Shown: positions 1 to 64,000 of the stretch, piece by piece
Layout of the letters: each line of letters starts with the position of its first letter
Position numbering within the stretch: the first letter of the stretch is position 1
From: Amycolatopsis balhimycina FH 1894
GTDB taxonomy: Bacteria > Actinomycetota > Actinomycetes > Mycobacteriales > Pseudonocardiaceae
Reading direction: 5' to 3'
Length of the DNA: 64,000 nt
NCBI RefSeq assembly: GCF_000384295.1
Contig: NZ_KB913037.1
Coordinates: forward strand, 9,995,508-10,059,507
Translations under genes and position numbers: made by a program
The notes under the pieces: model-generated
Told to the model about the DNA's origin: nothing
What the model saw: the letters and a program-made list of their open reading frames with translations, nothing else
Databases searched by the model: none

Positions 1-262
1 CGGGCCGTGGCCGGTGATCGACCACGAGGTCGTCGAACGGGTCCTCTTCGCCGACGCGCTCGGCCTGGACCCCGACGGGCCGTGCGTCCGCCCGCTCCCG
101 GCGGGGCGGCCGCTCCCGCCGGACGCGGACGCCGTCGTGATGCTGGCGCCGGTGCGGTATTCCGACGTCCTCGCGGTGCACGCGGCGGGGCGCCGGATGC
201 CGCGGAAGGCCACCTACTTCACGCCGAAGCCGCGCAGTGGCCTCCTGCTGGCCGAGCTTTAA
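1..262 (+). CDS. DUF1015 family protein, C-terminal fragment
   Basis: This is the 3' end of a gene that begins before the window; the frame is open from the first bases. The last residues read MPRKATYFTPKPRSGLLLAEL-like, close to the C-terminal signature of the DUF1015 (SerC-like) family, whose biochemical role is unknown. The reading frame ends in TAA and overlaps the stop codon of the convergent gene by four bases, so the two genes meet tail to tail with no room for a separate terminator. Family assignment rests on the short tail only. Confidence 0.75.
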   Translation, partial: GPWPVIDHEVVERVLFADALGLDPDGPCVRPLPAGRPLPPDADAVVMLAPVRYSDVLAVHAAGRRMPRKATYFTPKPRSGLLLAEL

Positions 263-1182
263 CGGGCGTCCCACCAGGCCAGGACCCGGGTGGCGAACAA
301 CGTCAGCCACTTCGACGGCTGCCCGGCCGGGACGTCCACCGCGAACCACACCCGGCCGGCGTCCGTCCGCCGCTGGAGCCACGTCCCGTCCGGCTGGCGG
401 GCTTCGCGGATCAGGGCGATCGCCTCGGCCATCCGCTCGTCCGGCCGGTCGGCGTCGCGGAAGTACGAAGCGGCGTTGAGCACGTCGTAGCGCCAGCGGA
501 ACGGGTAGCCGAACTCGCGCACCCACGGCGCGATCGGCTCGCCGGTGGAACGGCGGCGGAACAGCCGGCGCTCCAGCAGGTACTCCTCACCTGCTTGGCG
601 AGCCGCACGTGAAGCCGAAGTCCCGCCCGTCGCCTTCTCGTGCGCGAGAAGGCCCTTGAGCGAGTTGAGCGTCGAGTGGACCGACGAGCGCGTCGAGCCG
701 TCGACCCACTCGCAGTTCCAGCCGCCGTCGGGCAGCTGGTGCGCGACGAACCACTCGGCGATGCCGGTGACGTCCGCGCCGAGCCACACCCCGTTGGCCA
801 GGGTCCAGGCGTTGATGCAGCAGTCGGCTTCGCCGTCCCAGTAGGGCAGGTCGTCGTACTCCCAGCGGCAGCTCCGGGCGAGCAGCCCGGCCGTGCCGTC
901 GAGCACGGCGGCGTCGAGCCCCCACTCGCGCAGGGCGTTCAGTGACCACGTCGTCGCCGTCCAGGGCTGCGGCTCGTCACCACGGAAGCCGGCCGGGAAG
1001 AACGCCCCGCCGGCCCACCGGCCGTCGGGATCCTGGCGCGCGAGCAGCCGCGCGCCGAACCCTTCGGTGGCAACCCGGGCCCGCGTCGCCTCCCAGACCC
1101 CGGCCGGCTCGCCCGCCAGGTCGCGCTCCACCTGCCAGCGCAGGGCCGGGTCGGCGTCGCGCAACCAGGCGAGCAGGTCCAT
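259..1182 (-). CDS. Squalene-cyclase / prenyltransferase-fold protein
   Basis: A 307-residue protein with several Trp/Gly-rich repeats typical of alpha/alpha toroid proteins (LARQDPDGRW, HQLPDGGWNCEW, REARQPDGTW). The repeats resemble QW motifs of squalene-hopene cyclases, but the protein is half the length of a true cyclase and no DXDD motif was seen, so cyclase activity is not claimed. The start is the ATG that overlaps by one base the stop (TGATG) of the upstream DinB gene, which indicates translational coupling. A longer in-frame extension upstream runs antisense to nothing useful and was rejected. Confidence 0.75.
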   Translation of the reverse strand: MDLLAWLRDADPALRWQVERDLAGEPAGVWEATRARVATEGFGARLLARQDPDGRWAGGAFFPAGFRGDEPQPWTATTWSLNALREWGLDAAVLDGTAGLLARSCRWEYDDLPYWDGEADCCINAWTLANGVWLGADVTGIAEWFVAHQLPDGGWNCEWVDGSTRSSVHSTLNSLKGLLAHEKATGGTSASRAARQAGEEYLLERRLFRRRSTGEPIAPWVREFGYPFRWRYDVLNAASYFRDADRPDERMAEAIALIREARQPDGTWLQRRTDAGRVWFAVDVPAGQPSKWLTLFATRVLAWWDAR

Positions 1183-1688
1183 CAGGCTCCCGTGACGCCG
1201 TCGATGGCCTCGCGCAGGAAGTCCGCGTGGCCGTTGTGGCGGGCGTACTCGTGGATCATGTGCAGCATCACCAGCCGCAGCGAGACGTCCTCGCCCCAGC
1301 GCGCCTGGTGCCCGGTGACGTCGAGGGACTCGGCCGCCTCTTCGATCTTGCGGGACTGCCCGACCTCGGCCTCCCACGCCGCGAAGGCTTCCGAACGCGT
1401 CGACGAGCTCGCGTCGTAGGCGGCCTGGTAGTCGACTTCGTCCGACCACACCAGCGGGACGTCTTCGGCGTTGATCACCCGCCGGAACCAGGTGCGCTCG
1501 ACCTCGGCCATGTGCCGGACCAGGCCGAGCAGGGACAGCGTCGACGGCGGGCTCGAAGCTCGGCGGAGGTCCTCGTCGGACAGCCCGTCGCACTTCATGG
1601 CGAGGGTGGCGCGGTGGAAGTCGAGGAAGGTGCGCAGCATTTCGCGCTCGCCGCCGGTCAGGGGCGGTTCAGGACGTTCGGTGGTCAC
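1182..1688 (-). CDS. DinB / DUF664 family protein
   Basis: About 168 residues. The C-terminal segment MLHMIHEYARHNGHADFLRE is the classic DUF664/DinB signature, in which His residues of a four-helix bundle bind a divalent metal. Members include mycothiol-dependent enzymes of actinobacteria; the substrate here is unknown. I chose the GTG giving MTTERPEPPL. A TTG 39 bases further upstream would add 13 residues. Neither has a good Shine-Dalgarno sequence. The gene is followed directly by the terpene-cyclase-fold gene with a one-base overlap. Confidence 0.8.
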   Translation of the reverse strand: MTTERPEPPLTGGEREMLRTFLDFHRATLAMKCDGLSDEDLRRASSPPSTLSLLGLVRHMAEVERTWFRRVINAEDVPLVWSDEVDYQAAYDASSSTRSEAFAAWEAEVGQSRKIEEAAESLDVTGHQARWGEDVSLRLVMLHMIHEYARHNGHADFLREAIDGVTGA

Positions 1689-1747
1689 AAGGGAGTGTGT
1701 ATCACGCCCGGCTGTGTCTTTCGCCAAAGAATGTCGTACCCGTGTTT

Positions 1748-1753
1748 TAAGCT
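1748..1753 (+). promoter_or_regulatory. Candidate -10 box (TAAGCT) for leaderless ligC
   Basis: TAAGCT matches TANNNT and lies exactly six bases before the GTG of ligC, the spacing expected for a transcript that begins at the start codon. No convincing -35 hexamer is visible. Confidence 0.4.
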
Positions 1754-1759
1754 CGCGCG

Positions 1760-2839
1760 GTGGACTTGCCCGTCATGCCGCCCGTGCGGCCGATGCTCGC
1801 GAAAGCGGTGCACGACGTACCTCGTGCACCGGGGCTGCTGTACGAGCCGAAGTGGGACGGCTTCCGCTGCGTGGTGTTCCGCGACGGCGACGAGATCGAG
1901 CTCGGCTCCCGCAACGACCGCCCGCTGACCCGCTACTTCCCGGAGCTGGTGGAGCTGCTGGCCGCCGCGCTGCCGCCCCGCTGCGTCGTGGACGGCGAGA
2001 TCGTGCTGGTCACCCCCGCCGGGCTCGACTTCGGGGCGCTGCAGCTGCGGCTGCACCCGGCGGCGTCGCGCGTGCGCAAGCTGGCGGAGGAGACGCCGGC
2101 CAGCTTCGTCGCCTTCGACCTGCTCGCCCTCGGCGACACCGACCTCACCGGCGAGCCGTTCCGCGAGCGGCGCAAGCGGCTCGAAGGCATCCTGAGCACC
2201 GCGGCGCACGGGCTGCAGCGCGTCCACCTGACCCCGCTGAGCGACGACCCGGCGCAGGCCGAGGACTGGTTCACCCGGTTCGAGGGCGCGGGCTTCGACG
2301 GCGTGATGGCCAAGCCCGCCGACGAGCCGTACGAGCAGGACAAGCGCGTGATGTGGAAGGTCAAGCACGAGCGCACCGCGGACTGCGTCGTCGCCGGCTT
2401 CCGCTGGCACAAGGACGGCGCCGGCGTCGGTTCGCTGCTGCTGGGCCTGTTCGACGACGACGGCGTGCTCCACCACGTCGGCGTCGCGAGCAGTTTCACG
2501 AAGGCGCGGCGCGGCGAGCTGGTCGAAGAGCTGGCGCCGCTGCGGGAAAACGCGCTCGAAGGCCATCCTTGGCGTACTTGGGCCGAGTACGAACCGGACC
2601 CGGCTCGGAAGCCCGGCGCGATGAGCCGCTGGGCGCCGCAGAAGGACCTGTCGTGGGAGCCACTCCGGCCGGAGTGGGTGGCGGAGGTCCGCTACGAGCA
2701 CCTGGAGGGCGGGCGCTTCCGGCACGGCGGGCGGCTGGTCCGGTTCCGGCCCGACCGCACGCCGGGGTCCTGCACGTACGCCCAGCTCGACGAGGCGCCG
2801 CCCGCCGAGCTCGCGAAGCTGTTCGGGGAGGCGCGATGA
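1760..2839 (+). CDS. ligC: ATP-dependent DNA ligase (LigC type)
   Basis: A 359-residue ATP-dependent ligase. The adenylation motif EPKWDGFR puts the nucleophilic lysine at residue 31. Further nucleotidyltransferase motifs follow (DGEIV, FDGVMAKP, WKVKH), then an OB-fold C-terminal domain. Length and layout fit the stand-alone LigC ligases of actinobacteria, which seal nicks in repair rather than serving as the replicative ligase. The GTG start has no Shine-Dalgarno but sits six bases after a TAAGCT box. Its stop overlaps the ATG of the polymerase gene (ATGA), so the two are coupled. No Ku gene is in the window. Confidence 0.88.
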   Translation: MDLPVMPPVRPMLAKAVHDVPRAPGLLYEPKWDGFRCVVFRDGDEIELGSRNDRPLTRYFPELVELLAAALPPRCVVDGEIVLVTPAGLDFGALQLRLHPAASRVRKLAEETPASFVAFDLLALGDTDLTGEPFRERRKRLEGILSTAAHGLQRVHLTPLSDDPAQAEDWFTRFEGAGFDGVMAKPADEPYEQDKRVMWKVKHERTADCVVAGFRWHKDGAGVGSLLLGLFDDDGVLHHVGVASSFTKARRGELVEELAPLRENALEGHPWRTWAEYEPDPARKPGAMSRWAPQKDLSWEPLRPEWVAEVRYEHLEGGRFRHGGRLVRFRPDRTPGSCTYAQLDEAPPAELAKLFGEAR

Positions 2840-3840
2840 GCGCGGCGGTGCTGCTCGACGTCGACGGCGTCGAGGTCAAGATCAGCAGCCCGGACAAGGT
2901 CTACTTCCCGGAACGCGGCGAGACCAAGCTCGACCTCGTCGAGTACTACCGGGCGATCAGCGGGCCGCTGCTGGCGCGGCTCGGCGGGCGCCCGCTGCTG
3001 CTGGAGCGCTATCCGGACGGCGCCGGCGGCAAGAACTGGTTCCAGAAGCGCGTCCCGAAGGGCGCGCCGGAGTGGCTGACCACCACGGTCGTCTCGACAC
3101 CGAACGGCACGACGAGCGACGCGCTGGTCGCGAAGGACCTCGCCCACATCCTCTGGGCGGTCAACCTGGGCTGCCTCGGCTTCCACGTCTGGCCCTACCT
3201 CGCCGACGCGCCCGAGGTGACCGACGAGCTGCGCGTCGACCTCGACCCGTCGCCCGGGATCGGCTTCGACGAGCTGCGCGAGGCCGCGGTGCTGACCCGG
3301 GAGTTCCTGGCCGAGCACGGGATCGAGGGCCACCTGAAGACGTCCGGTTCGCGGGGCCTGCACCTGTACGTGATGCTCGAACCGCGGTGGGACAGCTTCC
3401 AGGTGCGGGCCGCCGCGGTCGCGCTGGCCCGGGCGCTGGAACGCCGTCACCCGGCGAAGATCACCGCCCAGTGGTGGAAGGAGGAGCGCGGCTCGCGCGT
3501 GTTCGTCGACTTCAACCAGAACGCGCCGCACAAGACCGTGTTCGGCACCTGGTGCGTGCGGCCGCGCGTCGGCGGTCAGGTGTCCACTCCGATCGCCTGG
3601 GCCGAGCTGGACACGGTCGAACCCGACACGCTCACGGTGAGCACGGTGCCCGCCCGGGTCGCCGAGCGGGGCGATCCGTGGGCCGGGGCGGGGGATCGGC
3701 CGCAGTCGATCGAGCCGCTGCTCGAGATGTCCGAAGCGGACATGGCGAACGGGCTGATGGACGCGCCGTGGCCACCGGTCTACCCGAAGATGCCGAACGA
3801 GCCGCCGCGCGTCGCGCCGAGCCGGGCGAAGAAGGGGTGA
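2836..3840 (+). CDS. LigD-type DNA polymerase/primase domain protein
   Basis: A 334-residue protein equal to the polymerase (AEP primase-polymerase) domain of LigD, here as an independent gene. The metal-binding pair VDLDPSPG is at residues 134-141 (D135, D137), and the conserved SGSRGLHLYV and VFVDFNQN motifs follow. Such proteins fill gaps and add ribonucleotides during end joining. The ATG overlaps the stop of ligC, so ligase and polymerase are probably made in equal amounts as a split counterpart of full-length LigD. The nuclease domain of LigD is absent. Confidence 0.88.
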   Translation: MSAAVLLDVDGVEVKISSPDKVYFPERGETKLDLVEYYRAISGPLLARLGGRPLLLERYPDGAGGKNWFQKRVPKGAPEWLTTTVVSTPNGTTSDALVAKDLAHILWAVNLGCLGFHVWPYLADAPEVTDELRVDLDPSPGIGFDELREAAVLTREFLAEHGIEGHLKTSGSRGLHLYVMLEPRWDSFQVRAAAVALARALERRHPAKITAQWWKEERGSRVFVDFNQNAPHKTVFGTWCVRPRVGGQVSTPIAWAELDTVEPDTLTVSTVPARVAERGDPWAGAGDRPQSIEPLLEMSEADMANGLMDAPWPPVYPKMPNEPPRVAPSRAKKG

Positions 3841-3852
3841 TCTTCAGTCCAC

Positions 3853-5028
3853 TCAGGACGATGGCGGGGCCAGCCTGGGGGTGAGCTGGCTCCAGGCGAG
3901 CAAGGCGGCGAGGCCGGTCAGCCCGAACACCGCGGCCAGCCCGATGGCGGAGCCGGCGGCACCGGCCAGTGGCGAGGCCGCGGTCTGCCCGGCACCGAGC
4001 CCGGCGAACGACCAGGTGACGCCGCGCGCGGGCCGGGCCGGGAAAACGCGGGTGGCCCAGAGGATGCACAGCCCGGTCAGCGCCATGTAGGAGGTACCGA
4101 ACAGCGCGCTGGAGAGTAGCGCTCCGGCCAGCCCCGGCCGAGGCAGGGCCAGCAGGGCGATGCCGGCGGCCGCCAGGGTCCAGGCGGCGAGGTTGGCGTT
4201 CCGCAGCCCGGTGTGGCCCGCGGCCCGTCCGGCCAGGCCACCGAGCAGCCCGGCCACGCCGATCGTGGCCCAGCACCAGGTCGCGGCCACCGGGCTCAGC
4301 CCGGCTTCGGCGAGCCGGGAGTTCGAGAACGTCCAGTACGGCGCGCTCGTCGCCCCGATGAGGACGGAGTTGACGACGAGCGGAGCCGCCCGGCGGCCGG
4401 TGGCTGCGGTGATTTCGGGGGCGGTGGGCTCCGCAAGCTCCGGAATCTCCGGCGACCAGGGTGTCCGGGGCAGCGTCCGCCAGGCGAGCACGGTCATCCC
4501 GGCGCCGATCACAGCGAAAGCCCACCAGACCGCAGGCCAGCCGAACGCCAGCAGGGGCGTGAACGCCGACGCGGCCAGCCCGAGCCCGGTTCCGGTGTTG
4601 GCCCAGGTCTGCGCCCGGGCCCGGACGGGCGAGCCGACCGTCTCGCCGATCAGCTGGGCGACCCCGGGCGAGACGAGACCCGCGCCGGTGCCCGCGAGGA
4701 CGATCCCGGCGCCGAACACCACGACACCCGGGGCCGCCGCCATCAGTGCGAGGCCGATCGTGGCCGAGGCTCCGGCCAGGATGACCGTGCCGCGGGCGGA
4801 TCGGCGGGATGTTGCCGGGGACACCAGCAACCCGAGGCCGTAGCCCGCCGTGGACAGGCCGCCGAGGACGCCGACGGCGGTGGTCGTGAGCCCGAACGTC
4901 TCGCTGAACCGGGGCACGAACAGCCCGTACGCGTAGCGCGCGAAGCCGTAGCACAGGGCGATCACGCCCGCGCCCGCCGCGGCGATGGACCACCACCCCG
5001 TCTTCTTCTCCTCCGTTCCGGTCACCAT
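3853..5028 (-). CDS. MFS transporter under TetR control
   Basis: A 391-residue membrane protein with about 12 hydrophobic segments and Gly/Ala-rich helices typical of major facilitator drug or metabolite exporters. The first helix carries YGFARYAYGLFVP. I placed the start at the ATG giving MVTGTEEKK, because a consensus promoter ends seven to eight bases upstream, which makes the transcript leaderless. A longer in-frame extension would overlap the promoter. The divergent TetR gene and the operator within the promoter spacer suggest repression relieved by a ligand that the carrier exports. Confidence 0.82.
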   Translation of the reverse strand: MVTGTEEKKTGWWSIAAAGAGVIALCYGFARYAYGLFVPRFSETFGLTTTAVGVLGGLSTAGYGLGLLVSPATSRRSARGTVILAGASATIGLALMAAAPGVVVFGAGIVLAGTGAGLVSPGVAQLIGETVGSPVRARAQTWANTGTGLGLAASAFTPLLAFGWPAVWWAFAVIGAGMTVLAWRTLPRTPWSPEIPELAEPTAPEITAATGRRAAPLVVNSVLIGATSAPYWTFSNSRLAEAGLSPVAATWCWATIGVAGLLGGLAGRAAGHTGLRNANLAAWTLAAAGIALLALPRPGLAGALLSSALFGTSYMALTGLCILWATRVFPARPARGVTWSFAGLGAGQTAASPLAGAAGSAIGLAAVFGLTGLAALLAWSQLTPRLAPPSS

Positions 5029-5035
5029 GCCATCC

Positions 5036-5064
5036 ACTAAACAGACAGGTCTGTATGGTGTCAA
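5036..5064 (-). promoter_or_regulatory. Promoter of the MFS gene
   Basis: Read on the minus strand: a perfect -35 TTGACA (5059-5064), a 17-base spacer, and -10 TTTAGT (5036-5041). The MFS ATG begins at 5028, so transcription would start at or next to the start codon. Confidence 0.65.
5041..5054. promoter_or_regulatory. TetR operator palindrome ACAGACAGGTCTGT
   Basis: Perfect 6+6 inverted repeat ACAGAC-AG-GTCTGT lying in the spacer of the MFS promoter and upstream of the TetR gene. The position is ideal for repressing the MFS gene and for autoregulation. An extended -10-like TGCTAGGAT at 5069-5077 may serve the TetR gene. Confidence 0.7.
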
Positions 5065-5119
5065 GGAATGCTAGGATCACCGCAGGTAGCAGACCAGACC
5101 AACTTGTCCGGAGGAGTTC

Positions 5120-5692
5120 GTGGGCCGCACGCGTCCGGGTGATGCGGGAGCGAAGGTGCTCAAGGCCGCGTCGACCCTCTTCTACCGCGATGGCATCCAC
5201 GCGGTGGGCGTCGACACCGTGGCGGCCGAGGCGGGCGTCACCAAAGCCGCCCTCTACGGCAACTTCGGCTCCAAGAGCGGGCTGGTCGTCGCGTACCTGC
5301 GGGAGCGCGACCGGCGGTGGCAGGCGGAGATCGACCGGATCACGGCCGGCCACGCCGACCCGCGTGAGCGGGTGCTGGCGGTGTTCGACGCGTACGAGGC
5401 ATGGCTGTCCCGCGACGGCTACCGCGGCTGCGCGTTCCTCAACGCGACGTCGGAGTTCCCCGACCCCGCCGACCCGGTCCGCGAGGTCGTCCGCCACCAC
5501 AAGACCGCCCTGCGCGGCTACCTCCACGCGCAGCTCGAACGCGCCGCACCCGGCCGCGCCGACACGCCGGCCGACGAGCTGGCCGACGAACTGATGCTGC
5601 TGCTCGAGGGGGCCGCGGTCAGGTCGGTGGTCGACCGGAGCGCGCGGCCGTTCGTCACCGCGAAGCGGCTCGCTGTGACCCTGACCGGCTAG
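5120..5692 (+). CDS. TetR family transcriptional regulator
   Basis: A 190-residue regulator. The N-terminal helix-turn-helix spans about residues 10-55 (VLKAASTLFYRDGIHAVGVD, then AGVTKAALYGNFGSKSGL). The C-terminal ligand domain has the RDGYRGCAFLNATSEF pattern common in regulators of MFS pumps and quinone reductases. The GTG start is preceded by GGAGGA at about nine bases. The gene is divergent from the MFS gene and presumably represses it through the palindrome between them. Confidence 0.88.
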   Translation: MGRTRPGDAGAKVLKAASTLFYRDGIHAVGVDTVAAEAGVTKAALYGNFGSKSGLVVAYLRERDRRWQAEIDRITAGHADPRERVLAVFDAYEAWLSRDGYRGCAFLNATSEFPDPADPVREVVRHHKTALRGYLHAQLERAAPGRADTPADELADELMLLLEGAAVRSVVDRSARPFVTAKRLAVTLTG

Positions 5693-5943
5693 ACCTCCAG
5701 GTCCAGGGCGAGCTGGCCCCGGTCTTCGCCGATGCCGGAGAGCGTCGCGACGCACGCCGGGCACGGCGTCACCTCGGACGTGGCCAAATCCAGGGGTTTC
5801 CAGCTGCGGGACTCCCGTGCGCCGCACGCCGAACGCCGGTAGCGGAGGTCTCCGGAGCGGGTCATCAGGTGGGCCAGGGGGACGTCTTCGGGCAGCACGC
5901 CGACCAGGTACCAGCGTGGTGCGCTCACCGCGGTGGTCGTCAT
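5689..5943 (-). CDS. Small hypothetical protein with Cys residues
   Basis: An 84-residue protein that I do not recognise. It has one Cys in SACGAR and a CPAC pair near the C-terminus, which could bind zinc. It ends four bases inside the convergent TetR gene and lies 69 bases downstream of the CobW-type GTPase gene on the same strand, so it may be the second gene of that operon. A link to metal handling is only suggested by this position. Confidence 0.6.
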   Translation of the reverse strand: MTTTAVSAPRWYLVGVLPEDVPLAHLMTRSGDLRYRRSACGARESRSWKPLDLATSEVTPCPACVATLSGIGEDRGQLALDLEV

Positions 5944-6012
5944 GGCCGTCAGTGTCCGTCGCGGCCGGCGGGACCCCGGCGCATTTGCCGATCTTCGGCG
6001 TGGCGGGACGCC

Positions 6013-7026
6013 TCAGGCCTCGTCGGGCAGGTAACGGAGGATGTGCAGCAGGCCGCGTTCGTCGACCACCGGCGGATCGGGCGCCACGCACCCCGCCAGC
6101 TCGGCGAGGACGGCGCCGGTGTCGATCCCGGCGCCGATCAGGACCAGTTCCGTCCGGCGCGGCGCGCCGGGCGGCCAGGCCGAGCGCTCCAGCTGCACGA
6201 ACCCGCCGACCGTGTGCAGGTGGAAGCGCGACCCGGCGCCGAAGTCCGCCTGGCCCTTCATCCGGTACAGCCCGGCCGGACGGCGCTCCAGGAACCCGAC
6301 GAACGCCCGGGGTGCCAACGGCGTCTCAGCCGTGAAGGTGACCGTGTCGTACCTAGCGTGCAGGTGCTCTGCGTGGTCGTCGTCCTCGCGCAGGTCGTCG
6401 AACGACAGCTGGCCGGCCCGCTCGCCGCGGGGTTCGGGGTCGAAGAACAGCCGCGGGTCGACGCGTCCGTGCGTGGTGACCAGCAGGGGCCGGCCCGGGG
6501 CCAGCTCTTCGACGGTCGCGGTGAGCTTGGCCAGCGTCTCCGCGGGGACCCGGTCGGCCTTGTTCAACACCACGAGGTCGGCCAGCCGCAGGTGGTCGGC
6601 CAGCTCCGGGTGGCGCTCGCGGGCGGCCTCGAACTCGGCGGCGTCCACCACCTCGGCCAGCCCGCCGTAGCGGATGTCGCGGTTTTCGCTGGCGATCATC
6701 AACCGGATCAGGTCGCGGGGTTCGGCGATGCCGCTGGCCTCGACGACGATGACGTCGATCCCCGCCTCGGCGCTCGACAACCGGCCGAGCATCGCGTCCA
6801 GCCCGCTCGCGTCGACGGCACAGCACAGGCACCCATTACCCAGCGAGACCATCGTGTCGACCTGGCCGGCGACGGCGAGCGCGTCGACGTTGACCTGGCC
6901 GAAGTCGTTCACGACCACACCGATCCGGGCGCCTTCGCGGTTGGCGAGCAGGTGGTTGAGCAGTGTCGTCTTGCCCGCGCCGAGGAACCCGGCGACGAGG
7001 ACCACGGGGATGCGCCTGGCGCTCAC
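6013..7026 (-). CDS. CobW / COG0523 family GTP-binding metallochaperone
   Basis: A 337-residue G3E GTPase. The P-loop GFLGAGKTT is at residues 13-21, the metal-binding motif GNGCLCC at 63-69 contains the CxCC signature, and NKAD gives guanine specificity. The C-terminal CobW domain is present (FVGFLERRPAGLYRMKG). Such proteins use GTP to deliver zinc or cobalt to target enzymes; which metal cannot be told from this sequence. The GTG start has a strong AGGAAGGA ribosome site. I saw no clear Zur box upstream. Confidence 0.88.
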   Translation of the reverse strand: MSARRIPVVLVAGFLGAGKTTLLNHLLANREGARIGVVVNDFGQVNVDALAVAGQVDTMVSLGNGCLCCAVDASGLDAMLGRLSSAEAGIDVIVVEASGIAEPRDLIRLMIASENRDIRYGGLAEVVDAAEFEAARERHPELADHLRLADLVVLNKADRVPAETLAKLTATVEELAPGRPLLVTTHGRVDPRLFFDPEPRGERAGQLSFDDLREDDDHAEHLHARYDTVTFTAETPLAPRAFVGFLERRPAGLYRMKGQADFGAGSRFHLHTVGGFVQLERSAWPPGAPRRTELVLIGAGIDTGAVLAELAGCVAPDPPVVDERGLLHILRYLPDEA

Positions 7027-7418
7027 GAAACGTCCTTCCTGTGCCGATCACCCGACTCTAACGCCGGGGGCCGCCGCGCGCATACACGGGTGACCGGCGC
7101 CGGAAAAGGCCGTTCGGCGAATGCCCTCGAAAAGACGCAGGCGTCTGATGTGAGAAAGGATCACGCGAATTTCAGTGTCCATAGTGATCGATTGACGGAA
7201 AATGCGTTGTGCCATGTCCGAATAACGCTTGGTAGTGGTCATTTTCCAGACCTCGCCGGGGTGGCGGAGAATTGCGGGACGTGAGGTATCCTCGCCCGCC
7301 TGGCCGGAAGTCCCAGGGCAGTGGGAACTTCCGGTCATGGCGTCGTGGCGACCATCGGAGGAACGGTGAACCTTTTCGTCGGGCTGCAGATCACGATTTC
7401 GGAGAGTGGGGTAACGCG
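7027..7418. other. Intergenic region between GTPase and NO synthase genes
   Basis: About 390 bases without a convincing gene, forming the divergent upstream region of the CobW-type and nos genes. A 96-codon minus-strand frame exists but has poor codon use. The only clear element is the hairpin at 7304-7334. Confidence 0.5.
7304..7334. promoter_or_regulatory. Hairpin upstream of nos
   Basis: Inverted repeat CCGGAAGTCCC / GGGAACTTCCGG with an eight-base loop and a one-base bulge, 85 bases before the nos start. It could be a regulator site or a 5' leader structure. Confidence 0.4.
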
Positions 7419-8573
7419 ATGACGGTTACACCCGAGCGGGTGACGGCCCCGATCTCGCTTTGCCCTCAGCGCGTCTCGGGGGAGCAGAGTGTCAATTCCG
7501 CGGAAGCGGAGGAATTCCTGGACCGGATGTTCGCCGAAGGCGCCGCCGAAGAAGGCGACCGGTTCGAGACCCGGCTGGCGCAGGTGCGCGCGGAAATCGC
7601 GGAAACGGGCACCTACCGGCACACCGCGGCCGAACTGGCCTACGGCGCGCGCGTCGCGTGGCGCAACTCGGCGCGCTGCATCGGCAGGCTGTACTGGCGC
7701 GGCCTCCGGATCCGGGACCGGCGCCGGGTCACCGAGCCCGCCGCGATCGCCGGCGAGTGCGTCGCCCACCTCCGCCAGGCCACCCGCGGCGGGCGGATCC
7801 GCCCGACGGTCACCGTCTTCGCCCCCGGTACCCCGGACGCGCCGGGGCCGCGGATCCACAACGAGCAGCTCATCCGCTACGCCGGGTACCGCCTCGAAGA
7901 CGGTTCGGTCCTGGGCGACCCACGGTACGCCGAGTTCACCGAGCGGGTGCGAAGCCTCGGCTGGCGGCCTCCCGAGCGAAGAGGGTCGTTCGACGTCCTC
8001 CCGCTGCTGGTCGAGGCGGCCGCCGGCGAGCCGCGGCTGTTCACGCTGCCCCCGGACGCCGTCCTGGAGGTCCCGCTGACCCACCCCGACCACCGCTGGT
8101 TCGCCGGGCTGGGCCTGCGCTGGCACGCCGTGCCGGTGATCAGCGACATGCCACTGGAGATCGGCGGCGTCACCTACCCCGCCGCGCCCTTCAACGGCTG
8201 GTACCTCGGCAGCGAGATCGGGGCCCGCAACCTGGCCGACGAGCAGCGCTACGACCTGCTGCCGGCCATCGCCGAGCTGATGGGCCTGGACACCGCGTCC
8301 GACCGCACGCTGTGGCGCGACCGGGCAGTGGTCGAGCTGACGCTGGCGGTCCAGCACTCGTTCGACGCGGCCGGGGTCACCCTCGCCGACCACCACACCG
8401 AGTCGCACCGGTTCCTGTCCCACGTGGAGCGCGAGGAGCGGGCCGGCCGCCGGTGCCCGGCCGACTGGAGCTGGATCGTCCCGCCCCTGTCGAGCGGCCA
8501 GACCGCGGTGTTCCACCGCTACTACGACGAGCCCGACCCCGCGCAGCGGCCGGCGTTCCTGCCGCCGGGCTGA
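7419..8573 (+). CDS. nos: Bacterial nitric oxide synthase, oxygenase domain
   Basis: A 384-residue oxygenase-only NO synthase, which oxidises L-arginine to citrulline and NO. The heme-ligating cysteine is C87 in AWRNSARCIGR. The substrate pocket motifs PFNGWYLGSEIGARNL and the pterin-side HHTESHRF / PADWSWIVPP are intact. As in other bacterial enzymes there is no reductase domain, so electrons must come from separate flavoproteins; the next gene encodes a flavodoxin-like protein. The ATG follows GGAGAGTGGGG. An in-frame extension 49 codons upstream is open but runs through the hairpin region and was not chosen. Confidence 0.93.
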   Translation: MTVTPERVTAPISLCPQRVSGEQSVNSAEAEEFLDRMFAEGAAEEGDRFETRLAQVRAEIAETGTYRHTAAELAYGARVAWRNSARCIGRLYWRGLRIRDRRRVTEPAAIAGECVAHLRQATRGGRIRPTVTVFAPGTPDAPGPRIHNEQLIRYAGYRLEDGSVLGDPRYAEFTERVRSLGWRPPERRGSFDVLPLLVEAAAGEPRLFTLPPDAVLEVPLTHPDHRWFAGLGLRWHAVPVISDMPLEIGGVTYPAAPFNGWYLGSEIGARNLADEQRYDLLPAIAELMGLDTASDRTLWRDRAVVELTLAVQHSFDAAGVTLADHHTESHRFLSHVEREERAGRRCPADWSWIVPPLSSGQTAVFHRYYDEPDPAQRPAFLPPG

Positions 8574-8673
8574 GCGCCAGGCCTGTTGTCGAAGAGCAAC
8601 GTGAAAGCGCCCATTCGGCGGATCGTGACCGCCCCATGGCGCAGTCCGGCGCGGAAGGGCCGACAATGGAGCC

Positions 8674-9180
8674 ATGACCGCAGTCCTCGTCGCCTACGCC
8701 GGGCGGCACGGCGGAACCCGGCAGATCGCCGAGGTCATCGCCGCCGAGCTCGGCGAATCCGGCCTGACCGTGGACGTGCGCGATGCCACCGACGTGGCCG
8801 GGGTCGGCGAATACGCCGCGGTCGTCATCGGCAGCGCCCTCTACTACCACCGGTGGCGGCCGGAAGCCGTCCGGCTGCTGGAGCGCAACGCCCGGGCGCT
8901 CGCCGAGCGCCCGGTCTGGCTGTTCCACAGCGGGCCGTGCGGCCCGGGCGCGGCGACCCACCAGGTCAGCCTGCCGGCGAACGTGGCGCTGCTGGCCGCG
9001 CGCATCGACGCGGAGCGCACCGCCACGTTCGGCGGCCGGCTGGACCCGGCGACCGTACGCGGCCTGATCCCGCGGCTGATGGCGTCGGGGCAGCGCGCCG
9101 GCGACTTCCGCGACTGGGACCGGATCAAGGCCTGGGCCCGGGACGTCGGCCGCCGCGTCCGCACCCGCGTCACGCTCTGA
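8674..9180 (+). CDS. Flavodoxin-domain protein (HemG-like)
   Basis: A 168-residue flavodoxin fold. The FMN phosphate loop YAGRHGGTRQIAE is near the N-terminus, the AAVVIGSALYYHRW segment contacts the flavin, and the WLFHSGPCG strand follows. It resembles the flavodoxin-like domain of menaquinone-dependent protoporphyrinogen oxidase (HemG) found in many actinobacterial orphan genes. It starts 100 bases after nos on the same strand with GGAG before the ATG. It is a reasonable candidate electron donor for the NO synthase, but this is inference from position. Confidence 0.8.
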   Translation: MTAVLVAYAGRHGGTRQIAEVIAAELGESGLTVDVRDATDVAGVGEYAAVVIGSALYYHRWRPEAVRLLERNARALAERPVWLFHSGPCGPGAATHQVSLPANVALLAARIDAERTATFGGRLDPATVRGLIPRLMASGQRAGDFRDWDRIKAWARDVGRRVRTRVTL

Positions 9181-9259
9181 CGCTCTTGCCCGCCCCGGGC
9201 GGTGGGTGCTAAACCGTGCCTGAGGCATTCCGGTGGGAAACCGACGGAACGGGGCGAAC

Positions 9260-10555
9260 GTGACGGATCGGCAGGCGGAACCCGCACCGGCGAAGAAAGC
9301 GCTTACGTCCGACCAGCGCAACTCCTTCCTCGCGGCGCTGCTCGGCTGGAGCATGGACTCCTTCGACTACTTCCTCGTCGTCTTCGTCCTCGCGGACATC
9401 GCCAAGGACAAGTCGTTCGGGGCGACCGCGACGCAGCTGGCGTTCATCACGACGGCGACGCTGGTGATGCGCCCGGTCGGCGCCCTCCTGTTCGGCCTGT
9501 GGGCTGACCGCGTGGGCCGGCGCATCCCGCTGATGGCCGACGTCCTGCTGTACTCGGTGGCCGGTCTGCTGTGCGCGTTCGCCCCGAACTTCACGGTGCT
9601 GCTCGTCCTGCGGTTCGTCTACGGCGTCGGCATGGGCGGCGAGTGGGGCCTGGGCGCGGCGCTGGCGATGGAGAAGATCCCGGTGGCGCGCCGCGGGTTC
9701 TTCTCGGGCCTGCTGCAGGTCGGCTATTCGATCGGGTACCTGCTGGCGGCGCTCGCGTACCTGCTGTTCCACTCGGCACTCGGCCTGCAGTGGCGCTGGA
9801 TCTTCGTGCTCAGCATCTTCCCGGCGCTGATCAGCCTGCTGATCCGGGCGCGGGTCCGGGAGTCCGAGGTCTGGGAGGCCGCGCGGGAGAAGCTGAAGCT
9901 GACGCGGACGTCGGTCAAGGACATCTTGCTGAACCCGAAGGTGATCCGCCGCTTCGGCTACCTGATCCTGCTGATGACGGCGTTCAACTGGATGAGCCAC
10001 GGCACCCAGGACGTCTACCCGAGCTTCCTCAAGGCCCACGAGAACGGCGGCGCCGGGCTCAGCGCGTCGACGAGCACGTGGATCGCGGTGCTGTACAACG
10101 TCGGCGCCATCATCGGCGGGCTGACCTTCGGCACGCTGTCCGAACGGCTGGGCCGCCGCCGCACGATCGTGACGGCCGCGGTGCTCGGTCTCCCGGTCGT
10201 CCCGATCTTCGCGATCGACCACGGCGCGGGAATGCTCGCGCTCGGCTCGTTCCTGATGCAGATCATGGTCCAGGGCGCGTGGGGCGTGATCCCGGCGCAC
10301 CTGACCGAGATGTCCCCGGACGCGATCCGCGGGTTCTACCCGGGCGTGACCTACCAGCTCGGCAACCTGCTGGCGGCGCTGAACCTGCCGATCCAGCAGG
10401 CGATCGCCGAGTCCCACGGGTACCCCTCGGCTCTCGTGTGGACAGTCGTGCCCGGGCTGATCGCCGTCGCCGTCCTGACCGCGATCGGCAAGGAGGCCAA
10501 GGGAATCCGGTTCGGCGAGGGGGTCGTGACCACGGCGCCGTCCGGCACGAAGTAG
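9260..10555 (+). CDS. MFS carboxylate transporter
   Basis: A 431-residue 12-helix carrier of the metabolite:proton symporter group. The loop-2 motif [15 protein letters not shown] is intact, and [10 protein letters not shown] in helix 1 and [15 protein letters not shown] in helix 4 are typical of lactate/sialate/aromatic acid carriers. The repeated loop motif [12 protein letters not shown] marks the second half. The substrate cannot be fixed; a small carboxylate is most likely. I chose the GTG giving MTDRQAEP after GGGGCGAAC rather than a GTG nine codons upstream. Confidence 0.85.
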
Positions 10556-10638
10556 CCGACCCGCCCTGGCCGCGGGCGCCCGGTGCCCGGCACACTACCG
10601 GGGTGCGCCCGGGACCGGGCGCGGGAGCGAGGGGTCTC

Positions 10639-11145
10639 GTGCGGCGTGGGTGGGTGGTCGCGGCAGCCGGTGCCGTCGTCGTGGGCGTGGTGGCCCTGGT
10701 GGTGTGGTGGCCCTCGGGCGGGGACGACGGTCTGCCGCCCGCGCGGGCGCGGGTCTACGCCGACTTCTCGGCGTGCCTGCTCACCGGGGAACAGGGCCTG
10801 GCGAGCCCCGGCGCCGCACCGGTGTGGGCCGGGCTGCAGGACGCGTCCGCCGACACCGCGATCAAGGTTTCCTACCTCGCCGCGGCGGGACCGGCGACCG
10901 ACGCGAACTACCTCCCCTACCTGAACTCCTTGGTGCAGCGCCGCTGTGACGTGATCGTGACGGTGGGGCAGCCGGGCACCGCCGTGGCGCTCGCGCAGGC
11001 GGCCGCGCACCCCGGAATCCGGTTCGTGATCGTCGGCGCCTCGGGGCACCCGGCGGCCAACGTCTCCCCCGTGGGGGTGAGCGGGCACGTCCGCGAAGAC
11101 GTCGCCGGGGCGGTCCGGGAGGCCGCGCACGCCGCCGGGCACTGA
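10639..11145 (+). CDS. Membrane-anchored BMP-like binding-domain protein
   Basis: A 168-residue protein with one N-terminal hydrophobic helix (residues about 6-25) followed by a short extracellular domain. Its segments (RVYADFSACLLTGEQGL, KVSYLAAAGP, CDVIVTVGQPGTAVALAQA, FVIVGASG) resemble one lobe of BMP/ribose-type periplasmic binding proteins. The domain is shorter than a full two-lobe protein, so ligand binding is uncertain. The GTG start follows GAGGGG. A GTG 12 codons upstream is also possible. No transporter genes are adjacent. Confidence 0.7.
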   Translation: MRRGWVVAAAGAVVVGVVALVVWWPSGGDDGLPPARARVYADFSACLLTGEQGLASPGAAPVWAGLQDASADTAIKVSYLAAAGPATDANYLPYLNSLVQRRCDVIVTVGQPGTAVALAQAAAHPGIRFVIVGASGHPAANVSPVGVSGHVREDVAGAVREAAHAAGH

Positions 11146-11300
11146 AAATTTGGTCCTCGTTCGTCCTTTTTGACAGGCTTTCACCCGAGTCGGACGTGTC
11201 CGTCCTCTCAGGATTCCGTGCTTTCGCAGTCTTTTCCGGACGGCCGCCGATGTGGTGAACTCATCCGCCGTTCGTCGGGGATGGACATCGAGGGGGACCC

Positions 11301-14300
11301 GTGCGTCGTCGCGCCGCGAGATTTTGTGCTGCCTCCATTCTGCTGGGACTGGGGTTGTCGCTGGGCAGCGGGCAGGCCGACGCGGCTCAGCTGGCGCCGG
11401 GCCACCTGCCGGTCGCGGAGCTGGGCTCGTGGCTCGGGTCGCTGTTCTCCGGTTCCCCGCACTGGGGCGCGACGCCGCGGCAGGCGGCCGGCACGGCCGA
11501 CGGCAAGGGGCACGACGCGAGCGCCGCGTCGACCCGGGCCACCGGCGGCGCGGGGAAGACGCCCGGCACCGGACGCGGTGAGCTGCCCGCCGACAACGGC
11601 CACCGCACGAAGGTGAACCCGGGCCCGAGCGGCGTGGCCTCCCGGGGCTTCGATCCCGCGACGAGCCGGCGCGACGCGGCGAAGTCGACCGCGACGATGA
11701 ACTACTTCACCAACGCCGACGGCTCGGTCACCCGCGACTACACGCGCGGCCCGGTCAACTTCGCCGACGGCCCGTGGGGCTGGCGGCCGATCGACACGAC
11801 CGTGCGCGGCGGCCAGGACGGCCGCTGGCACGAAACCGCCAACTCCCTGAGCGTGGACTTCGCCGCCGACGCGGCCGATCCGGCGCTCGCCAAGCTGGCC
11901 GTCGACAACGGCCACACGATCTCGTACGGGCTCCAGGACGCCCACGCCGTGAAGCCCCGGGTCGACGGCCACGCCGCGACCTACCCCGGCGCGCTCCCGG
12001 GCACCGACGTCACGCTCGAGCCCACGACCACCGGCTTGAAGGAATCCCTCGTCCTGCATTCGGCGGCCGCGGCGAACTCGTGGGTGTTCCCGCTGGCCCT
12101 GGATGGGCTCACCCCGCGGCTCGAGGCCGACGGCTCGGTGAGCCTGCTCGACGGGGCCGGCGCGATCCGGCAGCGGATCCCGCGCGGCTACGCCTTCGAC
12201 GCGAAGGTCGATCCGGTCTCCGGCGTCCCGGCCACCACCTATGCGGTCGGGTACGAGCTGACCACGGCCGCCGGGAAGCCGGCGCTGAAGATCACGCTGG
12301 ACCCGAAGTGGCTGGCCGACCCGGCCCGGGTGTTCCCGGTGACCGTCGACCCGACCTTCACCGACACGCCGTCTTCGACGTACGCGGAGATCGGCGCGCC
12401 GGGCGACCATTCGATGGAGAAGACGGTCAAGATCGGGTCGTACAACTCCGGCCCCGACTCGGCGAACACGTTCCTCCAGTTCCCGAAGGACCTCGACGGT
12501 TCCCAGGTCACGGTCAGTTCCGCGACGCTGAAGCTGTTCGACACCTGGGCGTCGACCTGCACCGCGGCCCGCCTCGACGTCGCCCCGGTGACGCAGGCGT
12601 GGACCCCGGCCGGGGTGAGCGCGTACCCGGGGCCGTCCTTCGGCGCCAGCATCGGCAACGTCACCCCGTCGGTGCCGAACGCGTGCGCCAACCGCGCGGC
12701 CGACCGGACGGTGGGCGACTGGGTGAACGTCCCGCTGTCGACGGCGACGTTCACCAACTGGGCCAACGGGTCCGCGTCGGACTACGGCCTCGCCGTGTAC
12801 GCGGCGACCAACGATTCCCTGCACTGGAAGCAGTTCGACTCCTGGCTGATGAACGCCGGCTACCAGCCGGTGCTGTCGCTGACCACGAGCGGGAACGTGC
12901 CGCCGGTCATCGACTCGGCCTTCCCCGGTGCGGGCGGGACGACGACGAGCCTGGTGCCGTTCCTGTTCGCGACCGCCCACGACATCGACGCCGGCCCCAG
13001 CGCGCTGAAGTACCGCTACCAGGTCGCCGACTCGGCGGGCACGACCATCGCCGACTCGGGCCTGGTCAACGAGGGCACCTGGCGGGTGCCGGCCGGGAAG
13101 CTGAAGTACAACCAGACCTACTACTGGGCGGTCCAGGCCTACGACGGCTCGTCCTACTCGGCCGACCCGCCGTGGAACCCGCTCACCGTCTCGGTCGACC
13201 AGCCGCTGGTGACCTCGTCGCTGTCCCAGAACACCGGTGTGCACGGTGTCGAGCCGAGCATCGGCAACTACACGACGTCGGCGACCGACGCCGAGGTGCG
13301 CACCGTCGGGCCGGCGCTTTCGGTGGTGCGCAACTACAACTCGCGTGACCCGCGGTCCACCGGCGCGTTCGGCGCGGGCTGGTCGAGCGTGTTCGACGCG
13401 CGTGCCGCTGAGCAGTACGACTTCGACGGCTCCGGCACGGTCGTGAGCGTGCTGGTGACCTATCCGGACGGGTCCGAGGTCGGGTACGGCAAGAACGCCG
13501 ACGGCACCTTCTCCCCGCCGGCCGGGCGGTTCGCCACCTTCAAGGCGGTCACCGGCGGATACAGCCTGACCGACAAGAACGACACCGTCTACACGTTCAC
13601 CCAGGCGCTCGGCTCCGGCGTCTACCAGCTGTCGTCCATCGCGGACGCCAGTGGGCGGACGGTGAACCTGACCGTGTCCGGCGGCCGTCCCGCCGCGCTG
13701 ACGTCCGCGGTGTCCGGGCGCGCCCTGCACCTGGCCTGGACCACGCCGGCGGGTGCGACGAGCCCGCACGTCGCGTCGGTCTCGACCGACGACGTCACCG
13801 CGGGCGCGCCGCTGACCTGGACCTACAGCTACGCCGGGGACCAGCTCACCGCCGTCTGCCCGCCCGGCACGACGACCGCCTGCACCAAGTACGGCTACAC
13901 GTCCGGCTCGCCGTACCGCACCAGCATCCTCGACCTCGGCCCGCACTCGTTCTGGCCGCTGGCCGAGACAACCGGCACGACCGCGGCCAGCGCCGTGCTC
14001 GCCAACGAAGGCACCGACGCGGCCACCTACCACAACGTCACGCTCGGCCAGGGCGGTCCGCTGGCCGGGTCCGCGGCGACCGCGGCCGGGTTCAACGGCA
14101 CGTCGTCGTACCTGCAGCTGCCGCGGGCGGACGCTTCGGCGCCGAACACGATGTCGGTGTCGATGTGGTTCAAGACCGCGGCCACCAACGGCGTCCTGTT
14201 CTCCTACAGCACCATGCCGCTGAGCGAGGCGACCAGCCCCGCATCTCAGTACACGCCGGCGCTGTACGTCGGCAACGACGGCAAGCTGGTCGGCGAGTAC

Positions 14301-17300
14301 TGGACCGGCGGCACGGACAAGACGATCACCACGGCCAACCCGGTCAACGACAACGCCTGGCACCACGTGGTGTTCACGCACTCCTCGACCAGCCAGGGCA
14401 TGTACCTCGACGGCCAGTTCGTCGGGCAATCGGTCGGCGCGATCGTGCCGATGGGCCCGCAGAACCGCTTCATCGGCGCGGGTTTCCTCGGCAACGCCTG
14501 GCCCGACCAGTCCCACGGCGGCCAGCCCGGCACCGCGACCTTCTTCAACGGCCAGATCGCCGACGTCGGCATCTGGGACCGGTCCGTGCCCGGCGTCCAG
14601 GAGATGCCGCTCTACCAGGCCGGCAAGCAGCAGGCGAGCCTGCTCACCTCGATCACCCGCCCGTCCGGCGCGGTGCACACGACCGTGTCCTATGACCCGG
14701 TTTCCCAGGCGGTCACGCAGATCGGCGACGAGAACGGCGGCACGTGGAAGTACGCGCCGCTCGCCGTCAGCGGGTCGAGCCAGGTCTACCGCGGTGCCGT
14801 CCTCGGCTCGCAGCCCGAGCTCTACCAGCGCCTCGCCGACGCGCCCGGCACCGCCTCGCCCGCGGGTGAGGTCAACTACCGGCCGTCGGCCTACACGAAC
14901 GCGACGCTCGGCGTGACCGGCCCGTTCACCGACTCGACCGCGGCGAAGTTCCCCGGCACGGTCGGCGGCGTCACGCTGCCCGACCACCTGGTGAACGCGT
15001 CGACCACCGCGTCGGTCGAGCTGTGGTTCTCGACGACGTCGACCGCGGCGGGCACGCTGTTCTCGACCGGGAACTCGGCACTGGGTGCCGCGAACCCGTC
15101 CGGCGGCGCGATGCCGGTGCTGTACGTCGGCACGGACGGCAAGCTGCACGGGCACTTCTGGGACAACTCCGTCGCGGGCATGGCCTCGCCGGGCAAGGTG
15201 AACGACGGCAAGTGGCACCACGTCGTGCTCAGCGGCGCGAACACCAGCCAGGTGCTCTACCTCGACGGCCTGCAGATCGGCACGCTGTCCGCGCAGATCT
15301 TCAACTCCGACCCGCTGAACTTCGCCGGCGCCGGCGTCTACAACAGCAACGGGTGGCCGGCCGCGCCGTCCGGGAACACCTGGAACTACTTCAGCGGCTC
15401 GATCGGCGAGGTCGCCTACTACCGCTCGGCGCTGACCGCCGCCCAGGCCACCCAGCACTTCCTGGCCGCGGGCAACTCCCAGGGCCTCGCGCCGCTCACG
15501 ACGTCGACCATCACCGACCCGGCGGGCAAGACGTCGGTGCAGCAGTACGAACCGGGTGCGGGCAACCACAAGGTGTCCGAAACGGACACGAACGGGAAGC
15601 GCACCACCTACGGCTACGACACTTCGGGCTTCCTGCACACCACCACCGACCCGAACGGCAACGTGGTCACCGTCGGCCACGACGTCCGCGGCAACGTGGT
15701 CTCGCAGACGACCTGCCAGGACCAGGCGGCCGAGAGGTGCTCGACGTCGTACTCGACGTACTTCCCGGACGACACCACCGCGCAGCTGACGACGGCCGAC
15801 GCGCGCAACGACCTGATGCTGACCTCGCGGGACCCGCGGTCGTCGAGCGCGACCGATCCGGCCTACCTGACGACGTTCGGCTACGACACCGCGGGCAACC
15901 GCACCACGGTCACCACGCCGCCGGTGCCGGGCTTCCCGAACGGGCGCACCACGACGATCACCTACAGCGACGGCACGTCGGCGTTCCCCGCGGCCGACTC
16001 CGGGAACGTCCCCGCCGGGCTGCCGGTGAAGACGACCTCGCCCGGCGGCGCGGTCAACCGCATCGCGTACCTGCACAACGGTGACGTCGCGAGCACGACC
16101 AACGCCGACGGCCTGGTCACCCGCTTGACCTACGACGCGCTCGGCCGGGTGCTGACGAAGACGGCGGTCTCCGACAGCTTCCCGGCGGGCCTGGTCACGT
16201 CCTACACCTACGACAGCAACGACCAGGTCGTCTCGCAGACCGACCCCGCCGTGACCGACCGGGTGACCGGGGCGGTGCACACCGCCGTCGCCACCAGCGT
16301 CTACAACGCGGACGGGAGCATCACTTCCCAGACCGTCTCCGACAGCACCGGCGGCGACGCCGCCCGGACCACGAGCTCGACCTACAACGACAAGGACCAG
16401 GTCGCGTCCACCACGGACGCGAACGGCAACGTCACCACCTACGCCTACGACGTCTACGGCAACAAGAAGAGCGAGACCGACGCCAACGGCACCGAAACCG
16501 ACTTCACCTACGACGGCGAAGGCCGGCTGCTCACCCAGGGCTTCTGGTCGACCGGCAACCCCGCCGACCCGAAGCCCGCGACGTTTGTGACCCAGAAGTC
16601 CAACGCCTACGACCCGGCCGGGCGGCTGGCGTCCGAAACCGACTCGATGGGCAACGTCACCGCCTACACCTACACCGACAACGGGCTGACCGCGACGGTC
16701 ACGAAGAAGGATCCTGCCGGCACGCAGTCGTTCGTCGCCGAGTCGAACACCTACGACGCGGCCGGCAACCTCGTCGGCAAGGTCACCGGGAACGGCGCGA
16801 ACACCTCGACGTCCACTGTGGACGCCGCGGGCCGGGTGTCCCAGGCCGTCGACGACCCGGCCGGCGCGGCGCGCACGACGTCGGTGTCCTACACCCCGGA
16901 CGACAAGGTCGCGACGAGCACGCAGACCGACCCGTCCGGCCGCAGCCGCACGGTCAGCACCTCCTACGACCCGATGGGCGTGCTCACCTCCCGGTCGGTG
17001 GCCGCGGACGGGACCGGGCACCCGGTCGGCTGGTGGAAGCTGAACCAGACCTCCGGCACCACGGTCACCGACTCCTCGGGGACCGGCAACACCGCCGCGG
17101 CTTCGGCCGTCACGTGGTCCGGCGGTGCCGCGACCCTCGACGGCACGAGCTCGCAGATCGCCACCAACGGGCCGGTGCTCAACACCGCGGCGAGCTACAC
17201 CGTGTCCGCCTGGGTCAAGCCGGCCACGCTCGGCTCGGCGTTCCAGACGTACGTGGTCCAGAAGGGCGCCGTGATGAGCGGCCTCTACCTCGAGTACGAC

Positions 17301-20300
17301 GGCAGCAGCCACAAGTGGTCGTTCTCCCGGTTCGGCACCGACGCGTCCAACGCCACCGCCTACCGCGCGGAGTCGTCGGCCGACGCGCAAGCCGGGGTGT
17401 GGACGCACCTCGCGGGGGTTTACGACTCGGGCACCGGCACCATGACGCTGTACGTCAACGGCGCGGCGGCCGGGAGCACCACCGATCCGTCGCCGATGGC
17501 GTCGGGCGGCCCGCTGGTGATCGGCCACGGCTGGTACCTCGGTGCCAACGGCAACTACGCCACCGGCCAGGTCGGCAGCGTGCAGGCCTACTCGCGGGCG
17601 TTGACGGCCGCCGACGTCACGACTGTCTACAATGGAGGCCGTAACGGCGGCACCGTCGCCTCGTCGACGGTGGAGACGACGACCTGGGCCGTCGACCAGC
17701 GCGGGCTGCCGACGTCGATGACCGACGCGAACGGCAACACGACGTCGTACGCCTACGACGAGGCCGGAAAGCCCGTGGTGACCACCGCGCCGACTGTGAA
17801 CACCGAGACGAACGGCGGCCCGGCCACCGCGGTGCACCCGGTCACCACCACCGGGTACAACACCTTCGGCGAGCCGGTCGAGGCGCTCGACCCGGACGGC
17901 AACCAGGTGACGACCGTCTACGACGCGGAGGGGCAGCCGGTTTCGGTCACCAACCCGAACTACACCCCGCCCGGCGGCGGCTCGCCGGTCACGGCGACGA
18001 CCGTGCGCACGTACGACAAGCTCGGGCAGGTCGTCGCCGAGAAGGACCCGCTCGGCCACGTCACGACCCTGGCCTACGACCAGCTCGGCGACCTGGCCCA
18101 GGTGACCAAGCCGTCCGGCGCGAAGGCCGTGTCGACGTTCGACACCAACGGCGACCGGCTCTCGGTCGTCGACGCGAACGGCGCCCGGACCGAGGCGACC
18201 TACGACTTCCTGTCCCGGCCGCTGACGTCGACGGCGTTCGAACGCTACCCCTCGACGCTGACCGCGACGACGACGAACTCCTACGCCGCCTCCGCGAGCA
18301 ACCCGGGCGGCGCGCACCTGGCGTCGACCACGACGCCGGCCGGCGCGGTGACGTCCTACGGCTACAACGCCCTCGGGGAGACCACGTCGGTCACCGACCC
18401 GGCCGGGAACACCACCCGGTACGGGTACAGCTACCTCGGGGAGCGGACGTCGGTCACCGCCGCCGACAGCACCTCGACGGTGACGGCCTACGACCAGTCG
18501 AGCCGTCCGGTGCAGATGACCCGCAAGGACGCGACCGGCGCGGCGCTCCAGCAGACGTCGGCGACCTACGACGCGGGCGGGCGCCTGACGTCCAGTGTGG
18601 ACGGACGCGGCACCGCGCGGACGTTCACCTACGACGCGGGGAACCGCCTGGCGAGCGAGATCCAGCCGGTCTCGGCGACGGCGTCGATCACGACGTCGTT
18701 CGGTTACGACGCGGCGGGCAACCGGACCCGGTTCACCGACGGCCGCGGCAACCCGACGATCACCCGCTTCAACTCCTGGAACCTGCCGGAGGCCCTGGTC
18801 GAACCGGCCACGGCCGCTTACACCGCCGACGCAGACCGGACCTTCACCTCGGTCTACGACGCGGCGGGGCGCCCGGTCACGCAGACTCAGCCGGGCGGGG
18901 TGACCGTGTCGGCGGGCTATGACGACGACGGGAACCTGGTCAGCCAGTCCGGCAGCGGCGCCGACGCGGCGACCGCGACCCGGACGTTCGGCTACGACCC
19001 CGGCGGCCGGATGACCTCGGCCGCCACCGCGGAAGCGGGCGTCACCGGCCACTCGGACCACCAGGCGGCTTCCAGCGAGACCTTCACCTACAACGACCGC
19101 GGCGGGCTGCTGACGGCGAGCGGATCGGCGGGATCGTCGTCGTTCGCCTACAACACCGAGGGCCTGATGACCTCGCGCACCGACGCGGCGGGCACCACGT
19201 CGTACGGCTACGACAACGCCGACCGGCTCTCGGCCATCACCGACGCGGCCACCGGCGGCACGCAGACCCTGAGCTACAACACGCTCAACCAGGTCAGCGG
19301 GGTGAAGTACGGCACCGGCAACGCGCGGACGTTCTCCTACGACGGCCTGCACCGCCTGACCGGCGACGCGCTCAAGACGGCCGGGGGAGCGGCGATCGCG
19401 TCGGTGACCTACGGCTACGACGCGAACAGCAACCTGACGTCGAAGACGACCGCCGGGTTCGCGGGTACGGCGGCGAACACCTACACCTACGACCTGGCCG
19501 ACCGGCTGGCGTCGTGGAACAACGGCGTCAGCACGGTGGCCTACGGCTATGACGCTTCGGGCAACCGGACCCAGGTGGGCTCGTCGACGTACACCTACGA
19601 CGCGCGCAACGAACTGACGTCGGACGGGTCGAACACCTACAGCTACAGCGCGCGGGGAACGCTGCGCCAGCGCGCGTCGTCGACCGGCACCCTGGTGTCC
19701 TCTTCGGACGCGTTCGGCCAGATGGCCGTGCAGGGCACGCAGAACTTCGGCTACGACGCCCTGGGTCGCAACCTGACCGACACGACGATCGCGTCGGGCG
19801 CGACGACGACGTTCTCGTTCTCGGGAATGGGCAACACGATCGCGTCGGACGGCTCGTCGACCTACAGCCGTGACCCGGGCGGCGGCCTGGTCGGGATCGC
19901 GTCGGGCGGGAGCGGTGCGTTCGCCTTCGTGGACCAGCACACCGACGTGGTGGGGACGTTCACGGCGACCGGGGCCGCGCTGGCCGGGTCGACGGCCTAC
20001 GACCCGTTCGGGAACGTGCTGGCGTCGGCGAACGGGAAGGGCCGGCTGGGTTACCAGTCGGGCTGGACGGACCAGTCGACGGGCAACGTGAACATGGCGG
20101 CGCGCTGGTACAACCCGGCGGTCGGGCAGTTCATGAACCGGGACACGGTGTCGAACAGCCCGGTGCCGAACCCGATGGAGGCGAACAAGTTCGCCTACGT
20201 CGACGACAACCCGATGACGGGAACGGACCCGTCCGGCCACGGCCTGTTCGACTGGATCGGCGACACCTTCGTGAAGCCGGCGGCGTCGTTCGTCTACCAC

Positions 20301-22091
20301 CAGGTGATCCAGCCGGCGGCGCACTTCGTGAACACGTACGTGGTCCAGCCGATCGTGCACGTGGCGGTGGCGAGTTACCACGTGGTCCGCGACGTCTACC
20401 ACGCGGCGGCGCGAGTGGTCCGCAACACCTATCACGCCGTGGTCAGGGTGGCGAAGAAGGTCTATCACGCGGCCGTGCATGTGGTGAAAACCGCGTATCA
20501 CGCGGTGGCGAAAGTCGTGAAGACGGCGGCTCATGCGGTGGCGCACGCGGCGAAGGCGGTGGCCCACGCGGCCGTGTCGGCGGCAAAGACAGTGGGCCAC
20601 GCGGTGGCGACGGCGGCGGTAGCGGTCGGTCACGCGGCGGCGTCGGCGGCGTCGCACGTGGCGACGTTCGTGAAGGACCACGCGTCGACGATCGCGGGTA
20701 TCGCGGCGGGTGTGGTGGTCGGTGCGGCGTGTACGGCGGCGACGTTGGGTATCGGCGCGGTGGGCTGCGCGGCGATCGGTGGCGCGGTCGGTGGTGCGGT
20801 TTCGTACGGGATGGATTGTTCGAAGGCGCACAACTGCTCGGCGGTTGGCGCGGTCGAGGCTGTCGGTCTGGGTGCGCTTGGTGGTGCTTTGGGTGCCGGT
20901 TTGGCTGGTCCGCTGGGCGGCAAGCTGGTGTCGGATGCGTTGAACGGCGTTCTGCCGGAGGTGGCGACCCAGGGTCTGGTGGGTGCGGGCTCGGGGGCGA
21001 TCAGCGGCGGTGTGACGGCGCTGGCCGGGTATGGGATGAACTGCGGCCGGAGCTGTTCGGTGAGTGGTGCGCTGTCGGCGGCGGGTTCCGGGGCGCTGGC
21101 CGGTGGTGTCGGTGGTGCGGCGTTCGGGGCGTTGGGTGGTTTGCGGGCGCGGGGCCGGAGTTCGGCGGAGGAGGAAGCTCCTTCTTCGAAGTGTGAGACA
21201 GCCGAGGCGCACAGTTTCCTCGCAGGCACGAAGGTGCTGCTGGCGGACGGCACTTCGAAGCCGATTTCGTCAGTGAAGGTCGGCGACCGGGTCGCGAACT
21301 CGCAGCCGGGTAAGGCCGGTGTGGAAGCGCATTCGGTCGATCGGGTGATCGTGACCCAGACGGACCACGACTTCGTGGACTTGAAGGTGAAGCCGAGCCG
21401 GGGCCGAAGCGCGGTGGGTCGTGTGGTGGCGGGCCTGGCTGTTGCCGCGGCGGTCGTTACGGGCGGCGCGGCGACGGCTTCGGCTGCGCCGGCGACGTTG
21501 ACGACGACGTATCACCACCCGTTCTATGACGTGACACGCGGTGCGTTCGTGGAAGCGGTGAACCTGCAGGCGGGCGACCATCTGCAGACCGCGGACGGCG
21601 GCGAGGCGACAGTCGAGGAGGTCACCCCGTATCACTCGACGGAGGCCACCTACGACCTGACGATCGACCAGTTGCACACGTATTATGTGTTCGCGGGCGA
21701 CATGCCGGTACTGGTCCACAACTGCGGCGGGCCGGTCATCGAGCTCAAATACAAGTCGAGCTGGAATGCGGAGCAACGCGCAGTGGCCGACCAAAAAGTC
21801 GCGGCATTGAATGCTGCGGACAGGCTGGTCGTGACGAATGCTGCTGAAGCTCGCGGCACGACCAGCGCTGCCGACGTTTGGAGAGCGGCGGGCCGGGAAA
21901 TTCCCGCAGGATCTGACATCGACCATGTCGTCGACTTGCAACTCGGCGGCGCAGACGATATTTCGAATATGAGCCCGCTGGACCTATCGGTAAACCGAAG
22001 TCTTGGTCCGCAAATTGACCGCCAGATCAAGAAATTGGGGTTGAAGCTTGGAGATACCGTATGCAGTGTTATAATCCGTGATCGTTGTTAG
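11301..22091 (+). CDS. Giant secreted RHS/YD-repeat polymorphic toxin with Hint and HNH-like nuclease
   Basis: A 3,596-residue protein. Order: signal peptide (about 1-30), N-terminal domain common to actinobacterial RHS proteins, DNRLRE-type domain (about 352-530), Fn3-like domain (to 632), YD-repeat shell interrupted by three LamG jelly-rolls (about 882-1103, 1172-1389, 1907-2103), and an RHS core end at about 2934 (RWYNPAVGQFMNRDT). Then come 11-residue helical repeats (3026-3124), a Gly/Ala-rich segment, a Hint autoprotease (HSFLAGTKV at 3304 to VLVHNCGG near 3476), and a roughly 118-residue toxin with DIDHVVDLQLGG, typical of HNH-like nucleases. The GTG start has GAGGGGG upstream. The shell probably encloses the toxin until Hint releases it; the immunity candidate follows at once. 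Confidence 0.92.
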   Translation: MRRRAARFCAASILLGLGLSLGSGQADAAQLAPGHLPVAELGSWLGSLFSGSPHWGATPRQAAGTADGKGHDASAASTRATGGAGKTPGTGRGELPADNGHRTKVNPGPSGVASRGFDPATSRRDAAKSTATMNYFTNADGSVTRDYTRGPVNFADGPWGWRPIDTTVRGGQDGRWHETANSLSVDFAADAADPALAKLAVDNGHTISYGLQDAHAVKPRVDGHAATYPGALPGTDVTLEPTTTGLKESLVLHSAAAANSWVFPLALDGLTPRLEADGSVSLLDGAGAIRQRIPRGYAFDAKVDPVSGVPATTYAVGYELTTAAGKPALKITLDPKWLADPARVFPVTVDPTFTDTPSSTYAEIGAPGDHSMEKTVKIGSYNSGPDSANTFLQFPKDLDGSQVTVSSATLKLFDTWASTCTAARLDVAPVTQAWTPAGVSAYPGPSFGASIGNVTPSVPNACANRAADRTVGDWVNVPLSTATFTNWANGSASDYGLAVYAATNDSLHWKQFDSWLMNAGYQPVLSLTTSGNVPPVIDSAFPGAGGTTTSLVPFLFATAHDIDAGPSALKYRYQVADSAGTTIADSGLVNEGTWRVPAGKLKYNQTYYWAVQAYDGSSYSADPPWNPLTVSVDQPLVTSSLSQNTGVHGVEPSIGNYTTSATDAEVRTVGPALSVVRNYNSRDPRSTGAFGAGWSSVFDARAAEQYDFDGSGTVVSVLVTYPDGSEVGYGKNADGTFSPPAGRFATFKAVTGGYSLTDKNDTVYTFTQALGSGVYQLSSIADASGRTVNLTVSGGRPAALTSAVSGRALHLAWTTPAGATSPHVASVSTDDVTAGAPLTWTYSYAGDQLTAVCPPGTTTACTKYGYTSGSPYRTSILDLGPHSFWPLAETTGTTAASAVLANEGTDAATYHNVTLGQGGPLAGSAATAAGFNGTSSYLQLPRADASAPNTMSVSMWFKTAATNGVLFSYSTMPLSEATSPASQYTPALYVGNDGKLVGEYWTGGTDKTITTANPVNDNAWHHVVFTHSSTSQGMYLDGQFVGQSVGAIVPMGPQNRFIGAGFLGNAWPDQSHGGQPGTATFFNGQIADVGIWDRSVPGVQEMPLYQAGKQQASLLTSITRPSGAVHTTVSYDPVSQAVTQIGDENGGTWKYAPLAVSGSSQVYRGAVLGSQPELYQRLADAPGTASPAGEVNYRPSAYTNATLGVTGPFTDSTAAKFPGTVGGVTLPDHLVNASTTASVELWFSTTSTAAGTLFSTGNSALGAANPSGGAMPVLYVGTDGKLHGHFWDNSVAGMASPGKVNDGKWHHVVLSGANTSQVLYLDGLQIGTLSAQIFNSDPLNFAGAGVYNSNGWPAAPSGNTWNYFSGSIGEVAYYRSALTAAQATQHFLAAGNSQGLAPLTTSTITDPAGKTSVQQYEPGAGNHKVSETDTNGKRTTYGYDTSGFLHTTTDPNGNVVTVGHDVRGNVVSQTTCQDQAAERCSTSYSTYFPDDTTAQLTTADARNDLMLTSRDPRSSSATDPAYLTTFGYDTAGNRTTVTTPPVPGFPNGRTTTITYSDGTSAFPAADSGNVPAGLPVKTTSPGGAVNRIAYLHNGDVASTTNADGLVTRLTYDALGRVLTKTAVSDSFPAGLVTSYTYDSNDQVVSQTDPAVTDRVTGAVHTAVATSVYNADGSITSQTVSDSTGGDAARTTSSTYNDKDQVASTTDANGNVTTYAYDVYGNKKSETDANGTETDFTYDGEGRLLTQGFWSTGNPADPKPATFVTQKSNAYDPAGRLASETDSMGNVTAYTYTDNGLTATVTKKDPAGTQSFVAESNTYDAAGNLVGKVTGNGANTSTSTVDAAGRVSQAVDDPAGAARTTSVSYTPDDKVATSTQTDPSGRSRTVSTSYDPMGVLTSRSVAADGTGHPVGWWKLNQTSGTTVTDSSGTGNTAAASAVTWSGGAATLDGTSSQIATNGPVLNTAASYTVSAWVKPATLGSAFQTYVVQKGAVMSGLYLEYDGSSHKWSFSRFGTDASNATAYRAESSADAQAGVWTHLAGVYDSGTGTMTLYVNGAAAGSTTDPSPMASGGPLVIGHGWYLGANGNYATGQVGSVQAYSRALTAADVTTVYNGGRNGGTVASSTVETTTWAVDQRGLPTSMTDANGNTTSYAYDEAGKPVVTTAPTVNTETNGGPATAVHPVTTTGYNTFGEPVEALDPDGNQVTTVYDAEGQPVSVTNPNYTPPGGGSPVTATTVRTYDKLGQVVAEKDPLGHVTTLAYDQLGDLAQVTKPSGAKAVSTFDTNGDRLSVVDANGARTEATYDFLSRPLTSTAFERYPSTLTATTTNSYAASASNPGGAHLASTTTPAGAVTSYGYNALGETTSVTDPAGNTTRYGYSYLGERTSVTAADSTSTVTAYDQSSRPVQMTRKDATGAALQQTSATYDAGGRLTSSVDGRGTARTFTYDAGNRLASEIQPVSATASITTSFGYDAAGNRTRFTDGRGNPTITRFNSWNLPEALVEPATAAYTADADRTFTSVYDAAGRPVTQTQPGGVTVSAGYDDDGNLVSQSGSGADAATATRTFGYDPGGRMTSAATAEAGVTGHSDHQAASSETFTYNDRGGLLTASGSAGSSSFAYNTEGLMTSRTDAAGTTSYGYDNADRLSAITDAATGGTQTLSYNTLNQVSGVKYGTGNARTFSYDGLHRLTGDALKTAGGAAIASVTYGYDANSNLTSKTTAGFAGTAANTYTYDLADRLASWNNGVSTVAYGYDASGNRTQVGSSTYTYDARNELTSDGSNTYSYSARGTLRQRASSTGTLVSSSDAFGQMAVQGTQNFGYDALGRNLTDTTIASGATTTFSFSGMGNTIASDGSSTYSRDPGGGLVGIASGGSGAFAFVDQHTDVVGTFTATGAALAGSTAYDPFGNVLASANGKGRLGYQSGWTDQSTGNVNMAARWYNPAVGQFMNRDTVSNSPVPNPMEANKFAYVDDNPMTGTDPSGHGLFDWIGDTFVKPAASFVYHQVIQPAAHFVNTYVVQPIVHVAVASYHVVRDVYHAAARVVRNTYHAVVRVAKKVYHAAVHVVKTAYHAVAKVVKTAAHAVAHAAKAVAHAAVSAAKTVGHAVATAAVAVGHAAASAASHVATFVKDHASTIAGIAAGVVVGAACTAATLGIGAVGCAAIGGAVGGAVSYGMDCSKAHNCSAVGAVEAVGLGALGGALGAGLAGPLGGKLVSDALNGVLPEVATQGLVGAGSGAISGGVTALAGYGMNCGRSCSVSGALSAAGSGALAGGVGGAAFGALGGLRARGRSSAEEEAPSSKCETAEAHSFLAGTKVLLADGTSKPISSVKVGDRVANSQPGKAGVEAHSVDRVIVTQTDHDFVDLKVKPSRGRSAVGRVVAGLAVAAAVVTGGAATASAAPATLTTTYHHPFYDVTRGAFVEAVNLQAGDHLQTADGGEATVEEVTPYHSTEATYDLTIDQLHTYYVFAGDMPVLVHNCGGPVIELKYKSSWNAEQRAVADQKVAALNAADRLVVTNAAEARGTTSAADVWRAAGREIPAGSDIDHVVDLQLGGADDISNMSPLDLSVNRSLGPQIDRQIKKLGLKLGDTVCSVIIRDRC
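20376..20672 (+). repeat. 33-bp hendecad-coding repeat tract in the RHS gene
   Basis: Nine consecutive 11-residue units such as YHAVVRVAKKV, VHVVKTAYHAV and VSAAKTVGHAV, encoded by diverged 33-base repeats. The pattern is an amphipathic helix with period 11. The last unit (ASAASHVATFV) is the sequence that recurs as scars further downstream. Confidence 0.8.
20658..21173 (+). repeat. 516-bp exact direct repeat, copy 1
   Basis: Appears identical by eye, including silent positions, to 22693-23208, with an offset of 2,035 bases. It encodes the Gly/Ala-rich segment between the helical repeats and the Hint domain. Identity stops sharply after GCGGAGGAG. Confidence 0.9.
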
Positions 22092-22114
22092 TGGCCATAT
22101 GTGGAGGTGGTGGG

Positions 22115-22666
22115 GTGGAGAGTGTGCCCCAAGAGATTTCCAGGGTGGTGCGCACAAGCGCGGGCTTGTGCGCGGTTTGGCAGCCGGAAGCCTTCAAGTC
22201 TATGGAGGACGATTTCGAACTTTGGGAGGATTGGGCTACCGAAAATCATGAAATAGAGAAGTCGATCAGTCGGGGCATCTTCGTGCCGCTCAATGTTGGC
22301 GGCGATGGAGTGTTTCAGGTGACGGTCAGAGTCGGCTCGCCTGAACTCGACCTCACCGAATCCGAGCGCAGGTATCGCCTCGTCGAATCGGAACCTTATC
22401 TGTTCACCTCATTGGGTTCCTTTGCGGTGGGCGGGATTGAGGATATCTGTGACGTTGATCGTGTCGCGGAAAACAGGTTTCCGCTGGCCGAAGGTCGATA
22501 CTCGGTTGTGGTCAACCTGATCGATTGGAAGGCTGATCCGAATTCGATTGGCTCGGATGGTCGGCCGCTCCCGTCCGCATTGCCAGACTTCCTTGTGCTT
22601 GTCCGGCCGGAAGTGTCGTCAGCGGGCAATTTTCGGACAAAGGTGGAGACCTTTGTGAGGAATTAG
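22115..22666 (+). CDS. Candidate immunity protein for the RHS nuclease
   Basis: A 183-residue cytoplasmic protein of a type I do not recognise, 23 bases after the RHS stop. This is where polymorphic toxin loci carry the cognate immunity gene. GC content and codon use are lower than in surrounding genes, as is usual for such modules. The GTG start (VESVPQEISR) has GGAGG seven bases upstream. The N-terminal part (FKSMEDDFELWEDWATE) recurs in a decayed relic near 25.8 kb, so related immunity genes have occupied this locus more than once. Confidence 0.75.
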   Translation: MESVPQEISRVVRTSAGLCAVWQPEAFKSMEDDFELWEDWATENHEIEKSISRGIFVPLNVGGDGVFQVTVRVGSPELDLTESERRYRLVESEPYLFTSLGSFAVGGIEDICDVDRVAENRFPLAEGRYSVVVNLIDWKADPNSIGSDGRPLPSALPDFLVLVRPEVSSAGNFRTKVETFVRN

Positions 22667-22671
22667 TTTCT

Positions 22672-22692
22672 CCGGCGTCGGCGGCGTCTCAT
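22672..22692 (+). repeat. RHS anchor junction 2
   Basis: CCGGCGTCGGCGGCGTCTCA repeats the end of the helical tract (ASAASH) a few bases after the stop of the immunity gene and leads in frame into the second 516-bp copy. It marks where a displaced C-terminal cassette begins. Confidence 0.75.
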
Positions 22693-23208
22693 GTGGCGAC
22701 GTTCGTGAAGGACCACGCGTCGACGATCGCGGGTATCGCGGCGGGTGTGGTGGTCGGTGCGGCGTGTACGGCGGCGACGTTGGGTATCGGCGCGGTGGGC
22801 TGCGCGGCGATCGGTGGCGCGGTCGGTGGTGCGGTTTCGTACGGGATGGATTGTTCGAAGGCGCACAACTGCTCGGCGGTTGGCGCGGTCGAGGCTGTCG
22901 GTCTGGGTGCGCTTGGTGGTGCTTTGGGTGCCGGTTTGGCTGGTCCGCTGGGCGGCAAGCTGGTGTCGGATGCGTTGAACGGCGTTCTGCCGGAGGTGGC
23001 GACCCAGGGTCTGGTGGGTGCGGGCTCGGGGGCGATCAGCGGCGGTGTGACGGCGCTGGCCGGGTATGGGATGAACTGCGGCCGGAGCTGTTCGGTGAGT
23101 GGTGCGCTGTCGGCGGCGGGTTCCGGGGCGCTGGCCGGTGGTGTCGGTGGTGCGGCGTTCGGGGCGTTGGGTGGTTTGCGGGCGCGGGGCCGGAGTTCGG
23201 CGGAGGAG
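22693..23208 (+). repeat. 516-bp exact direct repeat, copy 2
   Basis: Second copy of 20658-21173. Perfect identity contrasts with the diverged Hint domains that follow, which suggests recent gene conversion or recombination. Confidence 0.9.
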
Positions 23209-24111
23209 CCGGCGTCCTGTCCGCTGCCGCACAGCTTCTTGGCGGGGACCAAGGTGCTGTTGGCGGATGGTTCGTCGAAGCCGATTTCCGCCGTTCGGGT
23301 GGGTGACTGGGTCGCGAACTCGCAGCCTGGCCGCGCCGGTTCGGAGGTTCACCCGGTGGATCGGGTGATCGTGACGCAGACGGATCACGACTTCGTGGAC
23401 GTGAAGGTGAAGCCGAGCCGGGTTCGCCAGGCGGTGGGTCGTGTGGCGGCGGGCCTGGCGTTGGCGGCCGGTGTCGTGGCCGGCGACGCGGTGCCGGCGT
23501 CGGCGTCGACCTTGACGACGACGTATCACCATCCGTTCTACGACGTGACACGTGGTGCGTTCGTCGAGGCGGTGAACCTGCAGGTGGGCGACCGCCTGCA
23601 GACCGCGGACGGCAGCGAGGCGTCGGTGGAGGAGGTGACTCCGTACCACTCGACGGAGGTCACGTACGACCTGACGATCGACGAGCTGCACACGTACTAT
23701 GTGTATGCCGGTGACGTCCCAGTCCTCGTCCACAACTGCGGCGGTGAGCTTCCAGGGCATCGGGCAGTGTGTGAATGTGCGAACGGTGCCAAGCCTGCGA
23801 TGATCCGAGGCCCCAAGCCGGCCGGCACCGGGCCACACAATCTCAAGATTGCCGAAGTCGCCGAGCAAGTGACGGACGGTGATGTGATCGCGGGTGGTGG
23901 TACGCTGCCGGAACAAGGGTTCTCGACGCCCGGTGGATTCAAAGGTTCGCGTCGTCCCGACATTCTCGTTGAGCGGGAGGACGGCACACAGTACGGGATC
24001 AACGTCGGGAAACAGTCAATGCGAACCGGTGCCCCCATCAGACGTGAAGCCGAAGCCATCTCGGATCTTGAAGGAATCGGCATGGAGATGCACTTCGTGT
24101 CTTACAACTAG
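22693..24111 (+). CDS. Displaced RHS C-terminal cassette: Hint plus restriction-endonuclease-like toxin
   Basis: A 472-codon frame lacking signal peptide and RHS shell. It starts (formally at GTG) inside the anchor sequence, repeats exactly the pre-Hint segment of the intact gene, then has a Hint domain (HSFLAGTKV to VLVHNCGG) clearly diverged from the intact copy. It ends with a different toxin of about 120 residues. That toxin contains RRPDILVEREDGTQYGINVG followed by KREAEAIxDLEG-like residues, resembling restriction-endonuclease-fold toxins (inferred). It may be silent and serve as a spare cassette for recombination into the upstream gene. Confidence 0.8.
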   Translation: MATFVKDHASTIAGIAAGVVVGAACTAATLGIGAVGCAAIGGAVGGAVSYGMDCSKAHNCSAVGAVEAVGLGALGGALGAGLAGPLGGKLVSDALNGVLPEVATQGLVGAGSGAISGGVTALAGYGMNCGRSCSVSGALSAAGSGALAGGVGGAAFGALGGLRARGRSSAEEPASCPLPHSFLAGTKVLLADGSSKPISAVRVGDWVANSQPGRAGSEVHPVDRVIVTQTDHDFVDVKVKPSRVRQAVGRVAAGLALAAGVVAGDAVPASASTLTTTYHHPFYDVTRGAFVEAVNLQVGDRLQTADGSEASVEEVTPYHSTEVTYDLTIDELHTYYVYAGDVPVLVHNCGGELPGHRAVCECANGAKPAMIRGPKPAGTGPHNLKIAEVAEQVTDGDVIAGGGTLPEQGFSTPGGFKGSRRPDILVEREDGTQYGINVGKQSMRTGAPIRREAEAISDLEGIGMEMHFVSYN

Positions 24112-24121
24112 CGAGAAGCCT

Positions 24122-24646
24122 GTGAAATTTACTTTCTATTTCCATGCCAGTCGTGAGGAAATCGCCGCGTTGGCCGGAGAGTGGTCGACCGAGTTGGGTG
24201 CGTCGTTGGTGGCGGAGAGGTTCTTCCCTGGTTACGAAGCCTGCCTGTTGGATGCGAATGAGGCGGGTCGGGTTATCCGCGAAGATGCTACGGTAAACCG
24301 AATTTCGCTGGTTCCAGACGAGGTTGAATTGAATGTCGCATCGGCTTTGAACTTTGCTAAAAAGAACCCCGGTTCGCTCTTTATTCTTCTTGGCAAGCAA
24401 GACGATTTGCGCCTCAAGGAAACCGTCGTATCAGGTATGTCGGACGACCCGGCTATTGTGCGCAAATGGAAAAGTATCCGCGACCGTGTCAGGCGTTCGA
24501 TGATCAAGATTTCGAGGGTTGAGAACACCGTCACGGGCGCCTCTGTTGAAGTAACGGGTCATTACTGTACCCATGAAGTCAAAAGGCTCGCCGACTCAGG
24601 TCTTTTGCTTGTGGGGGGAACCGAGTGGACTAGGTATACGCTCTGA
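24122..24646 (+). CDS. Candidate immunity protein for the second cassette
   Basis: A 174-residue protein 10 bases after the stop of the displaced toxin cassette. It starts at GTG (VKFTFYFHASREEI). I do not recognise a family. The low GC content and position match an immunity gene paired with the restriction-endonuclease-like toxin. No signal peptide or membrane segment is visible, fitting protection against a cytoplasmic toxin. Confidence 0.7.
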   Translation: MKFTFYFHASREEIAALAGEWSTELGASLVAERFFPGYEACLLDANEAGRVIREDATVNRISLVPDEVELNVASALNFAKKNPGSLFILLGKQDDLRLKETVVSGMSDDPAIVRKWKSIRDRVRRSMIKISRVENTVTGASVEVTGHYCTHEVKRLADSGLLLVGGTEWTRYTL

Positions 24647-24737
24647 TCTGCACGGTCTAGGGCATTGACAGGTTGGAAGCCTGGTAAGCCACGTCACCGG
24701 TCTATTGCAACGACAGTTTCGCGGTAGCGAGCGACGG

Positions 24738-24792
24738 CGATGGCGGTGGGCCATGCGGCGGCGTCGGCGGTGTCGGGTGTCGCATGTGGCTC
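24738..24792 (+). repeat. Decayed RHS anchor scar 3
   Basis: Fragment similar to the end of the RHS helical tract (AVGHAAASA then a shifted copy of the CATGTGGC end), out of frame and preceded by a second partial GCGGTAGCG match. It lies just upstream of an orphan immunity-like gene. Confidence 0.65.
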
Positions 24793-24834
24793 GCCGATGC
24801 AGTAGTTCTTGACTCCGCAATGTATGGGGGAATC

Positions 24835-25182
24835 GTGAGCGATGAAGGTGTCGATGAGGTGCAACTGGCCGAGATTGAGGAGATTGCGTTATCGGCCACG
24901 CCGGGCCCGTGGTACGTACGCTACTTCGATGACCAGGTGGCCATGAATCTGATCGCGGTAGGTACGAGAGCGGGAGACGCGGTTCAGAGGTTTCCGGAGT
25001 TTGACTCCTCCGGAGTTGTTGCCGCTACACTTGTTCAGCATCCAAGATATGTGGATATTTCAGACGGAAAATGGGAAGAAAACGCCCGGTTTATCGCCGA
25101 GTCTCGTCACGTGGTGCCTATGTTGGTGGCTGAGGTGAGGAGGTTGCGAGCACGCTTGGGTCAGCTTGGTGAAACGGAGTAG
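24835..25182 (+). CDS. Orphan immunity-like protein C
   Basis: A 115-residue protein starting at GTG (VSDEGVDEVQLAEI) with GGGGGA upstream. The pattern ATPGPWYVRYFDD near residue 25 and ENARFIAESRHVVPMLVAEV near the C-terminus is found in small proteins of phages and actinobacterial polymorphic-toxin loci. The function is unknown. It follows a decayed RHS anchor without a toxin, so it is probably an orphan immunity gene left after its toxin was replaced. Confidence 0.6.
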   Translation: MSDEGVDEVQLAEIEEIALSATPGPWYVRYFDDQVAMNLIAVGTRAGDAVQRFPEFDSSGVVAATLVQHPRYVDISDGKWEENARFIAESRHVVPMLVAEVRRLRARLGQLGETE

Positions 25183-25212
25183 TCGCTAGGTCGCACGACT
25201 GTTGTGACGCGC

Positions 25213-25253
25213 TACGGCGTCGGCTGCGTCGCATGTGGCGACGTTCGCGAAGG
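25213..25253 (+). repeat. Decayed RHS anchor scar 4
   Basis: GGCGTCGGCTGCGTCGCATG and the following GTGGCGACGTTCGCGAAGG match the anchor of the intact gene (ASAASHVATFxK), but the frame ends in TGA at once. Confidence 0.7.
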
Positions 25254-25257
25254 CTTG

Positions 25258-25332
25258 AATGAGATGATCTTCGACAGTTTGCTGAAGATTCCTGCCGAGA
25301 ACGTCATCTATCACGGAAGGAATCCCTTCTGA
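25258..25332 (+). pseudogene. C-terminal remnant of a fourth RHS toxin
   Basis: A 24-codon open tail (NEMIFDSLLKIPAENVIY, then HGRNPF) directly after scar 4 but in a different frame. Its stop overlaps the start of the next gene (TGATG). This overlap is typical of a toxin/immunity pair, so the piece is most likely the last residues of a lost toxin. Confidence 0.55.
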
Positions 25333-25736
25333 TGTCAGTGCTCACCGAGTTTGGATCGGCAAATGAGCTGGAGGCACTGCTCCGTGCTGCGATGGTGGTG
25401 AAGTTCGAACAGTCAGGCGAGTCGGAGTTGCTGACGGGAAGTCCGGTCTTCGCCTCGGCGGTGGGGACTGTGCGGGAAAGTCTCATCGAGGAGTTGCGCA
25501 CCATTGGATCAGCGGGTAACGCTCAGCGGCAGGCTGATTGGTACCGGCTATCCCAGCATCGTCATCTGTGGGCTGTCGTGGCAAGTCGCGCGGCTTCTCA
25601 TCCGCGTTGGCGCGAACTCGACGAGGTCGGCCGTATTTCCTGGATCGAGACACTTGCTGCGCCTCTGACTGTTGATCGTCAAACCTTCTCGTCAATTCAG
25701 TCGATGGCCGAAGGTCCGACCACGTCGGATCATTGA
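25332..25736 (+). CDS. Orphan immunity-like protein D
   Basis: A 134-residue mostly helical protein (MSVLTEFGSANELEALLRAA), family not recognised. Its ATG overlaps the stop of a toxin-tail remnant (TGATG), and an RHS anchor scar lies about 80 bases upstream. I infer an immunity gene retained after loss of its toxin. It ends about 60 bases before the relic of another immunity gene. Confidence 0.62.
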   Translation: MSVLTEFGSANELEALLRAAMVVKFEQSGESELLTGSPVFASAVGTVRESLIEELRTIGSAGNAQRQADWYRLSQHRHLWAVVASRAASHPRWRELDEVGRISWIETLAAPLTVDRQTFSSIQSMAEGPTTSDH

Positions 25737-25782
25737 CGGATGTCGATGCCCAGCCTGGCAAAGTGCCGCCGGGCTGATGGCG

Positions 25783-25885
25783 TGTGCTTGCGGGCACGCG
25801 CAGGCGGAAGCTTTCCGGTCCATGGAAGATGATTTCGAACTTTGGGCGGGCCGGGCAACCGAAGATAGCCGTGGAGACCTTCGAG
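25783..25885 (+). pseudogene. Relic of a second copy of the first immunity gene
   Basis: The translation EAFRSMEDDFELWAGRATED matches EAFKSMEDDFELWEDWATEN of the immunity protein at 22115-22666. About 10 bases later GTGGAGACCTT matches its 3' end, so the middle of the gene has been deleted. It lacks start and stop in frame. Confidence 0.7.
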
Positions 25886-25927
25886 CGGCCCTAGTCTGCG
25901 ACCGCGACTCCGGAATGTCCAGCGCGG

Positions 25928-27586
25928 TCACCGTCGCCGCACCGCCAGGAACGCGAACAACCCGGCGACCAGCCAGATGACCCCCGCCCCGATCCACCCC
26001 GCCGCGTCGGTGGCAGGGTCCATCGCCATACCCGCGGTGGCCAGCAGGGCGAACACGCCGACGATCGACGCCACCACAGTGAAGGCGATCGACCCGCCCT
26101 TCCGACCAGCCGCAGCCGGTGGCCGGGTGCTCGCGGCGGTGGCCGGGCGCGGGATCTCCTCCGGGCGGCGGGCGGGCTGCGGCAACGTCCGATGTGGACC
26201 CACCGCCGCGTCGATCGACGCCACCACCTCCGGTGCGAGACCCGCGAACAGCGTCGGCTCGACAGCGACCGTCCGGCCGTCGGTGCCGATCAGGCGCCGT
26301 CCGCCGTCGGGCCAGGCCAGCATGGCCGCGCAGTCCGCGAAACGGACCGTCGACGCGCCGTCCGGTGTCTGCACGCTGCAGCCGTCGGTCCCGGCGATCA
26401 GGTGGGTGTTCACCTCCTTGGAGGCGGGAAAGCGGGTCCCCTCGACGACGGCCGCCGAGTAGCGCGGCACCTCCGTGTAGCCCGCCCAGTCCGCCGAACG
26501 CCCGGCCGGCACCCGGAGCAGCACCGAACCGCAGGCCTCGACGGCGACCGCGTGGACGTCGGCGGCGCTGACCGACCGCAGCTCGGCGATCCGCTCCTCC
26601 GGCGTGCGAAGGGGCCGTCCGGACAGGAGCCGGGCCGCGTGGTGCGGGAGCAGCGCCACGTCCGCGTCGGCGCCGTACAACGCCGATTCGGCCTGGCCGC
26701 GCACCGCCTCGATGTCGCGGGGGTCGATGCGGCCTGCCTTGACCTTGGCCAGCACGTCGACGATGCCGCCGACCACGGCGTCCTGCTTGTCCGGCAGGGC
26801 GTCCGCCAGGCCCAGGATCTCGGCGAAACCCTCGCCGCGCCGCTGGTACGACGTCGTGGCCTGGTACGAGTAGCCGCCTTCCTGACGCAGGGCGCGGAAC
26901 AGCTCCCGCTCGAGCACCTTGGCGAAGATCTGAGCGGCAGCTCCCTGACGCACCACGGCGCTGAACCGGACCTCGCCGCTGCCTTGCGCGAAGTACGTCG
27001 GGGTCCGGGGCAGCACCGCCGGGCGGGCCGGGATCGGATGCCGGGCACCCGGTGGCAGGGACAGCCGCAAGCCCGACGGTACCGTCTCACCGGCCACCCA
27101 CAACGCCGCGTTCTCGCGCGTGAACCACGTGCGCGCCCAGTGCGCTACCTCCGCCGGCCGCAGACGCGGTACCCCCAGCTCCAGGTAGTCGACCAGGCCG
27201 TAACCCTGGGCGCCGTACCGGTGGCGGTACAGCGACCCGGCCCCGCCGCGGCCCGCCTCCTCGGTGCGCAGGATCGACTTCTCCGTCTCCAGCCGGTCCA
27301 TCGGGAGGTTGCCGAGCGACGCGCACACGGCTTCGAGGAACGAGACCACTTCGGACTCCGAACCCTGCATCTCGAAGTACGTGTGGTCCGGCGCCGTCGC
27401 GCCGTTGAAGTGGTAGTCGCCGAGGCCGAACCGGTGCAGGGCCAGGTGTTCGACCAGGTGCGTGATGCCCGCGGTGGCCAGCGTCTCGTCCGCGCGGCCG
27501 ACGCGGAAGATCAGGCCGGCGGTCAGCGGGCCCGCTCTCTTGGCCGCCACGGCGGGGATTCCGTCGACGTCGAAAGTGGAGGGCAC
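25928..27586 (-). CDS. M16-like zinc peptidase with C-terminal membrane segments
   Basis: A 552-residue protein. The inverted zinc motif HLVEH is at residues 43-47, with an ETEKSILRTEE segment about 55 residues later that may give the third ligand. The second half contains the RALRQEGGYSYQ motif common to M16 peptidases. Residues about 490-550 form two hydrophobic helices, so it is probably membrane-anchored. M16 proteins cleave small peptides; in actinobacteria some process natural-product leader peptides, but no such cluster is visible here. The GTG start lies four bases after the stop of the upstream gene. Confidence 0.82.
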   Translation of the reverse strand: MPSTFDVDGIPAVAAKRAGPLTAGLIFRVGRADETLATAGITHLVEHLALHRFGLGDYHFNGATAPDHTYFEMQGSESEVVSFLEAVCASLGNLPMDRLETEKSILRTEEAGRGGAGSLYRHRYGAQGYGLVDYLELGVPRLRPAEVAHWARTWFTRENAALWVAGETVPSGLRLSLPPGARHPIPARPAVLPRTPTYFAQGSGEVRFSAVVRQGAAAQIFAKVLERELFRALRQEGGYSYQATTSYQRRGEGFAEILGLADALPDKQDAVVGGIVDVLAKVKAGRIDPRDIEAVRGQAESALYGADADVALLPHHAARLLSGRPLRTPEERIAELRSVSAADVHAVAVEACGSVLLRVPAGRSADWAGYTEVPRYSAAVVEGTRFPASKEVNTHLIAGTDGCSVQTPDGASTVRFADCAAMLAWPDGGRRLIGTDGRTVAVEPTLFAGLAPEVVASIDAAVGPHRTLPQPARRPEEIPRPATAASTRPPAAAGRKGGSIAFTVVASIVGVFALLATAGMAMDPATDAAGWIGAGVIWLVAGLFAFLAVRRR

Positions 27587-27589
27587 GGT

Positions 27590-28532
27590 TCAGCCTTTCG
27601 CGAGGGCACGGGCGCGGCGCCGCTCGAGTTCGGCGACCGGATCGGGCAGGTAGGTCCACGGGATTTCACTGGCGCGCCCGTCGAGCGCGCGGAAGTGCGC
27701 GGCCGCGCGTGGCTCGTCGCCGATCAGGCTGAACGCCATGGCGAACACGCTGTGCCCGCTGACCCAGCCGAAGCGCGACCGGTACGCCGGGTGCAGCACC
27801 GAAGACGTCGCCGCGGCGGCGAGTTCCTCGTGGACCGAAGGCTGCCGCAAGTGCTTCACCCCGTCCTGGGCGCCCAGGTCCAGCCAACGTTCGAGGTGCA
27901 GGTCGGCGATCAGGACGCCCTGGGGGTCTCCGGGCCGCGCCGCGGCCGTGCACTCGCGGACGAACGCCTCCGCCGCTTCCCAGGAACCGCCCCATTTCGG
28001 GCACAGCTGCCCGAGCAGGTTGCTCTGCGCGGAAAGGAAGCCGGGGGTGGTGGACGGTCAGCCGATCGTAGCGGCGCCGCGTTTCGCTCTGGCCGAGCTC
28101 CAGGCCCCGCGAAGTGATGATCCGCAGCCACCAGGCCAGCTCGTTGGCGGGCTCACGCGCGGTGACGTCGATCAGGAGCCGCTCGGCGTGCCGCAGCTGC
28201 TCGTGCATCCCGGCGAACTGCGCACGGCTGACGTGGGCCGCGCGCGCCGAGGTCCGGATCGTCCATCCCCGTTGGACGAGGTGGGCGGCGAGCAGCACCC
28301 GGGCCAGGCTCGACCGGCGGTCCCGCTGGATCGCGTCCCGGAGCATCGGCTCGGCCGACGGCACGTCCATCGTGACCTTCATCCCGAAGCTGCGCTCGTC
28401 CGGGGCGGTGAACCGGGCGAAAAAGGCCGAAACGGTCGGCCAGTCGCCCGCTTGGGTGGCGTCGCGCAGCACACGCGCTTCGGGAAATGCGACAGCCGGG
28501 TCGAAAACCGGCGCCGGAGGCGCGGAAGCCAT
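27590..28532 (-). pseudogene. Helical-repeat protein gene interrupted by a frameshift
   Basis: The frame starts at ATG (MASAPPAPVFDP) after a good GAGGAAC site and is open for about 160 codons. It leaves frame near the GGGGG run at 28044-28048 and is continued in another frame to 27590. The joined product would be about 313 residues with TPR-like helices (ARVLLAAHLVQRGW, NELAWWLRIITSRGLEL, ERWLDLGAQDG). The total length is one base more than a multiple of three, consistent with a single-base insertion in the G run. It is directly upstream of the M16 gene. The break may be real or a sequencing error. Confidence 0.65.
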
Positions 28533-28596
28533 GAAGTTCCTCGGTCCGGAGGGAAAACAGACCCCGGACTCTACTTCGCGTTGTCGATCAAGGTTC

Positions 28597-28630
28597 GCGG
28601 TGGCCGGGACCCCCAGGACCCGGCCACCGC
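28597..28630 (-). terminator. Hairpin terminator after the sialidase gene
   Basis: Perfect 12-bp stem GCGGTGGCCGGG / CCCGGCCACCGC with a ten-base loop, just beyond the sialidase stop on the minus strand. No T-run, as usual in actinobacteria. Confidence 0.65.
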
Positions 28631-28641
28631 GGAGCGGAAAC

Positions 28642-30135
28642 TCAGCTGCAGTGTTCGAACTCGCTGTCGTAAGCCGCGCCACCGGCCGCGCCGCCCCACT
28701 TGACGCACTTGTCCGCCGCCGCTGCCTTGACCGGGCCGGCGAAGTAGGAGAACGAACCCGAGTCGGTCTGCCGCGCCGACCCCTTGACCTCCAGGTAGGC
28801 CGAGGTCGCCGTGGCCGTCCCGGCCGACGAGTTCTTCATGGTGCTGACGCAGTTCTGGCCGTTGGACGCGTTGTACGACAGGTACACCGTGCCCGCCGCG
28901 CCGCCGGTGCCCAGCGGCGCCGAGTCGATGACGCTGTAGCCGCCACCGCACGCCGGGGCGCCGAGCGCGGCTTCGGTGACCGTGGCGAAGCGGATCGCGT
29001 CGTAGGGGTGCTCGGTGGGGCCCACCTCGAACAGCACCCCGGCCGACGACTGCGACAGCTGCACCATGTCCGAGTACGCCGCGCCCGACCCCCACACGAG
29101 CAGGCTGCCGGCGTTGCCGGTCCAGTTGGCGCCTTCGTCGAACGACGAGTGCACGCGCAACTCCTCGCGCTCGCCGCAAACGGACGGTGCGGCGAACAGG
29201 ATCCGGTTGTACTTGCCGCCGGTGTCGGTGGCGCTCATCCGGGCCGTCGAACCCTCGACCGTCGGCGCGACGAGGTCGGTGGCGAAGTCGAACTTCGAGC
29301 TGAACGTGGCGCCGCCGTCCGAGCTGATCGCGAACGCGCGGTTGTGGGTGCCGTCTTCGAGGCACTTGTTGCCGTCGTTCGCCTGGTTGCGCGCGGCGGC
29401 GTAGATCCGGCCGTCCCGGAGTTCGGTGACGCTGATCTCCTGCGGGTTGATCGCACTGGTCGTCGGCTTGTCGGTCGCGCCGAGGTGCCAGGTGCTGCCC
29501 TGGTCGTCGCTGTAGACCAGCGCGCCGATGTTCGAGTAGCTCATCCCGGCGACGAGCCGGCCCTTGTGCGCGCCGCGCGTCAGCACGATCCCGTGGGACG
29601 GCCCGGTGGCCAGCCAGCCCGGCGCGGTCGGGAAGCCGAGTTCGGTGGTCAGCGTCTTCGGCGCGCCCCACGTCTTCCCGTTGTCCTCGCTGATGGACAC
29701 GCGCGGGATCCGGCCGCAGTCGGGATTGGTGTAGCACTGCATGGTCGACAGCAGCACGATCCGGTTGCTGCCCGGGATGACGATCGGCGCGGGGTTGCCC
29801 TTTGTGTCGCCGAACGCGGTGATGACGGTGTTCAGCGCGCCCCACGTCTTGCCATCGTCGGTGGAACGCTTCATCACGAGATCGATCTTGCCCAGGTCGG
29901 CGCAGGCGTGGGCGCCGCTGTTGCGGCCTTCGGCGAAGGCGAGCAGGTCGCCGTTGTTCGCCTTGACGATGGTGGGGATGCGGTAACAGTCATGTCCTTC
30001 GGTGTTCTTGTTGAACACCAGCGTGCTGGATACGTCGGCGTGTGCCGCCGCGGCGCCGATGGCCGCCGGGACGGCGACGGCGGCGCACCCCAGCAGCCCG
30101 GCCAGCAGGCCTTGGGCGAGTCGGGTGATCTTCAC
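28642..30135 (-). CDS. Secreted exo-alpha-sialidase (GH33-like)
   Basis: A 497-residue protein with a Sec signal peptide (about 1-34, ending AAAAHA). The arginine motif YRIPT lies near residue 52. Asp-box repeats mark the six-bladed propeller: STDDGKTW, SEDNGKTW, SDDQGSTW, SSDGGATF and SFDEGANW. Such enzymes release terminal sialic acids from glycoconjugates outside the cell. The C-terminus (ADKCVKWGG to EFEHCS) is a short Cys-containing tail rather than a full lectin domain. A helical-turn-spaced direct repeat upstream may control it. Confidence 0.9.
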   Translation of the reverse strand: MKITRLAQGLLAGLLGCAAVAVPAAIGAAAAHADVSSTLVFNKNTEGHDCYRIPTIVKANNGDLLAFAEGRNSGAHACADLGKIDLVMKRSTDDGKTWGALNTVITAFGDTKGNPAPIVIPGSNRIVLLSTMQCYTNPDCGRIPRVSISEDNGKTWGAPKTLTTELGFPTAPGWLATGPSHGIVLTRGAHKGRLVAGMSYSNIGALVYSDDQGSTWHLGATDKPTTSAINPQEISVTELRDGRIYAAARNQANDGNKCLEDGTHNRAFAISSDGGATFSSKFDFATDLVAPTVEGSTARMSATDTGGKYNRILFAAPSVCGEREELRVHSSFDEGANWTGNAGSLLVWGSGAAYSDMVQLSQSSAGVLFEVGPTEHPYDAIRFATVTEAALGAPACGGGYSVIDSAPLGTGGAAGTVYLSYNASNGQNCVSTMKNSSAGTATATSAYLEVKGSARQTDSGSFSYFAGPVKAAAADKCVKWGGAAGGAAYDSEFEHCS

Positions 30136-30186
30136 GGTGGGAACTCCCTACGGATTTGTCAACGTCTCGGCAGCAGCGTCGACTCA

Positions 30187-30207
30187 ACCCGTACAAGACC
30201 CGTACAA
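30187..30207. promoter_or_regulatory. Direct repeat ACCCGTACAA x2 upstream of sialidase
   Basis: Two identical 10-mers ACCCGTACAA start 11 bases apart, one helical turn, about 50-70 bases before the sialidase start. Probable site for a dimeric regulator. Confidence 0.45.
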
Positions 30208-30247
30208 CCTCGCGTATAACGAACTACACCTGACCGGCAGGGAAAAT

Positions 30248-31258
30248 TCAGGTGAACGCGGCCAGGGTGCCGTACCCGGTCGCCAGCACCAGCAGCGTGG
30301 AGAGGAACCCCAGGAGCAGTGCGCGACCACCACCGCGCACCAGTGTGCCGAGCCGGACGGCGCAGCCGAGGCCGAACAGCGCGCCGGCGAGCAGGAGCGT
30401 CGACGCGGTCTTCGCGACGTCGAGCACGAACGCAGGGACGAGCCCGGTGGCGCGGACGGCGACCATCGCGAGGAAGCCGAGGACGAACAGCGGCACGAGC
30501 GGCGCCTGTTCGTTGCGGCGGTCGCGGCGGTCGCGGCGGTCGCGGCGGTTGCGGCGCGTGCGTTCGGCGGCGCCGACCAGCGCGACCACCGGCGCGAGCA
30601 GGACGACTCGGCTCAGTTTCACCACGATGGCGATCCCGACCGCGGCGGCGCCCGCCGGCCCGGCCGCCGCGACGACCTGGGCGACCTCGTGCACCGAGAT
30701 CCCCGCCCAGCTGCCGGTCTTGGTGGCGTCCAGGCCGAGGGCGTGGGCGAGCAGGGGGAGCGTGGCCAGGGCGAAGCTGCCGTAACAGGTGACGAGGGCG
30801 ACGGCGGTCGCGACGTCTTCGTCCTCGCGGTCGATCACGCCCTCCATCGCGGCGATGGCCGACGCGCCGCAGATCGAGAACCCGGTGGCGACCAGCAGGG
30901 CGAGCCCGCGCGGCACCCGGACCAGCCGGGCGAGGCCGAGCGTGCCGAGGAAGGTGACCGCGACCGTCAGCACGACGGCGGCGAGCGTGCCGGGACCCAG
31001 CGCGAGCACCGCCGGGAGCGCGAGCTGGAGCCCGAGCAGGACGACGCCCGCGCGCAGCAGGCGTTTCGTGACGCGGGCGACCGCTCGCCGCTGTTCGTCA
31101 CCGAGCAGCGGCGTGCTGCCGGCGACGACGCCGAGCACGACCGCGACGGTGAGCGCGCCCGCCACCGGCCACGCCGAGCTCAGCCCGTACGCCGCGGCGA
31201 CGCCGAGCCCGGTGATCGCGAGGCCGGGGAGGAGGGGTTTCGCCGTCGTCAGTGCCAC
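30248..31258 (-). CDS. YeiH family putative sulfate exporter
   Basis: A 336-residue membrane protein with about ten hydrophobic helices. The motif GFSICGASAIAAMEGVI is the hallmark of the YeiH/YadS-type UPF0324 family. A cytoplasmic loop carries a run of Arg/Asp triplets encoded by a 9-base tandem repeat (30515-30550). The GTG start faces the divergent LysR gene 70 bases away, the usual YeiH-YeiE arrangement. Substrate proposals for the family include sulfonates and sulfite-related anions. Confidence 0.85.
   Translation of the reverse strand: MALTTAKPLLPGLAITGLGVAAAYGLSSAWPVAGALTVAVVLGVVAGSTPLLGDEQRRAVARVTKRLLRAGVVLLGLQLALPAVLALGPGTLAAVVLTVAVTFLGTLGLARLVRVPRGLALLVATGFSICGASAIAAMEGVIDREDEDVATAVALVTCYGSFALATLPLLAHALGLDATKTGSWAGISVHEVAQVVAAAGPAGAAAVGIAIVVKLSRVVLLAPVVALVGAAERTRRNRRDRRDRRDRRNEQAPLVPLFVLGFLAMVAVRATGLVPAFVLDVAKTASTLLLAGALFGLGCAVRLGTLVRGGGRALLLGFLSTLLVLATGYGTLAAFT
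30515..30550. repeat. 9-bp tandem repeat inside the YeiH gene
   Basis: Four units of GCGGCGGT(C/T) in a row encode RRN/RRD triplets in a cytoplasmic loop. Unit number could vary by slippage without changing frame. Confidence 0.75.
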
Positions 31259-31316
31259 GCCTCCAGCGTCGCCGCCGGCGGGCGCTTGCGGTAGCCGCCG
31301 GTTGCGAGGGAGGTCA

Positions 31317-31322
31317 TAGACT
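31317..31322 (+). promoter_or_regulatory. Candidate -10 box (TAGACT) for leaderless LysR gene
   Basis: TAGACT is followed by six bases and the ATG, fitting a leaderless transcript. No clear -35. Confidence 0.4.
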
Positions 31323-31328
31323 GAAGCT

Positions 31329-32231
31329 ATGACCGGACCCGACCTGGATTCGCTGCGCCTGCTGGTGCTCGTCGACGACCTCGGCAGCATCGGCCAGGCC
31401 GCCGGGGTGCTCGGCATCGCCCAGCCGTCGGCGAGCAAACGGCTGTCCACTTTGGAGCGTCAGCTGGGACTGTCCCTGGTGGACCGGACCCGGCGCGGCT
31501 CGGCGCTGACCCCGGACGGCCGGGTGATCGCCGGCTGGGCGCACCGGGTACTGGCCGAAGTGGACGGACTGCGCACCGGCGCCGAGGCCCTGCGCACCCA
31601 GCGTGGCGCCCGGCTGCGGGTCGCGGCGAGCATGACGCTCGCCGAGCACTTCGTGCCCGCCTGGATCGGCGAGGTCAAGCGGACCGGGCCGGACACCGAC
31701 GTCGGCCTGGAGGTGGTGAACTCCGAGCAGGTCGCGGCCCTGGTCTCGGGCGGCTGCGTGGACCTCGGTTTCGTCGAGTCGCCGGGACCGTGGCCGGGCC
31801 TGGCCACCCGCCGCGTCGCGGTGGACCGGCTCGTGGTCGTGGTCCCGGCCGGGCACGCGTGGGCGCGGCGCCGTCGCCCGCTCACCGCGGCGGAGCTGGC
31901 CGCGACGCCGCTGGTGGTGCGGGAGCCGGGCTCGGGGACCCGTGAGACGGTCGAAGCGGCCCTGCGCCGGGCCGGGGCGGGACCGGTGAAACCGTTGCTG
32001 GAGCTGGGTTCCGCCTCGTCGGTGCGCAACGCGGTGATCGCGGGTGCCGGGCCCGCGGTGATCAGCGACCTCGACGTGGTGCGCGAGGTGGCGGGCCGCC
32101 GCCTGGTCCCGGTGGCGGTGGACGGTGTGGACCTCGGACGGGTGCTGCGGGCGGTGTGGCCGGCCGGGCGGCGGCTGGCCGGCCCGGCCGCCGAATTGCT
32201 GACCTTGGCGGTGAAGTCCGGGCAGGGGTAG
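31329..32231 (+). CDS. LysR family regulator (YeiE/CysB-like)
   Basis: A 300-residue regulator. The N-terminal winged helix-turn-helix spans about residues 5-62 (SIGQAAGVLGIAQPSASKRL), and the periplasmic-binding-like effector domain starts near residue 95. It is divergent from the YeiH permease and likely controls it. The ATG is six bases after a TAGACT box and has no strong ribosome site. Confidence 0.9.
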   Translation: MTGPDLDSLRLLVLVDDLGSIGQAAGVLGIAQPSASKRLSTLERQLGLSLVDRTRRGSALTPDGRVIAGWAHRVLAEVDGLRTGAEALRTQRGARLRVAASMTLAEHFVPAWIGEVKRTGPDTDVGLEVVNSEQVAALVSGGCVDLGFVESPGPWPGLATRRVAVDRLVVVVPAGHAWARRRRPLTAAELAATPLVVREPGSGTRETVEAALRRAGAGPVKPLLELGSASSVRNAVIAGAGPAVISDLDVVREVAGRRLVPVAVDGVDLGRVLRAVWPAGRRLAGPAAELLTLAVKSGQG

Positions 32232-32241
32232 TCGCGCGGAT

Positions 32242-32274
32242 GCGGCCCGCCACCGGAGCCCGGCGACGGGCCGC
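32242..32274 (+). terminator. Hairpin terminator between convergent LysR and LGFP genes
   Basis: GCGGCCCG / CGGGCCGC stem with an inner CCGG/CCGG-type pairing, followed by GTCCTTTC. It serves the LysR gene and may act on both strands. Confidence 0.55.
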
Positions 32275-32290
32275 GTCCTTTCGGCCGCGC

Positions 32291-35119
32291 TCACCAGGGG
32301 CGGTCGACCGCCCCGCTCGCGAGGGTGTACGTGATGTAGCCGCCCTGGAAGTCGCTGCGATACACCCCGTTCACCACGTACTCGTCCGTCCTCGGGTAGC
32401 GCAGGTACGAGCGCTCCCACCCGAGGGCCGCCCACCGCTTGCGGATCTCGCCCTTCACCGCGTGCGCGCCCGTGGCCACCGTGTAGTAGATCGAGTGGCC
32501 GAGGCTGAAGTGGTTGTAGCGGCCGGCGCCGTCGGGCGTGCCCGATTCGTCGGTCGTCGGGTAGCCCAACCCCCGCTCGTAGTCGAGGGCGGCCCACTTC
32601 TTGCGGATCTCACCGTAGATCGCGTGCGCGCCGGTGGCGTTCGTGTAGTAGATCGAGCCGACGTTGGTGCCCTTGAGGAAGTGGTTGTAGCGGCCGACGC
32701 CGTCCGGCGTGCCCGCCTCGTCGGACGTCGGGTAGCCGAGACCGCGCTCGTAGCCGAGGGCGGCCCACTTCTTGCGGATCTCACCGTAGATCGCGTGCGC
32801 GCCCGTCGCGGCCGTGTAGTAGATCGAACCGACGTTGCCGTTGTTGACGAAGTGGTTGTACTGCGCCACGCCGTCCGGGGTCGTCGTGGTGTCGTTCGTC
32901 GGCGGCCCGAGGACACTGTGCCCGCCGAAGGCGACGTACTTCGTCAGCACCGGACCGGTGACGTACCTGGTGCCGCCGACGGCGCTCCAGTAGAGCCGTC
33001 CGTTGGTGTAGGTGCGGTAGTGGACCGGGCCGTCGGTGACCTCGGCCGCCGTCGGCGTCCCGAGCTTCGTCCGCAACGCCGCGTCGGCGTCGTAACGCTG
33101 GTCGATCGGGGTCGCGTAGTTCGCCGTCAGCGTCAGGTCGCTCGTGCCGACGGTGACGATCCACGTCGTCGCCGCCGGTCCGCCCTGCCAGCCGGTGAAC
33201 TTCGAGACGCCGTCGGTGCCGAGCGGCGCCGCCTCGACGTCGAAGCTGGCGCCCTCGGTCACCAGTGCCGTGCTGACGCCGCCCTCGACCGGGATGCTCA
33301 GCGCGGCGGGCTGCGTGCCGAGGAGGGTGATCCGGTGCTGGCGCGGCCAGGCCGTGAACGTCTTGGCCGTCGTGACGCCCGCGCTGTCGGTCACCGTCGC
33401 GGTGAAGTCCATCCGGGAGTCCGGGTGCTCCGTGAACGGCAGCGAGAAGCTCGTCCCCGTGCCGCCGATGCCCGGGTGCGAGTGGCACGTCGCCTCACTC
33501 GGGCAGTGCCGGACCGCGGACGTCCACGTGACCGGCAGGGAGCCGTCCTCGGCGTCCGTCGTGGTGGCGCCGAGGGTGACCTGCTGGTTCACCGCGAACG
33601 TCGCCGGGTTGACCGGGGTGGTCAGGGTCATCTGCGGGGTGTGGTTGCCGGGGGCGACCGCGATGGTGGTCGTGCCGGTGGCGCCCAGCGGGTCCCGGAC
33701 GGTCAGCGTCGCCGTGAACGTCTCGGTGCCCGCCGCGTAGGTGTGGTTCACCTGGGGACCGGCGTTGGTGGTGACCTGCCCGTCCCCGAAGTCCCAGTCG
33801 TAGGTCAGCACGTCGTTGTCGTAGTCGACGGACGTGGAGCCGTCGAAGGAAACCGTGCGGGTGGCCGGGTCGGTGGTGGACGAGGCGTTCGCCACCGGGG
33901 CCGTGTTGCCGGCCGAATAGCTCAGCCGGCGCAGCTTCCCGGAGAGGATGTCGGCGTAGACGATGTCGCCGTTGGCCGCGGCCGCGAACTTCACCGGGCC
34001 GCCGATGTCGGTGAACGGCGGCGGGTTCTGCGGAGCCTGGGTGAGCTTGCCCTGGTCGTCGTACTTCACCGTCCAGATCTTGTGCGCCACGTAGTCGCCG
34101 AAGAAGTAGGTTCCGCGGTACGCGGCCGGGTAGCTGGATCCGTTGTAGACGATGCCACCCGTGACGCTGTTGCCCTGCATGGCGCCGCTGCCGTGCGGGT
34201 ACTCGAAGATCGGCGGCTGGTTCGCCACCCCGGCGCAGCCGGCGAGCCCGCTGTAGCCCGATGTCGGGTGGGTGCCTTCCCAGCACGGCCAGCCCTGGTT
34301 GCTCCCGCGCTGGACGACGTCGACCTCTTCCCAGGCGGTCCAGCCGACGTCACCGGCGACCGGCAGGCCGAGGTTCGGGTCGATGCTGAACCGGAACGGG
34401 TTGCGGAACCCGCGCGCGAACACCTTGCTCGCGGTCGAGCCGGGGTTGGCCGCGTCGTAGTACGGGTTGGACGGCACGCCCTTGCCGTCGGCGGTCAGGT
34501 GGAAGATCTTGCCGTAGGGCTGGTTGACGTCCTGCGAGCGCAGCGAACCCGGGTCCACCTTGGTGAAGTCGCCGTTGTCACCGATGGACAGCCACAGCGT
34601 CCCGTCCGCGGCGGCGATGACGGTGTCGATGCCGTGCACGTCGTGCAAGCCCGGCACCTCGAACAGCGACTGCTCGCCGGTCAGGCCGACCGGCGCGCCC
34701 GCCGCGTCCACGGTCACCGTGAACCGCGACAACCGCATGACGAATCCGCCGGAGATGTCGATCGACCGCGTCAGGTAGATGGTGTGCGACGTTGCGTAGT
34801 CGGGGGCGATGGCGACCCCGACCAGGCCGAGGTCGCCGGCGGAGCGGGTCGGCGGCGTCGCGATCGTCTTGCCCGCCCCGGTCTCCGGGAGCCAGCGGAC
34901 CCGGCCGTCCTTGGCGGTGGCGAGGAGGGAACCACCGGGCAAGTAGGCGAAGTCGGTCAGCTGGTACTGGCCGAGACCCGCGTCCGTCTCCCGCAGCACG
35001 AACCCCGGCGGAAGTGTCGCCGCCGCGCTCACGCCGGTGGGCACGGCGGGCAGCAGGGCCCCTGCCAGCACGGTCACCACGAAGGCGTGGCGGACGGCTC
35101 GAAGCTTTCCGAAGGTCAT
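32291..35119 (-). CDS. Secreted sorbosone-dehydrogenase-like protein with PKD and LGFP repeats
   Basis: A 942-residue secreted protein. Signal peptide about 1-32 (ends GVSAAA). Residues about 35-390 form a PQQ-type glucose/sorbosone dehydrogenase propeller (LGLVGVAIAPDY, DGTLWLSIGDNGD, GRGFRNPFRF-like). A PKD domain follows (YDWDFGDG), then an Ig-like region. From about residue 730 there are four LGFP repeats (YERGLGYPTSDE, KKWAALGYERG, GAHAIYGEIR), which anchor proteins to actinobacterial cell walls. Substrate oxidation outside the cell is plausible. The gene is divergent from a PadR regulator. Confidence 0.85.
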   Translation of the reverse strand: MTFGKLRAVRHAFVVTVLAGALLPAVPTGVSAAATLPPGFVLRETDAGLGQYQLTDFAYLPGGSLLATAKDGRVRWLPETGAGKTIATPPTRSAGDLGLVGVAIAPDYATSHTIYLTRSIDISGGFVMRLSRFTVTVDAAGAPVGLTGEQSLFEVPGLHDVHGIDTVIAAADGTLWLSIGDNGDFTKVDPGSLRSQDVNQPYGKIFHLTADGKGVPSNPYYDAANPGSTASKVFARGFRNPFRFSIDPNLGLPVAGDVGWTAWEEVDVVQRGSNQGWPCWEGTHPTSGYSGLAGCAGVANQPPIFEYPHGSGAMQGNSVTGGIVYNGSSYPAAYRGTYFFGDYVAHKIWTVKYDDQGKLTQAPQNPPPFTDIGGPVKFAAAANGDIVYADILSGKLRRLSYSAGNTAPVANASSTTDPATRTVSFDGSTSVDYDNDVLTYDWDFGDGQVTTNAGPQVNHTYAAGTETFTATLTVRDPLGATGTTTIAVAPGNHTPQMTLTTPVNPATFAVNQQVTLGATTTDAEDGSLPVTWTSAVRHCPSEATCHSHPGIGGTGTSFSLPFTEHPDSRMDFTATVTDSAGVTTAKTFTAWPRQHRITLLGTQPAALSIPVEGGVSTALVTEGASFDVEAAPLGTDGVSKFTGWQGGPAATTWIVTVGTSDLTLTANYATPIDQRYDADAALRTKLGTPTAAEVTDGPVHYRTYTNGRLYWSAVGGTRYVTGPVLTKYVAFGGHSVLGPPTNDTTTTPDGVAQYNHFVNNGNVGSIYYTAATGAHAIYGEIRKKWAALGYERGLGYPTSDEAGTPDGVGRYNHFLKGTNVGSIYYTNATGAHAIYGEIRKKWAALDYERGLGYPTTDESGTPDGAGRYNHFSLGHSIYYTVATGAHAVKGEIRKRWAALGWERSYLRYPRTDEYVVNGVYRSDFQGGYITYTLASGAVDRPW

Positions 35120-35234
35120 ATCGGTCCCCTTCCAGGTGAGTCAGCTGTCGCCCGAACGGGGCACTCAGTTGCACCTGAGCGCAGAAATTGTCTGTTTCGT
35201 GACCGAGGGGCGCGCCTTGCACTCGATCGACCGC

Positions 35235-35244
35235 CGATATATCG
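35235..35244. promoter_or_regulatory. Palindrome CGATATATCG upstream of the PadR gene
   Basis: Perfect 10-bp AT-cored palindrome 39 bases before the PadR start, in the divergent region with the LGFP gene. A second short inverted repeat, GTCG-GCGATA-CGAC, follows at 35252-35265. Candidate PadR operator. Confidence 0.5.
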
Positions 35245-35282
35245 TGCGAATGTCGGCGATACGACAAGTCTGGGAGGCAGAC

Positions 35283-36098
35283 ATGGTGATGAGCGCGGGA
35301 GCGGGACGGGCGTTCGGCGGTTTCGGGGGCGGCCTGTTCGGCGGACACGGCGGTTTCGGCCGCCCGGACCACGGTCCCGGCGACCACCCCCACGGGCCGC
35401 ACGGCCACGGACCTCACGAGCACGGGATCCCGGGCCACGAGGAGTGGGACGGCGGCCCCGAGCTGGCGCGCGGGGGCCCGCCGGGCGGCTTCCCACCGCA
35501 TCAGCCCCACCCGCCGCAACCGCCGGGTTTCCCCGGGTTCCCGGGTGGGCCGGGCTCGTTCGGCGGGCCCGGCGGCTGGGGTGGCGGCGGCGCGTGGCAG
35601 CGGGTGCGGGAGTTCCGCGGCGGTGGCGGCCGCCCGCCGGCCCGGCCGGTGCGCCCGGCCGTGCTGGCACTGCTGGCCGAGGAGCCGAGGCACGGCTACC
35701 AGCTGATGCAGGAGATCCGGCGGCGGACCCGCGACCGGTGGCGGCCCAGTCCCGGCTCGGTCTACCCGATCCTGCAGCAGCTGGAGGACGAGGGCCTGGT
35801 CCACACGGTCGAGGCGGCCGGCCGCCGGGTCGCCGAGCTGACCGAGGCCGGCCGGGAGCACGTCGCCGGGCGTGAGGCCGAGTTCGCCGCGCTGTGGGAG
35901 GAGCCCGAGGAGGAGCCGGGCGCCGACCGGTTCGCCGCGCTGTGGCACGCGCTCGGGGAGCTGTCCGGCGCGGCGGCGCAGGTCGGCTACACCGGCACCG
36001 AGGCGCAGGTGGCGGAGGTGAAGAAGATCCTCGCCGACGCGCGCCGCCGCGTCTACGCGGTCCTGGCCGACGCCGCCCTCGAGGACGAGGACGCCTGA
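35283..36098 (+). CDS. PadR family regulator with His/Gly/Pro-rich N-terminus
   Basis: A 271-residue protein. Residues 1 to about 115 are low-complexity and rich in His, Gly and Pro (HPHGPHGHGPHEHG). The winged-helix domain follows (AVLALLAEEPRHGYQLMQEI, GSVYPILQQLEDEGLV), then a helical dimerisation tail. The His-rich part could bind nickel, zinc or copper ions. The ATG has GGGAGG five bases upstream; a second ATG two codons later is equally well placed. It probably controls itself and the divergent secreted dehydrogenase-like gene through the palindrome between them. Confidence 0.85.
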   Translation: MVMSAGAGRAFGGFGGGLFGGHGGFGRPDHGPGDHPHGPHGHGPHEHGIPGHEEWDGGPELARGGPPGGFPPHQPHPPQPPGFPGFPGGPGSFGGPGGWGGGGAWQRVREFRGGGGRPPARPVRPAVLALLAEEPRHGYQLMQEIRRRTRDRWRPSPGSVYPILQQLEDEGLVHTVEAAGRRVAELTEAGREHVAGREAEFAALWEEPEEEPGADRFAALWHALGELSGAAAQVGYTGTEAQVAEVKKILADARRRVYAVLADAALEDEDA

Positions 36099-36110
36099 CG
36101 AGCCGGGGTG

Positions 36111-36165
36111 GTTCGTGAAGGCCACCTTGAGGAACTTCAAGTTCCTCAAGGTGGCCTTCACGAAC
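36111..36165. terminator. Long perfect palindrome after the PadR gene
   Basis: Arms of 26 bp (36111-36136 and 36140-36165; begins GTTCGTGAAGGCCACC) with a three-base loop. It lies 12 bases after the PadR stop and 45 bases before the next gene. RNA from either strand would fold into an extended hairpin. Confidence 0.8.
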
Positions 36166-36209
36166 TTGGGCCCGGGACGTAGCGACCCCGGCCGGTAAGG
36201 TCGGACCGC

Positions 36210-37247
36210 ATGGAGGAGAAGGACTTCGCCGCGCACCTGACCGCGACCATGACCGGCAGCGCGCTCACCATGCTGATCGGGGTCGGCCACCGCACCGGGC
36301 TCTTCGCGGCCGCCGCACGGGGCCCCGCCACCGGCGCCGGGCTCGCCGAGCGTGCCGGGCTCCAGGAGCGTTACGTCCGCGAATGGCTCGGCGCCATGGT
36401 CACCGGCGGGATCTTCACCTACGACGGCCGTGAGTACACCTTCCCGCCCGAGCACGCGAAGTTCCTGCTCGGCGAGACGGCGTCGAACCTGATGCCGTCG
36501 CTGCTGACGCTGTCCGCGTTCACCGGCATCCTGCCCGGCCTGGAACGCGCGTTCGCCGAAGGCGGCGGCGTCCCGAGGTCGGCGTACGGGCCCTACCTGG
36601 AGACCCTCGGCGCGAAGACCGGCGACAGCTGGAAGCACGTCTACCGCGAGCACCTGGTGGACGGCTTCTTCGGCGCGGTCCCCGGCCTGAAGGAGCGGCT
36701 GACCGCCGGGGCCCGGGTGCTCGACCTCGGCTGCGGCACCGGGAACGCGATCGCGGTCGCCGCCCGCGCGTTCCCCGCGTCACGATTCACCGGCCTCGAC
36801 ATCAACCCGGGCGTCGTCGAACAAGCGAAGGAGACGGCGAACGGGCTGCCGAACGCCGGCTTCGCCGTCGGGGACGCCGCCGGGCTGACCGCCGATCCGC
36901 CGTACGACGTCATCACCGCGTTCGACGCCATCCACGATCAGGACCGCCCGGACGTCGTGCTGCGCCGGGTCCGCGGCGCGCTGGCTCCCGACGGCCTGTT
37001 CTTCATGGTCGACACGAACTTCTCCAGCCACGTGGAGAAGAACATCGGGAACCCGCTGGCGGCGCTGACCTATTCGATCAGCCTGATGTACTGCACGACG
37101 ACGTCGCTGGCCGAGGGCGGTGCCGCGCTGGGAGCCGTGTGGGGCACCGAAAAGGCGTCGGAAATGCTCGCGGACGCGGGGTTCCGGCACGTCGACGTGC
37201 TCGGGTCCCCGCGTCCGCAGAACTGCATCTACGCCTGCCGCCCGTGA
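36210..37247 (+). CDS. SAM-dependent methyltransferase with N-terminal winged helix (Rv2258c-like)
   Basis: A 345-residue protein. Residues about 15-85 form a winged-helix dimerisation domain (GLAERAGLQERYVREWLGAM), and the Rossmann methyltransferase domain begins near residue 165 with the SAM motif VLDLGCGTGNA. The layout matches the Rv2258c type of actinobacterial methyltransferase; the substrate is not predictable. A TAAGGT box eight bases before the ATG suggests a very short or absent leader. It ends one base before the convergent carboxypeptidase gene. Confidence 0.85.
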   Translation: MEEKDFAAHLTATMTGSALTMLIGVGHRTGLFAAAARGPATGAGLAERAGLQERYVREWLGAMVTGGIFTYDGREYTFPPEHAKFLLGETASNLMPSLLTLSAFTGILPGLERAFAEGGGVPRSAYGPYLETLGAKTGDSWKHVYREHLVDGFFGAVPGLKERLTAGARVLDLGCGTGNAIAVAARAFPASRFTGLDINPGVVEQAKETANGLPNAGFAVGDAAGLTADPPYDVITAFDAIHDQDRPDVVLRRVRGALAPDGLFFMVDTNFSSHVEKNIGNPLAALTYSISLMYCTTTSLAEGGAALGAVWGTEKASEMLADAGFRHVDVLGSPRPQNCIYACRP

Positions 37248-37248
37248 A

Positions 37249-38568
37249 TCACTGCTGGTACGGCGCCGCCGCGGCCTTCGCGGCGGTGACCAGCGCGCCC
37301 TTGTTCTTCGGCCAGAACGTGCTGTCGACGCAGGTGTACTTCGGCAGGAAGCCGCCACAGGTGCCGCTCGAGCCACCGACCTCGAACGTCACGCTCGCGA
37401 CGCCGAGCTCACCGTAGGTGAAGTCGTCGGTGGTGCCGCTCGTGTCGTAGCCGACGGTCTCTTCGTTGGTGCCGACGAGGTAGCCGTTCGACGCGGAGTA
37501 CTTCGCGCCGAGCTTGCGGTACTGCGCGTCGTTCGGCGAGGTCGACTGCGTGAAGCCCCACGGGATGATGATGTCGTTTCCGTAGCTGTGCAGCGTGATC
37601 ATCGTGCCCTTGGCGGTCGACGGCGCCGGGTCGTTGTTCCCCGTGCCGCGCTGGTCCGGGAAGATCGCGCGAGCCAGCTTCTCCAGCGCCTGGACCTCGG
37701 GCTCGGAGCCGGCGCTCACGCCCTGGTAGGTCTCGGAACAGGCGGCGTTGGAGTCGCCGCCCCACTTGAACGTGGAGTTGCGGTTGAGGTCGACGCCGAT
37801 GTTCGTGCCGGAGCAGCCACCGCGCGAGTTGTTGGCGTTCTTGCGCTGCAGCTTCGGCGAGTTCCCGCCGGAGGCGACGATGTCGACGCCGTCGGGATTG
37901 GCGATCGGCACCACCCACACCTCGATAGTGTCCAAAATGGACTTCGCGGTGGCGTCGGTGGCGTAGCCGTCGGCGAGGTAGTCGATCCAGCGCCAGGCGA
38001 GCTCACCGGTCGACAGCTCGCGCGCGTGGATCTGGGACATCAGGAAGAACTTCGGCTTCGGCGACGTCGTCGACAGCGTGCAGTCGCCGGCCTGCTTCTT
38101 CGTCAGGCAGATGGCCTGGATGTCGTGCCCGCCCTGGCCCTTCGTCTTCTTCCACGACTGGCCGATCGTGTACTTCGTGGCCAGGTCGGGGTGTGCCGAA
38201 GCGACCTGCGCGAGGTGGTTCTCCTGCGCGGTGACCGTCCGGTACCCGCCGTAGAAGGTGTCGGCCGCCAGGCTGTTCGTCCGGGCGGGGAGTTCCTTGT
38301 AGACGGTGTCGAAGTACGACGGCCGATAGCCGAGCGCCCGCAGTTTCGCGGCGACGGCTTGCCCGCCGACGACGTTGACGGTGCCGGCGTCACCCTCTTC
38401 GACGTCGAAGCCGGCCGCGGTCAGCGCCTGCGCCTGGGCGGCGGTGGCCGGGACGCGCCAGAACACCGGCGAGTCCGCCGCCTGCGCGGTGGCGGTACCG
38501 CCGAGCAGGGTGGTGAGCAGGACACCGGTCGCCGCAAGGGCAAGCCGGGACAAGGACCTTGACGCCAT
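37249..38568 (-). CDS. Secreted M14 zinc carboxypeptidase
   Basis: A 439-residue secreted peptidase with signal peptide (about 1-31, ending AQA). Zinc ligands are H181 and E184 in QIHARELSTGE and H327 in ITLHSYGN. The substrate arginine is in VDLNRN (about 260-264), and the general base is E396 in VTFEVGG. The N-terminal 100 residues form a propeptide-like domain. The active-site set is complete, so an active extracellular carboxypeptidase is expected, of the type related to carboxypeptidase T / zinc carboxypeptidase of streptomycetes. Confidence 0.92.
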   Translation of the reverse strand: MASRSLSRLALAATGVLLTTLLGGTATAQAADSPVFWRVPATAAQAQALTAAGFDVEEGDAGTVNVVGGQAVAAKLRALGYRPSYFDTVYKELPARTNSLAADTFYGGYRTVTAQENHLAQVASAHPDLATKYTIGQSWKKTKGQGGHDIQAICLTKKQAGDCTLSTTSPKPKFFLMSQIHARELSTGELAWRWIDYLADGYATDATAKSILDTIEVWVVPIANPDGVDIVASGGNSPKLQRKNANNSRGGCSGTNIGVDLNRNSTFKWGGDSNAACSETYQGVSAGSEPEVQALEKLARAIFPDQRGTGNNDPAPSTAKGTMITLHSYGNDIIIPWGFTQSTSPNDAQYRKLGAKYSASNGYLVGTNEETVGYDTSGTTDDFTYGELGVASVTFEVGGSSGTCGGFLPKYTCVDSTFWPKNKGALVTAAKAAAAPYQQ

Positions 38569-38706
38569 CGGGGGATCTCCTCACGCCGCGCGGATGGACG
38601 CCCGGCGGGGACCACGAGCCCACGGTCACCGTACCGGCACGCACAGTGTGTCGGCCCGGGACAAACCCGCCATACCCCCGAAAGTCGCGAAACCGCCGAC
38701 GCGCAC

Positions 38707-38773
38707 GGCGGCACTTTCCCGTGAAAGTGCCGCCTCGGGCCGCTGAGTCCGGCACTTTCACGGGAAGTGCCGG
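38707..38773 (-). terminator. Tandem hairpins after the acyl-CoA carboxylase gene
   Basis: Two adjacent stems, 12 bp (38707-38734) and 9 bp (38749-38773), share the word GGCACTTTC. They begin seven bases beyond the carboxylase stop on the minus strand, so they probably terminate that transcript. Confidence 0.7.
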
Positions 38774-38779
38774 ATCGGG

Positions 38780-44296
<5,517 letters not shown>

Positions 44297-44553
44297 CGGC
44301 TGAGCCTCCCAAGTACGCATGCGCAGAAGGCGACGTACCTGTCCTGGAACGTCGCCCGCACCTGTCTACACCTTGCTCGATTACCCGGGGGTAGACCAAT
44401 GTCCGCCATGGCGCATGCCGGGGCGGCTGAGTTGTAGGAACCCCACAAAAAGCGACCCGCGCCACACTGCCGGGGCCCCGTTTCACGCGAGGTCTGCGAC
44501 AAAGGGCGTCGCGCAGCCTACGGCCGGGAGAACATCCGGTGACGGGGGCCTCG

Positions 44554-44793
44554 TCAAGAAGCCAGCAGGACGTCCGAGTCCAGCACCTGGCCCAGCTCGC
44601 GGCGTTCGGCGTCCGACAACGGGACGGCCGCGACGCTGCAGCGGCCGTCGGGGCCGGGTGCGGTCGTGATCGCCAGGACGGACTTCCCGTCGATCTCCCG
44701 CAGCGTGACCCGGCCGCCGCACGAGAGGTCCACCGTGATCCCGGGGCGGTCGCGGTGCCTGCCCAGCCAACGGCCGACGAAGTCGAAGGTCAT
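44554..44793 (-). CDS. Small hypothetical protein
   Basis: A 79-residue protein (MTFDFVGRWLGRHRDRPGIT) with several short beta-strand-like segments and no recognisable domain. It has a strong GGGGAG ribosome site eight bases before the ATG and good codon use. It sits between the carboxylase gene and the beta-helix gene, all on the same strand but with gaps of about 100-260 bases, so an operon is not certain. Confidence 0.65.
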   Translation of the reverse strand: MTFDFVGRWLGRHRDRPGITVDLSCGGRVTLREIDGKSVLAITTAPGPDGRCSVAAVPLSDAERRELGQVLDSDVLLAS

Positions 44794-44891
44794 CGCGGTC
44801 TCCCCTCGGAACGAGTACCCCTCTTGGAGCACAGGTGTGCTTCCGAGATGCCCCGGATACCTCGTGTTCACACCCGGTCGTGGTGAAAAGG

Positions 44892-47126
44892 TCACCGCGG
44901 CCCGGCCGCGGCCATCACCGATTTCGCGGCGTCGGGCCAGTTTCCGCCGGTCACGACGGTCGTGTCGCTGATGACGACGTTCGTGCCGAGGTTCTTCACG
45001 ACCGTGTTGTCGGTGAAGTTGTGGTGGATCGTGATGTCGTGGATGGTCGGCGTCCACATGCCCACCCAGCGGCCGGTCTCGTTGCTCACCACGTTGTCGT
45101 GGGTGTCCCACCACGAGCTGCCTTCGTCGTGGTAGAGCATGTTGTTGTTGTGCGGCGCGGTGTGCACCCAGTTGCCCGCGGTGACCGATCCGGCCGCGGC
45201 GTCCTGGCCGCCGAGGGTGTAGATCGGGCCGCCGTCGAGCAGCGTGCGCATCACGTCGTGGATGTCGTTGCCGAGGATGCGGTTGGCGCCGGAGTAGATC
45301 GTGCCGCGCCGGCAGGCCTTCAGGCCCTGCTTCGCCTGCAGCTCGCACGGTGACGCCCAGCCCCAGCCCCAGCCGAGCGAGATGCCCGAATACGGCGTTT
45401 CGGCGATTTCGTTGTGCTCGAGGGTGAGCCGGCGCCCGTGCCCGGCCCAGATGCCGACGGCGTCGTGGTAGTCCTGCCCGACGCGCGTGATCGTGCTGTC
45501 CGCGACGGTGATGTCGAGCGTCATGCGGGCGGGGTCGGCGAGGTAGTAGTCGTCGACCTCGCCGATCGCGATGCCGCCCGCGGAGGTGTCGGTGATCGTG
45601 GTGCGGGTGATGCGGGCGTCCTGGGTGCCGTCTTCCAGGGCGATCCCGGCGCCGCCGAGCTGCCGGAAGGTGCTTCGGTCGATCGTGATGTCCCGCCCGC
45701 GGTCGATCTCGAGCGCGGCGGGCGGCCGGATCGGCGCGTGCGGCGCGGCCGCGGCCCACTGGACACCGGCCTGGTTGTCGACGTAGCCGTCGCGGGACGG
45801 CAGGGTCCACGTCGTCCCGGTGAAGGTGAGGCCGCTGAAGCTCAAGTCGTGCGCGGGCCGCACGACGTCCGGAGTGACGACGAAGGCGTCGACCAGGAAG
45901 GTCCGGTCGGTGCGGCTGGTCAGCGTCACCGTGTGCCTGCCCTTCGGCAGGTCCTTCACCGCGTAGACGACCTGCTGCGCGAGCCGGACGTCGCCGGCTT
46001 CGGTGTGCGGCCGGGGATCGGGGCGGCCGTCCACGGTCGCGGTGAAGGCGCCCTGGTCGGTGTTCGTCTCCGCGAGGACGTCGAGGCCGGTGCCGGTGAA
46101 GGTGTAGCTCACCGACGCGCCCGGGGTGGTTGTGACGTGCACGCCGTCCTGGAAGTCGCCCAGCGCCCGGTCCGCCGACGTCGTCCACGCGCCCCGGTAG
46201 GTCGCGGTGTCGTCGTCGGCCGGTGTCAGGTGGCCCGGCGTGCCCTCCGCCGAGACGAGCGTCTCCAGCAGCGGGAGCTCGACGTCGGCCTTCGCCATGT
46301 CCTGGCCCGGCAAGGGGATGTAGGAGAGCCGGCCGGCCGCGCGGTCGAGGTACCACTGGCCGGGCTTGGTCAGCAGCTCGTAGGCGTTTTCGACCCAGCT
46401 GACGCCGTCGAGCTTGGGGAGCCCGTTGCCGTTGAAGGGGAACTGCCGGTTGATGACCGCGGTGTTGTTGTTGCGCCAGCAATCGGGCTGGACGGTCAGT
46501 GCCGATCCGGTGCCCTCATGGGTGATCGAAGCGAGCGGGCAGCGCATGTGCTTCCACTTGTTCTCCTGCGCCACTTCGACGTCCTGCTGGTTCGTCAGCG
46601 CGGCGAAGGATGGATCCGGGGTGCTGAAGCCGGTGGCGGTGACCGTGAAGGTCGCGGGAGCGAGCGCGGTGCGGGCGCGTTCGGCGCGGACGCCGTCGAC
46701 GAACAGCTGCCGTGTGCCGGTGCCCTTGGGAACGCTCGCCGTGTAGATGCCGCGGGCGGGGTCGGTGCGGGTGAAGCCGGTGACCCGCCGGGCGCCCGTG
46801 AGCACCGGCGTCTCGCCCGGGGCGGCGCGGAACGCGACCTTCGCGGCCGTCCGCGGCAGTTCGAGAGTCCGGTTCAGGCGGTAGGTTCCGCCACGCAGGA
46901 GCACCGTGACGTCGCCATGTTCCCCGGCGAGCCGCCGGGAAGCGCTTTCCAGCGAACACGGGTGCGGGACCGAGCAGGCCGTGCCGTGGCCGTCCGGTGC
47001 CGCGACCAGCGTGCGGCCGGGTGCCGCGCCCGCCGGAGCGGCCAGCGTGACGCCCGCCAGCAGAACCGCGCCCAGTGCCGCACTCACTGCCGCACTCACT
47101 GCCGTGCTCAGCCGTCCGAAGTCCAT
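44892..47126 (-). CDS. Secreted right-handed beta-helix protein
   Basis: A 744-residue secreted protein. The signal peptide covers about 1-35 (ends APAGAA). The N-terminal part (VTVLLRGGTYRLNRTLELPR, RQLFVDGVRAERAR) and the C-terminal rungs (ITRTTITDTSAGGIAIGEVD, GIWAGHGRRLTLEHNEIAE) are typical of beta-helix glycoside hydrolases or lyases acting on polysaccharides. A jelly-roll carbohydrate-binding-like domain is inserted near 330-450 (YTFTGTGLDVLAETNTDQG). I chose the ATG giving MDFGRLST, seven residues downstream of the first ATG, because it begins a normal signal peptide. Confidence 0.8.
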   Translation of the reverse strand: MDFGRLSTAVSAAVSAALGAVLLAGVTLAAPAGAAPGRTLVAAPDGHGTACSVPHPCSLESASRRLAGEHGDVTVLLRGGTYRLNRTLELPRTAAKVAFRAAPGETPVLTGARRVTGFTRTDPARGIYTASVPKGTGTRQLFVDGVRAERARTALAPATFTVTATGFSTPDPSFAALTNQQDVEVAQENKWKHMRCPLASITHEGTGSALTVQPDCWRNNNTAVINRQFPFNGNGLPKLDGVSWVENAYELLTKPGQWYLDRAAGRLSYIPLPGQDMAKADVELPLLETLVSAEGTPGHLTPADDDTATYRGAWTTSADRALGDFQDGVHVTTTPGASVSYTFTGTGLDVLAETNTDQGAFTATVDGRPDPRPHTEAGDVRLAQQVVYAVKDLPKGRHTVTLTSRTDRTFLVDAFVVTPDVVRPAHDLSFSGLTFTGTTWTLPSRDGYVDNQAGVQWAAAAPHAPIRPPAALEIDRGRDITIDRSTFRQLGGAGIALEDGTQDARITRTTITDTSAGGIAIGEVDDYYLADPARMTLDITVADSTITRVGQDYHDAVGIWAGHGRRLTLEHNEIAETPYSGISLGWGWGWASPCELQAKQGLKACRRGTIYSGANRILGNDIHDVMRTLLDGGPIYTLGGQDAAAGSVTAGNWVHTAPHNNNMLYHDEGSSWWDTHDNVVSNETGRWVGMWTPTIHDITIHHNFTDNTVVKNLGTNVVISDTTVVTGGNWPDAAKSVMAAAGPR

Positions 47127-47147
47127 GGCCCGACGCTGACACCTCAT

Positions 47148-47158
47148 ACATCAGATGT
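47148..47158. promoter_or_regulatory. Operator-like palindrome ACATCAGATGT, site 1
   Basis: Perfect 11-bp palindrome within CTCATACATCAGATGT, 22 bases before the beta-helix gene start. A second match lies at 47211-47221. Confidence 0.5.
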
Positions 47159-47210
47159 CAACGCACCTTCTGTCGTAGTCGGTGGTGTTACGTGCGGAAA
47201 TGCGCCTCAG

Positions 47211-47221
47211 ACATCGGATGA
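47211..47221. promoter_or_regulatory. Operator-like palindrome ACATCGGATGA, site 2
   Basis: Second copy of the word CTCANACATCNGATG, 63 bases upstream of site 1 in the same direction. Six turns of helix separate the two, as in cooperative operator pairs. Confidence 0.45.
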
Positions 47222-47258
47222 ATGTGTCGGTGGATGGGACGGCGAGCGGATCGGCGAG

Positions 47259-47291
47259 CGGGCCGGCACCCCCCGACTGGGTGCCGGCCCG
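47259..47291 (-). terminator. Hairpin terminator after the caspase-like gene
   Basis: 12-bp perfect stem CGGGCCGGCACC / GGTGCCGGCCCG with a nine-base loop, 25 bases beyond the stop of the 544-residue protein gene. Confidence 0.65.
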
Positions 47292-47315
47292 TCCTTCTCC
47301 CGTTGCGCCTCGGCG

Positions 47316-48950
47316 TCAGCGCAGGGGCGCCTCCAGGACGTACCGCTTCGCGAGGCCCTCCCCGCAGTCCACTTCGACGGTTCGCCGGACGACGTGCGTG
47401 CCGTCGTCGCCGCGCAGCGCGTAGCCGACCGCTGTCGAGTCCGGGATCGTGCGGACCTCGGCGGGCACCCGGCCGCCTGCCGACAGCCGGCGCAGCAGGC
47501 GCTGCGCCGGCGCGTCGAGTGCCTCGTCCACAGTGGACGGGTTGCGGGTGTCTTCCCGTCCCGGCGAAGGCGCCGCGGGCGCGCTGCCGGCCAGCCGCTC
47601 GACCTCGCGGGTGGCGTCGACGATCGTCGTCACGGTGCCGCCGCCGTCGATGCTGACGCGCACCTCGCCGAGGCCGGGCGTGACGACCGGGTGCCCGTCG
47701 ACCAGCTGTGTGAACACGACGTGGGTTTCGCGCACCCGCGGGTCGGCGATCTCGTCGGCCGTGCCGCCCGCGTGGTACTGGTGGCGCACCTTGTCCGCGA
47801 CCAGGTCGACGCGGTCGGCCAGGCCGAAGGTCTCCACGGCGTCCTGCGCGATCCGCACCGCTTCGGCGGCGCTCGGCGCGTCCCGGCCGGTGCCGTCGGC
47901 CTCGGCGAACGTGATCTCGCGGACGCCGCGGTGGTCGATGGTCAGCCGCGGGCCGCCATCGCCGCTCGGGCCGGCGCCCAGTGCGACGCCGTGCGGGCCC
48001 AGCGCGTCGTCCGGCAGCCCGCCGTCGAGCCGGACGCCGTAGTGTCCGGCCAGCTCGGTCAGCCGGGACGGCGAGAGCCGCTGCGGCGCGAACCGGGCCG
48101 TCTGCGGCGAGCCGGGCAGCTCCAGGCGGTCCTCCCGGATGCTCTTGGCGGCGTCGTACCAGGTCCACCACCACCAGTTCTTCGACGCGGCGGCGGTGGA
48201 GAAGTTCCCTTCGTTCCACAGCCGGTCCTGCGCTTCGGCCTGCGTCGCCCCGCACGCGACGACCGACGGCGCCTGGTGGGGGTCGATTTCCCACGACGCG
48301 TCCAGCCACGCCTTGCTGAACTTGCGGCCGTTGGCGTTCCACTTGGTGAAGAAGAGCGCGCCGTAGTCCGGGTTGTCGACGCTGGTCGTCTCGAAGCCGA
48401 AGATCATCCGCAGGCCCAGGTTCGCCGCGTCCCACGTGCGGATCGGGCTGTTGCCGCCACCGATGCGCAGCGAGAGGCAGGTGGAGAAGAACAGGTAGCG
48501 CGCGACCTCGTTGCCCAGTCGCATATCGGCCGAGTTCACCCAGGCCGACCCGCCCCAGGTGCCGCCCATCGGCATCGAGAAGACGCCGTTGCCGTCCATC
48601 GTCCCGTGTCCCGAGTGGTACTCGGCGACGCAGGCGTCGAAGCCGTAGGTGCCCTGCCAGTCGTCGTACTCTTCGCCGTAGATCCACGACAGCACGCCGC
48701 CGTCGCGATACCAGAAGTTCGGCGCGGTGAACTTATTGACGTAATTGTAGAAACCACCCGCGTCTTCGTGGGTGAAGGAGAGGTCGCTGATCCCGGGCGG
48801 GAAGTCCTCGATGGAGCAGAAACCGTACCGGTTGGCGCCGCGATCAGCCGCGACCCCGGTCGCGGCGAACGGATCTCCCGAGGTCAGCGCCCGCGCGGCA
48901 GCGGGCGCTGACGGTGGCGCGGTGACCGCGCCGTTCTTGAGCAAAGCCAT
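47316..48950 (-). CDS. Putative caspase-fold (DUF6345-like) protein
   Basis: A 544-residue protein without signal peptide. Residues about 40-250 contain YHSGHG (H112, H115) followed by FFSTCLSL (C158), a His/Cys pair arranged as in clan CD peptidases (caspase, gingipain, CHAT). The segment LGLRMIFGFETTSVDNPDYG resembles DUF6345 proteins as I recall them. The C-terminal 250 residues look like a separate alpha/beta domain with FTQLVDGHPVVTPGLGEV, similar to propeptide-type PepSY/FTP modules. Peptidase activity is inference. The ATG follows a strong GGGGAGG site. Confidence 0.65.
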   Translation of the reverse strand: MALLKNGAVTAPPSAPAAARALTSGDPFAATGVAADRGANRYGFCSIEDFPPGISDLSFTHEDAGGFYNYVNKFTAPNFWYRDGGVLSWIYGEEYDDWQGTYGFDACVAEYHSGHGTMDGNGVFSMPMGGTWGGSAWVNSADMRLGNEVARYLFFSTCLSLRIGGGNSPIRTWDAANLGLRMIFGFETTSVDNPDYGALFFTKWNANGRKFSKAWLDASWEIDPHQAPSVVACGATQAEAQDRLWNEGNFSTAAASKNWWWWTWYDAAKSIREDRLELPGSPQTARFAPQRLSPSRLTELAGHYGVRLDGGLPDDALGPHGVALGAGPSGDGGPRLTIDHRGVREITFAEADGTGRDAPSAAEAVRIAQDAVETFGLADRVDLVADKVRHQYHAGGTADEIADPRVRETHVVFTQLVDGHPVVTPGLGEVRVSIDGGGTVTTIVDATREVERLAGSAPAAPSPGREDTRNPSTVDEALDAPAQRLLRRLSAGGRVPAEVRTIPDSTAVGYALRGDDGTHVVRRTVEVDCGEGLAKRYVLEAPLR

Positions 48951-49274
48951 GGTTCCTCCCCGTCGACAGCAGAATGAATCGATCCGACGTTAGCCGTCAA
49001 ACCGGCGGAATCGGAGCTGATACATCTTTTTGCCACACCTTCAGCTCAATTTTTTCAGTGCTGAACCGATTCTGTGGGCCATTCCCGGAAATGTGCGCGA
49101 CCCGGTCAGGGGCAACCGGCCACAGTGGACTTCGCGGTCACGCCGGGGTGGCGCGCCGATGGGCGCCGCCCCCGGTTTCCACGTTACCGGGGAGGACCGG
49201 CAGAATGCGGACGGCGACCGGATTCCGCCAGGGACGAGGCGTGCCGGGCGTGGGGGCGCGGCCATGATGGCCGG
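48951..49274. other. Intergenic region, divergent promoters
   Basis: About 320 bases between the divergent caspase-like and GerW-like genes. Parts are unusually AT-rich (near 49025-49065, with CAATTTTTTCAG). A small inverted repeat TTCAGC / GCTGAA flanks that segment. No gene seen. Confidence 0.45.
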
Positions 49275-49592
49275 ATGAAGCTCGGGCAGTTGGCGTCGGT
49301 GGCGCGGGAGATGTTCTCCGCCAAGGTGGTCTACGGCGAACCCGTGGAGCGTGACGGCACGGTCGTCATCGCGGCCGCGGCGGTCTTCGGTGGCGGGGGT
49401 GGGGGCGGCGACGGCGCGGCAGCGCGGGAGGGCGCCGGGTTCGGGGTGTTCGCCCGGCCTGTCGGCGCGTTCGTCGTCCGGGACGGCGCTGTGACCTGGG
49501 TGCCCGCCGTCGACGTCACGCGGCTCGGGCTGGCCGCCGCGGTCGGCGTCGTCGCTCTCGCGAAGATCCTGGCAAGACGTACCCGGTCCTGA
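49275..49592 (+). CDS. GerW (YtfJ) family sporulation-type protein
   Basis: A 105-residue protein. The segment VVYGEPVERDGTVVIAAA, the poly-Gly stretch near residues 39-45, and the GAFVVRDGAVTWVPAVDVTR end are the family pattern of GerW/YtfJ. In Bacillus this family is linked to spore germination; in actinobacteria the role is unknown. The C-terminus adds a short hydrophobic helix. An upstream in-frame extension is open but the ATG (MKLGQLASVA) matches the usual N-terminus. Confidence 0.78.
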   Translation: MKLGQLASVAREMFSAKVVYGEPVERDGTVVIAAAAVFGGGGGGGDGAAAREGAGFGVFARPVGAFVVRDGAVTWVPAVDVTRLGLAAAVGVVALAKILARRTRS

Positions 49593-49681
49593 TCGGGAAC
49601 CGGCGAAAGTTCACCGGCGGTTCTTGTTCGCGTTCGCGTTGGCGGCCTAGCGTCGGGATGTCGTCCGATGCGGAGGTACGC

Positions 49682-51190
49682 ATGAGCACTGGGGACTTCA
49701 GCCGGCGGACGCTGCTGCGCGCGGGCGGGGTGGCGGCGGCCGTGGGCATGCTGCCCGGCGTCGCGTTCGCCGACCAGCCGGGTGGGGCCGGCAGCCAGAC
49801 CCGGACCGTCACCGGCACCCTGCAACCGGACGTGCCGGACTGGTACTACCTGCCCGTCGACGTCCCGCGCGGCGTGCGGCAGATCGACGTCGTCTACTCC
49901 TACGACAAGCCCGCGGTGCCCGCCGGCACCCGCGGGAACGCCTGCGACATCGGCATGTTCGGCCCCGAGGGCCACGAACTGGGCAACGCCCGCGGCTTCC
50001 GCGGCTGGTCCGGCGGCTTCCGCGACCGGTTCTCGATCAGCGCGTCCGAAGCGACGCCCGGCTACCTCGCCGGGCCGATCGAGGCCGGCCGGTGGCACGT
50101 CATCCTCGGGCCGTACACCGTCGCGCCGCAGGGCCTGCACTACCGGGTCGACATCACGCTCACCTTCGGGCCCGGCGGCCCGCCGTTCAAGCCGAACCCG
50201 GCGCCCGAGACCGCGCCGGCCCGCGAGCGCGGCCGTGCCTGGTACCGCGGCGACAGCCACCTGCACACCGTCCACTCCGACGGCCGCCGCACACCGGAGC
50301 AGCTCGTCGCCGACGCCCGCGCCGCCGGGCTCGACTTCATCGTCTCCACCGACCACAACACGTCCAGCTCACAGCTCGTGTGGGGCGACTACGCCACCGA
50401 CGACCTGCTGATCCTCAACGGCGAAGAGGTGACGACCCGCTCCGGGCACTGGCCCGCCATAGGGCTGCCCGCCGGCACGTGGATCGACTGGCGCTACCGG
50501 GCCGGCGACCCACGGGACTTCCGGCGCTTCACCGACCAGGTCCACCGCGCGGGCGGCCTGGTCACCGCGGCGCACCCGTTCGCCGGCTGCTTCGGCTGCA
50601 CCTACGAATTCGCCTACGAGCTCGCCGACCTGGTCGAAGTCTGGAATGGCCCCTGGACCCAGGACGACGAGGCGAGCGTCATCCACTGGGACGGGCTGCT
50701 GCGCGGCGGCCGGTTCATCCCGGCGATCGGCGACTCCGACGCGCACCACCCCGACCAGCGGGTCGCGCTGCCGCACACCGTCGTCCTCGCCGACCGGCTG
50801 CGCCGCCGTGAGCTGCTGGCCGGGCTGAAGGCGGGCCGCTCGTGGCTGGCCGAGTCGGCCGCCGTGCAGCTGGACTTCACGGTCTCCGGTGGCGACGCCG
50901 GCGCGGGCATCGGCGAACGGCTGGCCGTCGGCACCGGCACGCCGGTGACCGTGAAGGCGGCCGTCAGCGGGGTGCCGGGCACCACCGTCACCTTCCTGGA
51001 CCAGCTCGGCCCGGAGCACACCGAAACCGTCGGCGACTCGGGGGTGGCCACGGTCACGTGGACGACCTACCCCCGCTACAGCCGGTGGGTGCGGGCCGAG
51101 GTCCGCCGTCCGGCCGGCGGTCCGAACACGACGGTGCCCAACGCGATGGTGGCGATGACCAACCCGATTTTCCTGGGCACCGGCCACTGA
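49682..51190 (+). CDS. Exported CehA/McbA-type PHP metallohydrolase
   Basis: A 502-residue protein with a Tat-like signal (SRRTLLRAGGVAAAVG). After a jelly-roll region comes a PHP-type metal-binding domain: DSHLHTVHSDG, STDHNT, AAHPFAG and GDSDAHH supply the His/Asp ligands. Proteins of this layout are called CehA/McbA family and hydrolyse phosphoesters or carbamates. The C-terminal 90 residues form an Ig-like domain. The ATG follows GGAGG at seven bases; another ATG upstream lacks a ribosome site. Confidence 0.85.
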   Translation: MSTGDFSRRTLLRAGGVAAAVGMLPGVAFADQPGGAGSQTRTVTGTLQPDVPDWYYLPVDVPRGVRQIDVVYSYDKPAVPAGTRGNACDIGMFGPEGHELGNARGFRGWSGGFRDRFSISASEATPGYLAGPIEAGRWHVILGPYTVAPQGLHYRVDITLTFGPGGPPFKPNPAPETAPARERGRAWYRGDSHLHTVHSDGRRTPEQLVADARAAGLDFIVSTDHNTSSSQLVWGDYATDDLLILNGEEVTTRSGHWPAIGLPAGTWIDWRYRAGDPRDFRRFTDQVHRAGGLVTAAHPFAGCFGCTYEFAYELADLVEVWNGPWTQDDEASVIHWDGLLRGGRFIPAIGDSDAHHPDQRVALPHTVVLADRLRRRELLAGLKAGRSWLAESAAVQLDFTVSGGDAGAGIGERLAVGTGTPVTVKAAVSGVPGTTVTFLDQLGPEHTETVGDSGVATVTWTTYPRYSRWVRAEVRRPAGGPNTTVPNAMVAMTNPIFLGTGH

Positions 51191-51256
51191 ACCCCCACCC
51201 GGTGCGCCGCGTCCCCTGGTTGGGCAGACTGGGGCGAACGGGTGACGGGAGACAGG

Positions 51257-52072
51257 GTGCGTGGTTGTGGCCTGAAGGTGGCCATCTTCCTGGGGGCGGT
51301 CGTCGTGCTGACCGCGGGGATCGTCGTGGCGGTGGTGCTGTCGCGCGGGTCCGTGCGGACGCCGGGGTGCACGGTGGCGCTGCCCGGGCAGAACGCGTCC
51401 GCGTACACGTTCACCCCGGAGCAGATGAACAACGCCGCGACGATCTCGGCCGTCGGGGCGAAGCTCGGCCTGCCCCCGCACGCGGCCACGATCGCGCTGG
51501 CCACGGCGTTGCAGGAGTCGAAGCTGCGCAACCTCGAGGGCGGTGACCGCGACTCGGTCGGGTTGTTCCAGCAGCGGCCCAGCCAGGGCTGGGGCACGAT
51601 CGCCCAGCTGCGCGACCCCGTCTACGCGGCGACGGAGTTCTACCAAAAGCTCGAGAAGCTCCCGGACTGGGAGACCCTGCCGATCACCGAGGCGGCGCAG
51701 GCCGTCCAGCGCTCCGGCGCCCCGGACGCCTACGCGCAGTGGGAGCCGCAGTCCCGCGCCATGGCCGCGGCCTTCAACGGCCAGTTCCCGGCCGCGCTGA
51801 CCTGCCGCAACCTGACCCTGGCCGCCCCGGCGGACCTCGCCGCGGCGGCGACGGGCGAACTGGGCGCGGCTCGCCTGAGCGGCGCGCACCCGGCGGCGCA
51901 GGGCTGGACATATGCGACCTGGCTGGTCGGCCGGGCGGCGGCGCTGGGCGTGGACAAGGTCAGCTTCGCCGGCCGGACATGGACGGCGGAGTCCGGAGCC
52001 TGGGCAGCCGACGCGGCGGCCGGCCCGGACCTCTCGGTGCACCAGACAAGCGCCGCCCAGGTCAGCGAGTAA
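51257..52072 (+). CDS. Membrane-anchored lysozyme/transglycosylase-like protein
   Basis: About 271 residues. One N-terminal hydrophobic helix (about 4-28), then a lysozyme-like domain with ATALQESKLRNL and DRDSVGLFQQRPSQGWGT, the pattern of actinobacterial SLT-like proteins in which the Glu of QESK is the catalytic acid. The C-terminal part (WTYATWLVGRAAALGV) is a separate alpha/beta module. The GTG start with GGGAG upstream was chosen over a GTG five codons earlier. Confidence 0.75.
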   Translation: MRGCGLKVAIFLGAVVVLTAGIVVAVVLSRGSVRTPGCTVALPGQNASAYTFTPEQMNNAATISAVGAKLGLPPHAATIALATALQESKLRNLEGGDRDSVGLFQQRPSQGWGTIAQLRDPVYAATEFYQKLEKLPDWETLPITEAAQAVQRSGAPDAYAQWEPQSRAMAAAFNGQFPAALTCRNLTLAAPADLAAAATGELGAARLSGAHPAAQGWTYATWLVGRAAALGVDKVSFAGRTWTAESGAWAADAAAGPDLSVHQTSAAQVSE

Positions 52073-52093
52073 CGCTCCGGCCCAAACGCCCCG

Positions 52094-52162
52094 ATGTGGC
52101 GTTGGGTGCGTCAGACGCACCGAACGCCACATTGGGTGCGCTGGACGCACCGAACGCCACAT
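52094..52162. terminator. Double palindrome between convergent genes
   Basis: First stem of 19 bp with one mismatch (ATGTGGCGTTGGGTGCGTC and its complement), then a second partial copy reusing GACGCACCGAACGCCACAT. It lies between the stops of the lysozyme-like and MFS genes, so it can terminate both. Confidence 0.75.
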
Positions 52163-52191
52163 GGGGGCGCTCGAGAGCCGGGTCAGCCTGG

Positions 52192-53400
52192 TCAGCGGGT
52201 GGCGGCGGCCCAGCGGACGGCGGGCCCCATCGTCCAGCCGGCGACCGCGAAGACCGCGCCCATGAGCAGCCAGCCCGGCAGGCCCCAGCCGACCACGACG
52301 GTGCTCAGCAGCACCGGCCCGATCGCGCGCGCCACCGACGTCCCCGTGCCGAAGAAGCCCTGGTACTGACCCTGCTTGTCCGCCGGTGCGAGGGCGAAGC
52401 CGATCTCCCAGGAGCCCGCCGACTGCAGCATTTCGCCCAGTACCTGCACGAGCGCACCCACGACCAGCACCCCGAAAGCGGTCCACGGCGAGGTGCCGAA
52501 AGCCGAAAGCGCGAAGGCGACGCAGGACGCGAGCAGGAGCACGCCGGACCGGCGGACCATCCGCGCCGCCGAGCCGATGCTCGCCGACCGGCCCGCGACG
52601 CGGACCTGCAGCAGCACCACCACGACCGTGTTGAGCACGAACAGCGCGGACACCGTCCAGCCCGGCGCGGCCGTCCGCTCGACTATCCACAGGGGAATCG
52701 CCACGCTCAGCAAGGGCATGCGCAGCAACAGGATCGCGTTGAGCACCGTCACCAGCGCGTACGGCCGGTCGCGCAGCACGGCCAGTTTCGGCTCCCCGGC
52801 GCGCGGTGCCGAGGCGCGTGGGACCGCCGGGAGCGCATACAACAGTGCCGCCGTCACCACGAAGCTCGCCGCGTCGAGCGCGAAGACCGTCAGGTACGCC
52901 GACGCCGTGTCGGCCGCCAGGGCCAGCCCGCCCAGTCCGGCGCCGACGGCGAGACCGGCGTTGCCCGCGGACTGCAGGTGCGCCCGGACGCGCGTCCGCC
53001 GCTCCGGATCGGCGAGCGCGGCCAGCAGGGCCTGGCGGGCAGCCGCCAGCCCGGTCTGGCAGCTGCCGTAGAGGCACGCGGCCAGCACGAACGGCAGGGG
53101 CGAGCGGACCGCCACGAAGGCCAGGACCGACGTGCCCGTCGCCAAGGCCAGCAGCACCGCCGAGCCGCGGGCGCCGTGGCGGTCGGCGAGGTGGCCGAGC
53201 GGCACCCCGGCGACCGAGCCGACCGCCCAGCCGAGCGTCAGGCCGAGCCCGACCTGCGCCGGTGTCAGGCCGGCGATCCGCGTGAAGAACAGCACCGAGC
53301 AGGTCAGGAACGCGCCGTCGCCGAGCGAGCCGGCCAGCTGGGCGGCGGCGAGCAGCCGGCCGGGGCGCCGGGTCGCCGGGCGTTCGAGAGTCACCGTCAT
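52192..53400 (-). CDS. MFS transporter divergent from MocR regulator
   Basis: A 402-residue 12-helix permease with the loop motif GHLADRHGARGSAV between helices 2 and 3, typical of drug-exporter-like MFS proteins. The ATG giving MTVTLERPATRR was chosen; the open frame continues 31 codons upstream into the regulatory region. The substrate is unknown. The divergent MocR-type regulator and the palindrome between them suggest a PLP- or amine-related signal. Confidence 0.82.
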   Translation of the reverse strand: MTVTLERPATRRPGRLLAAAQLAGSLGDGAFLTCSVLFFTRIAGLTPAQVGLGLTLGWAVGSVAGVPLGHLADRHGARGSAVLLALATGTSVLAFVAVRSPLPFVLAACLYGSCQTGLAAARQALLAALADPERRTRVRAHLQSAGNAGLAVGAGLGGLALAADTASAYLTVFALDAASFVVTAALLYALPAVPRASAPRAGEPKLAVLRDRPYALVTVLNAILLLRMPLLSVAIPLWIVERTAAPGWTVSALFVLNTVVVVLLQVRVAGRSASIGSAARMVRRSGVLLLASCVAFALSAFGTSPWTAFGVLVVGALVQVLGEMLQSAGSWEIGFALAPADKQGQYQGFFGTGTSVARAIGPVLLSTVVVGWGLPGWLLMGAVFAVAGWTMGPAVRWAAATR

Positions 53401-53457
53401 ACCGGTCACGTTAGGGCGAAACTTGGCCCTGTCCCAGATCCAATTACGACCAAACGC

Positions 53458-53468
53458 ATTGGGCCAAT
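53458..53468. promoter_or_regulatory. Operator-like palindrome ATTGGGCCAAT
   Basis: Perfect 11-bp palindrome between the candidate -35 and -10 of the MocR gene. Further half-sites (TTGGCCC, CCAAT, CCAAA) lie within 40 bases, the tandem arrangement usual for MocR proteins. Confidence 0.55.
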
Positions 53469-53469
53469 G

Positions 53470-53475
53470 TAGGGT
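53470..53475 (+). promoter_or_regulatory. Candidate -10 box (TAGGGT) for leaderless MocR gene
   Basis: TAGGGT followed by six bases and the ATG; fits a leaderless transcript controlled by the adjacent palindrome. Confidence 0.45.
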
Positions 53476-53481
53476 CGCGGG

Positions 53482-54903
53482 ATGGACTTCCACGTCAGCC
53501 TGGCCGGGCGTGGCGACCTCAGCGTCCGGATCTACCGGCAGCTGCGCGACGCCGTGCTGGACGGCAGGCTGCGGGCAGGCGAGCGGCTGCCGCCGACCCG
53601 GGAGCTGGCGCGGCGCCTGGCCGTTTCGCGCAACACCGTCGCGGTCGCCTACGACCGCCTGACCGCCGACGGCTTCCTGACCGGCCGCGTCGGCGCCGGG
53701 ACGTACGTCTGCGCCGAACTTCCCGCGCCGAAGCCCCGCAAGGCCGCTTCGGTGCCGGGGCCACAGCCGAAGGCGGTGTGGCGGTCGCTGCCGCCCCCGG
53801 TCGCCGCCGCGGAGCGGGCGCCGGTGTACGACTTCCGCGTCGGCATCCCCGACGCCGCGCTATTCCCGCTGGAAACCTGGCGGCGGCTGCTCGCGCGGGA
53901 GCTGCGGGACGCCGCCGGGTTCGCCCATTACGCCGATCCGGGCGGGCATCCGGGCCTGCGCGCGGCGATCGCGCGCCACGCCGGCGTCTCCCGTTCGGTG
54001 CGCGCCGACGCGGACGACGTGCTCGTCACCCAGGGCGCGCAGCAGGCTCTGGACCTGCTGTGCCGCGTGCTCCTCGAGCCCGGGGACCGGGTGGCCGTCG
54101 AAGAGCCGGGGTACCGGCTGGCGAAGCTGCTCTTCGCTTCGCACGGCGCCGAAGTCGTCGGAGTTCCGGTGGACGGCGAAGGCCTCGACGTCGCCTCGCT
54201 GCCCCCGCGGACGAAGCTGGTGTACGTCACGCCGTCACACCAGTTCCCGCTCGGCACGCCGATGTCCCTGGCGCGGCGCACGGCGCTGCTGGAGTGGGCC
54301 GGACGCGCGGACGCCGTCGTCGTCGAGGACGACTACGACAGCGAGTTCCGGTTCTCCGACCGTCCCCTGGAACCGTTGCAGAGCCTGGACCGCGCCGGGC
54401 GGGTCGCCTATGTCGGGTCGTTCTCCAAGACGCTGCTTCCCACGCTGCGCCTGGGTTTCCTGGTCGCCCCGCCGTCGCTGCGGGACGCCCTGCGCCACGC
54501 GCGGCAGCTCTCCGACTGGCACGGTGATCTGCCCGCTCAGGCCGCATTGGCCCGGTTCGTCGACGAGGGTCTGTTCGCCCGCCACCTCCGCCGCGCGACG
54601 AAGGTGTACGCGGAGCGCCACGAGCGGATCACGGCGACGCTGGAAAGCGTCTTCGCCGGCCGCTTGCGGCTGGTGCCCTCGGCGGCGGGCCTGCACCTGT
54701 GCGCCCTCGCGGACGAGGGCACCGACCTGGAGCCGATCGCCGCCCGCGCGGCGGCCGGCGGCGCGGCGGTCCAGACGCTGTCCGATCTCTGCGGCGGCTT
54801 CCCGCGGCCGGGCCTGGTCCTCGGCTACGGCTCGATCCCCCTGGACCGCATCGACGACGGCCTCGCGACGCTCGATCGCGCCTGGACCTCCCCAAGTCCG
54901 TGA
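53482..54903 (+). CDS. MocR/PdxR-type regulator (GntR domain fused to aminotransferase)
   Basis: A 473-residue protein. The GntR winged helix is at about residues 10-75 (AGERLPPTRELARRLAVSRN). The fold-type I aminotransferase domain follows, with the PLP lysine K316 in SFSKTLLPTLRLGF and the cofactor Asp/Tyr motif VEDDYDSEFRF. Family members sense PLP, GABA or related amines and act on adjacent genes. The divergent MFS is the likely target. No pdxST or gabT gene lies nearby, so the exact ligand is open. Confidence 0.9.
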   Translation: MDFHVSLAGRGDLSVRIYRQLRDAVLDGRLRAGERLPPTRELARRLAVSRNTVAVAYDRLTADGFLTGRVGAGTYVCAELPAPKPRKAASVPGPQPKAVWRSLPPPVAAAERAPVYDFRVGIPDAALFPLETWRRLLARELRDAAGFAHYADPGGHPGLRAAIARHAGVSRSVRADADDVLVTQGAQQALDLLCRVLLEPGDRVAVEEPGYRLAKLLFASHGAEVVGVPVDGEGLDVASLPPRTKLVYVTPSHQFPLGTPMSLARRTALLEWAGRADAVVVEDDYDSEFRFSDRPLEPLQSLDRAGRVAYVGSFSKTLLPTLRLGFLVAPPSLRDALRHARQLSDWHGDLPAQAALARFVDEGLFARHLRRATKVYAERHERITATLESVFAGRLRLVPSAAGLHLCALADEGTDLEPIAARAAAGGAAVQTLSDLCGGFPRPGLVLGYGSIPLDRIDDGLATLDRAWTSPSP

Positions 54904-54952
54904 ATGGCACATCGAGGGACTCTATGTCCCTCGATGTGCCATTCACGGACTT
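54894..54952. terminator. Long perfect palindrome between convergent genes
   Basis: 27-bp perfect arms (54894-54920 and 54926-54952; begins AAGTCCGTGAATGGCAC) with a five-base loop. The left arm contains the MocR stop and the right end touches the stop of the SRPBCC gene, so one hairpin closes both genes. Confidence 0.85.
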
Positions 54953-55425
54953 CACGCGGCGGCGCGAGCCTCCGCGCGGGCCTTGAGCGCCGCGAGGGTG
55001 TGTTCGATCGACCGGACGTTGTAGCCGGGCCGGTCGGCTCGTCCGGTCACGCGCGGGCCCATGAACTTCCGCACCACCCAGCTGCCGATCCGGTACCAGT
55101 TCTCGGTGACCACGCAGCCGGTCGCGCTCGGCGCCAGCACGTATTCCCAGCGGGAAACCCGCGAGCCGAACGGCGTCCGCACGTCGAAGGCGAACCGGCG
55201 GTCCGGCTCGAACGCGACCACCCGCACCCGCGTCCACCAGCTCAGCTCGCCGTTGCGGTTGCGCCCGCGGAAGCGCGCCCCGAGCGCCGGGCCGGTCTCG
55301 TCCAGCCAGCGGCCGCCGACGTTCTCCGGGCTCAGCTCGCCCATCCGCGGCAGGTCGGTGACCCACGACCACACCGTGGCGGGGGCGGCCGGGACGTCGG
55401 TGCTGCGGGAAATCGTCGGTTCCAC
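54952..55425 (-). CDS. SRPBCC / polyketide-cyclase-like protein
   Basis: A 157-residue START-like fold. N-terminus EPTISRSTDVPAAPATVWSW is the common opening of SRPBCC proteins, and the C-terminal long helix (NVRSIEHTLAALKARAEARA) closes the hydrophobic cavity. It probably binds a small lipid or aromatic ligand. The start was placed at a GTG 12 codons into the longest frame; there is no strong ribosome site for either. Confidence 0.78.
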   Translation of the reverse strand: MEPTISRSTDVPAAPATVWSWVTDLPRMGELSPENVGGRWLDETGPALGARFRGRNRNGELSWWTRVRVVAFEPDRRFAFDVRTPFGSRVSRWEYVLAPSATGCVVTENWYRIGSWVVRKFMGPRVTGRADRPGYNVRSIEHTLAALKARAEARAAA

Positions 55426-55570
55426 GTCACGACGGTGACAGTGGCGCGCCGGGTGGGGCAAGGAATCCCCGGGTTGTCCGCAGCCGAGGAGAGCTCACCC
55501 GGGAATCGCGGTTGCGACCGGGCCGTTCTGGGTACCTCGCGCGCGGAGGAGTGTCGACACGGAGGGTGCG

Positions 55571-56089
55571 GTGGTCAGCGTGATCCCGATCGAGGTCGTG
55601 GGCATGGCCGTTCCGGTGCCGGGTGAGGCACCGCTGATGCTCCTTCGCGAGCCGGAGGGCGCTCGCCGCTGGCTCGCGATCATGATCGGGTACGGCGAGG
55701 CCGAGGCCCTCGTCCGGGCCCGGGAGCAGATCGCGCAGCCGCGCCCGGGCACGATCGAGCTGCTCGGCGACGTGCTCGCGGCGTTCGGCCAGGGCCTCGC
55801 CGCGGTCGAGCTGACCGAGGTGCGGGACGGGATCTTCTACGCGGACCTCGTCCTCGCCTCCGGCACCCGCGTGTCGGCCCGCCCGAGCGACGCCGTCGCG
55901 CTGGGCCTACGCCAGGGCGCGCCGATCAGTGTCGCCGAAGAGGTGCTCGACGTCGCGTCCGTGCAGCTCGAAGTCGAGCAGGAGACCGAAGGGCCGGCCG
56001 CCGACGTGCTGGACACCGAGGCCGAGGTCGCCCAGTTCCGCGCCGAGCTCGAAGACCTGCGGCCGGAGGACTTCGGCGACCCCGGATAG
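55571..56089 (+). CDS. Bifunctional nuclease (DUF151) domain protein
   Basis: A 172-residue protein with the DUF151/BFN signature: LMLLREPEGARRWLAIMIGY near the N-terminus and GTRVSARPSDAVALGLR in the middle. Plant homologues are nucleases in defence; the bacterial function is unsettled, and in mycobacteria the family often sits near MerR regulators. The C-terminal 40 residues are acidic. GTG start with GGAGGGT upstream. Confidence 0.88.
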   Translation: MVSVIPIEVVGMAVPVPGEAPLMLLREPEGARRWLAIMIGYGEAEALVRAREQIAQPRPGTIELLGDVLAAFGQGLAAVELTEVRDGIFYADLVLASGTRVSARPSDAVALGLRQGAPISVAEEVLDVASVQLEVEQETEGPAADVLDTEAEVAQFRAELEDLRPEDFGDPG

Positions 56090-56174
56090 AAAACCGGGTG
56101 AAAATGTTCTCCCGCCCTCGATGAATCCCGGCCGCGGTGCCGGTACACCTGTCGAGACGGCCGGAGGGAGAACG

Positions 56175-57143
56175 ATGCAGGACTTCGCCGCGCGCACCGA
56201 GCCGCACCGGCGTGAGCTGCTGGCGCACTGCTACCGCATGCTCGGCTCGGTGCACGAGGCCGAGGACCTGGTGCAGGAGACCCTGGTACGCGCCTGGAAG
56301 GCGTGGGCGGGCTACGACCCGGCCCGCGCCTCGGTGCGCACCTGGCTGTACCGGATCGCCACCAACGCGTGCCTGACGGCGCTGGAAAGCCGGGCTCGGC
56401 GGCCGCTGCCGTCCGGGCTCGGCGGCGCGGCGGGCGACCCGGCCGCGCCGCTGACGCCGTCGTTCGAAATCCCCTGGCTGCAGCCGTTCCCGGACGCGCG
56501 GCTGGACGACCCCGGCCTGCGCCTGGCCCGCCGCGGCACCCTGCGGCTGGCCTTGCTGGCGGCGATGCAGACGCTGCCGCCGAAGCAGCGCGCGGTGCTG
56601 ATCCTGCGGGACGTTCTGGAGTTCAGTGCGGCGGAGGTGGCCGGGTTCCTGGACACGACACCCGCGGCCGTCAACAGCGCTCTGCAGCGCGCCCGCGCCG
56701 GGCTCGTCGGCCTGTCGGCCGACGAGGTGGCCGAACCGGACGACAGCGCGGTGGACGCGGTCCTGGACCGGTACGTGCGGGCGTTCGAACGCGCCGACGT
56801 CGCGGGCCTGGTCGAGCTGCTGACCGACGACGTCGTGATGGAGATGCCGCCGGTGCCGCTCTGGTTCCGCGGCCCGGACGCCTACGGCCGGTTCCTGGAG
56901 CGCCTGTTCGCCATGCGCGGACCCGATTGGCGGATGACGCGCACGGCGGCCAACGGCCAGCCCGCGCTGGTGGCGTACTGCCGCGACGACGCCGGGGTGC
57001 ACCGGTTGCACACGCTCCAGGTGTTCACCGTGACGGGGTCGCGGGTCGCGCACAACGTCGTGTTCGCCGATCCCGCCGTGCTGGCGGCGTTCGACCTCCC
57101 GGCGGTTCAGCCGGCGGCGCGGGCTTCCGACGGACGGCCGTAG
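56175..57143 (+). CDS. ECF RNA polymerase sigma factor with SnoaL-like C-terminus
   Basis: A 322-residue sigma factor. Region 2 is at about residues 5-75 (HCYRMLGSVHEAEDLVQETL, TWLYRIATNACL), and region 4 at about 130-190 (LPPKQRAVLILRDVLEFSAA). A SnoaL/NTF2-like domain follows from about 200, as in the SigX5/SigG type (TIGR02960). That extra domain can regulate sigma activity in place of an anti-sigma factor. ATG with GGAGGGAG upstream. The last 37 bases overlap the convergent DUF2087 gene. Confidence 0.88.
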   Translation: MQDFAARTEPHRRELLAHCYRMLGSVHEAEDLVQETLVRAWKAWAGYDPARASVRTWLYRIATNACLTALESRARRPLPSGLGGAAGDPAAPLTPSFEIPWLQPFPDARLDDPGLRLARRGTLRLALLAAMQTLPPKQRAVLILRDVLEFSAAEVAGFLDTTPAAVNSALQRARAGLVGLSADEVAEPDDSAVDAVLDRYVRAFERADVAGLVELLTDDVVMEMPPVPLWFRGPDAYGRFLERLFAMRGPDWRMTRTAANGQPALVAYCRDDAGVHRLHTLQVFTVTGSRVAHNVVFADPAVLAAFDLPAVQPAARASDGRP

Positions 57144-57586
57144 GCGCCGCCGTCGTTGCTCCGCTGCAGCAGGCCTTCGTCGATGAGGTAGCGGCGCAGC
57201 GTCGCGTGGTCGTCGTGGACCATCGACAGCTTTTCGCGGACGTCCTGCTCGGTGTAGAGCCGCCCGGGCTCGAACCGCTCGGCGAGGTGGGCGAGCAGCA
57301 GCTGCCGTCGCTTGCCCGAGTGCGGGATCGTGACGAGCCGGCCGCGGCTGAACAAACTGTCGAGCGGGTCCACCGGCGCTTTGGCGAGCGCGTCGCGGAA
57401 CACCTCGGGCACGGCCCGGTAGTGGTCTTCGGTCACGGTGACCAGCCCGGCGTCGGCCAGCCGCTTAGCGAGCTTGGCCGGGACACCGGCGGCCGGGAGT
57501 CCTTCGGGCGCGGCGCAGATGCGGGCGAACAGGTGCAGGCGATCGGCGTCCGCGAGGGCGGAGACCAGCGCTTCCGGTGCGGCCAT
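57107..57586 (-). CDS. DUF2087 domain protein
   Basis: A 159-residue protein. The N-terminal half looks like a winged-helix domain (ARICAAPEGLPAAGVPAKLA), and the C-terminal half carries the DUF2087 signature (KRRQLLLAHLAERFEPGRLY, DDHATLRRYLIDEGLL). Such proteins are probably DNA- or RNA-binding regulators. The 3' ends of this gene and the sigma-factor gene overlap by 37 bases on opposite strands. The start is the ATG MAAPEALVSA. Confidence 0.82.
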   Translation of the reverse strand: MAAPEALVSALADADRLHLFARICAAPEGLPAAGVPAKLAKRLADAGLVTVTEDHYRAVPEVFRDALAKAPVDPLDSLFSRGRLVTIPHSGKRRQLLLAHLAERFEPGRLYTEQDVREKLSMVHDDHATLRRYLIDEGLLQRSNDGGAYGRPSEARAAG

Positions 57587-57665
57587 GGTGCCCGACCGTA
57601 CCGGTCGTCCTGCCCGGGGTGAACCCGGTTTCGCGGACCGGGCGCACGGTTCCCCGGCGGTCCAG

Positions 57666-57671
57666 TAGGTT
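57666..57671 (+). promoter_or_regulatory. Candidate -10 box (TAGGTT) for the FAAL operon
   Basis: TAGGTT is followed by six bases and the GTG of the FAAL gene, fitting a leaderless operon transcript. Confidence 0.4.
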
Positions 57672-57677
57672 GCCACC

Positions 57678-59321
57678 GTGCCTCGTCCGCCGGTGACCGT
57701 GCCCGACGAGGTGCTGCGCGCCTCGATCGTGGACCGGCTGTTCGCGCGTGAGGACGACGGGCGTCCGCTGTTCACCCACCAGGACCACAGCCGCGGCGTC
57801 GAGCACACGCTGACGTGGGCCGAGTTCGCCGCCCGCGTCCGGGACGTGGCGGGCGGCCTTCGCCGGGTCGCCGAGCCGGGGGAGCGGATCGCGATCCTCG
57901 CGGGCCAGGAACTGGCCTATCCGCTGGCGTTCTTCGGCGCGCTGGCCGCCGGCCTCGTCGCGGTCCCGCTGATGGCACCCGCGAACGCCGCGCAGGCCGA
58001 GCGGCTCACCGGCGTCCTCGCCGACTCCGGCGCGCGGGTGTGGCTGACGTCGTCGGCCGCGGCGGCGCGGGTCCGCGAGTTCGGCGACCCCCTGGTGGTC
58101 GAGGAGCTGACCGGCCCGGGCGCGGATCCGGTGCCGGTGCCGCCCGAGAGCCCCGCGTACCTGCAGTACACGTCGGGCTCGACCCGCGAACCGGCCGGCG
58201 CGGTCATCCCGCACCGGGCGATCGTCGCGGCCTGCTGGCAGGGGAGCCGGGCCTACGCCGTCGACGAGGGCACGACCTGCGCGGGCTGGATCCCGTTCTT
58301 CCACGACATGGGCCTGATCCAGCTGCTGTGCCTGCCGGTCTTCGCCGGCGGGCGGTCGGTGTTCATGGCGCCGGCCGAGTTCGTCCACCGGCCGCGGCGG
58401 TGGCTGCGGCAGCTGGCAGACCACCCCGCGGTGTTCACCGCCGCCCCGAACTTCGCCTACGACCTGGCAGCCGACGCCGGTCCCGGTGACGACGACTTCG
58501 ACCTCTCGGACGTGCGGGTCGCGCTCAACGGCAGCGAGCCCGTCCGGCCGCGGACGGTCGAGCGTTTCCAGGAGGTCTTCGGCCCGCACGGGTTCCGGCG
58601 CGAAGCCCACCGGCCGTCCTACGGGCTCGCCGAAGCCACCGTGTACGTCGCGAGCGCGGGGCCGGAAGGCCCGCGCGGCGCGGTGTTCGACCGCGAAGCC
58701 CTCGCACAGGGCCGTGCGGTCGAAGCCGCGGACGGGCAGGAACTCGTTTCGGTGGGCCGTCCCGTCGGGCAGCTCGTCCGGATCGTCCACGACGGGCGGG
58801 AACAGCCCGAGGGCACGGCCGGCGAGATCTGGGTGCACGGCCCGAACGTCGCGACCGGCTACTGGGGCCGCGGCGACGCCGCCGCGTTCGGCGCCACGCT
58901 CGACGGCCTCGGCGGCTGGCTGCGCACCGGCGACCTCGGCGTCGTGCACCGCGGCGACCTCTACGTCACCGGACGGCTCAAGGACCTCATCGTCATCGAC
59001 GGCCGCAACTTCCACCCGCAGGACATCGAAGCCGCGGCCGGGGAGGCCCACCCCGCGGTCCGCCGCGACCGCGTGGCCGCGTTCGGCGTCGCGGACGAAA
59101 GCGGCGAGGGCGCGGTGGTGGTGGCCGAATGGGCGCGCGGTGCCGACGCCGACGCCGACGACAAAGAGGTCACCCGGGCGGTGCTGCGGGCGGTGTCGCG
59201 GGAACACGACCTCACGCTGCGTGCGGTACATCTGGTCCCTTCCGGCGGACTTCCGCGCACATCGAGCGGCAAGGTGGCCCGGTCGGCCGCCAAGGCACGT
59301 TATGGTGGCGCCCGTGGGTGA
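57678..59321 (+). CDS. Fatty acyl-AMP ligase (FAAL)
   Basis: A 547-residue AMP-forming enzyme. The P-loop LQYTSGSTREPAGAV, the FFHDMGLI and APNFAYDLA segments, PSYGLAEATVYV and the RLKDLIVIDGRNFHPQDIE hinge are typical of FAALs, which make acyl-adenylates and pass the acyl chain to a carrier protein rather than to CoA. The acceptor is presumably the acyl carrier protein encoded next, whose start lies 20 bases inside this gene. The chain length specificity cannot be read from the sequence. First gene of a five-gene operon. Confidence 0.92.
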   Translation: MPRPPVTVPDEVLRASIVDRLFAREDDGRPLFTHQDHSRGVEHTLTWAEFAARVRDVAGGLRRVAEPGERIAILAGQELAYPLAFFGALAAGLVAVPLMAPANAAQAERLTGVLADSGARVWLTSSAAAARVREFGDPLVVEELTGPGADPVPVPPESPAYLQYTSGSTREPAGAVIPHRAIVAACWQGSRAYAVDEGTTCAGWIPFFHDMGLIQLLCLPVFAGGRSVFMAPAEFVHRPRRWLRQLADHPAVFTAAPNFAYDLAADAGPGDDDFDLSDVRVALNGSEPVRPRTVERFQEVFGPHGFRREAHRPSYGLAEATVYVASAGPEGPRGAVFDREALAQGRAVEAADGQELVSVGRPVGQLVRIVHDGREQPEGTAGEIWVHGPNVATGYWGRGDAAAFGATLDGLGGWLRTGDLGVVHRGDLYVTGRLKDLIVIDGRNFHPQDIEAAAGEAHPAVRRDRVAAFGVADESGEGAVVVAEWARGADADADDKEVTRAVLRAVSREHDLTLRAVHLVPSGGLPRTSSGKVARSAAKARYGGARG

Positions 59322-59571
59322 TCACCGCGCCGAGGTCACGAAGGTCGTCAGCGACACCTTCCGGCTCGACCCGGCTCTCGTCGAGCCCGACGCCACCCTG
59401 GAGGAGCTGGGCATCGACTCGAAGGGCCGGATCCGCCTGCTGGCGGCACTGGAGATCCATTACGGGGTGACGATCGACCTGGACCGGCTCGATCGGTTCA
59501 CCGACGTGGCGTCCGTGGCCGACGTGCTCGCGGAAGCACTGGGAACTGGCGAATCCGAGGAGAGGCGCTGA
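59302..59571 (+). CDS. Acyl carrier protein
   Basis: An 89-residue carrier. Phosphopantetheine attaches to S40 in LEELGIDSKGRIRL; the residue after Ser is Lys rather than the common Leu. Four-helix layout and length are normal. It starts inside the FAAL gene (ATG, 20-base overlap; a GTG eight bases before the FAAL stop is the alternative), and its stop is one base before the next start (TGAGATG). It should receive the chain activated by the FAAL. Confidence 0.9.
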   Translation: MVAPVGDHRAEVTKVVSDTFRLDPALVEPDATLEELGIDSKGRIRLLAALEIHYGVTIDLDRLDRFTDVASVADVLAEALGTGESEERR

Positions 59572-59572
59572 G

Positions 59573-59890
59573 ATGAGCGGCGGCGGGTACACCGCGACGA
59601 CCGAGGCGTTGTCGACGGCGTCCAAGACCATCGGCGACCTGGCGGAACACCTGCTGGACGACAACCCGGACCTGCAGAACTCGCAGGTGACGGCGGAGAA
59701 GTTCGGCCGGGCGCACACCGCGCACGGGGAAAAGTACGCCACGGGCGCGAAAGCGCTGTGGGCCGCGGTTTCCGCGTACAGCACCACACTCGGCTCGCTC
59801 GGCACCAACATCGGCACCGCCGGGCAGAGCTACGGCGCCAACGAAGACAACCAGGCCGGCACGATCACGAACGCCGGGGGCTCGCTCTGA
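59573..59890 (+). CDS. ESX/EspC-like small secreted protein
   Basis: A 105-residue helical protein with the features of WXG100/EspC-like type VII substrates: small size, two long amphipathic helices, and a C-terminal YGANE (Y87 to E91), which fits the YxxxD/E secretion signal. A WxA motif (LWAAVSAY) lies in the turn region instead of a strict WXG. ATG with GAGGAGAGG upstream. Its stop overlaps the next start (TGATG), so it is coupled to the large protein. Confidence 0.72.
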   Translation: MSGGGYTATTEALSTASKTIGDLAEHLLDDNPDLQNSQVTAEKFGRAHTAHGEKYATGAKALWAAVSAYSTTLGSLGTNIGTAGQSYGANEDNQAGTITNAGGSL

Positions 59891-62800
59891 TGGCGGACAA
59901 GAAGAAGTGGTCCGACGTCAAGGCGGTCCTGGACGACCCGAGCGTCCCCGCCGGGCAGAAGAGCGCGCTGATCAGCAGCTGGCTGCGGGAGAACCCGCCA
60001 CCGCCGCCGTTCCTGGCCGACCAGGAACCGGACGACATCAAGCAGAAGCGGCAGGAAGCCGAAAAGTACGCGCGGGCCTTCAACGCGAACCCGCTGTTCG
60101 CCGGCCAGTCGGTCGACGAGGCCTACGACAAGGCCAAGAAGAGCGGGGACCAGAACAGCTACAACGAAGACCAGGAAAAGAAGGCCGTCGACGACGGCAA
60201 GACCAAGCTCGACGCCACGCAGCCGCCCGCGGCGGAAGGCAGCACCGGGACCAAGACGTCCGACGAGATCTTCGACGCCGCCGCGCCCGCGCTGAAGCTG
60301 TTCGAGACGTTCGGGTCGCTGCTGGCGAAGATCCCGGCCGACTGCCGGGGCAACACCCGCGCGCTCGATCTCGACAAGGACATCCGTCAGCCGTTCGACG
60401 AGCAGCGGGGCATCAGCTTCAAGGACTTCGCCGACGACGCCGCGCACTTCAAGCGCGGTTCGGAGACCGTGGACCGGACGATGCAGGACACCGGGTCCCA
60501 GCTGGGCACCCTCTTCCGGACCTGGACCGGCGCCGGCGCCAATGCGGCGTCCGACACCTACAACGAGAAGATCCAGCCGAAGTCGGCGAAGCTGTCCCAG
60601 ACGCTCGGCAACGCGAGCGAAGCGACGCTGCACACCGCGACCACGGTGTTCCAGCTGTGCAAGGGCAAGGCCGACGCGGTCATCGGCATGTACACCGACG
60701 TGGTCGGCAAGGCTGACTACACGCTGGCGCAGAAGGTCGTCGCCGTCGCCAACGGCGAGCACGGCAGCAAGGAGGATCTGGCCGAGATCGCGGGCTGGAT
60801 GGACCTCAACTTCGGCACGAACCTCGTCAAGACGCTCAACGACCAGGGCTGCTGCGACGGCGACGAGATCAAGAAGCACGGCCAGGACCTGGCCAAGCAG
60901 TGGGTGCAGAACCAGTTCAACCCCGACATGTGGGACCGGCTGTACCAGGGGTTCGCGAAGACCTGCAAGGACACGAAGGATCTCGTCGACCAGGCTTACG
61001 ACGCGCTCGACAAGGTCATGGGCTCGGTGCGCAACGAGTTCGAGGGCGTGACGCTGCCGGGGGGCTCGGGAACGGGCGGCGCGGGAACCGGTGGCTCCGG
61101 TGGCGGTTCGGGCGCTGGTGGTTCCGGTGCCGGCTCCGGTGCCGGCTCCGGTGGCGGGTCGGGCAGCGGTGGTGCCGGCGGCGGTTCGGGCTCCGGTAGC
61201 GGGTCGGGCACCGGTGGTTCGGGCGGCGGTGCCGGCGCCGGGATTCCCGGCTCGGGTTCGGGTTCCGAAGGTTCGGGTTCTGGTGGTGGCTCGGGTTCTG
61301 GTGGTGGCTCGGGTTCTGGTGGTGGCTCGGGCGGCGGCTCGGGTTCCGGGAGCACTCCGCCGCCGATCCCGGACGTGGACACACCGTCCGGGGCGGGCTC
61401 CGCGGGCGGTTCCGGTTCTTCGGGCGATTCGTCGGGTGGTCAGGATGCCGCGGCGGCGGAGGCCGCGAAGCAGAAGGCCGCAGCGGAGGCGGAAGCGGCG
61501 AAGCAGAAGGCCTCGGATGCGCTGAAGTCGCTGGACGGTCCCCCGATCCAGACCGAGTCGGGCGCGGGTGCGTCCGGCTCCTCGGGTTCCGGCGGCGGCT
61601 CGGGTTCCGGTGCTGGTACGCCGCCGCCGATCCCGGACGTCGACACGCCCTCCGGCGCCGGCTCCCCGGGTGGTCAGGACTCGGCCGCCGCGGCGGCGGA
61701 AGCGGCGAAGCAGAAGGCCTCGGATGCGCTGAAGTCGCTGGACGGTCCCCCGATCCAGACCGAGTCCGGTGCCGGAGCGGGGCTCGGTGACACGCCGTCG
61801 TCCGGTGGTGGCGGCCTCGGCGGGGGTTCCGGTGGCTCGGGTGACCAAGAGGCGGCGGTGGAGGCGGCGAAGCAGAAGGCCGCGGACGCGTTGAAGTCGC
61901 TCGACGGCGATCCCATCAAGACCGAATCGGGCGAGGGGCTCGGCGACTCTGGCACCGACGACGGCAAGCATGCCGCGGAAGGCGCGGCCGAAGAGGCCAA
62001 GAAGAAGGCCGAGGAGGCACTCCACGGCCTCGACGGCGACAAAGACGGGAAGCCCGACGGCCTGCTCGGCGAAGACGGCGACGAACCCGACACCCTCAAG
62101 GTCAAGCAGGGCGACAAGACCTTCGAGATGACCGAGCCCGACCACGACGGCAAGATGGACATCAAGGTCGGCGAGGGGCACGGCGACCCGAAGGACTTCA
62201 AGCTCGACTGGTCGGCGGACGGTCCACAAGGGACGGATGACGACGGCTGTCACCACCCCGGCCCCGACGGCAAGATCCACATCGAGGACGGGGATCTGAA
62301 GATCACCGCCGAACGGCCGGACGGTGCGGCCGGTCCGACGGTCGTCACCGTCGACGACGGCAGTGGCACCCCGACGTCCTACACCCTCGGCGAGGATCAC
62401 AAGCCGTCGGACGCGCTCGGCGACACGCCCGCGAAGCACGACGACCTACCTACCCACCGCGGCACCCTCGATGACCTCGGCACGGGCACGGATGGTTCCG
62501 GCGCGCACCACAGCACGGACGGCCCGCCCGGCGGCCACGGTGCCGGGTCACCCGGCGGCGACGGCGGGTCGGACGGTGCCGGGTCGCACCACGGCGGAAC
62601 CGGCGCGGCCGGGTTCGGCGGTGGTGGGCACGGCGGTCCGTCGACGGCGGGGTTCGACCCGTCCGGCGCCGGGCTCGGTGACACGCCGACGTCCGGCGGA
62701 GCCCACACCGGTGTCGGACTCGCCCAGCCGCAGCCGGCGGCCGCGTTCGCACCCGCCGGCGCGACCGCCGGTCCCGGTGGCCAGTCGATGTCCGGGATGC

Positions 62801-62979
62801 CGGGCATGGGCGCCATGGGCGGGGGCGCGCACGGCGGCGGGGGCGGGGGCGACACCGAACGGCGGTCCTCGGCCTACCGGATCGACGGCGCGGTGTTCGA
62901 CAACCTCGGCGAGCCGGGCCGCCGGATCATCGGCTCCCTGAACGACGACGAAGACCCGGCGTCCGCCCGGACCTGGTAG
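59890..62979 (+). CDS. Large WXG/Gly-rich secreted-protein candidate
   Basis: A 1,029-residue protein. The N-terminal 390 residues are helical and hold a WTG turn (FRTWTGAGANAASDTYNEKI), as in ESX-associated proteins. Residues about 390-510 are almost only Gly and Ser, including three exact 18-bp DNA repeats (61273-61326). Then come four copies of an Ala/Lys helix unit (EAAKQKASDALKSLDG), an acidic beta-rich domain (about 730-850), and a Gly/His-rich tail. No Sec signal is present. It probably is exported by a type VII system; a surface or adhesin-like function is guesswork. Confidence 0.75.
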   Translation: MADKKKWSDVKAVLDDPSVPAGQKSALISSWLRENPPPPPFLADQEPDDIKQKRQEAEKYARAFNANPLFAGQSVDEAYDKAKKSGDQNSYNEDQEKKAVDDGKTKLDATQPPAAEGSTGTKTSDEIFDAAAPALKLFETFGSLLAKIPADCRGNTRALDLDKDIRQPFDEQRGISFKDFADDAAHFKRGSETVDRTMQDTGSQLGTLFRTWTGAGANAASDTYNEKIQPKSAKLSQTLGNASEATLHTATTVFQLCKGKADAVIGMYTDVVGKADYTLAQKVVAVANGEHGSKEDLAEIAGWMDLNFGTNLVKTLNDQGCCDGDEIKKHGQDLAKQWVQNQFNPDMWDRLYQGFAKTCKDTKDLVDQAYDALDKVMGSVRNEFEGVTLPGGSGTGGAGTGGSGGGSGAGGSGAGSGAGSGGGSGSGGAGGGSGSGSGSGTGGSGGGAGAGIPGSGSGSEGSGSGGGSGSGGGSGSGGGSGGGSGSGSTPPPIPDVDTPSGAGSAGGSGSSGDSSGGQDAAAAEAAKQKAAAEAEAAKQKASDALKSLDGPPIQTESGAGASGSSGSGGGSGSGAGTPPPIPDVDTPSGAGSPGGQDSAAAAAEAAKQKASDALKSLDGPPIQTESGAGAGLGDTPSSGGGGLGGGSGGSGDQEAAVEAAKQKAADALKSLDGDPIKTESGEGLGDSGTDDGKHAAEGAAEEAKKKAEEALHGLDGDKDGKPDGLLGEDGDEPDTLKVKQGDKTFEMTEPDHDGKMDIKVGEGHGDPKDFKLDWSADGPQGTDDDGCHHPGPDGKIHIEDGDLKITAERPDGAAGPTVVTVDDGSGTPTSYTLGEDHKPSDALGDTPAKHDDLPTHRGTLDDLGTGTDGSGAHHSTDGPPGGHGAGSPGGDGGSDGAGSHHGGTGAAGFGGGGHGGPSTAGFDPSGAGLGDTPTSGGAHTGVGLAQPQPAAAFAPAGATAGPGGQSMSGMPGMGAMGGGAHGGGGGGDTERRSSAYRIDGAVFDNLGEPGRRIIGSLNDDEDPASARTW
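61273..61326 (+). repeat. 18-bp tandem repeat x3 in the Gly/Ser tract
   Basis: Three exact copies of TCGGGTTCTGGTGGTGGC, encoding SGSGGG units, followed by a diverged fourth. Unit number may vary. Confidence 0.85.
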
Positions 62980-62987
62980 GAGGACGC

Positions 62988-63365
62988 ATGACCGACATCA
63001 CCGGGATGAAGGCGGAGCTGGACGGCCTCGTCCGCGAACAGGGCGAGCGGCGCGCGCTGCGCGAGCAACGGGGCGAGGAGCTCAAGGCCCGGTCGCACGA
63101 GTACATGACCAAACAGGTCCAGGCGGCCGAGCGGTACGTGATGCACCGCCGCGAGCTCGCGCAGCGCAAGACCAAATCCGGCTGGAGCACCGACCGGTCG
63201 CAGGCGGAACCGCCGTCGGCTTTCGACGACGGGGTGGAGTTCCCGGGCGCGGGCGAGGCTCCGCCCTTCGCACCGGCGCGCCCGGCCAGGGACGACTCTC
63301 CCCGGCACGCCCGGCGCCACCGCGCGGCGGAGGACACCGACGAGTTCGACAACAACCCCTGGTGA
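62988..63365 (+). CDS. Small charged coiled-coil protein
   Basis: A 125-residue protein. The first 65 residues are a charged helix (REQGERRALREQRGEELKAR), and the rest is disordered and Pro/Arg/Asp-rich. It starts eight bases after the large gene with a near-perfect AGGAGG site, so it is the last gene of the FAAL operon. Possibly a chaperone or accessory factor for the secreted partners; no family recognised. Confidence 0.7.
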   Translation: MTDITGMKAELDGLVREQGERRALREQRGEELKARSHEYMTKQVQAAERYVMHRRELAQRKTKSGWSTDRSQAEPPSAFDDGVEFPGAGEAPPFAPARPARDDSPRHARRHRAAEDTDEFDNNPW

Positions 63366-63369
63366 AACC

Positions 63370-63382
63370 GTCCACAGTGGAC
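63370..63382. repeat. 13-bp palindrome GTCCACAGTGGAC
   Basis: Perfect palindrome between the convergent stops of the coiled-coil and methyltransferase genes. The same word occurs at 47526-47538 and, with T in the centre, at 16811-16823. Confidence 0.7.
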
Positions 63383-63383
63383 G

Positions 63384-64000
63384 TCACGGCCGCCAGAGGT
63401 CGACGGCGATTTCGGGCAGCCGCTCGGTGAAGGTCCCGTCCGGGCTCGCCCGGTGCAGCAGCTGCCGAAGCTCGCTCTCGAACTCCGCGCGGCGGCCGCC
63501 GAACAGGGACGGCGTCGAGCTGGACAGCGAGAAGACCGCGGCGACGACCTCGTCGGCGGTGCGGTCGGCCACCCACCCCGGGACCACGAACCGCCGCGGC
63601 CCGGTGAACCCCGCGCCGCGGTAGATCGCCGGTTCGCCGCCGGGCGTGCCCGCGGGGAGGACACCCCGTCCCGCGCGCCGCACCGGGCCGAGGTACTCCC
63701 GCACCAGCTCGGTGATCGCGTCGTGCGGGACGGATCCCTCGACGCCTTCGTGCGTATTCGCGTGCACGTGGGCGCAGCACCCGCCGGATTCGACCATCCC
63801 GCGCACCGCCGCGGCGACCCGGGGCCGGTCGAACCAGTGGAACGACTGGGCGAAGGTCACCAGCCGGAACCGGCCGAGCCCCGCGGGCAGTTCCTCCGCG
63901 CGCCGGTGCACCCACCGGCAGTTCGGGATCCCCGCCGCCTGACGGCTCGCTTCGCCGAGCATGTCCGCGTCCGCGTCGAGCCCGACCGCCTCCTCGAACA
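63384..64000 (-). CDS. SAM-dependent methyltransferase, partial
   Basis: C-terminal 200 residues of a class I methyltransferase; the 5' end lies beyond the window. VGLDADADMLGEASRQA is the strand-beta2 SAM acidic motif, and LVTFAQSFHWFDRPRVAAAV is the post-motif segment found in UbiE/SmtA-like enzymes. No substrate can be assigned. It is convergent with the FAAL operon. Confidence 0.82.
   Translation of the reverse strand, partial: FEEAVGLDADADMLGEASRQAAGIPNCRWVHRRAEELPAGLGRFRLVTFAQSFHWFDRPRVAAAVRGMVESGGCCAHVHANTHEGVEGSVPHDAITELVREYLGPVRRAGRGVLPAGTPGGEPAIYRGAGFTGPRRFVVPGWVADRTADEVVAAVFSLSSSTPSLFGGRRAEFESELRQLLHRASPDGTFTERLPEIAVDLWRP

Follow-up and report, generated by a model that had tools for sequence, protein, structure and literature searches.

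In Enterobacteriaceae, the ends of rhs genes undergo C-terminal displacement, which Jackson et al. (2009, PMC2935791) describe as a conserved core that carries unrelated tips, with arrays of dissociated tips downstream. In their account the dissociated tips carry core sequence identical to that of the main gene, the downstream region is low in GC, and transfer through circular intermediates is proposed. Strings of immunity genes are explained as remnants of tip replacement by Zhang et al. (2012, PMC3482391). Here we analyze a locus within a 64-kb stretch of DNA from a soil actinomycete (64,000 nucleotides, referred to as the window). The locus is very probably an array of displaced tips from a polymorphic RHS toxin, where the toxins decay but the immunity genes persist. 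Judged by its sequence organization, the array appears to be a well-resolved example of the process already described for enterobacterial rhs.

Organization of the array

The array resides in a 10.86-Mb genome whose nearest relative among the compared genomes is Amycolatopsis vastitatis. Its RHS protein matches the Pfam families RHS_repeat (E 9e-94) and PT-HINT (E 2e-11), as well as Laminin_G_3 in three stretches. It has the layout of a polymorphic RHS toxin, in which a repeat shell and a pretoxin Hint domain recognized by Pfam/NCBIfam precede a C-terminal toxin; both toxin tips of the array fall below every Pfam and NCBIfam cut-off. In 5' to 3' order, the array consists of RHS-linker-Hint-toxin1, imm1, cassette 2, imm2, orfA, a junction and toxin tail, orfB and an imm1 relic. 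A sequence-only reading of 20376..25900 had named an RHS toxin, a shell-less cassette, orphan immunity genes, a toxin tail and an immunity relic, and all of these are present. The features are as follows:

11301..22091, + strand: full-length RHS/YD-repeat toxin protein, 3596 aa (shell, helical tract, linker, Hint, toxin1)
20658..21173, + strand: linker copy 1, 516 bp, identical to 22693-23208
21210..21734, + strand: Hint1, pretoxin self-cleavage domain (PF07591)
21735..22088, + strand: toxin1 tip, probable HNH-type nuclease (sub-cut-off Pfam/PDB matches)
22115..22666, + strand: imm1, putative toxin1 immunity gene, directly 3' of toxin1 here and in A. vastitatis
22673..24111, + strand: displaced cassette 2 lacking a shell (helix end, linker copy 2, Hint2, toxin2)
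23746..24108, + strand: toxin2 tip, tentatively a possible PD-(D/E)XK-type nuclease (RHS-Hint tip homologues; low-confidence fold model)
24122..24646, + strand: imm2, putative toxin2 immunity gene (homologue directly 3' of the toxin2 homologue in L037 and L062)
24720..24800, + strand: relic of the junction from the helix end to the start of the linker, toxin of the module gone (84% over 56 bp to 20600-20654)
24835..25182, + strand: orfA, orphan immunity-type gene (its 58% homologue in L066 follows a Hint-PIN-like toxin)
25204..25253, + strand: junction relic of another module (92% over 39 bp, 25215-25253, to 20638-20676)
25261..25332, + strand: final 23 codons plus stop codon of a lost toxin (match to a Hint-toxin C-terminus in L078)
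25332..25736, + strand: orfB, putative orphan immunity gene of the lost toxin (homologue directly behind the matching Hint-toxin in L078)
25800..25910, + strand: imm1-type relic, middle deleted (self-alignment and protein search of the genome)

The open frame of cassette 2 starts at GTG 22693, and orfA has an alternative in-frame ATG at 24784, upstream of 24835. The genes imm2, orfA and orfB are closely spaced in the same orientation, and the toxin and immunity parts have a GC content of 53-60%, compared with 71% for the window.

Linker repeat and junction relics

Self-alignment of the array, proposed as a check in the sequence-only reading, recovered its repeats: 20638-21730 matches 22673-23744 at 89% over 1093 bp, and this match contains the identical 516-bp block listed above. 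The two linker copies differ at 0 of 128 fourfold sites, and the adjoining Hint1 and Hint2 sequences differ at 32 of 88. The dissociated downstream tip carries sequence identical to that of the attached gene, with post-core linker rather than core forming the identical segment. Both linker copies have the same codon phase; by arithmetic alone, toxin2 would stay in frame with the shell if the two copies recombined. Self-alignment also placed two short copies of the junction, one at 24720-24775 and the other at 25212-25253. When an 86-bp junction query (20595-20680) was searched against the whole genome, the three array sites were the top non-self matches among the best 40 of 527 candidates (E-values of 9e-13, 3e-9 and 3e-9; next best, 3.5e-5). 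The left edges of the copies lie at 24720 for orfA (equivalent to 20600), 22673 for cassette 2 (equivalent to 20638) and about 25215 for orfB (also 20638), such that the orfA copy reaches further upstream into the helix than the other two. The end of the helical tract (ASAASHVATF) had been read as recurring before three modules; the three sites are confirmed, but the sequence that cassette 2 shares with the main gene is the 516-bp linker, far longer than this motif.

Toxins and their immunity genes

Toxin1 is probably an HNH-type nuclease, as its tip gives sub-cut-off matches to PF13930 (E 0.008) and PF01844 (E 0.07) and matches HNH fusion chains of the PDB at E 0.08; searches of solved structures with the toxin tips gave no significant match. 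Its structure model, built from a two-sequence alignment, has a mean pLDDT of 55.5. The tip is 96% identical to that of A. vastitatis, where an imm1 homologue (92% aa) also directly follows it, and the pairing is conserved at L036. Position and conserved pairing point to imm1 as the immunity gene of toxin1, although no recognisable Hint-toxin lies upstream of imm1 homologues in three of three loci viewed outside the genus, which counts against displacement. At the far end of the array, the imm1 relic (25800-25866) aligns with 22180-22246 at 80.6% (E 6e-12), and a protein search of the genome also found it (25780-25869, E 5e-4, residues 16-45). The relic keeps the 5' part and last codons of imm1, its middle is absent, and the bases after the stop resemble those of A. 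vastitatis in a match of only 35 bp.

Homologues of toxin2 are genuine RHS tips in other genomes, with 79% aa identity to the RHS-Hint tip of Streptomyces sp. NRRL S-37 (L037) and 71% in G012 (L062). The sequence-only reading had proposed looking for strains with the downstream cassette fused to the RHS shell: toxin2 homologues are attached solely to other RHS proteins (L037, L062), and none of the 80 genus genomes has toxin2 on a same-shell RHS, the two that match being its own and G012, where the shell differs; this weighs against displacement. In L037 and L062, homologues of imm2 (45% and 25%, respectively) directly follow those of toxin2, and this pairing, together with position, suggests that imm2 is the immunity gene of toxin2. 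The fold model of toxin2, also from a two-sequence alignment, has low confidence (mean pLDDT 38.3) and hints weakly that the tip is possibly a PD-(D/E)XK-type nuclease.

The toxin tail at 25261-25329 is 65% identical over 23 aa to a Hint-toxin C-terminus (tblastn against the 64-kb window, E 7e-7). Its local score is 88, and the highest score reached by 200 base-shuffled versions of 24646-26000 is 40. In L078 the orfB homologue lies directly behind a Hint-toxin whose C-terminus matches this tail, and Hint-toxins of the same kind are upstream of orfB homologues in L075 and L079/L081. This arrangement suggests that orfB is the orphan immunity gene of a lost toxin. A whole-genome search with the L078 toxin at E <= 0.001 missed the short 23-residue tail; toxins of this type matched none of the 80 genus genomes in a search that likewise missed the window's own tail and is thus insensitive to short remains. 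The orfA homologue behind the Hint-PIN-like toxin of L066 is one of six viewed, and the remaining loci have no recognised toxin, which weighs against displacement. The L066 toxin matches only one of the 80 genus genomes, G041, where the toxin's start matches precisely within the module that is displaced and broken at the same-shell locus. In the window, tblastn of this toxin against 24600-25400 revealed no remnant ahead of orfA, with one chance-level match (E 1.9).

Same-shell relatives and probable tip exchange

The same shell is present in 5 of the 79 other genus genomes, and the six shells, including that of the window, carry five dissimilar tips. Tip identity between same-shell pairs is 0.10-0.28, except for the window and A. 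vastitatis (0.96). Displaced linker/Hint DNA lies downstream in three of the five relatives (G041, G071 and G029) and in G071 comprises a second Hint-YwqJ deaminase and a SUKH-3 gene. Of 20 loci, all but L046 were covered in this survey, and the Pfam scan of tips did not include the G066 tip or the main G071 tip. The first proposal, that the toxin end was replaced repeatedly and displaced remains were left downstream, is well supported by the shared shell, by these differing tips and remains and by decay that grows with distance from the shell. The displaced modules had themselves been described as decaying; this applies to the toxin parts, but the frames of imm2, orfA and orfB are open, and each aligns with its homologues for most of its length.

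In A. vastitatis, toxin1 and imm1 occupy the same shell, and cassette 2, imm2, orfA and orfB are absent behind the RHS gene. Fourfold differences to this species rise from 184 of 1916 sites in the shell to 102 of 352 in the tip (p 8e-20). Because the toxin1/imm1 module differs at 29-34% of fourfold sites and the shell at 10%, synonymous divergence suggests that recombination exchanged the tip region independently of the shell. Several observations count against displacement: the divergence is not one clean block, as 27666-28682, between two elevated genes, has only 15 differences in 124 sites; the gene at 6013-7026 is likewise high (49 of 199); and in G029 pairs divergence also climbs from shell to tip, up to about twofold. 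The frame is split in the G029 genome, for which the shell-end piece was used (353 fourfold sites), and flanking genes were filtered by the third-position share of differences rather than annotation; some of the compared frames are shadow frames. That older modules were pushed downstream fits the displaced remains, but toxin1/imm1 cannot be shown to be the youngest module, and toxin2 was found solely on RHS proteins with other shells; for these reasons the order of displacement events can be proposed but is not proven.

Probable displacement and alternative explanations

Displacement, the reading we hold with high confidence, is supported by a common shell with different tips in relatives, the identical linker, scars ahead of modules and a toxin tail paired with an immunity gene. 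The delivery shell would remain while modules of linker, Hint, toxin and immunity gene arrive from related bacteria and join its end by recombination, with conserved helix/linker DNA as the recombination route, probably by homologous recombination in the linker, and the previous tip would be left downstream without a shell. Displaced toxins would lose expression and then be deleted stepwise, and immunity genes would be retained, presumably as protection against relatives that still carry the old toxin.

The linker identity could also reflect a standing switch, in which identical linkers recombine regularly and the population alternates toxin1 and toxin2 on the shell with both immunities kept. 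The 516 bp, the lack of fourfold differences and the equal codon phase agree with this, and Koskiniemi et al. (2014, PMC3967940) propose that a 522-bp, 95% identical repeat acts in this way in passaged Salmonella. However, simple direct-repeat recombination would delete toxin1 and imm1, requiring a duplication step, and the identity, known from one genome only, is explained equally well by a single recent event. We consider such switching rather unlikely, and equally so its fuller form, with toxin2-on-shell subpopulations, array immunity to former or alternative toxins and payload regions moving between Amycolatopsis species through shell/flank recombination. Similarly doubtful is the reading that the toxin1 gene never changed and that cassette 2 and the orphan genes are independently acquired modules inserted behind it, with nothing displaced. 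This would account for the A. vastitatis locus and for a toxin1 module that is not young, yet the end of the RHS helical tract stands at the start of every module, which is what former tips should show, divergence in the tip region follows a history of its own, and the imm1-type relic at the far end has A. vastitatis-like bases after its stop.

The starts of three modules in the window, and of copies in G041 and L053, lie close to the same place, which might indicate integron-like, dedicated site-specific insertion at the helix-linker junction. The left edges vary, however, with that of L040 inside the helix, and the DNA shared by cassette 2 spans the entire linker; with no constant recombination site per module, this extremely improbable reading was set aside. 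The common orientation and proximity of imm2, orfA and orfB would suit a polyimmunity locus, in which immunity genes are collected as such and co-selected. Such loci are described by Zhang et al. (2012, PMC3482391) as never interrupted by toxin cassettes, whereas cassette 2, junction scars and the tail of a toxin lie among these genes; the scars largely refute this reading, which we set aside as very improbable.

Comparison with known systems

Displacement would extend rhs tip exchange from enterobacteria to an actinomycete RHS protein carrying a Hint domain. As in the enterobacterial loci described in PMC2935791, a common core bears differing tips, a dissociated tip contains identical sequence and parts are low in GC; unlike them, the identical segment is the post-core linker, and toxins are deleted with immunity genes kept. 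The orphan rhs region of Salmonella LT2 in PMC3967940 similarly places a shell-less toxin/immunity pair behind a main gene with which it shares about 520 bp, but the repeat is 95% identical there and 100% here, and fusion has experimental evidence there and is a possibility only here. In the Vibrio cholerae T6SS immunity arrays described by Kirchberger et al. (2017, PMC5361080), old effectors are also lost, cognate immunity genes remain in a 3' array and an effector 3' end is shifted back; those effectors are separate genes, whereas here the toxin is the tip of an RHS shell. Toxin-immunity order, standalone cassettes and Hint and RHS parts are shared with the polymorphic toxin systems of PMC3482391, a general survey that does not name Amycolatopsis within its first 300,000 characters. 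The locus adds tentative immunity assignments for imm2, orfA and orfB, genes without a Pfam family, and the toxin tail and orfB form a matched pair that makes retained immunity against former toxins directly testable. This one locus displays the successive stages of an attached tip, an intact displaced cassette, a lost toxin with immunity kept, a toxin tail only and an immunity relic.

Modules behind the RHS gene

The RHS gene and the modules that follow it lie in a genome that is a single contig of 10.86 Mb. The features are:

11301-22091: RHS gene, with RHS repeats, laminin-G-like domains and a pretoxin Hint domain (domain search)
24720-24800: short helix-linker junction copy, before orfA
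25204-25253: short helix-linker junction copy, before a 23-codon toxin end and orfB

Toxin1, in which HNH signals are weak, forms module 1 with imm1. Module 2 is cassette 2, in the order linker, Hint2 and toxin2, followed by imm2. Modules 3 and 4 each begin with a junction scar, followed by orfA in the former and by 23 codons of a toxin end, a stop codon and orfB in the latter. Module 5 is an imm1-type relic that lacks the middle of the gene: what is left is ~67 bp from the 5' part and a 35-bp stretch spanning the stop codon; its 3' piece, post-stop bases included, is closer to imm1 of A. vastitatis than to the window's own imm1. Self-alignment, which the sequence-only reading had proposed as a check, revealed a repeat of the helix end, linker and Hint at 22673-23744, with shorter junction copies further on. 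That reading had also noted that the end of the RHS helical tract recurs before three modules, and a whole-genome search with an 86-bp junction query agrees: the three array places are the top three non-self matches among the best 40 of 527 candidates, and the 36 other matches in that set are all weaker. The left edges of the modules are not alike across the array, and this argues against insertion at a fixed place.

The linker copies (20658-21173 and 22693-23208) are identical over 516 bp, and this identity ends abruptly at a short spacer that differs in sequence and length between them. Because the linkers differ at 0 of 128 fourfold sites, as compared to 32 of 88 for Hint1 and Hint2 behind them (84% protein identity), the linker must have been duplicated or homogenised recently, and the two Hints have been separate for much longer. 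The linker has codon phase 0 in both copies, and an exchange between them would therefore preserve the reading frame; its occurrence here is hypothetical.

The tip (C-terminal toxin) of an RHS-Hint protein from Streptomyces sp. NRRL S-37 shares 79% identity with toxin2, and that of another from the genus genome G012 shares 71%; imm2 homologues (45% and 25%, respectively) lie behind both tips. Toxin2 matches occur in 3 of 348 order genomes, own included, one of the three being weak, and in 2 of 80 genus genomes (own and G012). Its secondary structure in a low-confidence model would suit a PD-(D/E)XK nuclease, a weak indication. By eye, no clear ribosome-binding site precedes the GTG start of cassette 2, and toxin2 is for this reason probably silent.

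Relatives that share the shell

The conserved RHS part (shell) was searched in 80 genus genomes, own included, with three candidates scored per genome. The shell end, helix, linker and Hint were found in five others (A. vastitatis, G066, G041, G071 and G029; A. vastitatis is the window's nearest relative among them), at 82-87% DNA identity to the window over 1.6-2.6 kb. Compared pairwise across the six genomes, the window's included, tips have an identity of 0.10-0.28; the sole exception is the pair of the window and A. vastitatis, at 0.96. The G029 tip has an above-cut-off match to Tox-HNH-EHHH; its RHS gene (L086 4369-12352) is split in the assembly into at least two open frames, 4369-8961 and 8789-12352, either by a genuine disruption or through an error in sequencing.

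Three of these relatives, G041, G071 and G029, carry displaced linker or Hint DNA downstream. The displaced piece in G071 comprises a second Hint, joined to a YwqJ-type deaminase, and a SUKH-3 gene; this locus (L059 4095-7502) holds two Hint-toxin frames, a SUKH-3 gene after each, whose Hints share 91% DNA identity over 461 bp. Behind imm1 of A. vastitatis there is no cassette 2, imm2, orfA or orfB; a DUF4265 gene (L036 12055-12564) and a 153-aa gene without a Pfam match (12862-13323) lie there, before the M16-like gene. By eye, G066 has a frame similar to the latter (L057 6227-6727); no such frame was spotted in the window.

When 24 loci were each compared with themselves, six (L040, L050, L053, L058, L059 and L060) proved to repeat linker or Hint DNA further downstream than the main copy; three of the six are from Streptomyces or Kitasatospora. 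The NRRL S-37 locus was left out of this count, as the second of its two similar Hints sits on its own RHS shell. In Streptomyces sp. G-G2 (L040 6848-11056) the downstream linker-Hint copy is 89% identical to the first over 1331 bp, and the locus appears to be another displacement array.

A sialidase-like gene adjoins the same-shell loci of the window, A. vastitatis, G066 and G029; it was not found in the examined stretches of G041 and G071. The window's copy (28645-30135, minus strand) matches BNR_2 and also Pfam Tli3, a T6SS immunity family (E 1e-9). Four other genus loci have the gene next to RHS or an RHS stump; in G061 a truncated Hint (L061 4723-5127) alone is left beside it, which would fit a loss of the RHS gene.

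Candidate toxins of the orphan immunity genes

Matches to orfA occur in 8 of 297 family genomes, own included. At one of six viewed loci (L066) the homologue follows a Hint-toxin, whose PIN match is weak; no recognised toxin adjoins it at the other five. A genus-wide search with the L066 toxin matched only 1 of 80 genomes, G041 (G041:C1:2207683-2207802; 55%, residues 2-41), within a displaced module behind a broken Hint at the same-shell locus. Given this placement, a sister array appears to retain a remnant of the toxin belonging to orfA.

Matches to orfB occur in 6 of 297 family genomes, own included. At locus L078 a homologue directly follows a complete Hint-toxin whose terminal residues match the window's toxin tail. 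Toxins of this kind precede orfB homologues at three of six distinct places in the five matching genomes other than the own (L075, L078 and L079/L081), the matching C-terminus itself being seen in L078. The L078-type toxin received a family name from neither Pfam nor NCBIfam and matched 0 of 80 genus genomes; in one motif it resembles ART-HYD1 toxins.

The best-supported steps of the proposed mechanism are these: a linker-Hint-toxin-immunity module would arrive and join the shell by homology in the helix and linker, the former tip would stay behind on the downstream side, the toxin DNA separating the scar from the immunity gene would be lost, and the immunity gene would be kept.

Divergence from A. 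vastitatis

Fourfold differences between the window and A. vastitatis rise threefold from the shell (184/1916) to the stretch from helix to toxin (102/352; Fisher p 8e-20). A faster-evolving tip would explain part of this rise, but not all of it, because the window's pairs with G066, G041 and G071 go from 0.28-0.32 in the shell to 0.32-0.47 in the helix, linker and Hint; the rise toward G029 is larger, from 0.20 (353 shell sites) to 0.30-0.44. Differences are also frequent in imm1 (30/90) and, on the right flank, in the M16-like (76/334) and sialidase-like (65/261) genes; 16 of the 25 coding-like rows at 30-60 kb fall within 0.087-0.127, and the whole range is 0.039-0.186. In the sialidase-like gene the window is about as far from A. 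vastitatis (0.25) as from other species (0.25-0.27). Together, these values suggest an exchange, in one or both of these lineages, that took in the tip region and a portion of its right flank. The signal is mixed, as the gene between the M16-like and sialidase-like genes is low (15/124) and an upstream gene (6013-7026) is high (49/199), and a long-kept population polymorphism would look the same as such an exchange. Within the otherwise low-divergence shell, 28% of the fourfold sites in the bin 17151-17600 (150 codons) are different in A. vastitatis, a tip-like value; the bin is perhaps a small conversion patch.

Comparison with known systems

Judged by title and opening of the abstract, none of the papers that a partial literature collection listed for Amycolatopsis, actinobacteria or actinomycetes deals with an array of this kind. 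Elsewhere, displaced rhs tips and arrays of dissociated tips with identical core fragments have been described, and circular intermediates proposed (Jackson et al. 2009, PMC2935791). There is evidence in Salmonella that an orphan tip fuses through a 522-bp shared stretch (Koskiniemi et al. 2014, PMC3967940), V. cholerae immunity-gene arrays derive from displaced effectors (Kirchberger et al. 2017, PMC5361080), and strings of immunity genes have been explained as remnants of tip replacement (Zhang et al. 2012, PMC3482391). The process is thus already known, and the window locus adds an example with unusually complete anatomy.
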